NCBI GenBank assembly: GCA_002733105.1
Contig: NVUI01000001.1
Span: forward strand, 106,127 to 141,723
Length of the DNA stretch: 35,597 nucleotides
Direction of reading: 5' to 3'
From: Methylophaga sp.
Lineage (GTDB): Bacteria; Pseudomonadota; Gammaproteobacteria; Nitrosococcales; Methylophagaceae
In this document: piece after piece, positions 1 through 35,597 of the stretch
Layout of the letters: every line of letters begins with the position of its first letter
Numbering within the stretch: position 1 is the first letter of the stretch
Translations under genes and position numbers: made by a program
The notes under the pieces: generated by a model
What the model was told of the DNA's origin: nothing
Database searches by the model: none
Seen by the model: the letters and a program-made list of their open reading frames with translations, nothing else

Positions 1-1
1 G

Positions 2-1777
2 CAAACAGGCACATTATTTCACCATATTGGTCGTGTATCGATCGAGCCAGAATTATTAAAAGAAGTGGTCGTGCAAGCCGGTGCCGGTGAAGCCACCAGT
101 GGCGCCGGCGCGATTGGTGGTGCGATTCGCTTTAAAACCAAGAATGCTGATGATCTATTAGATTATGGTGAACAATTTGGCGCACTGGCAAGAGCCAGCT
201 ATTTCAGTAACGATGGCGAAAAACTCAGTGTAACGGGTTATGGCAAGCTTACCGATGACTGGGGCTTCTTAGGTTCTTTTGTCCATGTTGACCGTGACGA
301 AATGGAAGATGGTGATGGCAACAAAATAAACCATACCTCTGCACAGCAGCAATTAGCATTTATAAAACTGGACGGTCAGTTAACAGACTCACAGACATTG
401 ACATTCAGTTATGAAAATCGCAAAGAAGAAGCCGATGTAGCGCAAAGACCTAATTGGATTGCAGGCCCTAATGATCCCGTATTCCCAGTAGATGGCGAAC
501 GTAATACCTTTGTCTTAAACCATACCTTTCAGACTAGTGATTTAATTAATCTAGAATCGACTTTCTATTACACCGAGTCAGAGGTTGTGCAGGACACTTC
601 CGAACGAGTTCGTGGTAGCTGGGGCGATTATTTGGGTGCTACCGAAAGTTATGGACTCGATATTCGTAATACCAGCAACGTTGGTCAGCACACCATGACT
701 TATGGTGTTGATCATCGTATTGATAAGTCATCCAGTAAATATTTAGACAAGACTCTTGGTCCGGCTTGGGCTTGGGATCCATCGGTACTTCGTTTTGAGG
801 AAGAAGGTAAAGTTAGCGGTATTTACTTACAAAATCATTGGCAAGCCACTGATGCCTTATTAGTTAGTTTTGGAGTTCGTTATGATCGCTACGAATTAGA
901 AGAAAAAACCAAAGGTGATGAGGCTAATAATATAGATGTTGACAGTAATGGTTGGAGCCCAAACATCGGCTTTAACTATAGCTTTACCGATAACTGGAAA
1001 CTGTCCGCAGGTTATGCTGAAGCGATGCGGGGTAAAGAAGTGGGTGATGCATTTACTCTAGAACATAGACCTGGAAGGGTTGCTTTTCAGCAAGGTCTTG
1101 ACCCAGAAAAAGTTAAAAACACTGAAATCGGACTTAAATTTGATAATGGTGCGTTAATGGCTTCTGCTACTGTCTATCGTACAAAAATAAACGATGTTAT
1201 TTTCGAGCAAGACGGAAGAGGTCCCTTCCCTGAAGATAGCTTCTATTTCGAAAATATCGGTGAGTTAGAAACCGATGGTTATGAATTAATGCTTGGTTAT
1301 ACATGGGATAATCTCAGTGCTATCACTAGCTTTGTTCACAACAAATCTCATATTGATAGGGGGGCAGGTAACGAGCCTTTAGCTGGTTATGAACATAGAG
1401 GGTTGGGCAATAGTCGTGGTGACGAATGGAACTTGGATATCAGCTATCAGTTGAGCAATGAGTGGGATATGGGTTGGCATGTTACTTATGTCAACGATTT
1501 AAATAATCTCAGAGTTCTGCAACGTAACTTAGAGCTTGGTGAAAACGTAGCTGGCGCAACCATCAATAAAGATAGTTACGTTGTGCATGATGTTTCCGTA
1601 CGTTGGAAACCAAGCAAAGACTTAACCTTAGATTTTGCAGTCCACAACCTGTTTGATAAAGACTACCGTGATCACTCTACGGTTGGCGATTACACTAATA
1701 TCGCAGGTTGGGAAAATGTGGTTGGTAATGACGAAGCAGGGCGTGATGTCCGTCTTACTGCCAGCTATGTCTTTTAA
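2..1777 (+). CDS. TonB-dependent outer-membrane receptor, 5'-truncated by the window edge
   Basis: The reading frame is open from base 2 with no start codon, so the signal peptide, TonB box and first part of the plug lie outside the window. The visible start (GRVSIEPELLKEVVVQAGAG, then SGAGAIGGAIRFKTK) is the end of a plug domain. About 500 residues of alternating hydrophobic/polar strands follow, as in a 22-strand barrel, ending in ASYVF with the terminal Phe typical of outer-membrane proteins. The family imports siderophores, haem, cobalamin or metal chelates using energy from TonB-ExbBD. Substrate cannot be read from this part. A PepSY-type membrane protein follows after a hairpin terminator, a pairing often seen with iron-related receptors. 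Family assignment is firm; substrate is unknown. Confidence 0.9.
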   Translation, partial: QTGTLFHHIGRVSIEPELLKEVVVQAGAGEATSGAGAIGGAIRFKTKNADDLLDYGEQFGALARASYFSNDGEKLSVTGYGKLTDDWGFLGSFVHVDRDEMEDGDGNKINHTSAQQQLAFIKLDGQLTDSQTLTFSYENRKEEADVAQRPNWIAGPNDPVFPVDGERNTFVLNHTFQTSDLINLESTFYYTESEVVQDTSERVRGSWGDYLGATESYGLDIRNTSNVGQHTMTYGVDHRIDKSSSKYLDKTLGPAWAWDPSVLRFEEEGKVSGIYLQNHWQATDALLVSFGVRYDRYELEEKTKGDEANNIDVDSNGWSPNIGFNYSFTDNWKLSAGYAEAMRGKEVGDAFTLEHRPGRVAFQQGLDPEKVKNTEIGLKFDNGALMASATVYRTKINDVIFEQDGRGPFPEDSFYFENIGELETDGYELMLGYTWDNLSAITSFVHNKSHIDRGAGNEPLAGYEHRGLGNSRGDEWNLDISYQLSNEWDMGWHVTYVNDLNNLRVLQRNLELGENVAGATINKDSYVVHDVSVRWKPSKDLTLDFAVHNLFDKDYRDHSTVGDYTNIAGWENVVGNDEAGRDVRLTASYVF

Positions 1778-1806
1778 TATCTAGCAATCTAATTATTTAA
1801 GCCTTT

Positions 1807-1834
1807 AGGCCGCGCCTTATTCAAGGTGCGGCCT
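1807..1834 (+). terminator. Hairpin after the TonB-dependent receptor gene
   Basis: A 12-base-pair GC-rich stem (AGGCCGCGCCTT paired with AAGGTGCGGCCT, one G-U wobble) with a four-base loop ATTC lies 30 bases after the receptor stop. The sequence after it (ATATTTATG) is only weakly U-rich, so it may terminate partially or protect the 3' end while allowing read-through into the PepSY gene. Confidence 0.6.
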
Positions 1835-1857
1835 TATATTTATGTAGAGCCCCACTT

Positions 1858-2412
1858 ATGAAATCAAAAATGCGCTTATTTTGGATGAAATTACACGCTT
1901 ACTTAGCGTGCTTTTTTTTACCTCTCACCGTTCTTTATATCTTTACAGGAATCTTGCATTTATTCGATATAAAAGGCGAAGTAAAAAATACCTTCGAATA
2001 TAAGATTGAAATTTCGGCAGGCTGGCCTGAGCAAGAAACTGTAGCAAAAGCGTTAGTGGAACACTTTCTAGCAAAAAAAAACCATTTTCCATTGCCCGAG
2101 AGTTACTATCCTGAGGAAGGTTTACACGATTGGTTTGGCCGTAAGCAAGAAGTTTTATTATTACCGACAGAAAGTCCTTATCAAGCAAAACTCGTTGTTA
2201 AAGAACACGACTTTTGGTTACAGCTATTGTTGATTCACAAAGGCATTGCTGGAAAGATATTCTGGATTCTGGGTTTGTTTTTCGGCATTCATTTATTAAT
2301 AAGTGTGATTAGCGGTGTTGTGCTCGCACTACAATTGCCGGGATTAAAATCTATGTCAACACTGTCTCTTTCAGGTGGGTTTTCATTACTTGTTATTCTG
2401 CTTTTAACCTAA
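1858..2412 (+). CDS. PepSY-associated transmembrane protein
   Basis: This 184-residue membrane protein has a first helix near residues 12-36 (MKLHAYLACFFLPLTVLYIF and onward), a periplasmic stretch of about 90 residues, and two further hydrophobic segments near 130-158 and 168-184. The N-terminal KLHAYLACFFLPLT pattern and the later LLIHKG...FGIHLLISVISGVVLAL resemble PepSY_TM proteins, some of which act as inner-membrane reductases or accessories for TonB-dependent siderophore uptake. It lies directly downstream of a TonB-dependent receptor. The ribosome-binding site is poor (AGAGCC), so it may depend on upstream translation or be weakly expressed. Its last bases overlap the remnant of an opposite-strand ubiU fragment, so the 3' end may have been altered by that rearrangement. 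The specific role is inferred from context. Confidence 0.65.
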   Translation: MKSKMRLFWMKLHAYLACFFLPLTVLYIFTGILHLFDIKGEVKNTFEYKIEISAGWPEQETVAKALVEHFLAKKNHFPLPESYYPEEGLHDWFGRKQEVLLLPTESPYQAKLVVKEHDFWLQLLLIHKGIAGKIFWILGLFFGIHLLISVISGVVLALQLPGLKSMSTLSLSGGFSLLVILLLT

Positions 2413-2607
2413 AGGTGTTCTTTGATTCAATCTGCCATGTTCATGGGCATAGTTGACGGTTTTTTGTGCCGAGCCATCGTTAAAATTTAGGCCAGCAAAA
2501 TATCGCACGTTAGTATCACCTTTAAAACCGATATAAACGGCATCGGCACCACTATCAACAGCCATTTTCAGTATCGAGATATTACCTGCTGGACAAACCA
2601 GTTCCAT
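2404..2607 (-). pseudogene. ubiU: 5' remnant of ubiU (U32 peptidase-like protein)
   Basis: The 67-codon frame begins MELVCPAGNISILKMAVDSG and continues ADAVYIGFKGDTNVRYFAGLNF. This matches the start of UbiU/YhbU, the Fe-S protein that works with UbiV in oxygen-independent ubiquinone hydroxylation (about 330 residues in E. coli). Similarity runs to NYAHEHGR at about residue 59, then gives way to LNQRTPLG and a stop. The breakpoint therefore lies near base 2430, where the frame runs into the convergent end of the PepSY gene. More than 80% of the gene, including the cysteines that hold the cluster, is missing. It is a dead fragment left by a deletion or insertion. An intact ubiU would have to lie elsewhere in the genome. 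Confidence 0.75.
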
Positions 2608-2854
2608 CCCTTCCCCCTTGTTTTATCTCGCTACATAATAAGGGTTTTAGTCAGTAAGAAATGGCTAGTTGATTCTCTTTTGATCCATGTCATTGTTATC
2701 CTGATGATAAGTGCCATTATAGTCATTAAATCTAATTTACACGCTTAAAGTGAGACCAAATATGGCCCTTCCATCAGGTTGCTCCCTTCATAGCGGAAGA
2801 TCTTCAAGACCTTGCTCTCACGCTCAAAGAACAACCAACCTAAATATATATGCT

Positions 2855-3742
2855 TTATGAACGGCCCACCGCCCGCTCTTCCAGCGCTCTTATTCTTGCT
2901 TCAATAGGTGGGTGGGATGAAAACAAGGCCATAATCCCGCCTTTATCATTAATACCAAAAGCAGCCATCTGCTCGGGCAATGCTTCTGGCTCAACCTGCC
3001 CAAGGCGTTTAAGTGCATTTATCATATTTTGATGGCCTGCTAAGTCTGCACCACCAGTATCTGCAATAAATTCACGTTTTCTCGAAAAATACATCACAAT
3101 CGTTGATGCTAGTATCGATAAAACAACCTGAGCCACCATTACCGTGACGAAATAGCCTATGCCATGACCCTGATTATTTTTTAAGATAACTCGGTCTACA
3201 ATATGGCCAACAATCCGCGATAAAAACACCACAAAGGTATTCACAACACCCTGAATTAACGCTAGAGTCACCATGTCTCCATTGGCAATATGGCTCATTT
3301 CATGCCCGACTACCGCTTCAATTTCTCCTTGCGACATTTCATTCAATAAACCTTGAGACACTGCCATCAAAGCATTGTTTTTACTGGCCCCAGTGGCAAA
3401 AGCATTCATTGCAGGTGATGGAAAAATAGCGACCTCTGGCATTTTTATGCCGACAATTTTTGCCTGCTTTTCAACTGTGCTCATTAACCATTTTTCAATA
3501 TTACTTGTTGGATCAGTAATAACGACCGCACCCGTCATACGTTTTGCCATCCATTTTGAAATAAGCAATGAAATGAGTGAACCGCCAAAACCTATTACAC
3601 CTGACAGTATGACTAATGCCTGAATATTAAGATCAGAGCCATTTTCAGCTAATATACTGTCAACACCCAGTATCCTCAGCGTAATACTTAGTACCGCCAT
3701 AATGGCGATATTGGTCATAATAAATAACATAATTCGTTTCAT
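2855..3742 (-). CDS. htpX: HtpX-type membrane zinc metalloprotease
   Basis: This is an M48-family protease of the inner membrane that degrades misfolded membrane proteins together with FtsH. From the ATG at 3742 it has 295 residues, the usual HtpX length. Two N-terminal helices come first (starting MKRIMLFIMTNIAIMAVLS, then VILSGVIGFGGSLISLLI). The zinc motif HEMSH sits at about residues 147-151 inside VVGHEMSHIANGD, two more helices follow, and then REFIADTGGADLA, whose Glu is the expected third ligand. I chose the ATG at 3742 because GGGGA lies 5-6 bases before it. A GTG four codons upstream overlaps that site and is less likely. It diverges from rarD across 423 bases. Confidence 0.93.
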   Translation of the reverse strand: MKRIMLFIMTNIAIMAVLSITLRILGVDSILAENGSDLNIQALVILSGVIGFGGSLISLLISKWMAKRMTGAVVITDPTSNIEKWLMSTVEKQAKIVGIKMPEVAIFPSPAMNAFATGASKNNALMAVSQGLLNEMSQGEIEAVVGHEMSHIANGDMVTLALIQGVVNTFVVFLSRIVGHIVDRVILKNNQGHGIGYFVTVMVAQVVLSILASTIVMYFSRKREFIADTGGADLAGHQNMINALKRLGQVEPEALPEQMAAFGINDKGGIMALFSSHPPIEARIRALEERAVGRS

Positions 3743-4165
3743 CGTTTTCCCCACTTCATCTTAAATGTTTGGTCAATATAAACCTTACTGGTTTGTTAAC
3801 ACTGGCAAAGAAGCCATATTAGTAATATGTAGTAATTATACAGATCACCTTGTCTTAACAACGATTCGAATATATCGAAGTGTTCTACAGTCAAAAGCAT
3901 AGTCAAAAGGATCTAAGCAGTGATAAATTAGATGTCACAAAAGTGAACTGAATAAACCTCTATGAAATAGGATAAGCGACCTTTATGATATTAAAGGTCA
4001 TAGTTTGAAGACTATACCTCTTTTTACGGCCATACAAATAACTACTAGAAATTTAACCGACTTCTTGAAACAAGCCATTTTTATTAGATCTACATTTATG
4101 TTGTCCGTTTCGAAAAACTGACAGATCAATGTCTAAGCTAGTCTACCTACTCACAGTGAGCACAA
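3743..4165. other. Intergenic region between htpX and rarD, no gene seen
   Basis: I find no convincing reading frame in these 423 bases. They must hold the promoters for the two divergent genes. Two consecutive small dyads are visible: GACCTTTA/TAAAGGTC (arms 3978-3985 and 3992-3999, loop TGATAT) and ATAGT/ACTAT (arms 4000-4004 and 4011-4015), followed by a T-rich stretch. They could be a terminator-like or regulatory RNA structure. No transcript can be assigned to them from sequence alone. Confidence 0.4.
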
Positions 4166-5059
4166 ATGCAACAACAACAAAAAGGACTCATCTTAGCTGT
4201 TACAGCCTATAGTATATGGGGATTTTTCCCTCTCTATTTCAGCTATCTAAATACCGTATCGCCGGTTGAAGTTCTATCCCAACGTATTATTTGGTCTTTA
4301 GTCGCCACCCTCTCCCTTGGCTTATTACTCGGTTATAGAAATAAATTACTCACTGCATTAAAAGATATAAAGTTGATAGGATGGTTAGGGTTATCTGCTC
4401 TGTTAATCAGCATCAATTGGCTGGTTTATATTTGGGCTGTTGGACACCATCGTGTGCTTGAGGCTAGCTTAGGCTATTTTATATCACCTGTTGTTAGTTT
4501 AATTCTGGCTCGACTGTTCTTTAAAGAGAACCTACACCCTCTTCAGGTTTGGGCAGGAATAATTGCCACACTCGCGATTCTGTGGGAGTTCATCAGCATT
4601 GGGCAACTACCTTGGGTCAGCCTGATCTTGGCTTTTGCCTTTGCGTTATACGGCGTAGTGAGGAAATACTGCGCTATAGATGGCATCAACGGCATGACGA
4701 TTGAAACAATTTGGCTACTACCACCAGCACTGATATGGATAGGCTGGCAATCTCTACAACCATCAAATACTCTTAGTTTTGGTACTGATCAAACCGTAAC
4801 ACTTCTTTTGATTGGGGTTGGTTTTCTTTCTGCCTTGCCTTTAGTATTATTTGCTATGGCAACACGGCGTATTGATCTATCTGTGGTTGGTTTCATCATG
4901 TATATCAACCCCACTATGCAATTTTTAATCGGTGTGTTTGTACTTGAAGAAGCCTACCCAGCAGAAAGGCTCATCACTTTTGCCTTGATTTGGTTGGCAT
5001 TACTGCTTTTTACGATGGGGTTATTTAAACTGCGTAGAACAGCGATCATTTTACCCTAA
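4166..5059 (+). CDS. rarD: RarD-type EamA/DMT family permease
   Basis: This 297-residue inner-membrane protein has about ten hydrophobic helices and the family's usual length (296 in E. coli). The N-terminal pattern KGLILAVTAYSIWGFFPLYF and the following SPVEVLSQRIIWSL are characteristic of RarD, a member of the drug/metabolite transporter superfamily (two EamA repeats). RarD was first linked to chloramphenicol resistance, and its physiological substrate is uncertain. The ATG at 4166 gives a protein starting MQQQQKGLIL; only a weak GTGAG precedes it. The gene stands alone, divergent from htpX and convergent with copA (47 bases between the stops), so it is not functionally tied to either. Confidence 0.88.
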   Translation: MQQQQKGLILAVTAYSIWGFFPLYFSYLNTVSPVEVLSQRIIWSLVATLSLGLLLGYRNKLLTALKDIKLIGWLGLSALLISINWLVYIWAVGHHRVLEASLGYFISPVVSLILARLFFKENLHPLQVWAGIIATLAILWEFISIGQLPWVSLILAFAFALYGVVRKYCAIDGINGMTIETIWLLPPALIWIGWQSLQPSNTLSFGTDQTVTLLLIGVGFLSALPLVLFAMATRRIDLSVVGFIMYINPTMQFLIGVFVLEEAYPAERLITFALIWLALLLFTMGLFKLRRTAIILP

Positions 5060-5106
5060 ATTAAAAGACTATCAACACAGCTTATGACCTTATATTGCTT
5101 CACTCT

Positions 5107-7644
5107 TCAAATTTTGACTTGATTCAACCTTAACGCATTAGCAATGACCGATACCGAGCTAAAACTCATAGCAAGAGCTGCGATCATCGGTGAAAGCAAT
5201 AAACCAAAGACAGGGAACAATAAACCCGCCGCTATCGGTATACCTAAGACGTTATAAATAAAAGCAAAGAATAGATTTTGTTTGATATTTTTCATCACTT
5301 CAACACTAAGGTTTCGTGATTTTACGATACCGGTTAAATCACCTTTAATTAAAGTGATGCTGGCACTCTCAATAGCAACATCAGTACCTGTTCCCATCGC
5401 AATCCCCACGTCAGCTTGTGCTAATGCAGGTGCATCATTAATGCCATCACCCGCCATTGCAATAATTTTTCCCTGCTGCTGTAAAGATTTAATTTCATTC
5501 AGTTTATCTTCGGGTAAACATTCGGCTTTATAACGAGTAAGGTTAAGCTCCTTAGCAACCGATGCGGCGGTGATGGCATTGTCACCGGTAAGCATCACCA
5601 CCTCAATACCATCATTAAGCAATGACTGAATTGCCTTTCTACTACTAGATTTAATCGCATCACTGATGCAGACAAAACCTGCTATTTGATGACCAATAGC
5701 AATATACGAAACTGTTTGTCCCTGTGATTGCTCATGTTGAACAGATCCCAACAAACTAGCATCAATGGCCAAATCATAGGCTTGCATTAATGCTGAATTA
5801 CCAAGCAGCACCTGCTTATCATTAATAATAGCAACAACACCTTTGCCTGTAATTGCCGAGAAATCATTGACCTCAGCAAAGGGTTTATTTTGCTGTTTGG
5901 CGTGTTTAACAATTGCTTCGGCTAGGGGATGCTCACTGAGCTGATTGAGCGAACCAATATAATGAGTCAGCTCATCATCGGTGAAATCACCCGTAGTAAC
6001 TACCGCAGAAACGGAAGGTTTCCCCTCAGTAATCGTGCCTGTTTTATCAACAATTAATATATCAACTTTATTCATTGTTTCCAGTGCTTCAGCATTTTTA
6101 ATTAACACACCCGACTGCGCCCCTTTGCCGACCCCAACCATCACCGACATTGGGGTTGCCAAACCTAAGGCGCAAGGGCAAGCAATAATTAATACTGCAA
6201 TAGCATTAGTCAGGGCATAAACATAAGCCGGGTTTGGGCCAAATATAGCCCAGACAATAAATGTTAATACTGAGATCACCAGCACGATAGGTACAAAATA
6301 TTGAGCAATAGTATCGGCTAATTTTTGAATAGGTGCGCGTGAACGGCTGGCCTGATTGACCATGCTAATAATTTGCGATAATAGTGTGTCAGCGCCCACA
6401 TTAACGGCCTGCATCAAAAACGAGTGGTTACCATTAATCGTTCCGGCACTCACCTTATCATTGACTTGCTTCTCAACCGGTATAGGTTCACCCGTGATCA
6501 TCGATTCATCAATTAGACTTTTACCTTCACTGATTTTGCCATCTACGGGGATTTTTTCACCGGGTTTTACACGTAAGATATCATCTCGAACAATTTTATC
6601 AATGCTAACAACCTGCTCTAATCCATCGACTATTTTTGTCGCTACTGAAGGTGCTAATTCAAGCAGTGATCTAATCGCACCATTTGTTTGGCTATGTGCT
6701 TTAGCTTCTAATACTTGGCCTAATAAAACCAAGCTCAAGATAACGGTGACAGCTTCAAAATAGATATAGACTGTACCACTTTCAGTTTTAAACTGTGCTG
6801 GGAAAATATCGGGGAAAAACATCCCAAACACACTAAAAATAAAAGCGACTCCCGCCCCAATACCAATAAGTGTAAACATATTAAGATGGCGAGTGACAAT
6901 GGATCTATAAGCCCTTTCAAAAAATATCCACGCAGCATAAAAAACAACAGGTAGGGAAAGCACTAACTGGATCCCGTTCCAGATTTTTTGATCAAACACC
7001 TTCAGCAGCGGGTTATTGGGCACAATGTCTGACATGGCAATTAAAAAAATAGGTAGCGTAAATAAGGCAGCTATTGTTAATTTTTTGAGCAGCTTTTGAT
7101 AAACTTCATCCTCTTCACTAGTAACCACTGCCGGCACTAAATCCATACCACAAAGCGGACAAGAACCAGGCCCATCCTTGATAATTTCTGCATGCATCGG
7201 ACAAGTAAACTGCACCTTGCTTGGGCTTTGGTCAGGTATTTTTTCTAAGCTCATACCACATACGGGACAATCACCTAACTTGTCATATACTTTATCCCCT
7301 TCGCAGTGCATCGGACAGTGGTATTTTCCTGCAGCATCTGCAGCTAATATTGGTGTTGGATGTTCATGATCTGAGTCACCATGACTACTGCCACAACATG
7401 AAGGCTTTTCTTCCCTATTTTCGGACTGGGTATTATTTTGTGTCATTTCAATACTGTAGTTACCTACCGCTGATAGTGAAGCTTGTATCACTTCAATATC
7501 AATATGTTGATCCATTTTAATCACCGCGGTATTGGGTAAGCTAACCGACGCTTCATCAATACCTTCGATAGCATTTAAGATGTCTTCAACTTTTTTACGG
7601 CATCCCCCACAACTCATGCCTGTTATTTCATAGCTATGTTTCAT
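5107..7644 (-). CDS. copA: Copper-exporting CPx-type P1B ATPase
   Basis: This 845-residue enzyme pumps Cu(I) or Ag(I) out of the cytoplasm using ATP. Domains in order: a heavy-metal-associated domain at residues 1-68 with GMSCGGC (Cys12 and Cys15); a Cys/His-rich linker ([14 protein letters not shown], about 82-95); two short heavy-metal-binding motifs of the CPMH...CPxCGM type at about 108-137 and 146-172; then the membrane core. Catalytic signatures are complete: TGEP (384-387), CPC in the transport helix (489-491), the phosphorylated Asp533 in DKTGT, then TGDNAITA and [10 protein letters not shown]. It is the last gene of the minus-strand copper cluster, 102 bases after the DUF2231 gene, so it may also have its own promoter. 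Copper or silver is the likely substrate from the CPC motif and neighbours. Confidence 0.95.
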
Positions 7645-7746
7645 TTTAGTCTCTTATAGTTAAACGACTGTTCAAATATCCGGGAAATATATGTCTGAAA
7701 AAGCTTGTTACAGTTACCTCATAATTAAACATATTATTTATTCCAA

Positions 7747-8307
7747 CTAGTGATGATGCTCCGAATGATCATCAACTTTATCCTGCTGATTATCATCACT
7801 TGTTGCCGATTCAACAACATGACTGTGATTATGTCCATCAGCACCTTCAACGACGACTGGTAATGATATTACACCCAGGCCATAACGATAAACGGCCTCG
7901 GCACCTAACCACCCCGTCACCATTAACAGTATTGCTGCAACAACTGAAATAGATAAAAATTTAAACCTTGGCGCCCGGTGCTGCTTGGCTATATTAATAG
8001 CTGATATGCCAAGCAGTAAAAATAAAATTGCTGTTGGTACGGCCCAGTTTCGATGTAACGTCATCGCAGCATGTGAAACGGCATCATGCGTGACACTATT
8101 ATAGGCAAACCAACCTGCAATAAGGGTAGCAATAGTAAATACGCAACCGACCCACAGATTCCAATTAGCCATCGTTAACCACTGCATTCTCCATCGATGA
8201 TCTATAGGCAGAAATAATCTCGCTAAATAAAACAGCACCGATATGCTCAATAATGCAATGGTGAAATGAACCAGCATAGGATGCCAATTTGGAATAATAT
8301 TGATCAT
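7747..8307 (-). CDS. DUF2231 membrane protein with His-rich C-terminal tail
   Basis: This 186-residue protein has four predicted membrane helices. HPMLVHF at residues 9-15 is the N-terminal signature of DUF2231 proteins, with further conserved His residues (SHAAMTLHRNWA). The C-terminal 40 residues are hydrophilic and rich in His, Asp and Glu (HNHSH, then HSEHHH at the very end), a likely metal-binding tail. It starts 10 bases after the cusA stop with a good AGGAG site, so it is co-transcribed with the Cus genes. DUF2231 proteins recur in copper clusters but their biochemical role is not established. A function as a membrane metal sensor, buffer or chaperone for the adjacent ATPase is inference. 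Confidence 0.8.
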   Translation of the reverse strand: MINIIPNWHPMLVHFTIALLSISVLFYLARLFLPIDHRWRMQWLTMANWNLWVGCVFTIATLIAGWFAYNSVTHDAVSHAAMTLHRNWAVPTAILFLLLGISAINIAKQHRAPRFKFLSISVVAAILLMVTGWLGAEAVYRYGLGVISLPVVVEGADGHNHSHVVESATSDDNQQDKVDDHSEHHH

Positions 8308-8317
8308 ATCTGTACTC

Positions 8318-11300
8318 CTAAGTTAATTTTTTAATCGTATGTTTGCGCCACAAAAAATACAGGACAGGTAACACCAGTAAGGTCATAACCAAGGCACTGA
8401 TCATGCCTCCCACCATCGGAGCTGCAATACGGCTCATGACTTCTGAACCTGTTCCCGTTCCGTACATAACAGGTAATAAACCCACAATAATAGTACCCGC
8501 AGTCATCATCACCGGACGTACCCGCATCCCAGCACCGAACATAATCACTGCCCGCAAGTCCTCCATTGAAGGCATCGTATCTTGTTGCCTACATTCAGAC
8601 AGCATGCGTTCATATGCTTGATTAAGATACATCAACATAATCACACTAATCTCAACGGCCACTCCTGACAAAGCAATAAAGCCAACACCGACTGCAACAG
8701 AAAAGTTAAAACCAAGGTAATACATTAATTGAATACTACCCACCATGGCCAAAGGCAATGCCCCCATAATAATGGCGACCTCAGCAAAACGACGGAAATT
8801 GATATAAAGCAGAATAATGATAATAGCTAATGTGAGTGGTATCACATACGTCAATTTTTCTTTAGCCCGCAACATATATTCATACTGACCAGACCAGACC
8901 AAAGAATAGCCTGCAGGCAAAGCCAATTGTTGCTTAACAGCATTCTGAGCCTGTTTAACATAGCTACCAATATCAATATCTTCAATATCAATATAGGTCC
9001 AACCATTGAGTCGTGCATTTTCACTCTTAATGGCCGGCGGCCCATCTTCAACATAAATATGTGCCACGTCACCTAGAGCAATACGCTCATTACTCGCTGT
9101 CACGATAGGTAATAATGCTAATTGTTCTGGTGAATCGCGATAATCTTGAGGGTAACGAATATTAATAGGATAACGTTCCAGACCTTCAACAGTTTGTCCT
9201 ACATTCATCCCCCCGATAGCGGTAGCAATAACTTGCTGAACATCAGCAATATTAAGGCCGTAACGCGCTGCTTTTTCGCGCTGAATATCAACCTTGATAT
9301 ATCGTCCTCCGGCCACCCGTTCCGAATAGACTGAAGCTGTCCCAGGCACATCTTTAAGAATCAGTTCTAATTGCTGGCCAATTTGCTGAATCACCTTCAG
9401 ATCAGGGCCTGCGACTTTAATTCCCACTGGGGTTTTAATGCCAGTTGCCAACATATCAATGCGTGTTTTGATCGGCATTACCCAAGCATTGGTCAGTCCT
9501 GGAAACTTGATCAGATTATCCAACTCTTTTTTCAATTTTTGAGTCGTCATCCCTTGCCGCCACTCAGAATGAGGCTTAAACTGAATAAAGGTTTCGATCA
9601 TTGTTAATGGCGCTGAATCTGTGGCCGTGTCTGCTCGACCAATTTTTCCAAACACAGTTTCAACTTCCGGCACGCTACGGATCAATTTATCGGTTTGTTG
9701 TAATAGCTCACGCGCTTTACCGATAGAGATCCCTGGGTAAGTGGTCGGCATATACATAAGATCACCTTCATCTAATGGTGGGATAAACTCACTACCAATC
9801 TTATTGGCAGGCATCAACCCAACAACAACGATCACTATGGCCATCAATATCGTCAATAATGGAAATCTTAACACCCCTTTTAGTATTGGCCTATATAGAC
9901 CTATTAACAAACGGTTAATTGGGTTTTTACCTTCTGGTAACACCTTTCCTCGCACAAAATAGCCCATCAATACGGGCACTAATGTGATCGCTAAAATAGC
10001 TGAAGCTGCCATAGCATAAGTCTTGGTAAATGCCAAGGGTGAAAACATACGTCCTTCCTGTGCTTCTAAGGTAAACACCGGCATAAAACTAACCGTGATA
10101 ATTAATAAACTAAAAAATAGTGCTGGGCCAACTTCGACGGCTGCTTCAGTCACTATTTGCCATCGATTCTCTTTGGTCAGAGGTGTTTTTTCCATATGCT
10201 TATGCATATTTTCAACCATCACAATCGCCCCATCTGTCATCGCACCAATGGCAATAACGATCCCGCCTAATGACATGATATTGGCATTAATTCCTTGAAT
10301 TTGCATCACGATAAAAGCCGCTAAAATACCAATCGGCAGACTAATAATAACCACCAGTGACGAGCGAATATGAACAAGAAATATCACACACACCAATGCA
10401 ATAACGATAAATTCCTCCAAAAGTTTCTGCCAAAGATTATCCACTGCTCGCCCAATCAAATTGGTTCGATCATAAACAGGGATGATTTCAACACCTTCTG
10501 GTAATCCTTGTTTAAGCTCTTCTAATTTTGCTTTAACACCATCAATCGTCGTTTGAGCATTTTCACCAAAGCGCATGACAACCACGCCACCGACGGTTTC
10601 ACCTTCACCATTAAGATCGACAATACCGCGGCGCATTTGGGGGCCGATACTAATATCTGCAACATCCTTCAATAATAAGGGTGTGCCATTATGATTAACG
10701 CCTAGCGGGATATAACTCAGATCATCAATACCTTGAATATATCCTGTTGCACGTACCATATATTCGGCTTCTGACATTTCGATTACAGATGCACCCATTT
10801 CTTGGTTGCCATGTTGAATAGCAATTTGAATTTGAGTTAAGGGAATGCCATAGGCACGCAGTTTCTCAGGGTCAACTTGGATTTGGTACTGCTTAACCAT
10901 GCCTCCCACAGCTGATACTTCAGATACACCCGGTACCGTTTGTAATTCATATTTCAAAAACCAGTCTTGAATACTGCGTAGCTGGCTAATATCATGCTGA
11001 CCTGTTTTATCGATTAGTGCATAAATATAGACCCAGCCGACTCCCGTTGCATCCGGCCCTAATTGCGGTTTTGCCGTAGCGGGTAAATTAGGCGCCACCT
11101 GACTTAGGTATTCAAGGACTCGACTTCTAGCCCAATATAGATCCGTTTTTTCGTTAAAAATCACATAGACATAAGAATCGCCAAAAAAAGAATAACCCCG
11201 CACAGTCACAGCTCCAGGCACTGATAACATCGCCGTGGTGAGCGGATAGGTTACTTGATCTTCAACGACCTGAGGTGCTTGGCCCGGATAACTCGTTTTA

Positions 11301-11446
11301 ATAATAACCTGCACATCAGACAAATCAGGAAGCGCATCCAATGGTGTGTTTTTCACCGAATAAACACCCAGACCTATCACGATAATCATCGCCAATATGA
11401 CAAAGAATCGATTATTTATTGACCAGCGAATGATTGCGGTAATCAT
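8318..11446 (-). CDS. cusA: CusA-type Cu(I)/Ag(I) efflux RND transporter
   Basis: This is the inner-membrane, proton-driven pump of a tripartite CusCBA complex. It has 1042 residues, close to E. coli CusA (1047). The start (IIRWSINNRFFVILAMIIV, then TPLDALPDLSDVQVIIKTSYPGQAP) is typical of heavy-metal-efflux RND pumps. The three methionines that bind copper in E. coli CusA have clear counterparts in LMYMP, PLTMIE and RIDMLATG, which supports Cu/Ag rather than Zn/Co/Cd. The start codon overlaps the cusB stop by four bases (ATGA), so the two are translationally coupled. No defect is visible. Confidence 0.95.
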   Translation of the reverse strand: MITAIIRWSINNRFFVILAMIIVIGLGVYSVKNTPLDALPDLSDVQVIIKTSYPGQAPQVVEDQVTYPLTTAMLSVPGAVTVRGYSFFGDSYVYVIFNEKTDLYWARSRVLEYLSQVAPNLPATAKPQLGPDATGVGWVYIYALIDKTGQHDISQLRSIQDWFLKYELQTVPGVSEVSAVGGMVKQYQIQVDPEKLRAYGIPLTQIQIAIQHGNQEMGASVIEMSEAEYMVRATGYIQGIDDLSYIPLGVNHNGTPLLLKDVADISIGPQMRRGIVDLNGEGETVGGVVVMRFGENAQTTIDGVKAKLEELKQGLPEGVEIIPVYDRTNLIGRAVDNLWQKLLEEFIVIALVCVIFLVHIRSSLVVIISLPIGILAAFIVMQIQGINANIMSLGGIVIAIGAMTDGAIVMVENMHKHMEKTPLTKENRWQIVTEAAVEVGPALFFSLLIITVSFMPVFTLEAQEGRMFSPLAFTKTYAMAASAILAITLVPVLMGYFVRGKVLPEGKNPINRLLIGLYRPILKGVLRFPLLTILMAIVIVVVGLMPANKIGSEFIPPLDEGDLMYMPTTYPGISIGKARELLQQTDKLIRSVPEVETVFGKIGRADTATDSAPLTMIETFIQFKPHSEWRQGMTTQKLKKELDNLIKFPGLTNAWVMPIKTRIDMLATGIKTPVGIKVAGPDLKVIQQIGQQLELILKDVPGTASVYSERVAGGRYIKVDIQREKAARYGLNIADVQQVIATAIGGMNVGQTVEGLERYPINIRYPQDYRDSPEQLALLPIVTASNERIALGDVAHIYVEDGPPAIKSENARLNGWTYIDIEDIDIGSYVKQAQNAVKQQLALPAGYSLVWSGQYEYMLRAKEKLTYVIPLTLAIIIILLYINFRRFAEVAIIMGALPLAMVGSIQLMYYLGFNFSVAVGVGFIALSGVAVEISVIMLMYLNQAYERMLSECRQQDTMPSMEDLRAVIMFGAGMRVRPVMMTAGTIIVGLLPVMYGTGTGSEVMSRIAAPMVGGMISALVMTLLVLPVLYFLWRKHTIKKLT

Positions 11447-12945
11447 GGCTGTTGTCCTTGTTCCAACTCACCGTTATCTATATCGTTACCCGAGAGAGGC
11501 TTAATGGATTTCACTGCTAACTCACCATTTTCATTGTTAAATATCTGCAGATTAACCACCATATCTTGCTGAATTTGTGAAAAATCAACAGAATGATCGA
11601 CTATAAAATTCATCGTCATTCCCGGCCTATTCCACTCCGGTATGGGCTGATGCGTTATGTTGACCATATGTTGTTTTTTAATCAGATAATTAATCGTGGC
11701 ATTAACACTGACGCTTTGAGTCAATCTATCGATTTGATTGAAACGTTTGAAATCAGATGTTTTACTCGATTCAGAATCAATCAAAAATTGAGCTGAAGAA
11801 ACAATTATGTCACCTTCATTTACGCCATCCAATATCTCAATATTTTGATCGTCAGAGCGCCCCATGATTACTGCAACTGACTTAAAGGCTCCGTCGCCTA
11901 ATGCCAACACAACTCTGTCCATAGCTCCTGTACGAATAACGGCTTCTCTTGGTAAAAGCAGGACAGAATCATCGGTATTTGCATGAATAGTAATTTGGGC
12001 AAACATATTGGGCATTAACACCCTGTCTTTATTATTAAAGCGTACCCGTACCCTTAACGTGCGAGTCGATGATTCTAAAGTAGGATAAATATAATCGACC
12101 TTACCTAACCATTCTCTTCCAGGTACATGGCTTAACGTCATTGTAACGGGCAGTCCAACTTTAACTTGCGATGCCTGTCGTTCAAAAATTTCAGCTTGGA
12201 CCCAAACACTATCCAAATCACCAATAGACATCAAGCTGGACTCTGGTTTTACAAAAACCCCTTGCCTTATGTTTAAGAAAGTAATAACGCCAGATTGAGG
12301 TGCATAAAACGTTGTTAACTGTTTCACTTGCCTATTTTTTTCTAGCTCTCGAATAAACCTTGCCGGTAGCTGCAATGCCTTTAGCCGTGCCTCAGCTGCT
12401 CGAATTAACCGTTCATTTTTACGCTGCAGCGCAATTAAATATTCTTCCTGAGCATTAACCAATGCTGGCGAATAAAGGCTATAGAGTGCTTGGCCTTGTT
12501 TTACCGGATCGCCAGATGCCTTAACATAAAGTTTTTCGACCCAACCTTCTACTCGAGGATGAACTTGAACTAATTTATCTTCATCGTATTGCACATAAGC
12601 AACCGTATTTATCTCCCCCTGCAAGGCTCCATATTTAACCGTGGTCGTCCGGACCCCTAAATTATTCGCCACATTAGGAGATATCCTGACAGTCCCTGAA
12701 CTATCATTTTGACCATCTGATGACTCATAAACAGGAATTAATTCCATGCCCATCGGTGACATTCCCGGTTTGTCACTTGTAAAATCTGGATTCATTGGCG
12801 CCACCCAATAAAGTGGCTTAACATCTTCTCCCGGCTCACTTTCTTCCGACATGTTCACCATTAGGTCTGAATCATTAAGCGTGATTAAGACTGCACCAAC
12901 AATGATGCCGGATAAAAGTAATAGTAGATTCTTTATTATGTTCAC
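11443..12945 (-). CDS. cusB: CusB-type periplasmic adaptor with fused C-terminal CusF-like domain
   Basis: This membrane-fusion protein links CusA to the outer-membrane channel and hands it metal. It has 500 residues, against about 407 in E. coli. A signal anchor occupies residues 5-24. A heavy-metal motif follows (YWVAPMNPDF...GMSPMGMELIPVY, about 46-73). The usual adaptor body has hairpin, lipoyl and beta-barrel portions (VHPRVEGWVEKLYV to PREAVIRTG). At about 413-483 lies an extra domain like CusF, with His432, Trp438 and MTM (443-445) resembling its His/Trp/Met copper site. The Trp sits at a slightly different place from E. coli CusF. It starts with GTG, preceded by GGAG inside the end of the upstream gene. 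The CusF chaperone is thus built in rather than separate. Confidence 0.92.
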   Translation of the reverse strand: MNIIKNLLLLLSGIIVGAVLITLNDSDLMVNMSEESEPGEDVKPLYWVAPMNPDFTSDKPGMSPMGMELIPVYESSDGQNDSSGTVRISPNVANNLGVRTTTVKYGALQGEINTVAYVQYDEDKLVQVHPRVEGWVEKLYVKASGDPVKQGQALYSLYSPALVNAQEEYLIALQRKNERLIRAAEARLKALQLPARFIRELEKNRQVKQLTTFYAPQSGVITFLNIRQGVFVKPESSLMSIGDLDSVWVQAEIFERQASQVKVGLPVTMTLSHVPGREWLGKVDYIYPTLESSTRTLRVRVRFNNKDRVLMPNMFAQITIHANTDDSVLLLPREAVIRTGAMDRVVLALGDGAFKSVAVIMGRSDDQNIEILDGVNEGDIIVSSAQFLIDSESSKTSDFKRFNQIDRLTQSVSVNATINYLIKKQHMVNITHQPIPEWNRPGMTMNFIVDHSVDFSQIQQDMVVNLQIFNNENGELAVKSIKPLSGNDIDNGELEQGQQP

Positions 12946-12947
12946 CT

Positions 12948-14348
12948 TTAGTCTCCTCTTTGTTCAGAGATAAGGCTGCTATCACCTTTTACTAGGTAAT
13001 AATTAATCTGTGCAATCATTTTCTGTCGATCAACCTCAATTCCCAATTTATCAATTTCAGCATCTAATACATCAATACGTGCCCGAACGACCTCTGCAAA
13101 ATCACCTTCATCATTGGTATAGGCGGTTAATGCCGCTTCTGCTTGCTCATGTATTTGTGGAAGTAGTTGATGTTGATATAATTGATAACGCTGATCAAGG
13201 CGGTGAAATTGGACCTTTGCAGCTTCAAATTCAGCGATCATTTTTCGTAATAATAACCATTTTTGTGTCTTAATTGCCTCAGCTTCAAATACCGCTGCTT
13301 GCACTAATTTATCTTGCTTAACTTTAGTAAATAGTGGCAAATCAAAATTGATTCCCAGCGACAGAAGATCAGCGCGATGGCGACCATTAGAACTATCACC
13401 ACGGTAGCTATAACTAGCATTGAGCCCCCATTGTGATTTGTATTTTTGTTCATTGAGCTCAATATCGGTATCACTGGCTTTAATTCGACTTTCTAATGCA
13501 ACAACCAAGGGATGCTGTACAAAATGACTAGCTAATGTTGTTGAAATAACGGTATCTTCAAGCTGCATCAGTTCTGGATAGCGTAAAACAAGCTGTGGCA
13601 AACGTTGGCTATCAATATCCATAGCCAGACTGTTCATCTCAGGAAGAGAAGACACTGCATAATGCTCTACAAATTGCCCACTGATCCATCGATTTAATTG
13701 TTTTAGTGCCACTTCTTGCTGTTGTTTAAGTTTTGTTAATCGGTCATCAAGGCGTGTTAACTCGAGCTGTGCTCGAATAACATCCTGTTGTTGTGTACCC
13801 CCAAAAGCAGTGGAATAACTTGCTGCGGAAATATCGAGTAACTGTTCAAATAAATTACGATTTTCCTCGATCAATCTGATACTTTTTTTTGCATTAAATG
13901 CATCCAACCAAAGCCCTGCGACTAAAACAGAAACCAGTGCTTTTCTATCAGCACGCAGATGTGGGTTTTGACGACTAAGAAACTGCAATTTTTTAGTCTG
14001 AAGTTGCAAAGTATCGCCACGAGGAAACATCTGACTAATGCCTATTTTTAACTGAGTCATATTCTCCTGATTAAAATCAAAGCCATCTGTCGGCATATTG
14101 AGTAATGAGAGTGATGCGGTAGGATTCGGCAAAATTCCTGCCGCCATCGATTTAGACTCTAAAGCCTCTTGTACAAATTGATTTTCTACTAACCAAGGAT
14201 CGTTATACTGTGCCTGCTTAATTGCCCAGTCTAGTGTAATAAACTCACTCGCATCAACCGTCTGGACAGGCAAGATCACAAGTAAAAACAGGCTCTGCAG
14301 TAATATGACACAGCGACGTCGAGTGACACTAATGTTTGAATTTTTCAT
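12948..14348 (-). CDS. cusC: CusC/TolC-family outer-membrane efflux protein
   Basis: This 466-residue protein forms the outer-membrane channel of the copper efflux complex. It has a signal peptide (hydrophobic core LLQSLFLLVILPVQ, likely cleaved after VDAS), then long helices with two repeats of the outer-membrane efflux protein type (ITLDWAIKQAQYNDPWLVEN and onward; the second half near HPLVVALESRIKASDTDIEL). Strand-like segments such as SQWGLNASYSYRG lie between them. Unlike E. coli CusC I see no lipobox cysteine after the signal. AGGAAG lies six bases before the ATG. The gene ends two bases before cusB, placing it first in the cusCBA unit. The symbol is given by position and family. Confidence 0.88.
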   Translation of the reverse strand: MKNSNISVTRRRCVILLQSLFLLVILPVQTVDASEFITLDWAIKQAQYNDPWLVENQFVQEALESKSMAAGILPNPTASLSLLNMPTDGFDFNQENMTQLKIGISQMFPRGDTLQLQTKKLQFLSRQNPHLRADRKALVSVLVAGLWLDAFNAKKSIRLIEENRNLFEQLLDISAASYSTAFGGTQQQDVIRAQLELTRLDDRLTKLKQQQEVALKQLNRWISGQFVEHYAVSSLPEMNSLAMDIDSQRLPQLVLRYPELMQLEDTVISTTLASHFVQHPLVVALESRIKASDTDIELNEQKYKSQWGLNASYSYRGDSSNGRHRADLLSLGINFDLPLFTKVKQDKLVQAAVFEAEAIKTQKWLLLRKMIAEFEAAKVQFHRLDQRYQLYQHQLLPQIHEQAEAALTAYTNDEGDFAEVVRARIDVLDAEIDKLGIEVDRQKMIAQINYYLVKGDSSLISEQRGD

Positions 14349-14443
14349 CTTAACTTCCTAGCTAACAACTAAAACAATGTTTAGTTATACAAAATCATTA
14401 TTCAGGACAATTACAATAATCCTGATAACAAGATTTTCAGGCT

Positions 14444-14472
14444 AGTGGTACCACTGTCTGCTGATCGCAGAC
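14444..14472. repeat. Two adjacent perfect palindromes between the CopL-like gene and cusC
   Basis: A perfect 12-base palindrome AGTGGTACCACT (14444-14455) is followed immediately by a dyad with arms GTCTGC (14456-14461) and GCAGAC (14467-14472). A weaker CTAAC/GTTAG pair lies next to them toward the CopL-like gene. Read on the minus strand these follow the CopL-like stop, so they could form a clustered attenuator or processing hairpin between that gene and cusCBA. There is no U-run, and an operator role is equally possible. Confidence 0.4.
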
Positions 14473-14486
14473 GCACTAACCCTGTG

Positions 14487-14858
14487 TTAGCTAAAAATGG
14501 GAGGACGAAATAAAGAAACACTATGCATTGATGCTGCCTCAAATACATAGAATGAGCTTGGCATGCTAGAAATAGCCTGTGCACGCTGCATTGAGACTAT
14601 CGTAATTAATGCAGAAGCACTGCAGCCACTGGCGCTACAGTGGCAATCTACCTTACAACAAGACTCATTATCACTTACTGTTGGAGATGGACAATCCGTA
14701 CCTTTTATCATTAATTCAGACATCATATGATGACATGACATATCAGCCGAAGTGTTGGATTGAGCCTGGTGATGAAATGAAGAAGCCACTACAAAGCTTG
14801 CCTGCTGCATAAAAAACAGACTTAAGAAAACCCAAAATATTGTATTTCTTAACTTCAT
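14487..14858 (-). CDS. CopL-like small secreted Cys/His/Met-rich protein
   Basis: This 123-residue protein has a signal peptide (IFWVFLSLFFMQQASFVVAS). The mature part is rich in metal ligands (FHHQAQ, MSCHHMMSELM, TDCPSP, ESCCKVDCHCSASGCSAS) and ends SLFRPPIFS. This composition and the RPP-like end resemble CopL and related proteins found at the head of copper-resistance operons, which bind copper or influence expression of the genes behind them. It is transcribed in the same direction as cusC, 138 bases upstream of it. The assignment rests on composition, size and position, not on alignment. A periplasmic copper-binding or sensing role is inferred. Confidence 0.6.
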   Translation of the reverse strand: MKLRNTIFWVFLSLFFMQQASFVVASSFHHQAQSNTSADMSCHHMMSELMIKGTDCPSPTVSDNESCCKVDCHCSASGCSASALITIVSMQRAQAISSMPSSFYVFEAASMHSVSLFRPPIFS

Positions 14859-14976
14859 GGATAAATAATATCACAATCATCTATCGTCATAACTAATCTT
14901 TTAGTTCACCTTATCGTTCCCTTAAACTCTCCTCTTGTTAAATTGAGTTCAAAAACAGATTTGAATAACACATCAA

Positions 14977-15011
14977 TTGAGACTTTTCCCTCGAACCATA
15001 TAGGCATGGTT
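14977..15011 (+). promoter_or_regulatory. Possible promoter with overlapping dyad for the DUF4136 gene
   Basis: TTGAGA (14977-14982) and TATAGG (14999-15004) are separated by 16 bases, a fair sigma-70-like arrangement. The -10 box lies within an 18-base dyad, AACCAT (14994-14999) and ATGGTT (15006-15011), which could be a repressor or activator site. The start codon is about 60 bases further on. The call is based on spacing only. Confidence 0.3.
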
Positions 15012-15073
15012 ATGGTCTGATATCTAAAATCTGTCCATAATTAAGGGTATATCCCATTAGTAGAGAGTTCTTC

Positions 15074-15637
15074 ATGAAATCTAAATACATACTAGTTGTC
15101 TTGTGCATCACCCTGTTAATAACAGCTTGTAGTAGTGTTGGCCCAACTATTCGCTCTAATTTCAACAGTTCTGTTGATTTTAATCAATACAAAACTTTTG
15201 GTTTTTTCCAAAAACTAGATACTGATTATCGCTATGAATCCTTAACCAGTCAGTTTCTTAAAGATGCCACGATTGTTGAAATGACCAAACGTGGTTTTAC
15301 ATTCACTAAAGATGCCCCTGATGTATTGATAAACTTTCATAACACCGTAGAAAGCAAGCAAGATGTTCGCCAAAGACCAACTGTAAGTTATGGCAGATCA
15401 TACCGCTATCACAAACGTATTTATTATGATGCCAGAATAGGCTATGAAACTTATACTCATAATTATAAAAAAGGCACTTTGAGTATAGATATGGTCGATC
15501 GGCAACAGAATAAAGTGATCTGGGAAGGTGTGGCAGAAGAGCGCTTAACTAAAGAGGAGCTAAAAAATCTACAATCTACTTTGCAAAAATCAGTAGCAGA
15601 AATCTTTGCCCAATTTCCTATCTCAACGACACCATAA
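15074..15637 (+). CDS. DUF4136 family lipoprotein
   Basis: This 187-residue protein has a lipoprotein signal peptide ending LITAC (Cys19), so it is anchored in the envelope. The mature part (FNSSVDFNQYKTFGFF, later RGFTFTKDAPDVLINFHN, then GTLSIDMVDRQQNKVIWEG) carries the recurrent features of DUF4136 proteins, whose function is not known. AGAGAG lies about five bases before the ATG. A hairpin (CATAAAG/CTTTATG at 15661-15682) follows the stop. It is divergent from the copper cluster and separated from the signalling genes by a dead GGDEF gene, so no operon partner is evident. Confidence 0.75.
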   Translation: MKSKYILVVLCITLLITACSSVGPTIRSNFNSSVDFNQYKTFGFFQKLDTDYRYESLTSQFLKDATIVEMTKRGFTFTKDAPDVLINFHNTVESKQDVRQRPTVSYGRSYRYHKRIYYDARIGYETYTHNYKKGTLSIDMVDRQQNKVIWEGVAEERLTKEELKNLQSTLQKSVAEIFAQFPISTTP

Positions 15638-15660
15638 ATTTAGTGAAGTAGTTCTAATCA

Positions 15661-15682
15661 CATAAAGGCATGTAACTTTATG
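15661..15682 (+). terminator. Weak hairpin after the DUF4136 gene
   Basis: A seven-base-pair stem CATAAAG/CTTTATG with an eight-base loop begins 23 bases past the stop codon. There is no T-run after it, so termination here would be weak or Rho-assisted. Confidence 0.25.
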
Positions 15683-15718
15683 GTGGCTATATCGCATTTA
15701 TTGAGTCTGTATTGGCAC

Positions 15719-16273
15719 ATGAAATCTCTCTCTATTGTAACAATGACAGCAACCATGGAAAAATTAGCGGCCGATAATTTAGCTACAAATATTTCCGTTA
15801 ATATGCGTAAGGATGAAGTAGGCATTCATCATCTTCAAAAGAAATGCAATTGAACAAAAAGCACTCGAAAATCATTCACAGTTAGCATTAATATTTATAG
15901 GTTTAGATGAATTTAAATCTATAAATAATACTTATGGTCACGGTACTGGCGATAAAGTCCTTACAAAAGTTGCAAGGATCTTTGACGACAGTGTTAGGCA
16001 GGGTGATATTGTTGCCAGATTAGGGGAGATGAATTTATTGTTATTTTCCCTGAAGTGACCGATATAAACCATATTGAAGCCATTGCAGCTTAAATTCTGG
16101 ATACAGTTAAAAATAGAGTGACTATATCTGGTGCAAATAATCATCTCTCTGCGAGCATTGGCACTTCACTCTATCCTGATTCGGCTAAAGATGGATCCTC
16201 GCTATTAAAACAGGCTAATATCGCTATGTACAAAGCTAAAACAACGAGGGGAAATCGTTATTATTTAAAATAG
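15719..16273 (+). pseudogene. Broken HAMP-GGDEF diguanylate cyclase gene
   Basis: Translating in pieces recovers a decayed c-di-GMP synthase. From 15719 one frame gives a HAMP-like stretch (MEKLAADNLATNISVNMRKD) that stops at 15851. A second frame reads IEQKALENHSQLALIFIGLD and then GLDEFKSINNTYGHGTGDKV. The segment that normally holds LTGLPNR between these parts is missing. At the signature itself (near 16020-16030) a single lost base turns LGGDEF into a frameshift. After the shift, IVIFPEVTDINHIEAIAA runs into an in-frame TAA, then resumes ILDTVKNRVT and LSASIGTSLYPD, to AMYKAKTTRGNRYY and a stop at 16273. With a deletion, two frameshifts and a nonsense codon it cannot make active enzyme. 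The membrane and sensor part upstream is absent. Confidence 0.85.
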
Positions 16274-16485
16274 TTGCTATCCATTGCCCTTTCAATTTCA
16301 TGCTTTGCATGGGTGTTATTCCACAGTCTTAAGGGCATAGGGTTATTTTTAGGCTAGGAGGCTTTATTTGGCATTAGTTTGAATCGCCCCCCATTTTAAA
16401 GTGAATATAAATATAAATTCAAAGATATGCTTGCTAATATGCAGGAAACCGGTGTCATTGAAGGTTGTTTAAGGAATAATTTATT

Positions 16486-19107
16486 TTGAAAGATGAACTA
16501 ATACTCCAATCTCAAGTGAAAGAGCTCTACTCAGAGACTCAGCTATCAACATATAGCGCTATCGTACTCTGTATCCTTATGTATTATTTATTTCAAGCAG
16601 ATGCTATATATCACCAATTTGCAGAAATAAGCCTAGCATTGGTTATTATTTCATATCTTATTAGAGCCAGAGATTCACAGGTATATTTGTACAAGGCTGC
16701 CGATTATAAAAACCAATATTGGTCCATTAGATTTAGTGCTTTAGCTTTATTTTCGGCTGTCGCATGGTCTGCTTTCTTTATAGCTCTTTTTCCACAACAA
16801 GAAACCCAACAAGTGTTAGTTGCCTTTTGTTTGGCAGGGATTGGTATGAGCTCGCTCACTGTGCTTTTCTATAACCGCAGGCTTGTTATTATTTATCTCT
16901 GTATACTTTTTATCCCGTTAATGATTAGGCTTTACCTTCAGTCAACAATATTCTCATCTGAATTACTTATATTTTGTGCTGCTTTTTTTATATTTCTTAT
17001 CAGCACTTCAAAAAAAATATATCAAGCTTTTATCAAAAATGTTAACGCTCAATCAACCATAAACACACAAAATAAAACGTTACAAGATCATCAGTTTGCT
17101 TTTGATCAACACGCCATTGTGAGTGTGACAGATATTAGAGGCAACATCACTTACGTCAATGATAAGTTTTGTTATATTTCAGGTTTTACGCCCGAAGAAT
17201 TACTGGGGGAAAATCACAATATCTTAGCTTCGGGCTACCATACCCAAGCCTTTTTTAAGCAAATGTGGCAAACCATTGCTAAAGGAGATGTTTGGCACGG
17301 CGAAATTCAGAATAAAGCCAAAAATGGTTCAAAATATTGGGTTTCCTCAACCATTGTCCCTCTGCTAAATGAGCAAGGAAAACCACAGCAATATATCGCG
17401 ATGCGTACCGATGTCACACACTTCAAAGACTTGCAAAGACAAGATCGTTCTACCCACGAAAGCACCTTGATACGAAGTAATATTGCTCAGATACTGCAAG
17501 AAACAACCACCTTTAAAATTCGACTTGAGCAAGTACTTAAAATTTTATGTGAATTTAAAGGGTTACCCCTACAAAATAAGGCAGCCGTATTTTTATTATC
17601 TGCGGATGAAGAGCAGCCCCAACTTTATGCGGCTCATGGCACTTTTCCGGAAGAATTTGTTACTAATGAACAATTTATCAATATAGGAGATGGCTCTTGC
17701 GGCCAAGCCGCCCTTAACGGTGCAGTAAAAATTTTAGATGTCTGTCCTATTGACCATGAACATATTTGTAAAGGTATGCCTGCCCATGGACACCATGCTT
17801 TTCCTCTTAGTTATGCAGGAAAAGTGTTAGGATTTTTATTTTTATATACCGATCCCTATCCTTCAGGAAAAGGACCGGGCTTAGAGCTATTAACAAATAT
17901 TGGACAAATGATTGGTGTTGCCGTCGCCAATGAACAAGGTCATGAGGCGCTAATAAAAGAAAAGGCTATCGCTGAAAAAGCGAACAAAGCTAAATCTGAA
18001 TTTTTATCTTCCATGAGCCACGAATTACGAACCCCCTTAAATGCTGTTTTGGGTTTCAGTCAATTATTAGAAAATGACGAAGAAGAACCATTAACTGAAG
18101 GACAGAAAGAAAATATTGGTTACATTATTGATAGTGGAAAGCACTTACTCAGGTTAATCAATGAAGTGTTAGAACTGTCAGCAATTGAAGCAGGTAAAAC
18201 GGTCATTTCTATTGAACCCATCAAGCTAATAGACGTTACAAATGAATGTTTGATTTTATTGAAAAACAAGGCGGATCTTAACAAGATTCAAATCAATATC
18301 TTGGCAGAAAATCAAACTATTTTTGTGCATGCTGACTACACAAAACTAAAACAGATTTTATTAAATTTAATCAGTAATGCTGTTAAATACAATATTGACG
18401 GTGGCTTGGTCAATATTGACTGGCAGTTAGAGGAAAATGACCAAATCAGAATCAGTATCACTGATAACGGCATAGGGATATCTAAAGAAAATCAGCACTT
18501 TGTGTTTGGATCTTTTAATCGACTAGGAATGGAAAACTCAGATATTGAAGGATCAGGCATCGGCTTGCTAGTCACCAAAAATCTTGTTGAATTAATGGAT
18601 GGAATCATTGGGTTTAATAGTGTTGAAGGCCATGGCTCCACATTCTGGTTCGAGCTATCACTAGCTGAAATAATTGATCAAAAAGTGGCAGCCCCCTCAC
18701 TACCTGATGATATTGAAACATTAGATGACAACAATCATGACCAGCCCCATAAACGTGTGCTTTATGTAGAAGATAACCCTATTAACCGACAGTTAATGCA
18801 ATCATTTTTTAACAAACAAAAACATCTTGAACTACAGCTTACCGATACAGCGGAGCAAGCGTGGGATATCCTGACTGAGCAAACATTTGATCTTATTCTT
18901 ATGGATATAAATTTACCCGGCATGGATGGAATAACCTTTACAGAAATATTAAAGGCTGAAGATAGGCTTAAATCCATTCCTGTCATAGCTGTTACCGCAG
19001 CGGCAATGACCAGTGATTTTAAGGCGGCCAAGGATGTATTTGATGAGTACGTCACTAAACCCGTTGATTTCACCGAACTAATTAATTTTATAAAAAAATA
19101 TATTTAA
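16486..19107 (+). CDS. Membrane PAS-GAF hybrid histidine kinase with C-terminal receiver
   Basis: This 873-residue signalling protein starts at TTG, with AAGGAA about ten bases upstream. An N-terminal membrane region of about six helices spans residues 22-175. A PAS domain follows (about 205-315: FAFDQHAIVSVTDIRGNITY, ISGFTPEELLGENHNILASG, with a PAC-like YIAMRTDVTHF). A GAF domain lies at about 330-485. The dimerisation/phosphoacceptor helix has His512 in FLSSMSHELRTPLNA. The ATPase has its N box at NLISNAVKYN (627-636), DNGIGI and GSGIGLLVTKNL. The receiver (757-873) has Asp807 in LILMDINLPGMDG and the Lys of VTKPVD. All catalytic residues are present. The PAS sequence resembles aerotaxis/redox types. 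The next gene, 50 bases on, encodes a REC-HD-GYP protein and is the obvious partner. Confidence 0.93.
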   Translation: MKDELILQSQVKELYSETQLSTYSAIVLCILMYYLFQADAIYHQFAEISLALVIISYLIRARDSQVYLYKAADYKNQYWSIRFSALALFSAVAWSAFFIALFPQQETQQVLVAFCLAGIGMSSLTVLFYNRRLVIIYLCILFIPLMIRLYLQSTIFSSELLIFCAAFFIFLISTSKKIYQAFIKNVNAQSTINTQNKTLQDHQFAFDQHAIVSVTDIRGNITYVNDKFCYISGFTPEELLGENHNILASGYHTQAFFKQMWQTIAKGDVWHGEIQNKAKNGSKYWVSSTIVPLLNEQGKPQQYIAMRTDVTHFKDLQRQDRSTHESTLIRSNIAQILQETTTFKIRLEQVLKILCEFKGLPLQNKAAVFLLSADEEQPQLYAAHGTFPEEFVTNEQFINIGDGSCGQAALNGAVKILDVCPIDHEHICKGMPAHGHHAFPLSYAGKVLGFLFLYTDPYPSGKGPGLELLTNIGQMIGVAVANEQGHEALIKEKAIAEKANKAKSEFLSSMSHELRTPLNAVLGFSQLLENDEEEPLTEGQKENIGYIIDSGKHLLRLINEVLELSAIEAGKTVISIEPIKLIDVTNECLILLKNKADLNKIQINILAENQTIFVHADYTKLKQILLNLISNAVKYNIDGGLVNIDWQLEENDQIRISITDNGIGISKENQHFVFGSFNRLGMENSDIEGSGIGLLVTKNLVELMDGIIGFNSVEGHGSTFWFELSLAEIIDQKVAAPSLPDDIETLDDNNHDQPHKRVLYVEDNPINRQLMQSFFNKQKHLELQLTDTAEQAWDILTEQTFDLILMDINLPGMDGITFTEILKAEDRLKSIPVIAVTAAAMTSDFKAAKDVFDEYVTKPVDFTELINFIKKYI

Positions 19108-19157
19108 CCGTGATCATGTAATACAATTCAGAAATCTACAGTTGATACTAGATAATA

Positions 19158-20231
19158 ATGGAAAATATAAAACAGCAGATCCTCGCCGCTAATGTACTTA
19201 TTGTTGATGATCAGGCACTTAATATAAAATTGCTTGAAAAAATTCTTAAGCAAGCTGGATATCAAAATATATTCAGCACCACCGATCCACGGCAAGTAAC
19301 TGATATGTACGTAGAGCTTGATGCTGACGTCTTGTTACTAGATATTCGAATGCCTCACCTAGATGGTTTTCAGGTCATGGAACAATTACAAACGGTGGTA
19401 GGTGACGATTATTTACCCATTCTGGTATTGACGGCAGAGTTAACCACTGAAACTAGGAGCAAAGCGCTAGGCGGCGGTGCTAAAGACTTTTTAACCAAAC
19501 CATTTGAACAGCAAGAAGTTTTACAACGCATTAACAACATTATCGAAGTACGCTTATTATACAAACAGGTTCGCCAACAAAATAAACGACTAGAAATAGA
19601 AGTAAAAAAACGCACACACGAACTAGAAGAAAGCAGGCTTGAAATTATTCAGCGTCTTGGAAAAGCAGCTGAATACAAAGACAATGAAACAGGGAATCAT
19701 GTTATTCGCGTTAGCATGTACGCAAAACTATTGGCAAAAGCTATTGGACTGTCTGAAATAGATGTTGATTTAATATTTAATGCCATACCGATGCATGATA
19801 TCGGTAAAATCGCCATCCCAGACCACATATTATTAAAACCGGGTAAGCTTGATCCTGCTGAATGGGAAATCATGAAAACGCACGTTAATCTAGGTGCTGA
19901 ATTATTATCAGGTGGCCACTCTCCTCTAGTAATAATGGCAAAAAATATTGCATTAACCCACCATGAAAAATGGGATGGCACCGGTTACCCCAATGGCTTA
20001 GTCGGTGAAAACATCCCGATGGAAGGACGAGTTTGTGCAATTTGTGATGTATTTGATGCTCTTTTATCGGAGCGACCATATAAAAAAGCATGGCTCATAG
20101 AAGACACTATGGCTTTTCTTCACCAAGAAAAAGGTAAACACTTTGAGCCATTGTTAGTTGATAAATTTGTACAAATATTACCGGAGGTTATGAATTTTCG
20201 AGCAGATCACCTTGATACAGAAGAAAGCTAA
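19158..20231 (+). CDS. Response regulator with HD-GYP c-di-GMP phosphodiesterase domain
   Basis: This 357-residue cytoplasmic protein has a receiver at residues 1-125 (VLIVDDQALNIKLLE, phosphoacceptor Asp62 in LLLDIRMPHLDGF, Lys in LTKPFEQ). A coiled linker near 130-160 (KRLEIEVKKRTHELEESRLE) leads to an HD-GYP domain (165-345). The metal and active-site signature is intact: the HD of MHDIGKIAIPD, then HHEKWDGTGYPNGL with the GYP triplet, and DVFDALLSERPYK. It should hydrolyse c-di-GMP when phosphorylated. The preceding hybrid kinase is the likely phosphodonor. It sits between the kinase and the energised-envelope operon, so it may set when that operon acts, but no direct link is visible. Confidence 0.92.
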   Translation: MENIKQQILAANVLIVDDQALNIKLLEKILKQAGYQNIFSTTDPRQVTDMYVELDADVLLLDIRMPHLDGFQVMEQLQTVVGDDYLPILVLTAELTTETRSKALGGGAKDFLTKPFEQQEVLQRINNIIEVRLLYKQVRQQNKRLEIEVKKRTHELEESRLEIIQRLGKAAEYKDNETGNHVIRVSMYAKLLAKAIGLSEIDVDLIFNAIPMHDIGKIAIPDHILLKPGKLDPAEWEIMKTHVNLGAELLSGGHSPLVIMAKNIALTHHEKWDGTGYPNGLVGENIPMEGRVCAICDVFDALLSERPYKKAWLIEDTMAFLHQEKGKHFEPLLVDKFVQILPEVMNFRADHLDTEES

Positions 20232-20402
20232 AATAGTCATTAACGTGCACTGTGCTAGGTGCTCAAAGCCTTTATTGTTAGGGAACGATCCCTCCTTAAT
20301 CTTGTCTCAATCTCCACGTTATCTACAACATGTTACTCTTTGTTAAAGAGCAACAAATATTTTATTCAAACTATAAAAATCATTAGCTTGAGAATTGATA
20401 AG

Positions 20403-21008
20403 ATGGACAAAAGCAATCCCCTCCGCTTAACAGATATACAGGGCTTCCTGATTGCTATACTGATGACTATTGCTTCACAAGCCCCTGCTGCTGAAGCTTT
20501 GGCAGCGACCATTGATTGTTCTGATGTGGCCATTCATTATGTTGACAACCCAGAATGGACTCAAACTGAAAGGCTAGAGGCTATGGATAAAGCTTTTTTC
20601 GAATCGGTAGATCGTTTTGAGTTGTGTAACTTATCCAATCAATCTAACTCAGCATCAACAAGCGGGGCTAATCAAGTATCTGGCGCAGCTAATGGCAGTG
20701 AAGTCGGCTTGGACTCTGTAGCAAGTCCAACACTATCGGGGACAGAATCAGAACCAACATTGCCACCAATAGATTTTGCCGAAAACTCAGGGCAACCTGA
20801 AGATGCCACCAACGAATCGGTTACAGTAAATGGCAGTGGTTCTACTAATGGCACCATTCCTAAAGACATTCCTGCTGCCGATAATGATGATGTAATCGCA
20901 GCTCAAATCCGACTTGCAGCTGAAATCGAAAAAGATCCGGTTAAAAAAGAAAAACTATGGAACGAGTATCGTAAATATAAAGGAATTCCTGTCAATGATA
21001 ATGAATAA
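20403..21008 (+). CDS. Secreted protein of unknown function, first gene of the envelope-machine operon
   Basis: This 201-residue protein is not one I recognise. The ATG at 20403 gives a clean signal peptide (hydrophobic GFLIAILMTIASQAPAA, likely cleaved near EALA-A). The frame is open further upstream but that extension is not protein-like. The mature protein has a short N-terminal region with two cysteines (Cys39 and Cys75) that could form a disulfide. A low-complexity Ser/Asn/Gly/Thr/Pro stretch of about 85 residues follows, then a charged C-terminal helix (VIAAQIRLAAEIEKDPVKKE, then WNEYRKYKGIP). This suggests a small anchor, a flexible linker and a docking helix. The next gene starts inside its last codons. 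It is preceded by 171 gene-free bases that probably hold the operon promoter, though no convincing box was found. Confidence 0.65.
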   Translation: MDKSNPLRLTDIQGFLIAILMTIASQAPAAEALAATIDCSDVAIHYVDNPEWTQTERLEAMDKAFFESVDRFELCNLSNQSNSASTSGANQVSGAANGSEVGLDSVASPTLSGTESEPTLPPIDFAENSGQPEDATNESVTVNGSGSTNGTIPKDIPAADNDDVIAAQIRLAAEIEKDPVKKEKLWNEYRKYKGIPVNDNE

Positions 21009-22239
21009 TAGAGACCAAACAGCAAAAAAAGTTATCACTTACATACTTATTTTTTCACATTTTCTTGTGGGTTGTGCAACAACAGGTGGCCAACAAACGA
21101 CAGCAAAAGCAGGTCCAAAATCTTCCTCATCTTATGAAGAGAAAGTAATTGAGACCATCTCTACAGCACCTAAACTTGATGTCATTATCCCTATTTTTAA
21201 CCCCGGCCTATCTGAAAATGCAGAAAATTATCAAGAAGAAGGTATTTGGCCTGAATTACGCCGTGCAGAAGCCAATCGATTTGCTTATAAACTGAAACAA
21301 GCACTCGATAATAGTCATGAGTTTGGCGCCGTACGTGTCACACCAGATGAAACTGCATCGGGCGACTTATACGTGCTTGGTACAATTGAGGAATCGGATG
21401 GTCAAGACGTTAAGTTTAAGCTCAATGTGGTAGATATAAGTGGCAAAGAATGGCTTGATAAAACATTCAAACATGAAGTGCAAGAATCTTTTTATAAGAA
21501 TAATAGAAATAGTGGCAAAGATCCCTATGACCCTGTTTTCAAGGCCGCAGTCGATAAAATTATTGCTGCCTTAAAAAAACGTAGCTCTTCAGAATTGGAT
21601 AACTTGAAATATATTGCTGACTTGCGGTTTGGTGCTAGCTTTAATGATGCCGCCTTTATGGAATACATGGATACCAACGGTAAATATATCAAGTTAGTGA
21701 GCAAACCAAGTGACAGTGACCCGCTCTTTCAACGAGTGATGGCGATTCGTGTGCGTGAACAATTATTTGTAGATAATCTACAACAGAATTACGTTTCTTT
21801 TTCGCAAAATATGGACACCAGCTATTTAAGCTGGCAAGAAGCTAGCTTTACTGAAAAGAAACTCCGTAAAGAAGCTAAAAATGAAGGTATATTAAAAACT
21901 TTGGGAGGCGTAGCACTTATTGCGTTAGCAATAGTTGCTGCGACATCTAAGAAAAAGAAAAACTCAAACGCCGCCATCAATACCGCTACCATTGCCAGTG
22001 GCGTAGGGGGGGCACTGTTGATATTCAGTGGCTTTAAATCTAGAGAAGAAGCAAAATCACATCAAGATGCTCTTAACGAATTAGGTGAATCAATAAACCT
22101 TGAATTGGAACCAAGAGTTATTTCTTTTGAAGATGAATCTGTTGAATTGACCGGCAATATACAGCAACAATTTAAGCAGTGGAGAGAATTTCTAAAACGT
22201 ATCTATGAACAGGAATCAACCCCTAATACGGAACTTTAA
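20995..22239 (+). CDS. Envelope lipoprotein of unknown function with two C-terminal hydrophobic segments
   Basis: This 414-residue protein starts at ATG 20995, 14 bases inside the previous gene, with AAGGA 10 bases before it. The lipobox is LVGC (Cys27, then ATTGG). Residues about 60-195 (PKLDVIIPIFNPGLS, FAYKLKQALDNSHEFGAVRV, GDLYVLGTIEESDGQDV, LNVVDISGKEWLDKTF) have the rhythm of small alpha/beta lipoprotein domains such as LpoB, CsgG or the TolB N-terminal domain. That likeness is structural guesswork. A helical part follows, then two hydrophobic segments (about 299-317 and 330-347) split by a KKKKN stretch, and a hydrophilic end (VISFEDESVELTGNIQQQF). Membrane segments in a lipoprotein are unusual. 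It could link outer and inner membranes or assemble as a ring. Confidence 0.65.
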   Translation: MIMNNRDQTAKKVITYILIFSHFLVGCATTGGQQTTAKAGPKSSSSYEEKVIETISTAPKLDVIIPIFNPGLSENAENYQEEGIWPELRRAEANRFAYKLKQALDNSHEFGAVRVTPDETASGDLYVLGTIEESDGQDVKFKLNVVDISGKEWLDKTFKHEVQESFYKNNRNSGKDPYDPVFKAAVDKIIAALKKRSSSELDNLKYIADLRFGASFNDAAFMEYMDTNGKYIKLVSKPSDSDPLFQRVMAIRVREQLFVDNLQQNYVSFSQNMDTSYLSWQEASFTEKKLRKEAKNEGILKTLGGVALIALAIVAATSKKKKNSNAAINTATIASGVGGALLIFSGFKSREEAKSHQDALNELGESINLELEPRVISFEDESVELTGNIQQQFKQWREFLKRIYEQESTPNTEL

Positions 22240-22245
22240 TACATC

Positions 22246-23706
22246 GTGGTACTTGAACAGAAAATCCTAGCAGCCAAAACAAAACGACGTGGTCAATTTA
22301 TTAAAGTTGCTATCGGCCTTATTACTGTTTCACTACTCTGCATAGCCGTAGTTTTATATCTTTCTTGTTGCCAAATTAATCATAGCGAAGCTGAAATTGT
22401 TTTCTCCAATAATGGCCTCGAAACAGAGCAAAATAGCGTAACAACCAATCCTGTACAACTATCAACAGCTCCTGATAATCAACTACGACAAACCTACATC
22501 AAGGCAGTCAGTGATTATGAAAACAATCTCAAACCAGCACTTAACAAAATTAATTTATCCAAGTGGAGTAAACCTCAAGCCCAGCGCCTTGATACATTAG
22601 CAAATGAGGCGCTATCAAAATTCAGTAATACCGATTATGCCGGTGCCATCAATTCTGTTGAAGAACTAAAGCAACTGGCACAGGCAACCATTATTGACAG
22701 CCAGCAAGAATTTACAGAGGCCATGTCTAGTGCGCAGCAGGCGTATAACACTGATAACTATGATGATGCCAAGCTTCAGATAGCTAATGCATTGATGCTA
22801 GATAAAACCTCTGTTGAGGCGATGGATCTTTCGATTAAAATAGATAAATTGCCAGAAATTTTGACCTTGCTTGAGAAAATAAACATAGCCAGAGTTGAAA
22901 ACAAACCTGAGAAAGAATTAAGCCTTATAAAAGAAGTTATTAAACGCGCCCCTGAGCGAGAATCCGCTGTTAAACGAAAACAAGCTTTAACAGATATTAT
23001 TAATAATAAAAACTTCAAAGCCTATATTGTTCAATCCTATCAAGCAATAAAGCAAAGTAATGCAGCCAAAGCAAAACACAAACTCATTGCCGCAAAAAAA
23101 ATCTTTGCTAATCGTCAAGAAATTGGAGATATTGCCATAGCACTACAACAACTTGAAAAACAGCAACACTTTGATACATATCAACAAAAAGCACAAATAG
23201 CTATTGCTACTGATGACTGGGTTACAGCTAAGAAACAATTGGAATTAGCCTTGCTAGAACACACTGATGATAAATCTATTCAAAAATCATTACTCACAGC
23301 AACCACCATTATTGCGTTAAAAAATGAGTTTAATCATCACATCAATAATCCTTATCGTTTATCCAGCACACTGCTTGCATCAAAAATGGAAGACAAAATA
23401 GCTGAAGCCTCTGCATTTACCAGTATCAGTCCTTCACTTGACCAAAAAACAAATGTTTTATCTCGTCTTATTGAAAGTATGAGTAAAAAAATCTCTGTAG
23501 AAGTGAGCTCTGATAATCAGACCAATATTCTGGTTCGAGGGGTTGGCATCGTTGGAATAACACTGTTAAAAATAATTCAATTAACACCTGGCCACTATAC
23601 ATTTGAGGGTAAACGTAAAGGCTATAAATCTAAATTAATAGATGTACTTATTCCTTATGATAAAACAAGTTATAGCTTAAGCATCCACTGTGATGAACCC
23701 ATTTAA
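22246..23706 (+). CDS. Bitopic protein with TPR-like helices and a C-terminal PEGA-like domain
   Basis: This 486-residue protein starts at GTG, six bases after the upstream stop. It has a 17-residue basic cytoplasmic leader (VLEQKILAAKTKRRG), one membrane helix (about 19-40) and a large periplasmic part. Residues 80-400 are almost all helical and rich in Ala, Lys and Gln, with spacing like degenerate TPRs (EAMSSAQQAYNTDNYDDAKL, AQIAIATDDWVTAKKQLELA). The last 75 residues (ISVEVSSDNQTNILVRGVGI to LTPGHYTFEGKRKGYKSKLI) look like a PEGA beta-sandwich. The leader motif QxLLAAKxKxR recurs in the next gene product, which hints at a shared origin or assembly partner. Function unknown; probably a periplasmic scaffold. 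Confidence 0.65.
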   Translation: MVLEQKILAAKTKRRGQFIKVAIGLITVSLLCIAVVLYLSCCQINHSEAEIVFSNNGLETEQNSVTTNPVQLSTAPDNQLRQTYIKAVSDYENNLKPALNKINLSKWSKPQAQRLDTLANEALSKFSNTDYAGAINSVEELKQLAQATIIDSQQEFTEAMSSAQQAYNTDNYDDAKLQIANALMLDKTSVEAMDLSIKIDKLPEILTLLEKINIARVENKPEKELSLIKEVIKRAPERESAVKRKQALTDIINNKNFKAYIVQSYQAIKQSNAAKAKHKLIAAKKIFANRQEIGDIAIALQQLEKQQHFDTYQQKAQIAIATDDWVTAKKQLELALLEHTDDKSIQKSLLTATTIIALKNEFNHHINNPYRLSSTLLASKMEDKIAEASAFTSISPSLDQKTNVLSRLIESMSKKISVEVSSDNQTNILVRGVGIVGITLLKIIQLTPGHYTFEGKRKGYKSKLIDVLIPYDKTSYSLSIHCDEPI

Positions 23707-25699
23707 TCAACAATTACTTGCTGCAAAAAAGAAACAGCGCCTGTTATATATGGGGGTGTTTGCAGCCTTTTTAATCGGTATTTTTATCGTTTTAACTATT
23801 ATTCTCGTTTCACAGGGCACTCGTATTGAGATACAGCCAGATAATGCAGCTGCATTATCATCGGTACGTCTCCATAAAGGCTTTGCTGTTATCACTGGTG
23901 AAACACTCTATTCAATCTCAAAACATCCCGCTATTGCCGTATCCGCAGAAGGCTTTCGATCAAAAATCCAAGTACTAAATAACAATGATTTTGGCAAAGT
24001 AATGTCTGTCGTATTGGAGCCTCTACCCGCTACAATAGAACTTAGTACCAACATTGATGACGACAAAACCAGTTGGCTCATTAATGGTGAAGTCCTCGCT
24101 ATTGCCAAAACATTTGAGTATGAACTGGCTGCCGGCAATTATGAGCTTATTGTGACTCACCCTCATTTTAATAACGCCTCTTTAACACTGTCTTTAGCAC
24201 GAGGTGAATTTTTTAAAAAAGCCATTCAAGTCTCTCCTATCGATGGTATGTTGACCATAAAAACAACTCCAACAGGGGCCAAGATACTCGTTGATTCTGT
24301 TGATGCTGGCTCGTCACCACTAGGCTTGCCTTTGCAAGGTGGTCACCATAATGTCACTGTCACCTTCGACAACTATGCAACCATTAATGACACTATTGAA
24401 ATACGTCAAACAAACCCTAATATTAACCGAGATTACAGACTGGAATTAAAGAAGGCCTCTGCCAGCCTATCTTTAGCACCCAAGAATGGAAAACTGCTTT
24501 TAGATGGTATTGTCGTTAACAAAACTTCTAAAATCAGCTTTAAGGCGGGGATCCAGCATCAACTAACTTATTCTAAACAAGGCTATTTCACAAAAAGCAA
24601 AACATTCAATATCGCCGCTAATGAAACGTTACAATTGGCCTTTAATCTAAAAAAAGAAATGGGCATTATTGAGATTGAATCGTCACCCACATCTGAAGTT
24701 GAATTGAATGGAAAACCTATTGGTAGCACCCCACTCCAATTATCCCTAAACGCTATTGAACAAAAAATAACACTACACAAAAAAGGGTTTCGCAGTGTCA
24801 CAAAAGTAGTGATTCCAAGTGCAGCGAATACTAAAAAAATCAGTGTATCCTTAATCAGTAAGAAAAAGGCAGCACTTAAAGAAGCGCCTAATCGATATAC
24901 ACATAAAGCAGGTGGTGAATTAAAACTATTCAGGCCTAATGATATTTTCACCATGGGAGCAAAACGGAGTGAAATCGGCCAAAGGGCAAATGAATTTATA
25001 AAAGAAATCCGACTTAGCAAGCCCTTTTATGCCGGAGTTTATGAAGTTACAAATAAAGAATATCGCCAATATAATAAAAACACTCAAGGTGATGCTAACA
25101 AGCCAGTTACCTCAGTTTCATGGATAGAGGCTGCTGAATTTTGTAACTGGCTTAGCCGGCTTGAAGGATTAGCACCTGTTTATCGTATTAACAATAAGCA
25201 GCTGCAAGGCATTAATACAAATAGTAATGGCTATCGCTTATTAACTGAAGCTGAATGGGAATGGTTAGCTAGAAAAGCAGGAAAATCAACACAAACCTTA
25301 TTTGTATGGGGCAATGAATATGTTATCCCCAAAAACACTATTAACATCGCTGATGAATCAGCCAAAGGCCAAGTGAAAACCTTTGTTTCAAAATATAATG
25401 ACGGTTACTCTAAAGTAGCGCCTGTAGGTAGTTTTACACAAGAAAAATCAACGCTCTATGACCAAGGTGGCAACGTCAGCGAATGGACTCATGATAGTTA
25501 TTCGATAGTACTGCCTGAATCAGGTAAAGTGTTTCAAGATCCTTTTGACCTGACAAAAGGTAGTTCACATGTGATCAAAGGTGCAAACTGGCGTTCTGGA
25601 TCGATCACTGAACTCAGACCCTCTTTTAGAGAAGGCCTGATTGATTCACGTGATGACCTTGGCTTTCGAATTGGACGATATGTTTATGGAGGAAATTAA
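23693..25699 (+). CDS. Bitopic multi-PEGA protein with C-terminal FGE-sulfatase/SUMF1-type domain
   Basis: This 668-residue protein overlaps the previous gene by 14 bases. I chose ATG 23693 over the adjacent GTG. After a basic leader and a membrane helix (about 18-40), the periplasmic part has about four PEGA-type repeats (near 112-182, 185-255, 257-322 and 325-390; for example MLTIKTTPTGAKILVDSVDA and IIEIESSPTSEVELNGKPIG, each ending in a GYF or GFR turn). Residues 415-667 form an FGE-sulfatase domain: FTMGAK, FYAGVYEVTNKEYRQY, PVTSVSWIEAAEFCNWLSRL, GYRLLTEAEWEWLARKAG, DQGGNVSEWT, VIKGANWRSG and DLGFRIGR. The cysteines that serve catalysis in true formylglycine-generating enzymes are absent near GANWRSG, so this is probably a binding module rather than an enzyme. 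It likely acts as a surface or peptidoglycan-facing adaptor of the complex. Confidence 0.8.
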   Translation: MNPFNQQLLAAKKKQRLLYMGVFAAFLIGIFIVLTIILVSQGTRIEIQPDNAAALSSVRLHKGFAVITGETLYSISKHPAIAVSAEGFRSKIQVLNNNDFGKVMSVVLEPLPATIELSTNIDDDKTSWLINGEVLAIAKTFEYELAAGNYELIVTHPHFNNASLTLSLARGEFFKKAIQVSPIDGMLTIKTTPTGAKILVDSVDAGSSPLGLPLQGGHHNVTVTFDNYATINDTIEIRQTNPNINRDYRLELKKASASLSLAPKNGKLLLDGIVVNKTSKISFKAGIQHQLTYSKQGYFTKSKTFNIAANETLQLAFNLKKEMGIIEIESSPTSEVELNGKPIGSTPLQLSLNAIEQKITLHKKGFRSVTKVVIPSAANTKKISVSLISKKKAALKEAPNRYTHKAGGELKLFRPNDIFTMGAKRSEIGQRANEFIKEIRLSKPFYAGVYEVTNKEYRQYNKNTQGDANKPVTSVSWIEAAEFCNWLSRLEGLAPVYRINNKQLQGINTNSNGYRLLTEAEWEWLARKAGKSTQTLFVWGNEYVIPKNTINIADESAKGQVKTFVSKYNDGYSKVAPVGSFTQEKSTLYDQGGNVSEWTHDSYSIVLPESGKVFQDPFDLTKGSSHVIKGANWRSGSITELRPSFREGLIDSRDDLGFRIGRYVYGGN

Positions 25700-25701
25700 C
25701 G

Positions 25702-25854
25702 ATGAGATTATTAATCAGCAATAAGAAAAGAATGGTTGTTATAAGTTTATTTATTGTTCTGTTAGTGCTTACATCTGCATTGATTCACAAAGCCTATGCA
25801 GGTAAAGCAACCATAAGTCTTAACTCGCCCGTCTCTTTTCCAATCGATATATAG
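25702..25854 (+). CDS. 50-residue secreted micro-protein
   Basis: A strong ribosome-binding site (GGAGG, nine bases before the ATG) starts this 50-codon frame two bases after the multi-PEGA gene. The product has a basic N-terminus (MRLLISNKKRM), a hydrophobic stretch (VVISLFIVLLVLTSALI) and a textbook cleavage site HKAYA-G, leaving a mature peptide of only about 17 residues (GKATISLNSPVSFPIDI). The next gene starts 11 bases after the stop. Its retention with a strong ribosome-binding site inside a compact operon argues that it is translated. It may be a small structural subunit or a ligand, or it may stay uncleaved as a one-helix membrane protein. No family recognised. Confidence 0.6.
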   Translation: MRLLISNKKRMVVISLFIVLLVLTSALIHKAYAGKATISLNSPVSFPIDI

Positions 25855-25865
25855 GGATCGCTGAC

Positions 25866-26612
25866 ATGATTAAAAATTTTATTGCTCTTGTTATCTCCAT
25901 TATCTTTGTGCACATGATTTATATCGGTTATATCCGCCCTGAAGCCAATGCATTAATTGAAATCGCCCAAATAGAAGGACTCTCCTCACCTAGAGAAATT
26001 GTGGTGATATTAAAAGACTACGAACAGGAAATATGTTTCATCTTAATGATATGGGGCTGTTTTTTAATCACCACTAATTATCGAGAAATCTTAAAAACAA
26101 AATACTTGTTTTCTGTTGATTTGCTCGAAGAGAAAGATACCGACAAACTTGATGTGGATAATATTATCAAAAGGCTAGACAAACAAATACCGAAAGATTG
26201 TTTATCATCACCACTAGTGCAAACACTACGCTCATCATTATGGCGATACGCGGCTACCAGAAATGTACAAAATTTATCTGATGCAATTGAAAGTAATCTT
26301 GAAGCCTTAGCCGTGAGACAAGATTCTGAAAACTCAATGATCCGTTATTTGATATGGGCTATTCCGTCTATCGGTTTTATCGGGACAGTGCGCGGTATCG
26401 GTCAAGCTTTATCGTTGGCGGATCAAGCTCTAGCCGGAGATATATCGGGTATGACAGACAGTCTCGGCGTTGCTTTCAATTCAACACTTGTCGCATTATT
26501 AATAAGCGTTTTTTTGATGTTTCTTTTTCACCAGTTACAACGGTTACAAGATAGCCAAATACTTGATACTCAAGAGTACTGTGAGAAGTATTTACTCAGC
26601 CGAATAAGATAG
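25866..26612 (+). CDS. MotA/TolQ/ExbB-type proton channel subunit
   Basis: This 248-residue inner-membrane protein has helices at about 4-22, 55-69, 160-178 and 200-223. The hallmark region is IRYLIWAIPSIGFIGTVRGI followed by SLGVAFNSTLVALLISVFLM. Thr174 in GTVRG and Thr207 correspond by eye to ExbB Thr148 and Thr181, which line the ion path opposite the ExbD aspartate. The cytoplasmic loop (about 75-155) is typical in size. The family forms pentamers around a dimer of single-pass partners and converts the ion gradient into movement. Partners here should be the next two gene products. No TonB, TolR, MotB or ExbD gene of ordinary type is nearby. Confidence 0.88.
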   Translation: MIKNFIALVISIIFVHMIYIGYIRPEANALIEIAQIEGLSSPREIVVILKDYEQEICFILMIWGCFLITTNYREILKTKYLFSVDLLEEKDTDKLDVDNIIKRLDKQIPKDCLSSPLVQTLRSSLWRYAATRNVQNLSDAIESNLEALAVRQDSENSMIRYLIWAIPSIGFIGTVRGIGQALSLADQALAGDISGMTDSLGVAFNSTLVALLISVFLMFLFHQLQRLQDSQILDTQEYCEKYLLSRIR

Positions 26613-26622
26613 GTCTCTCGGT

Positions 26623-27684
26623 TTGATTCAACGTAAAAAACTAGCAGGATTTAACCTCGCCTTTCTTGACATCATGTCATGCGGCCTTGGCGCCATTATT
26701 CTTGTTTTTATGCTGGTGAAGCATAATGTAAATGATTCATCGGTTGAACTCGATAACCTGAAAAATGATATTCAAAGTCTTGAACAAAGAAAAAAAACCG
26801 CTCTTCAAGCATTAAAAAATATAGATGCTCAACTTATTAAAAACATCGAACAAGAAGCTAATGCCAACAACCAACTTGCACAAAGGCAAGCTATTTTAGC
26901 TAAAAAAAGCGCCGATATTGAAATAGCGGCAAAGGAAATAGAAACACTAAAAGCAGAAATTAAAGACATTAAAGTTATAAAGAAGGAAGATTTAGTAGCA
27001 ACCGAGCAGGTCAATGAACAGAATTACCTATTAGGGCTTAAAGTTGAAGGGCCAAAAATTGCTTTATTGGTAGACAGCAGTGCATCAATGACCAATGAAA
27101 AATTAATCGATATTATTAAAACAAAAAATAGTTCTAATGCAGAAAAACAACAAGCAAAAAAATGGATCCGAACAAAGAAGGTTGTTGGGTGGTTATTGGC
27201 TCGTTTACCAAAAAATAGTGATGTTGTCGTTATCACATTTAGTGAAAAGGCAAAAATACTAGGTAAGCAAGGCTGGATGAAAGCCAGATCCACTGAAAAT
27301 ATAGCCAAGATACAAGCTGATTTAAATGCCCTGATCCCTGAGGGAGCGACCAACCTGCAACGTGGGCTTCAGGCTGTCAATAAATTTGCACCATCAAATT
27401 TATACATTATCACTGATGGACTGCCCACTAAGGGAGATTCACAGTATAAAAGCCTGAACCCATTTGCCAGTTGCAGTTCTTTATTAGGTAACTCAAATAC
27501 TATCTCAGGTGACTGTAGAGTTAAGTTATTTCAACAGACGATCAAAGAGAGCGCACGCCCTGGTATCCAAATAGACGTTGTATTATTACCACTTGAAGGT
27601 GACCCCGATGCAGTGAATCAATACTGGTATTGGACCGCAGCAACAGGGGGATTAGTGCTTAGTCCCGCAAATAATTGGCCATGA
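26623..27684 (+). CDS. Single-pass protein with MotB/ExbD-like helix, coiled-coil stalk and periplasmic vWA domain (1)
   Basis: This 353-residue protein starts at TTG, with AGG about nine bases before it. After a short basic leader comes FLDIMSCGLGAIILVFML (residues 14-31). Asp16 at the head of the helix followed by x-M-S matches the MotB pattern ADFMT and the ExbD aspartate. Residues 38-130 are a charged heptad-like coiled coil (VELDNLKNDIQSLEQRKKTA and onward). Residues 143-350 are a von Willebrand A domain with a complete metal site: DSSAS (151-155), Thr243 in GATNL, Asp265 in ITDG. Two cysteines (CSSLLG, DCRV) could pair. It should be the moving partner of the channel subunit, presenting an adhesion-type domain in the periplasm. 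A role in binding an envelope target is inferred. Confidence 0.82.
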   Translation: MIQRKKLAGFNLAFLDIMSCGLGAIILVFMLVKHNVNDSSVELDNLKNDIQSLEQRKKTALQALKNIDAQLIKNIEQEANANNQLAQRQAILAKKSADIEIAAKEIETLKAEIKDIKVIKKEDLVATEQVNEQNYLLGLKVEGPKIALLVDSSASMTNEKLIDIIKTKNSSNAEKQQAKKWIRTKKVVGWLLARLPKNSDVVVITFSEKAKILGKQGWMKARSTENIAKIQADLNALIPEGATNLQRGLQAVNKFAPSNLYIITDGLPTKGDSQYKSLNPFASCSSLLGNSNTISGDCRVKLFQQTIKESARPGIQIDVVLLPLEGDPDAVNQYWYWTAATGGLVLSPANNWP

Positions 27685-28631
27685 AATTACGTAAAAGAGA
27701 ATTCGACATTTTTAATCTGTCTTTTTTGGATGTTATTTCCTGTGGCTTTGGTGCTGTCGTCATGCTAGTTTTGATTTCAAAAACAAATGACGATACCTCT
27801 GTATCAGGAAGAGAACAGATTGGGGCTTTACTAAAAACCGTTATTACTCTTGAAAACACGATTTCTGAGGCCCAACAAACTATCGAAATTCGATTATCAA
27901 AATCCACCCAATCATCAAACAAAAGACAACAAATAGAAACTGCTTCTGTTCAACTTGGAAACAAAATACAGCAACAAAAAGAAAAACAAGCATCACTCAC
28001 TGCTGATGTACAAGGTCTCGCATTGGTTCAGTCAACCTTAAAACAGGCTTCCATTTCAACACCTAAAACAACCAATACAGTTCGTGATGCTGAAGTAGGC
28101 GGCATTCCTGTTGATAGTGATTATGTTATTTTTATTGTTGATACATCCGGCAGTATGAAACAAATATGGAACCGTGTATCTACTGAAATTATCAACGTGT
28201 TGAATATTCATCCTAAAGTGAAAGGCTTTCAAATATTGAATGACATGGGGATATCACTCATACCAAGCTACGATGGCCAGTGGATACCAGATACACAGGG
28301 AAGAAGAACGAATGTAATCAATATATTTGATAAATGGGCTGCCGTATCAAACAGTAGCCCTGTCGAAGGTCTGCAAGTAGCATTGCAAAAATATGCAAGG
28401 CCTAATATTACAACGTCCATTTATGTATTTGGTGATGACTATACAGGCTCATCTTATGACCCTGTTATTGATACGATCACTAAACAGAATTTATTAGCAA
28501 GTTCAGGAAAAAAACTAGCTAAAATTCACGGTGTTGGTTTTATCTCCGCTGGGACAACAAATAGGTTTGGTATCTTAATGCGTGAACTGACCAAACGAAA
28601 TGGTGGGGCATTTATTGCTTTACCTCTTTGA
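27681..28631 (+). CDS. Single-pass protein with MotB/ExbD-like helix and periplasmic vWA domain (2)
   Basis: The start codon overlaps the previous stop (ATGA), so the two vWA proteins are translationally coupled, which suggests a heteromeric pair. This one has 316 residues. FLDVISCGFGAVVMLVLI (15-32) carries Asp17 in the same place as Asp16 of its neighbour. A Gln-rich helical stalk spans about 44-120. The vWA domain (about 147-316) has DTSGS (154-158), a Ser pair in NSSPVEGL where a Thr is usual, and GDD (251-253), so metal binding is likely but slightly altered. It is the last gene of the operon. The paralogy with its neighbour suggests one rotor or stator partner of each kind, as in asymmetric two-copy ExbD/MotB dimers, but this is inference. 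Confidence 0.82.
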   Translation: MKLRKREFDIFNLSFLDVISCGFGAVVMLVLISKTNDDTSVSGREQIGALLKTVITLENTISEAQQTIEIRLSKSTQSSNKRQQIETASVQLGNKIQQQKEKQASLTADVQGLALVQSTLKQASISTPKTTNTVRDAEVGGIPVDSDYVIFIVDTSGSMKQIWNRVSTEIINVLNIHPKVKGFQILNDMGISLIPSYDGQWIPDTQGRRTNVINIFDKWAAVSNSSPVEGLQVALQKYARPNITTSIYVFGDDYTGSSYDPVIDTITKQNLLASSGKKLAKIHGVGFISAGTTNRFGILMRELTKRNGGAFIALPL

Positions 28632-28717
28632 CTTAAACATCATTAAAGCACTGATTTCAGGAAATTATTCCCATTAAACACCAGACTATTTTCACTTTTT
28701 TAAACAGGTACATCACT

Positions 28718-28745
28718 TTGTCATAATTACTTTCTACACTATTTT
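28718..28745 (+). promoter_or_regulatory. Likely promoter of the small secreted-protein gene
   Basis: TTGTCA (28718-28723) and TATTTT (28740-28745) are separated by 16 bases. A perfect GACAGA/TCTGTC hairpin (28747-28764, six-base loop) follows at once and would lie at the transcript start. This supports separate expression of the next gene from the vWA operon. Confidence 0.4.
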
Positions 28746-28786
28746 TGACAGAGGCTTTTCTGTCTTAATTTTGTTGGAGAACTATG

Positions 28787-29110
28787 ATGAAAACAATTAA
28801 GTTAAGCACCATTTTTCTATTATTGAATTCTTTTTTTATAACAGCTCATGCTTATGAAACTGTTGAACGTAGCTTTGCTGAACAGCTGGAAGAACAGAAG
28901 ACACAACTTCGCCCACAAGAATTTAACTTTTTTAGTGATCGTTACAAACAGGTTAAAGCCCATGAGAAAATAATGGATAGTAAACCGGCAATGGTTAAAG
29001 GTGACAAGATATCATTTAAAATGCAACTCGATAGCCAGACTCAATTATTAACAGATCACAATCTTTACCCAGTAGTGAGTATTCAATCTTCACAACCATT
29101 TACTAATTAA
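28787..29110 (+). CDS. Small secreted protein of unknown function
   Basis: This protein of about 107 residues has a signal peptide (KTIKLSTIFLLLNSFFITAHA, cleaved before YETVE) and a mature part of about 86 residues. The mature part is charged and has no cysteine (FAEQLEEQKTQLRPQEFNFF, then KGDKISFKMQLDSQT). ATG 28787 sits seven bases from GGAGA; the ATG just before it, at 28784, would also work and adds one Met. It has its own promoter-like boxes and a strong terminator, so it looks like a single-gene unit. It follows the vWA operon on the same strand and is presumably periplasmic, so it may be a soluble accessory, but nothing in its sequence shows this. Confidence 0.6.
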   Translation: MKTIKLSTIFLLLNSFFITAHAYETVERSFAEQLEEQKTQLRPQEFNFFSDRYKQVKAHEKIMDSKPAMVKGDKISFKMQLDSQTQLLTDHNLYPVVSIQSSQPFTN

Positions 29111-29175
29111 AACTTATAACTTCGCCTCGGCTTATAGGTTATACCCGCCCAACTCTAACGCTGGAAATATAAACT

Positions 29176-29208
29176 AAGCTCTGACATTTATAATGTTAGG
29201 GCTTTTTT
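29176..29208 (+). terminator. Strong Rho-independent terminator
   Basis: A 13-base-pair stem (AAGCTCTGACATT with AATGTTAGGGCTT, two G-U wobbles, three-base loop TAT) runs straight into six T's. It ends the plus-strand transcript of the small secreted-protein gene and faces the convergent agt gene. Confidence 0.85.
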
Positions 29209-29256
29209 ATTGAATGGATGTGATACCAACCTAACATGGGGGACCAACCAGTAGGA

Positions 29257-30315
29257 TCATCTCAATAATTGCCATAGTGAACCATCGTTTATCGCCTTAT
29301 CTTTTTTTGCTTTATCCAGTGAATTATCGTGCATATAGTTAGCGAATACTTCAGAGCAAGCCTGCCAACTGTTCTTTCTTGCGTAATCAATACAATCTTG
29401 AGGATTAAGCTGAAGTGCTTGACCAACAGCTTTGCCTAAATCTTCATCTAAAATACCTGTTACACCATTCATAACAACATCTTTGGGCCCAGTAACAGGA
29501 TAGGCTGCAATAGGCACGCCACATGCCATCGCCTCAAGTAATACCAAACCGAATGTGTCTGTTTTGCTAGGGAAAACAAAAACATCTGCAGTAGCCACCC
29601 AAGAAGCAAGCTCTTTACCAAATTTAGCACCCGTAAAAAGGACATTTGGATAACGCTGTTTTAGCCTTTCCAAATCAGGCCCATCACCTACCACCACTTT
29701 ACTCCCAGGAAGATCTTGCTGTAAAAAGTCTTCAATATTTTTTTCCACTGACACTCTCCCCATATAAAGAGCAATAGGACGAGGCAAATCAATCTGCTGA
29801 GGATCCTCTGGTGTGAAAATTTCCGTATCTACCCCTCTTCCCCACACATACACATTATTAAAGCCACGTTGCTGAAGTTGTTTTTGCATTGATTCAGTTG
29901 GGACTAATGTTCTCACGGCTTTACTATGAAAGCGTTTAAACCATGAGTAAGTACAGCTCATTGGGATCGGAACTCGTAAACGTAAGTACTCAGGAAACTG
30001 GGTATGATACGAAGTGGTGAAATTGATTTTATTCTGCAGACACCAGTGTCTAGCTGCTATACCCAAAGGCCCTTCTGTTGCAATATGAATTGCATCTGCA
30101 TTAATCGCAGCTAAATCACCAGACACTTTTTTGCCAGGGAACAATGCCAAAGGAATAGAAGGATAACTTGGACAAGGGATAGTACGGTGACCTTCAGTAG
30201 TTACCATATAAACTTCATGGCCCATCTCCACAAGATGATTAAAAGTTTGTTTGAGTGTTCTCACCACACCGTTGACTTGCGGCTCCCATGCATCTGTTAC
30301 TATCGCAATCTTCAT
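29257..30315 (-). CDS. agt: GT4 glycosyltransferase of the Agt type (glycolipid synthesis)
   Basis: This 352-residue glycosyltransferase has the GT-B fold. The N-terminal part has IVTDAWEPQVNGVVRTLKQ and IHIATEGPLGIAARHWCLQ; the C-terminal part has YMGRVSVEKNIEDFL, KVVVGDGPDLERL and SKTDTFGLVLLEAMACGVPI, where the usual E-x7-E is D-x7-E as in close relatives. It overlaps plcP by one base (TAATG), so both are made together. In marine bacteria the same PlcP-Agt pair replaces phospholipids with mono- or glucuronosyl-diacylglycerol when phosphate is scarce. PlcP supplies the diacylglycerol and Agt adds the sugar at the inner membrane. The symbol is given for this pairing. Which sugar is used cannot be read from the sequence. 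Confidence 0.8.
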   Translation of the reverse strand: MKIAIVTDAWEPQVNGVVRTLKQTFNHLVEMGHEVYMVTTEGHRTIPCPSYPSIPLALFPGKKVSGDLAAINADAIHIATEGPLGIAARHWCLQNKINFTTSYHTQFPEYLRLRVPIPMSCTYSWFKRFHSKAVRTLVPTESMQKQLQQRGFNNVYVWGRGVDTEIFTPEDPQQIDLPRPIALYMGRVSVEKNIEDFLQQDLPGSKVVVGDGPDLERLKQRYPNVLFTGAKFGKELASWVATADVFVFPSKTDTFGLVLLEAMACGVPIAAYPVTGPKDVVMNGVTGILDEDLGKAVGQALQLNPQDCIDYARKNSWQACSEVFANYMHDNSLDKAKKDKAINDGSLWQLLR

Positions 30316-31109
30316 TAGGCTGCCTTTGGTAAAATAGTAGTTTGGCTGACTAAATCAGCCCATTTTATGATTTCCATACGGCCATCCTGATGCTCAACCA
30401 AAGCCGTACAGCTCTCTACCCAATCTCCACAATTGTAATAATCCACACCATTAATTTTACTGATTTCCGCTCGATGAATATGACCACAAACAACACCTTC
30501 CACACCTTGTTCTGCGGCTTCACGTGCAACTGCTTCTTCAAAATCACTGATAAACTGAACAGCATTCTTTACTTTATGTTTGATAAAAGCAGCCAACGAC
30601 CAATACGAAAATCCTAATTTACGCCTTACAGTATTCACCCAATGGTTAGCTCGAAGTAAATAGCCGTATAAACGACCGCCAACTTTAGCAAGAAAGGGAG
30701 AATGTCTAACCACACAATCAAACTTGTCGCCATGAAGAATGAGTAATTTACGACCATCCGCTGTGGTGTGTATCGTTTCATTACGAATTTCGACATTACC
30801 AAATATGGCACCATCAAAATCCCGTAGCAGCTCATCATGATTACCGGGCACATAAATAACCTTGGTGTCATGTTTAGCCTTGCCAAGAACGGTCCGAATA
30901 ACATTGTTATGCTGCTGCGGCCAGAACATACGTTTTTTCATCTCCCATATATCGATAATGTCACCAACCAAGTAAAGATAATCACATTCAACGTGATGTA
31001 GAAAATCTAATAATAAATCGGCACTGCACCCACGAAAACCAAGGTGAATATCAGATATCCATACCGTTCGAACTCGCATAACTTGTTTAGGGCTAATAGC
31101 TGTTTCCAT
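30315..31109 (-). CDS. plcP: PlcP-type metallophosphoesterase (phospholipase C of lipid remodelling)
   Basis: This 264-residue calcineurin-type phosphoesterase carries every metal-binding motif: SDIHLG, GDIIDIW, GNHDE, HGDKFD and GHIHRAE. Such proteins are often labelled UDP-2,3-diacylglucosamine hydrolase (LpxH-like). The end (VDYYNCGDWVESCTALVEH) and coupling to an Agt glycosyltransferase fit PlcP, which cleaves phospholipid headgroups under phosphate starvation. I chose ATG 31109 (METAISPKQVMRV) because GGGA lies nine bases before it and because the PhoB-like repeats upstream would leave a normal leader. A longer TTG start at 31148 would put the gene almost on top of its promoter. A start at Met 31079 is also possible but has no ribosome-binding site. 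Confidence 0.82.
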   Translation of the reverse strand: METAISPKQVMRVRTVWISDIHLGFRGCSADLLLDFLHHVECDYLYLVGDIIDIWEMKKRMFWPQQHNNVIRTVLGKAKHDTKVIYVPGNHDELLRDFDGAIFGNVEIRNETIHTTADGRKLLILHGDKFDCVVRHSPFLAKVGGRLYGYLLRANHWVNTVRRKLGFSYWSLAAFIKHKVKNAVQFISDFEEAVAREAAEQGVEGVVCGHIHRAEISKINGVDYYNCGDWVESCTALVEHQDGRMEIIKWADLVSQTTILPKAA

Positions 31110-31164
31110 TAATTGGAATCCCATGTGGTTTTGTCGCACAGTAACCAAGATTTATTGCAGCTTT

Positions 31165-31193
31165 GTGAAGGTTTTATTGCATGTTAATGACAG
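31165..31193 (-). promoter_or_regulatory. PhoB-like box upstream of plcP-agt
   Basis: Read on the minus strand, three 7-base units start exactly 11 bases apart: CTGTCAT (31193-31187, perfect PhoB half-site), ATGCAAT (31182-31176) and CCTTCAC (31171-31165). The spacers are TAAC and AAAA. An AATAAA at 31156-31151 could be the -10 box, giving a leader of about 35 bases to the chosen plcP start. The first unit is a strong match and the other two are degenerate (about 5 of 7 each). Confidence 0.55.
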
Positions 31194-31328
31194 ACTATAT
31201 TTTTCATCTTTTCATTCCATTAAACTGATTAGAATTTAGGGCCCATTTTTCTACTTAAAATCACTTTGTCACACCAATCTACTGGTTGTCTTTCTTATCC
31301 TATAAATCGGATAAAACTGAATATTATT

Positions 31329-31384
31329 ACGTCATAAAAAAGTAATCTTATCGTTATAAACTTGTAATACATCTCCTTTATCCT
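31329..31384 (+). promoter_or_regulatory. PhoB-like four-unit array and -10 box upstream of olsF
   Basis: Four units with core GT-x-AT start at 31329, 31340, 31351 and 31362, each exactly 11 bases after the last: ACGTCAT, AAGTAAT, TCGTTAT and TTGTAAT. Spacers are four AT-rich bases (AAAA, CTTA, AAAC). This matches the 7+4 architecture of PhoB sites (consensus CTGTCAT). Ten bases after the last unit lies TATCCT (31379-31384), where a PhoB-activated promoter has its -10. The olsF start is about 30 bases on. Confidence 0.6.
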
Positions 31385-31415
31385 TTCTCTAAGTTAGTAA
31401 AACCAGAGGTATGAG

Positions 31416-33131
31416 ATGCTCAATATTGAAAGAGTAATCCAACAGAAATTTCCGGGTTTTGAAAACAAAAGACCTTGGCTGAAAAAGCCAACTATCAGCT
31501 TGTTAAGAAAACTAACGCACGAGCAAGAAGTCAATCAATTCTTAACAACACATCAAGATCTAAAAGGCTTTGATTTTATCGAACATGTGCTGGAATATTT
31601 CAATTTCAGCTATTCCATTTCCCACCGAGACCGAAAAAACATTCCTGCCACTGGCCGCGTGGTCATTGTTGCCAATCATCCTTTAGGTGCTTTAGACGGG
31701 CTGGTCCTACTAAAGCTAGTTGGTGAAGTCCGTCGTGATGTGAAAATTGTAGTCAACGATCTATTGATGGATTTTAAAGCCGTAGAGAGCCTGCTACTAC
31801 CTGTTGACATCCTTAATAAAGCAACAAAAAAAAGTAGCATTTCTCGCATTATTAAGTGTTTAAATAATGATGAAGCGGTGATTGTCTTTCCTGCGGGGGA
31901 AGTATCTAGAATTAGACCAAATGGGGTGAGGGATACTAAATGGAGCCACGGTTTCCTAAGTTTCGCCAAGAAAACTAATGCGCCTGTTTTACCTATATAT
32001 ATTGACGCACGAAATTCATCATTATTTTACAGTAGCTCAATGATATATAAGCCCTTAGCAGGAATGCTATTGGCTCATGAGATTTTTAATAAAAACTCAA
32101 AGACTATTTCAATGCGAGTTGGCGAACCCGTTCCCTATCGACAACTTGAACAACTACCTTTGGTTAATAAAGAAAAAGCCAAACTGATGCGCCGCCACTT
32201 ATACCGCATCGGCAAAGATAAATCGCCTTTATTTTTGACTGAAAAAACGATTATCCACCCCCAAGAACGACGCTCTATTAAACAAGAATTGCAACAAGCC
32301 GAGCTACTTGGTGAAATGCCAGATAACAAGAAAATATATCTGTTTGATTATCAAGCGGATTCATCTGTAATGCGTGAAATCGGACGTCTCCGAGAAGTAA
32401 CTTTCCGTCAGGTAGGGGAAGGAACAGGTAAAAATTGTGATTTAGATCATTATGATAAAGATTATCGACACTTAATCTTATGGGATGAAAAAGATCTCGA
32501 AATTGCCGGAGCCTACCGTATAGCAGAAGTAAATAAATTATTTTCAAAAACAGATAATCATGGCATTTATAGCCAAGAATTATTTGAATATGATCATGAA
32601 AAAATGACTCCCTATTTTGAACAAGGACTTGAATTGGGAAGAAGTTTTGTCAATCCAAAGTATTGGGGTAAACGTAGCTTGGATTATCTCTGGTATGGTA
32701 TCGGAGCCTATTTAAAAAACTATCCTGAAATTCGTTATTTATTTGGCCCCGTCAGCTTAAGTAATAGTTACCCTGATTTTGCCCAAGCACTGATAATAAG
32801 TTTTTACCAACATTATTTTTATGATAGCGAACAATTAGCCAAGGCACGAGTTCCCTACCGCATTGATGGCACACAACAACAAAGAATCAACCTAACGGTG
32901 GAGGGGTTAGATTATCGTACTGACTTTAAATCGATGAAGGCATTATTAGCCCATATGAATGTAACCGTGCCGACGCTTTTTAAACAATATTCTGATTTAT
33001 GTGAAAGTGGTGGTGTGCGATTTATTGATTTTAATATTGATGCCAATTTTGCTAACTGTATTGATGGTCTTGTTATGGTTGATTTAAACGCACTAAAACC
33101 TGCCAAGCGAAAACGTTATTTAGGTGTCTGA
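31416..33131 (+). CDS. olsF: OlsF-type bifunctional acyltransferase (ornithine lipid synthesis)
   Basis: This 571-residue protein fuses two acyltransferases. Residues about 60-265 are PlsC/OlsA-like: ANHPLGALDG (His88 and Asp94, the HX5D form seen in this subfamily), then FPAGEVSRIRP in place of the usual EGxRS block and LPIYIDARNSS. Residues about 300-520 are OlsB-like (GNAT/haemolysin family): IGRLREVTFRQVGEGTGKN, CDLDHYDKDYRHLILWD, AGAYRI, and LELGRSFVNPKYWGKRSLD. OlsF proteins N-acylate ornithine and then add the second chain, giving ornithine lipid, a phosphorus-free membrane lipid. AGAGG six bases before ATG 31416 fixes the start. The gene diverges from plcP-agt, and a PhoB-like array precedes it. 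Other amino acid head groups are possible for this family. Confidence 0.82.
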   Translation: MLNIERVIQQKFPGFENKRPWLKKPTISLLRKLTHEQEVNQFLTTHQDLKGFDFIEHVLEYFNFSYSISHRDRKNIPATGRVVIVANHPLGALDGLVLLKLVGEVRRDVKIVVNDLLMDFKAVESLLLPVDILNKATKKSSISRIIKCLNNDEAVIVFPAGEVSRIRPNGVRDTKWSHGFLSFAKKTNAPVLPIYIDARNSSLFYSSSMIYKPLAGMLLAHEIFNKNSKTISMRVGEPVPYRQLEQLPLVNKEKAKLMRRHLYRIGKDKSPLFLTEKTIIHPQERRSIKQELQQAELLGEMPDNKKIYLFDYQADSSVMREIGRLREVTFRQVGEGTGKNCDLDHYDKDYRHLILWDEKDLEIAGAYRIAEVNKLFSKTDNHGIYSQELFEYDHEKMTPYFEQGLELGRSFVNPKYWGKRSLDYLWYGIGAYLKNYPEIRYLFGPVSLSNSYPDFAQALIISFYQHYFYDSEQLAKARVPYRIDGTQQQRINLTVEGLDYRTDFKSMKALLAHMNVTVPTLFKQYSDLCESGGVRFIDFNIDANFANCIDGLVMVDLNALKPAKRKRYLGV

Positions 33132-33154
33132 AAATCAGCTAATTAATTTCGGCA

Positions 33155-34315
33155 TTACTTTAGAAATAAGGTTGCTTGAGATGCAATCAACCCCTCTTCA
33201 TCTGTAGTAAGTACCCACACACTTATATCACTAGTTTTAGCACTTATCTGCGTTTTACCTTGCTGATTGGCAATAGTATCTAGCTCTAATCCTAACCACT
33301 GTAATTTCTCACAAATCTTATCGCGAATTTCAGCAGCGTGCTCTCCAATACCGGCGGTAAAGACAAGTGCATCAATCCCACCCAAGGCTATCATCATCGC
33401 GCCAATATGACGTGCAACATGATAGACAAAAAAGTCCACTGCCGCTTTAGCTTCCGGTAATGTACTTGATAATAATATCTGCATGTCACCACTAAGACCT
33501 GACAGCGCTTTAAGGCCAGAATGATGCATCAGGCTCTCCGTTAATTCAGCTACCGTGATCTTTTTTTCTTTTTGAAGATAAAGCAACACACCAGGATCAA
33601 GGCTCCCACAACGTGTTGCCATCACCAAACCATCTAAGGGAGTAAAGCCCATGGTAGTAGCAATACTTTGCTTATTTTTCATTGCACACAAGCTTGCACC
33701 GGCACCTAAATGAGCCACAACAACTCGACCATTTGCCTGCTCTTCACCAAGATAATATGGCAATTTTTCAGCAATAGACTGATAAGATAATCCATGGAAT
33801 CCATAACGTTTTATATCATCGCCCAATAGCGTTTTATCTAATGCTATTTGCTGTTCTTCCCATGGCATTGTGTGATGAAATGCCGTATCAAAGCAGGCTA
33901 TCTGTAGCAATTCAGGCCTCATTTTAGCCATCATCTTAATCGCGGCAACACAATGCGCCTGATGCAATGAAGCCATTGGTATTAGTTTTTCTAAGTCAGC
34001 CAAAACAGCCTTATCAACCATGACCGGCTGACGATATATCGAGCCTCCATGCACAACTCGATGACCCACAACGGTAATCTGACTCCCTTGTGTTAACTGC
34101 CCAATTTTTTGCACAATAACCGTCAATGCCTGACAATGATCTTTACTATCAACGGGCTGTTTTATTAGCCGGACATTCTCACTATCCCACACTGATAATA
34201 TGGCCGCCCCGCCAATAGTTTCAACTTGCCCCCGATAATATAAAGCAAGATCGGCTTGGGTTTTATATAAGCCAAACTTAATGCTTGAGGAACCAGTATT
34301 GATAACTAAGATCAT
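33155..34315 (-). CDS. ackA: Acetate kinase
   Basis: This 386-residue cytoplasmic enzyme converts acetyl phosphate and ADP to acetate and ATP. Family signatures are complete: VINTGSSSIKFGLY at the N-terminus, GHRVVHGG, CFDTAFHHTMP, YGFHGLSY, AHLGAGASLCA, GFTPLDGLVMATRCGSLDPG and FTAGIGEHAAEIR. I set the start at ATG 34315 because AAAGGAG lies six bases upstream and the protein then begins MILVINTGSSS. A longer frame reading back to 34399 would overlap the upstream gene without purpose. It lies 34 bases after the phosphoketolase gene, so the pair forms a pathway unit. It converges with olsF across 23 bases that hold no clear terminator. Confidence 0.94.
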   Translation of the reverse strand: MILVINTGSSSIKFGLYKTQADLALYYRGQVETIGGAAILSVWDSENVRLIKQPVDSKDHCQALTVIVQKIGQLTQGSQITVVGHRVVHGGSIYRQPVMVDKAVLADLEKLIPMASLHQAHCVAAIKMMAKMRPELLQIACFDTAFHHTMPWEEQQIALDKTLLGDDIKRYGFHGLSYQSIAEKLPYYLGEEQANGRVVVAHLGAGASLCAMKNKQSIATTMGFTPLDGLVMATRCGSLDPGVLLYLQKEKKITVAELTESLMHHSGLKALSGLSGDMQILLSSTLPEAKAAVDFFVYHVARHIGAMMIALGGIDALVFTAGIGEHAAEIRDKICEKLQWLGLELDTIANQQGKTQISAKTSDISVWVLTTDEEGLIASQATLFLK

Positions 34316-34349
34316 TGTCAGCTCCTTTGATAAGGGCATTGATAACACA

Positions 34350-35597
34350 TTATTCTGCCTGCCAAGTCCAGTTACGAATTTCAGGCATATCATCCCCATA
34401 GGTAGTGATATATTGTCGATGTTGCACTAGCTTTTCTTTCATCGCCTGTTTGATATAACCAGCATCTCGTTTTAATGCAGGCACTCTATCCACCACATCT
34501 TGTACCAAGTGAAAGCGATCAAGATCATTCAATACCACCATATCAAAAGGTGTCGTAGTCGTACCTTCTTCTTTATAACCACGGACATGTAAATTATGAT
34601 GATTACGACGACGATACATCAGCCGATGTATTAACCAAGGGTAACCATGATAAGCAAATATGATGGGCTTATCTTCAGTAAATAAAGCATTAAAATCTTG
34701 GTGAGACAAACCATGAGGATGTTCCGATTCAGGTTGCAAGGTCATCAAATTAACAACATTAATAACTCGAATACGGAGTTCTGGTGCATATTCTCTTAAT
34801 AACTGCACTGCTGCCATTGTTTCTAACGTAGGCACATCACCCACACAGACCATGATCACATCAGGATCATAGCCTCGGTCATTACTGGCCCATTCCCAGA
34901 TGCCAATACCCGCATTACAGTGTTGCTCTGCTGCTTGAGGATCTAACCATTGTAAGGCAGGCTGTTTGCCAGCAACAATGACATTAATCTTATTTCTGCT
35001 TCTCAGACATTTATCCGTCACGACTAACAAGGTATTCGCATCAGGAGGTAAATACACCTGCACAATTTCAGCCTTCTTATTCAACACATAATCAATAAAA
35101 CCAGGGTCTTGATGTGAAAACCCATTGTGATCTTGGCGCCATACATGTGATGTCAGTAAATAATTCAGTGATGCAATTGGACGACGCCATGGAATATCCA
35201 TACTGGTTGTCTTCAACCATTTAGCATGCTGATTCAGCATAGAATCAATGATGTGAATAAAAGCTTCGTAGCATGAAAATAAACCATGACGGCCTGTTAG
35301 CAAATACCCTTCCAACCAACCTTGGCATGTATGCTCGCTTAAAATTTCCATCACTCGACCATCTACCGCTAAATGATCATCTTCATCCGTCAGTTGATCT
35401 ATCCAGGTACGTTCTGTCACTTCAAACACAGAGCCTAAACGATTAGATGCCGTTTCGTCAGGCCCAACTAAACGAAAGTTTTTCTCCTTATCATTAAGCT
35501 TGAATACTTCACGAATAAACTGACCCATAATACGCGTTGCCTCAGCAACTGTTTGGCCTGGCTTTTTAACCTCAATCATCAAGTCATGATAATCAGG
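34350..35597 (-). CDS. xfp: Phosphoketolase (C-terminal half, runs off the window)
   Basis: The frame is open to the window edge, so about 415 C-terminal residues of a protein usually near 790 are seen. Typical phosphoketolase sequence is visible: [94 protein letters not shown] and [20 protein letters not shown]. The enzyme is thiamine-diphosphate dependent and splits xylulose 5-phosphate (and often fructose 6-phosphate) with phosphate into acetyl phosphate and glyceraldehyde 3-phosphate (or erythrose 4-phosphate). The thiamine-binding part lies outside the window. Acetate kinase follows and turns the acetyl phosphate into ATP. Confidence 0.94.

Follow-up and report, generated by a model that had tools for sequence, protein, structure and literature searches.

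An eight-gene block of Methylophaga that joins a TolQ-like channel to a pair of vWA proteins and candidate envelope partners

Known ion-driven motors of 5:2 composition power gliding and phage defence as well as flagella, Ton import and Tol-Pal. In the window, by which we mean the whole stretch of 35,597 nucleotides from Methylophaga sp. that was analysed, eight ORFs on the plus strand, spanning 20403-28631, place a channel gene of this type next to two vWA genes and five further genes. This raises the question of whether such a set is already known, whether its genes belong together, and on what a motor of this kind could act.

Composition and co-inheritance of the block

The initial annotation had called the system apparently undescribed. 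For the motor core g6-g8 this does not hold, as a study of Idiomarina (Mol Biol Evol 2025, PMC12204202, Fig. 4c,d) reports TolQ-like genes that are tightly linked to heterologous vWA pairs. These pairs bear a TolR/ExbD-like pore helix with an Asp and occur without tolR/exbD. PMC12204202, which presents AF3 models, proposes that they and the channel form a new family of 5:2 motors, and gives its function as unknown. Because two Idiomarina species in our set (L107 and L113) carry the full block, we take g6-g8 to belong to the motor family of PMC12204202; the features by which that family is defined there, namely a non-identical vWA pair with pore helix and Asp, an adjacent TolQ-like gene and the lack of tolR/exbD, were all found in the block. 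For the other five genes the claim appears to stand. The main text of PMC12204202 never mentions PEGA, FGE or sulfatase and leaves the other five genes of the block unnamed, and literature searches on PEGA with ExbB and von Willebrand, on the annotation names and on follow-ups to PMC12204202 revealed nothing else on the block.

The features of the block are listed in Table 1. Eight same-strand genes with overlaps or gaps of at most 11 bases had been described initially; the ORFs and their common strand were confirmed, but the overlap of g3 and g4 is longer, at 14-17 bases, the start of g4 being ATG 23693 or GTG 23690. The other junctions consist of an 8-base overlap between g1 and g2 (TAA 21008, ATG 21001), a 6-base gap between g2 and g3, gaps of 2, 11 and 10 bases at g4/g5, g5/g6 and g6/g7, and a 4-base overlap (ATGA) between g7 and g8. 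An Rfam search of the window gave no match, and a promoter scan found a number of sites no higher than in shuffled sequences.

Table 1. Features of the eight-gene block, in coordinates of the window
Feature	Position	Strand	Description
g1	20403..21008	+	secreted protein, 201 aa
g2	21001..22239	+	lipoprotein with LVGC lipobox; predicted FlgT/PelC/CsgG/TolB-N-like domain (~21166-21594); long helices; glycine-rich stretch
g3	22246..23706	+	bitopic: short cytoplasmic N-terminus, TM, TPR-like helical region, conserved C-terminal beta-rich domain
g4	23693..25699	+	bitopic: three PEGA stretches, then FGE/SUMF1-fold domain (~24947-25672)
g5	25702..25854	+	50 aa; signal-peptide/TM-like segment (AYA-G); near-invariant C-terminal tail SLNSPVSFPIDI (25816-25851)
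g6	25866..26612	+	MotA/TolQ/ExbB channel subunit; pore Thr174 (26385), Thr207 (26484)
g7	26623..27684	+	TM helix with Asp16 (26668-26670), coiled coil, vWA domain (27058-27681), MIDAS intact
g8	27681..28631	+	TM helix with Asp (27729-27731), ~80-residue helix, vWA domain (28119-28628)
Terminator-like hairpin, 3' of the block	28747..28764	+	consensus match only

Directly upstream of the block on the same strand, 16486-20231 encodes a hybrid histidine kinase (873 aa) and an HD-GYP response regulator, which are not kept beside other blocks. After the block comes a small secreted protein of 108 aa without a family match (28784-29110), also not seen beside other blocks, followed on the opposite strand (29257-31148) by a glycosyltransferase and a metallophosphoesterase that by eye resembles UDP-2,3-diacylglucosamine hydrolase. 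A large RND-type efflux transporter, CusA-like by eye, is encoded at 8321-11467.

We checked whether the eight genes co-occur as a block, as the initial annotation had suggested. A profile scan of genome contigs with the g7 alignment gave at least 554 relatives, 80 of which were kept, and record titles assigned the g7 relatives to Gamma-, Alpha-, Beta- and Zetaproteobacteria, Desulfobacterota and Binatota. The results showed that all eight genes are present in 61 of the 64 loci with enough flank, a count that takes in further distant loci as well as the kept g7 relatives; the order is the same in 59, and in 8 of these a further gene, gX, is inserted between g6 and g7. Among 370 gammaproteobacterial genomes, orthologues of g6 (E < 1e-70) and of g7 (E < 1e-45) occurred in exactly the same 29, giving the block a frequency of about 8% of the genomes sampled. 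Separate occurrence of the channel and vWA homologues had been named as an observation that would speak against a joint machine, and in this survey the two were found together. g2 was present in 25 of the 29 genomes and in one genome without g6 or g7. The flanks differ between loci, with only very common families or close relatives in common. The Methylophaga blocks occupy several different chromosomal sites, the system being present in only some genomes of the genus, and no g7 relatives were found in the plasmid records searched. By these sequence comparisons, the block is well supported as a real unit that is co-inherited as a whole.

Several unusual arrangements were also observed. The lone g2 (G587:C1:1845962-1847092), in the genome without g6 and g7, has an in-frame TAG and is possibly a remnant of a decayed block. 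In two marine alphaproteobacterial loci (L102 and L103), g1-g3 are inverted and relocated beyond g8 (downstream in L103), with linkage kept. In G609 the g6 orthologue lies at C39:153319-154080 and its g7/g8 on another contig, C5; in the related loci L141 and L176, g6 is placed after g8, so that the gene order is loosened in that family.

The channel and its paired vWA proteins

g6 had been read as a MotA/TolQ/ExbB channel subunit, and this was supported. It matches Pfam MotA_ExbB (PF01618) with 49.6 bits, above the cut-off of 22.9, and has a pore Thr in both core TM helices. Both residues (T174 and T207) are 100% conserved in 80 homologues, and their columns align with the pore Thr of the TolQ/ExbB-type proteins of the same genome. 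An acidic residue that several of these proteins have 5 positions before the second Thr is missing from g6, so its ion pathway may differ. A PDB sequence search with the g6 profile gave no match, and no other ExbD/TolR-type gene was detected in the block with Pfam or NCBIfam.

The two single-pass vWA proteins were likewise borne out. g7 matches Pfam VWA_2 with 39.7 bits (cut-off 27), and its MIDAS residues D151, S153, S155, T243 and D265 are 100% conserved in homologues. g8 has no Pfam match in the window sequence, and a PDB sequence search with its profile matched mainly coiled coils; its assignment comes from its homology to g7 and from a model. An hhalign comparison (99.7%, E 2e-26) aligns g7 with g8 over the TM helix, the coiled coil and the vWA core, by which we regard them as mutual homologues. 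The AF2 model of g8 (pLDDT 83) predicts one helix at residues 11-34, another at 42-124 and a vWA domain, with a Z of 17.4 against solved vWA structures. Our AF2 models are of single chains, built from 33-35 sequences, and helix 42-124 may be one straight shaft or may be arranged otherwise. In the g8 MIDAS, DxSxS and the later Asp are kept, and the Thr position is not clearly assigned.

An Asp heads the TM helix of both proteins, 98% conserved in g7 (D16) and 100% conserved in g8, and no OmpA-like domain was found on g7 or g8 with Pfam. With this Asp where the pore helix begins and the channel Thr kept, the vWA proteins appear to replace ExbD/TolR/MotB next to the channel, in agreement with the initial annotation. 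Homology of g6-g8 to the known motors is well supported by these residues and alignments, and the 5:2 assembly is a prediction made in PMC12204202.

Putative envelope partners and the small protein g5

The remaining genes had been described as encoding a secreted protein, a lipoprotein, two bitopic PEGA or PEGA-like proteins with an FGE fold, and a pre-peptide. g1 is indeed secreted; it has no Pfam family. Its C-terminal part has a conserved motif (P-DIP--DND...QIR-AA--E-DP...LWNEYRKYK), and N161, D162, E176, L185 and Y189 are 98-100% conserved in 64 homologues. g2 is a lipoprotein of the outer-membrane type, and the C26 of its lipobox is 97% conserved. In the g2 model (pLDDT 78), residues 58-200 resemble FlgT (Z 12.0), PelC (Z 12.0), CsgG (11.1) and TolB (9.7), and a PDB sequence search with the g2 profile gave no match. 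This fold forms rings in FlgT, PelC and CsgG. A predicted fold of the ring-forming type is not in itself proof that g2 forms a ring.

The PEGA assignment held for g4, in which Pfam PEGA reaches 98 bits over 3 stretches, but not for g3. The latter is TPR-like, with TPR families matching many of its 34 homologues; Pfam finds PEGA in none of the 34, and the PEGA resemblance of the g3 C-terminus is by eye only. The FGE fold of g4 was also confirmed (FGE-sulfatase, 114 bits), whereas an enzyme was not. Formylglycine-generating enzyme requires two Cys in its active-site segment, and Cys is missing from this segment of g4 in 79 of 80 homologues, so the domain is likely non-catalytic. It is probably a pseudo-enzyme with a role in binding or structure, in the manner of GldK/PorK-type proteins. 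A YadA-type anchor was searched for and is absent.

Between g4 and g6, nearly every block has an ORF ending in SLNSPxSFPVDI-COOH or close variants; g5 was undetected in two fragmentary or divergent distant loci. The loci contain 74 in-block ORFs that end in FPxDI-stop, and none of their remaining ~15,100 ORFs has this ending. The g5 of the distant branch starts like a signal peptide, has a low-complexity linker and differs in sequence elsewhere, with the tail unchanged. An AxA/VxA site lies 10-24 residues from the end of g5 in 62 of 77 cases, consistent with putative cleavage to a short mature peptide. Like the other block genes outside the motor core, this tiny protein with its near-invariant tail seems to be unreported.

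Binding of the g5 tail Asp to a vWA MIDAS was considered as well, and the loci give only a hint of it. In four Alteromonadales loci the g5 tail ends N-I or S-I and the surroundings of the g8 MIDAS are altered as well (DNSGSM, GxSAP); these four seem to be a single clade, and the usual g8 is retained in two further loci whose g5 tail is changed. We did not retain this candidate.

Proposed mechanism and comparison with known systems

We consider it probable that the block encodes a trans-envelope machine on a 5:2 motor, whose vWA-tipped shaft is coupled to an outer-membrane assembly. A channel of five g6 subunits would surround the pore helices of g7 and g8, which would pair as a heterodimer, and ion flow past the paired Asp would move the g7:g8 pair relative to the pentamer. 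g7 and g8 would extend as a coiled-coil shaft of ~80 residues, ~12 nm long if straight, with the two vWA heads in the periplasm. Via their metal sites, the heads would grip partners from the same operon, namely the inner-membrane-anchored scaffolds g3 and g4, the outer-membrane lipoprotein g2, the secreted g1 and the g5 tail, and force or torque would thereby be passed to the outer-membrane side. Candidate cargo is outer-membrane remodelling, surface attachment or envelope-structure assembly. We infer the ion flow, a rotation of the pair, the contacts between heads and partners and the coupling to the outer membrane.

The distant branch points to a further layer in some lineages. gX, which sits between g6 and g7 in several gammaproteobacterial blocks, is represented in the window's own genome (82.5% complete) only by a 13.6-bit fragment. 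Searched against PDB, the gX profile finds FHA domains (E 0.0003) and DnaK (E 0.006), and gX is tentatively a cytoplasmic protein with a DnaK-like N-terminal part. A Pfam FHA domain is found in exactly three of the 12 gX (L033, L174 and L185), and in exactly these three distant blocks a Ser/Thr kinase domain is fused N-terminally to g3 (L033:15622-18087, L174:13148-15928 and L185:4646-7108). This pairing (3/3 versus 0/9) has a chance of one in 220 when simply counted, with no correction for kinship, and suggests that phosphothreonine signalling is linked to the complex in these lineages. It also lends itself to another reading of the whole block, namely an envelope sensor in which the vWA heads, the pseudo-FGE and the lipoprotein would sense damage or tension and signal inwards, with ion flux as an amplifier and not as force. 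Among the proteins of T6SS regulation, TagR resembles FGE and PpkA contains a vWA domain. The FGE-type, lipoprotein, kinase and FHA parts recall the TagQRST-PpkA-Fha1 pathway reviewed in PMC10482370. However, kinase and FHA are absent from the window's block and most others, and the complete motor residues favour energy conversion. A link to T6SS was dropped, as VipB was not found in the window's own genome (82% complete). We judge a sensor to be unlikely.

A secretion or assembly machine like GldLM/T9SS, in which the motor would supply the energy for exporting or maturing a product, perhaps g1 or the g5 peptide, via an outer-membrane ring of g2, would fit the nearness of the g2 fold to PelC, CsgG and FlgT and the resemblance of g5 to a cleavable short peptide. 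The best NCBIfam match of the g4 FGE domain is GldK, though far below the cut-off (79 of 350 bits). Comparison of the flanks, however, revealed no outer-membrane pore, peptidase or cargo gene accompanying the block, and the near-invariant g5 tail suits a docking part more than diverse cargo, which leaves this reading quite unlikely. A Zorya-type anti-phage system is highly improbable: g6 has a weak match to ZorA2 (16 bits) and the distribution is patchy over several chromosomal sites, but no effector nuclease or helicase is present, the other genes have no convincing PADLOC match, the flanks are without common defence genes, and an OmpA-like domain is absent from g7/g8.

The trans-envelope machine remains our preferred reading. 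A bolder form of it, which we hold to be quite unlikely, would be a self-contained and transferable rotary machine whose turning pair of metal-dependent vWA heads time and again grips and releases the invariant acidic FPVDI-COOH tail of g5, as a small secreted protein, or an outer-membrane lipoprotein ring, gated in some lineages by the fused kinase and the FHA-bearing DnaK-like partner.

Compared with known systems, the block has the channel family, the pore Thr and the pore-helix Asp in common with the ExbBD, TolQR and MotAB 5:2 motors, but differs in its heterodimer axle, long coiled coil and vWA heads, and has no ExbD/TolR fold or OmpA-like peptidoglycan-binding domain. The initial annotation had set the system apart from Tol-Pal and Zorya, and we agree. 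As to Tol-Pal, Pfam and NCBIfam find no TolR, TolA, TolB or Pal among the eight genes, with only a TolB-N-like fold in g2; as to Zorya, ZorC-E effectors are lacking along with the OmpA-like domain. GldL/GldM-GldK of T9SS and gliding likewise combine an ion motor, a long periplasmic shaft and an FGE-fold partner, whereas g4 is bitopic with PEGA and reaches 79.1 bits against the GldK cut-off, and no other T9SS genes are found in the block. TagQRST-PpkA-Fha1 has the lipoprotein, the FGE fold and vWA in common with the block, as well as kinase and FHA in the three distant blocks, but motor subunits are central in the block, and VipB is lacking as described above.

The TPH-vWA/TolQ-like family of PMC12204202 has the same TolQ-like channel beside a heterologous vWA pair, with the pore-helix Asp and without tolR/exbD. 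Beyond the main text of PMC12204202, the block brings the five other genes, the g5 tail, the pseudo-FGE, the g2 fold, the kinase/FHA branch and the strict conservation of eight genes. The motor core has already been proposed, and the full eight-gene machine, the g5 tail and the kinase/FHA branch are apparently new. For the recently proposed vWA-axle motor, the block supplies a full set of at least eight parts whose genes have stayed together across great evolutionary distance, and with its likely envelope partners named, a tiny conserved protein included, what a vWA motor pushes on becomes testable.

Follow-up and report, generated by a model that had tools for sequence, protein, structure and literature searches.

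A candidate ion-driven envelope motor with paired vWA proteins in an eight-gene module of Methylophaga

Two neighbouring genes of a Methylophaga sp. encode membrane-tethered vWA proteins that are candidate partners of a TolQ/ExbB-like channel protein. Our overall reading, to which we give a probability of about 0.7, is that five copies of the channel protein would surround an axle made of one vWA1 and one vWA2 helix, as part of a proton-driven force machine of the cell envelope. The genes lie in a stretch of 35,597 nucleotides, referred to here as the window (GCA_002733105.1, contig NVUI01000001.1, positions 106,127-141,723, forward strand). A sequence-only reading of this DNA had proposed the vWA pair as ion-driven partners of the channel, and the proposal is supported by an invariant helix Asp, by both channel threonines, by the lack of ExbD or MotB nearby and by the joint occurrence of the two paralogues. 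That reading covered the vWA pair and the channel; the larger module was beyond its scope. We know of no experiment on these vWA and channel proteins.

The vWA pair and its channel

The first gene, vWA1 (26623..27684, + strand), encodes 353 aa from a TTG start, while the second, vWA2 (27675..28631, + strand), starts either at TTG 27675 (318 aa) or at ATG 27681 (316 aa). Both products consist of an N-terminal transmembrane (TM) helix, a coiled coil and a vWA domain. As had been seen earlier, an Asp stands at the head of the sole membrane helix in each: Asp16 in vWA1 (codon GAC, 26668-26670) and, in vWA2, the residue encoded by GAT at 27729-27731, which is Asp19 when counted from the TTG and Asp17 from the ATG. 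There is one hydrophobic stretch per protein (residues 14-32 of vWA1 and 16-34 of vWA2), flanked by positive charge before and negative charge after, which fits an N-in/C-out orientation. At seven other loci (L040, L044, L046, L051, L052, L054 and L055) the vWA1 frame has no ATG, GTG or TTG ahead of the helix and apparently begins at a CTG overlapping a TGA.

Domain assignment can be made by profile search for vWA1, which matches the Pfam family VWA_2 at 8.3e-10. The window's vWA2 has no significant vWA match in Pfam; among 48 vWA2 homologues, 43 give a VWA_2 match at E<=1, the best being 1.1e-4, and a vWA fold is predicted for its head by an AlphaFold2 model (mean pLDDT 80; mostly 84-96 in the vWA part, taken in blocks of ten, and low in TM helix 17-38) that Foldseek matches to solved vWA domains (E 8.5e-7 to about 1e-5 in the first ten rows, prob 1.00). 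The MIDAS pattern, D-x-S-x-S with a later Asp, is invariant in both families alike. It starts from D151 in vWA1 (27073-27087), with D151, S153, S155, T243 and D265 invariant in 49 aligned members, and from D156 in vWA2 (28140-28154), with D156, S158, S160 and D254 invariant in 48. By our own reading, vWA2 appears to have a Ser at the expected position of the MIDAS Thr.

The helix Asp is conserved throughout. In the best 80 of 332 relatives, a regular expression that itself demands Asp, with its misses inspected singly, places the residue in 76 of the 76 vWA1 pieces that include an N-terminus and in 80 of 80 vWA2 proteins. The misses comprised four further vWA1 pieces without the N-terminal region (contig ends or an N run) and one vWA2 (L082), which has a long upstream frame where the motif is present by a separate motif reading. 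This locus sample took one genome twice in two cases (L032 with L038, and L033 with L037), and L220 seems to come from the same genome as L047. The Asp column is also invariant in alignments of 49 vWA1 and 48 vWA2 sequences, and 14 further genomes retain the residue in 13/13 vWA1 and 14/14 vWA2 proteins. The sequence-only reading had staked its case on conservation of this Asp, which is what both samples contain. It had also offered the S-C-G block as a family signature, and this proved not to be strict: Cys is replaced by Ser in 7/13 vWA1 and 8/14 vWA2 proteins of the further genomes, with the Asp unchanged. Since the neighbouring Cys and Gly vary where the Asp stays, the Asp, and not the S-C-G block, is the fixed element.

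The channel protein, a TolQ/ExbB/MotA-type subunit (25866..26612, + strand; PF01618 at 4.3e-13), can be placed by profile comparison as a remote TolQ/ExbB relative. A profile of 50 homologues matched 40 TolQ/ExbB-type frames of same-class loci with Probab 96 and E 3e-9, and against PDB sequences it gave a weak MotA match alone (E 0.97). Thr174 (codon 26385-26387) and Thr207 (codon 26484-26486), previously assigned by eye to the ExbB threonine positions, do align Thr on Thr with the TolQ/ExbB profile, the former at the G-L-F-G-T-V motif, the latter in the last helix. Both are invariant in 50/50 aligned channel homologues, and their counterparts in TolQ and ExbB are the two threonines of the ion path. 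Eight PF01618 matches are found in the window's genome. The 7 others adjoin an ExbD (PF02472) or MotB_plug (PF13677) match, and the contig with the window's channel locus has no match to PF02472 or PF13677. This orphan channel beside two TM-tethered vWA proteins is the strongest argument for vWA1 and vWA2 as its partners.

Helix comparisons bear on the same question. Compared with each other, the vWA1 and vWA2 helix windows are clearly related (Probab 99.7). An alignment of both with MotB and ExbD had been proposed by eye, and Asp does fall on Asp in every best alignment with ExbD or MotB (TolR was pooled in the ExbD helix set and not split off). This part of the claim holds, but the Probab values are 0.3 to 6 and the scores do not rise clear of column-permuted controls, of which 25 (vWA1-ExbD), 115 (vWA1-MotB), 49 (vWA2-ExbD) and 8 (vWA2-MotB) out of 150 reach the observed score. 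ExbD and MotB, which are known relatives, reach merely Probab 22 in the same test, which therefore has little power; at the level of helix profiles it neither proves nor excludes homology with ExbD or MotB. The periplasmic part of vWA1 and vWA2 consists of a coiled coil and a vWA domain with no ExbD periplasmic domain. Neither protein matches PF02472 (ExbD/TolR) at E<=1, and Pfam searches with the two found no MotB plug (PF13677) and no OmpA-like domain. A search for ZorA2 gave weak matches in 6/229 genomes; with the Zorya models, ZorA scored 16.2 bits (E 0.001), and a ZorB match was absent among the matches listed. The case for motor partners thus comes from gene context, the orphan channel and Asp invariance and not from helix sequence similarity.

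A mixed axle and its alternatives

In the mechanism we propose, the channel protein (25866-26612) would form a TolQ/ExbB-like pentamer, and the N-terminal helices of one vWA1 and one vWA2 would form a two-helix axle inside it. Each axle Asp would be protonated from the periplasm, and its proton would then travel past the Thr174 and Thr207 rings. The rotation or rocking could be carried along a parallel coiled coil, about 90 residues long, to the two vWA heads in the periplasm, which may grip and pull the module partners: the PEGA/FGE-fold and TPR inner-membrane proteins and the lipoprotein. A small protein of the module could possibly be gripped too, its F-P-x-D-I tail capping a vWA metal site. 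The output would be that of a candidate envelope-spanning force machine.

Pairing of the two proteins is supported first by their occurrence. In the best 80 of 332 relatives, vWA2 is found in 80/80 loci and vWA1 in 79/80, the locus without vWA1 being one that begins at vWA2, and the two form clean clades with support 1.0 in a single tree. The heterodimer suggested by the sequence-only reading therefore stands as far as the co-occurrence of two non-identical paralogues goes, but not on coupled lengths. The Asp-to-MIDAS spacing (median 143 in vWA1, 138 in vWA2) does correlate between the partners (rho 0.76, 75 loci); after correction for relatedness the correlation falls to r 0.34 (p 0.16, 71 loci), and a smaller run of 33 loci gave a PIC r of 0.46 and a rank correlation of 0.28 (p 0.12). 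With significance gone, linker-length coupling was dropped as proof of a heterodimer.

Two homodimeric motors, in which the channel takes a dimer of either vWA1 or vWA2 and no mixed axle exists, are possible but unlikely. The known ExbD and MotB partners are homodimers, and the loss of significance in the length test leans the same way; opposed to this, both vWA genes accompany one channel gene in nearly every locus of the best 80 of 332 relatives, and the spacing from Asp to vWA domain is similar in the two. A mixed vWA1 and vWA2 axle would be the simpler reading. A lateral position of the vWA proteins on the channel, like that of TonB or TolA, with a structural Asp and another protein as the true axle, is improbable. 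PMC12204202 does describe a first family of vWA transducers that bind laterally, but it states that its second family lacks the motif for such binding. The invariance of the Asp at the helix head argues against side binding as well, as does the lack of any ExbD, TolR or MotB match on the window's contig. That these are ordinary anchored vWA adhesins or chaperones near an unrelated channel gene is very improbable, for although vWA domains commonly mediate binding, the intramembrane Asp is invariant and the order PEGA/FGE - small protein - channel - vWA1 - vWA2 is conserved across loci.

The eight-gene module and its small protein

Comparison of loci places the vWA pair in a conserved eight-gene module, which in the window forms a same-strand gene run from 20403 to 28631. 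At its head is an acidic secreted low-complexity protein (20403..21008, + strand; start inferred, the listed ORF running from 20259) with a conserved C-terminal block, DIPxADNDxV...LWNEYRKYKG, and a homologue in 7/9 fetched loci. Next comes a lipoprotein (20995..22239, + strand; start inferred) with lipobox Cys27, a PelC/CsgG/FlgT/TolB-N-like domain, long helices and a glycine-rich stretch. In its model (mean pLDDT 77), the domain spanning roughly residues 55-202 resembles FlgT (Z 10.7; rmsd 3.1 over 128 residues), PelC (Z 10.2; 2.4 over 110), CsgG (Z 9.2; 3.2 over 112) and the TolB N-domain (Z 8.3; 3.4 over 109), with a best Foldseek E of 1.4e-3. Several proteins of this type form outer-membrane rings. 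The lipoprotein is probably located in the outer membrane, and the modelled similarity points to a shared fold, which of itself shows no function.

A TPR protein with an N-terminal TM segment (22246..23706, + strand) is followed by a PEGA/FGE protein (23690..25699, + strand) with a single TM segment, a PEGA match at 2.2e-28 and a C-terminal FGE-sulfatase fold at 9.6e-33. An enzymatic FGE role requires paired C-terminal cysteines. The FGE part of this protein has none in its sequence, so its role is likely structural rather than enzymatic. Many bacterial FGE-domain proteins without catalytic residues, some of them with PEGA, are described in the part of PMC5915273 considered here.

In the best 80 of 332 relatives, the acidic secreted protein is weakly conserved and found in 32/80 loci, the lipoprotein in 62/80, the TPR protein in 65/80, the PEGA/FGE protein in 69/80 and the channel in 72/80, many of the gaps being contig ends (their cause was examined for the channel only). 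Seven of the 8 loci without a channel in this same sample (best 80 of 332) are truncated by a contig end or situated too close to one. The true exception is L107, which has only an extra gene with vWA1 and vWA2, and no channel gene within 5.2 kb upstream. The order PEGA/FGE - small protein - channel - vWA1 - vWA2 is kept in loci labelled Gammaproteobacteria, Alphaproteobacteria and others. The extra gene lies between channel and vWA1 in 33 loci (for example L068, 5596-6924) and is absent from the window; its profile matches Hsp70 chains weakly (best E 0.001), and an FHA match is seen in 2/21 members. Two Rickettsiales-labelled loci (L061, 4059-12421, and L113, 2874-11229) have the module divided into halves that face each other, one with PEGA/FGE, channel and the vWA pair and the other with the other three genes, which suggests that it is made up of two sub-operons.

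The module is accessory and patchy, being found (E<=1e-20) in 16/398 genomes of a phylum-wide sample, with vWA1 in 9/59 relatives (the window's own genome included). Among its carriers is a culturable relative, Methylophaga aminisulfidivorans (L038). Searches of vWA2 against plasmids and of vWA1 against phages gave no match. Just upstream of the module are a hybrid histidine kinase and an HD-GYP response regulator (16486-20231, + strand). Neither these two nor a 108-aa downstream ORF has a homologue in the 9 fetched loci, which puts all three outside the module. Farther away, at 5107-14348 on the - strand, are a P-type ATPase and an RND efflux pump with adaptor and outer-membrane channel, a cluster read from its translations as heavy-metal resistance.

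A small ORF (25702..25854, + strand), below the length cut-off of the ORF listing, separates the PEGA/FGE gene from that of the channel. It encodes a 50-aa signal-peptide or anchor protein that ends SLNSPVSFPIDI-COOH. It has a Shine-Dalgarno-like GGAGG just upstream and a hydrophobic N-terminus. An ORF ending [F/L/M]-P-x-D-[I/F] is found at the same place in 78/81 channel-bearing loci (72 from the best 80 of 332 relatives and 9 others, made up of the window plus eight genome loci; two genomes enter the count twice). Among the three misses, one contig begins inside the channel gene and two begin inside the tail, which is still visible; the tail is present in every locus with a readable region. 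Pro and Asp are unchanged in all tails found, and because the regular expression itself fixed both, the informative results are the 78/81 and what the three misses show. Codon choice in the tail varies, with all four codons used for Pro, both for Asp and three for Ile, so it is the protein and not the DNA that is conserved. The small protein is present in 13/14 further genomes, the 14th contig ending ahead of the region, with one Y-P-V-D-I and one F-P-L-D-I variant. A DNA pattern for the tail (TGA stop disallowed) occurs once in 7/9 module-bearing genomes, at the module site, and a reversed control pattern never. As text, the five-letter tail turns up in 4 papers, none of which, judged by title, deals with the subject.

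The metal of a MIDAS is usually completed by an acidic ligand residue, as is established for integrins, and neither vWA domain has lost its main MIDAS residues; the tail Asp or the free carboxylate is therefore a natural candidate for a vWA ligand. Alternatively, the tail may be bound by the TPR protein encoded nearby, through a carboxylate clamp of its TPR part. Taking the ligand idea further, the vWA metal sites might catch and release the C-terminal Asp of the micropeptide, with each turn of the heterodimeric axle pulling the tail and, thereby or via the TPR and PEGA/FGE scaffold, an outer-membrane lipoprotein ring. We regard this version as unlikely; if it is true, bacteria would have an integrin-like grip on a ligand that is driven by a motor.

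Known systems and a published prediction

Parallels can be drawn with several envelope motors. The Myxococcus AglRQS system likewise has a channel with two non-identical ExbD-like partners, but is not known to have vWA heads. GldLM and GldK of type IX secretion combine an ion-driven motor with an FGE-fold protein, but the axle protein differs, the window's FGE part scores 79 bits against GldK, far under the cut-off of 350, and the T9SS families gave no match besides FGE-fold ones to the 8 ORFs scanned. With TolQR-TolA-TolB-Pal the module shares a TolQ-type channel with both threonines and a lipoprotein domain like those of TolB-N, PelC and CsgG. It differs in that the axle heads are vWA domains with no ExbD/TolR domain, and the lipoprotein model, unlike TolB, has no beta-propeller in its secondary structure.

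The closest counterpart is a prediction. Section 8 of PMC12204202 (Mol Biol Evol 2025) deals with a second vWA family, whose TM-tethered members mostly come as heterologous pairs tightly linked to a tolQ homologue without tolR or exbD, and predicts with AF3 that these "TPH-vWA" pairs are the axle of a TolQ-like pentamer, with a conserved Asp in the transpore helix and a threonine ring around it. The helix placement adopted here is thus that of a published model, and with the architecture the same, the core idea is already in print. According to the same section, a deletion phenotype has not been reported for the first vWA family. By its sequence the window's pair has the TPH-vWA features: an adjacent TolQ-like gene, no tolR, exbD or motB near, a heterologous TM-tethered pair and the helix Asp, to which the two channel threonines can be added. 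The assignment rests on the features described in that paper, which used Idiomarina proteins. For the second family, that section and its figure legend make no mention of a PEGA/FGE protein, a lipoprotein, a small F-P-x-D-I protein, a TPR gene or a MIDAS, and the terms FGE, PEGA, sulfatase, MIDAS and 'small protein' each occur 0 times in the text of PMC12204202. A literature search on motor, vWA, PEGA and FGE gave no other paper on the module, judged by titles and abstract openings. Relative to PMC12204202, as far as it was considered, the F-P-x-D-I micropeptide and a parts list of eight genes are what is new; the pair and motor idea was known.

These results support, by a different and larger comparison, the ion-motor class predicted in that section, in which vWA replaces the ExbD/TolR head. 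With a parts list in hand, and with one tiny, highly conserved partner that has a specific tail, the cargo and mechanism of such motors are open to simple genetics.
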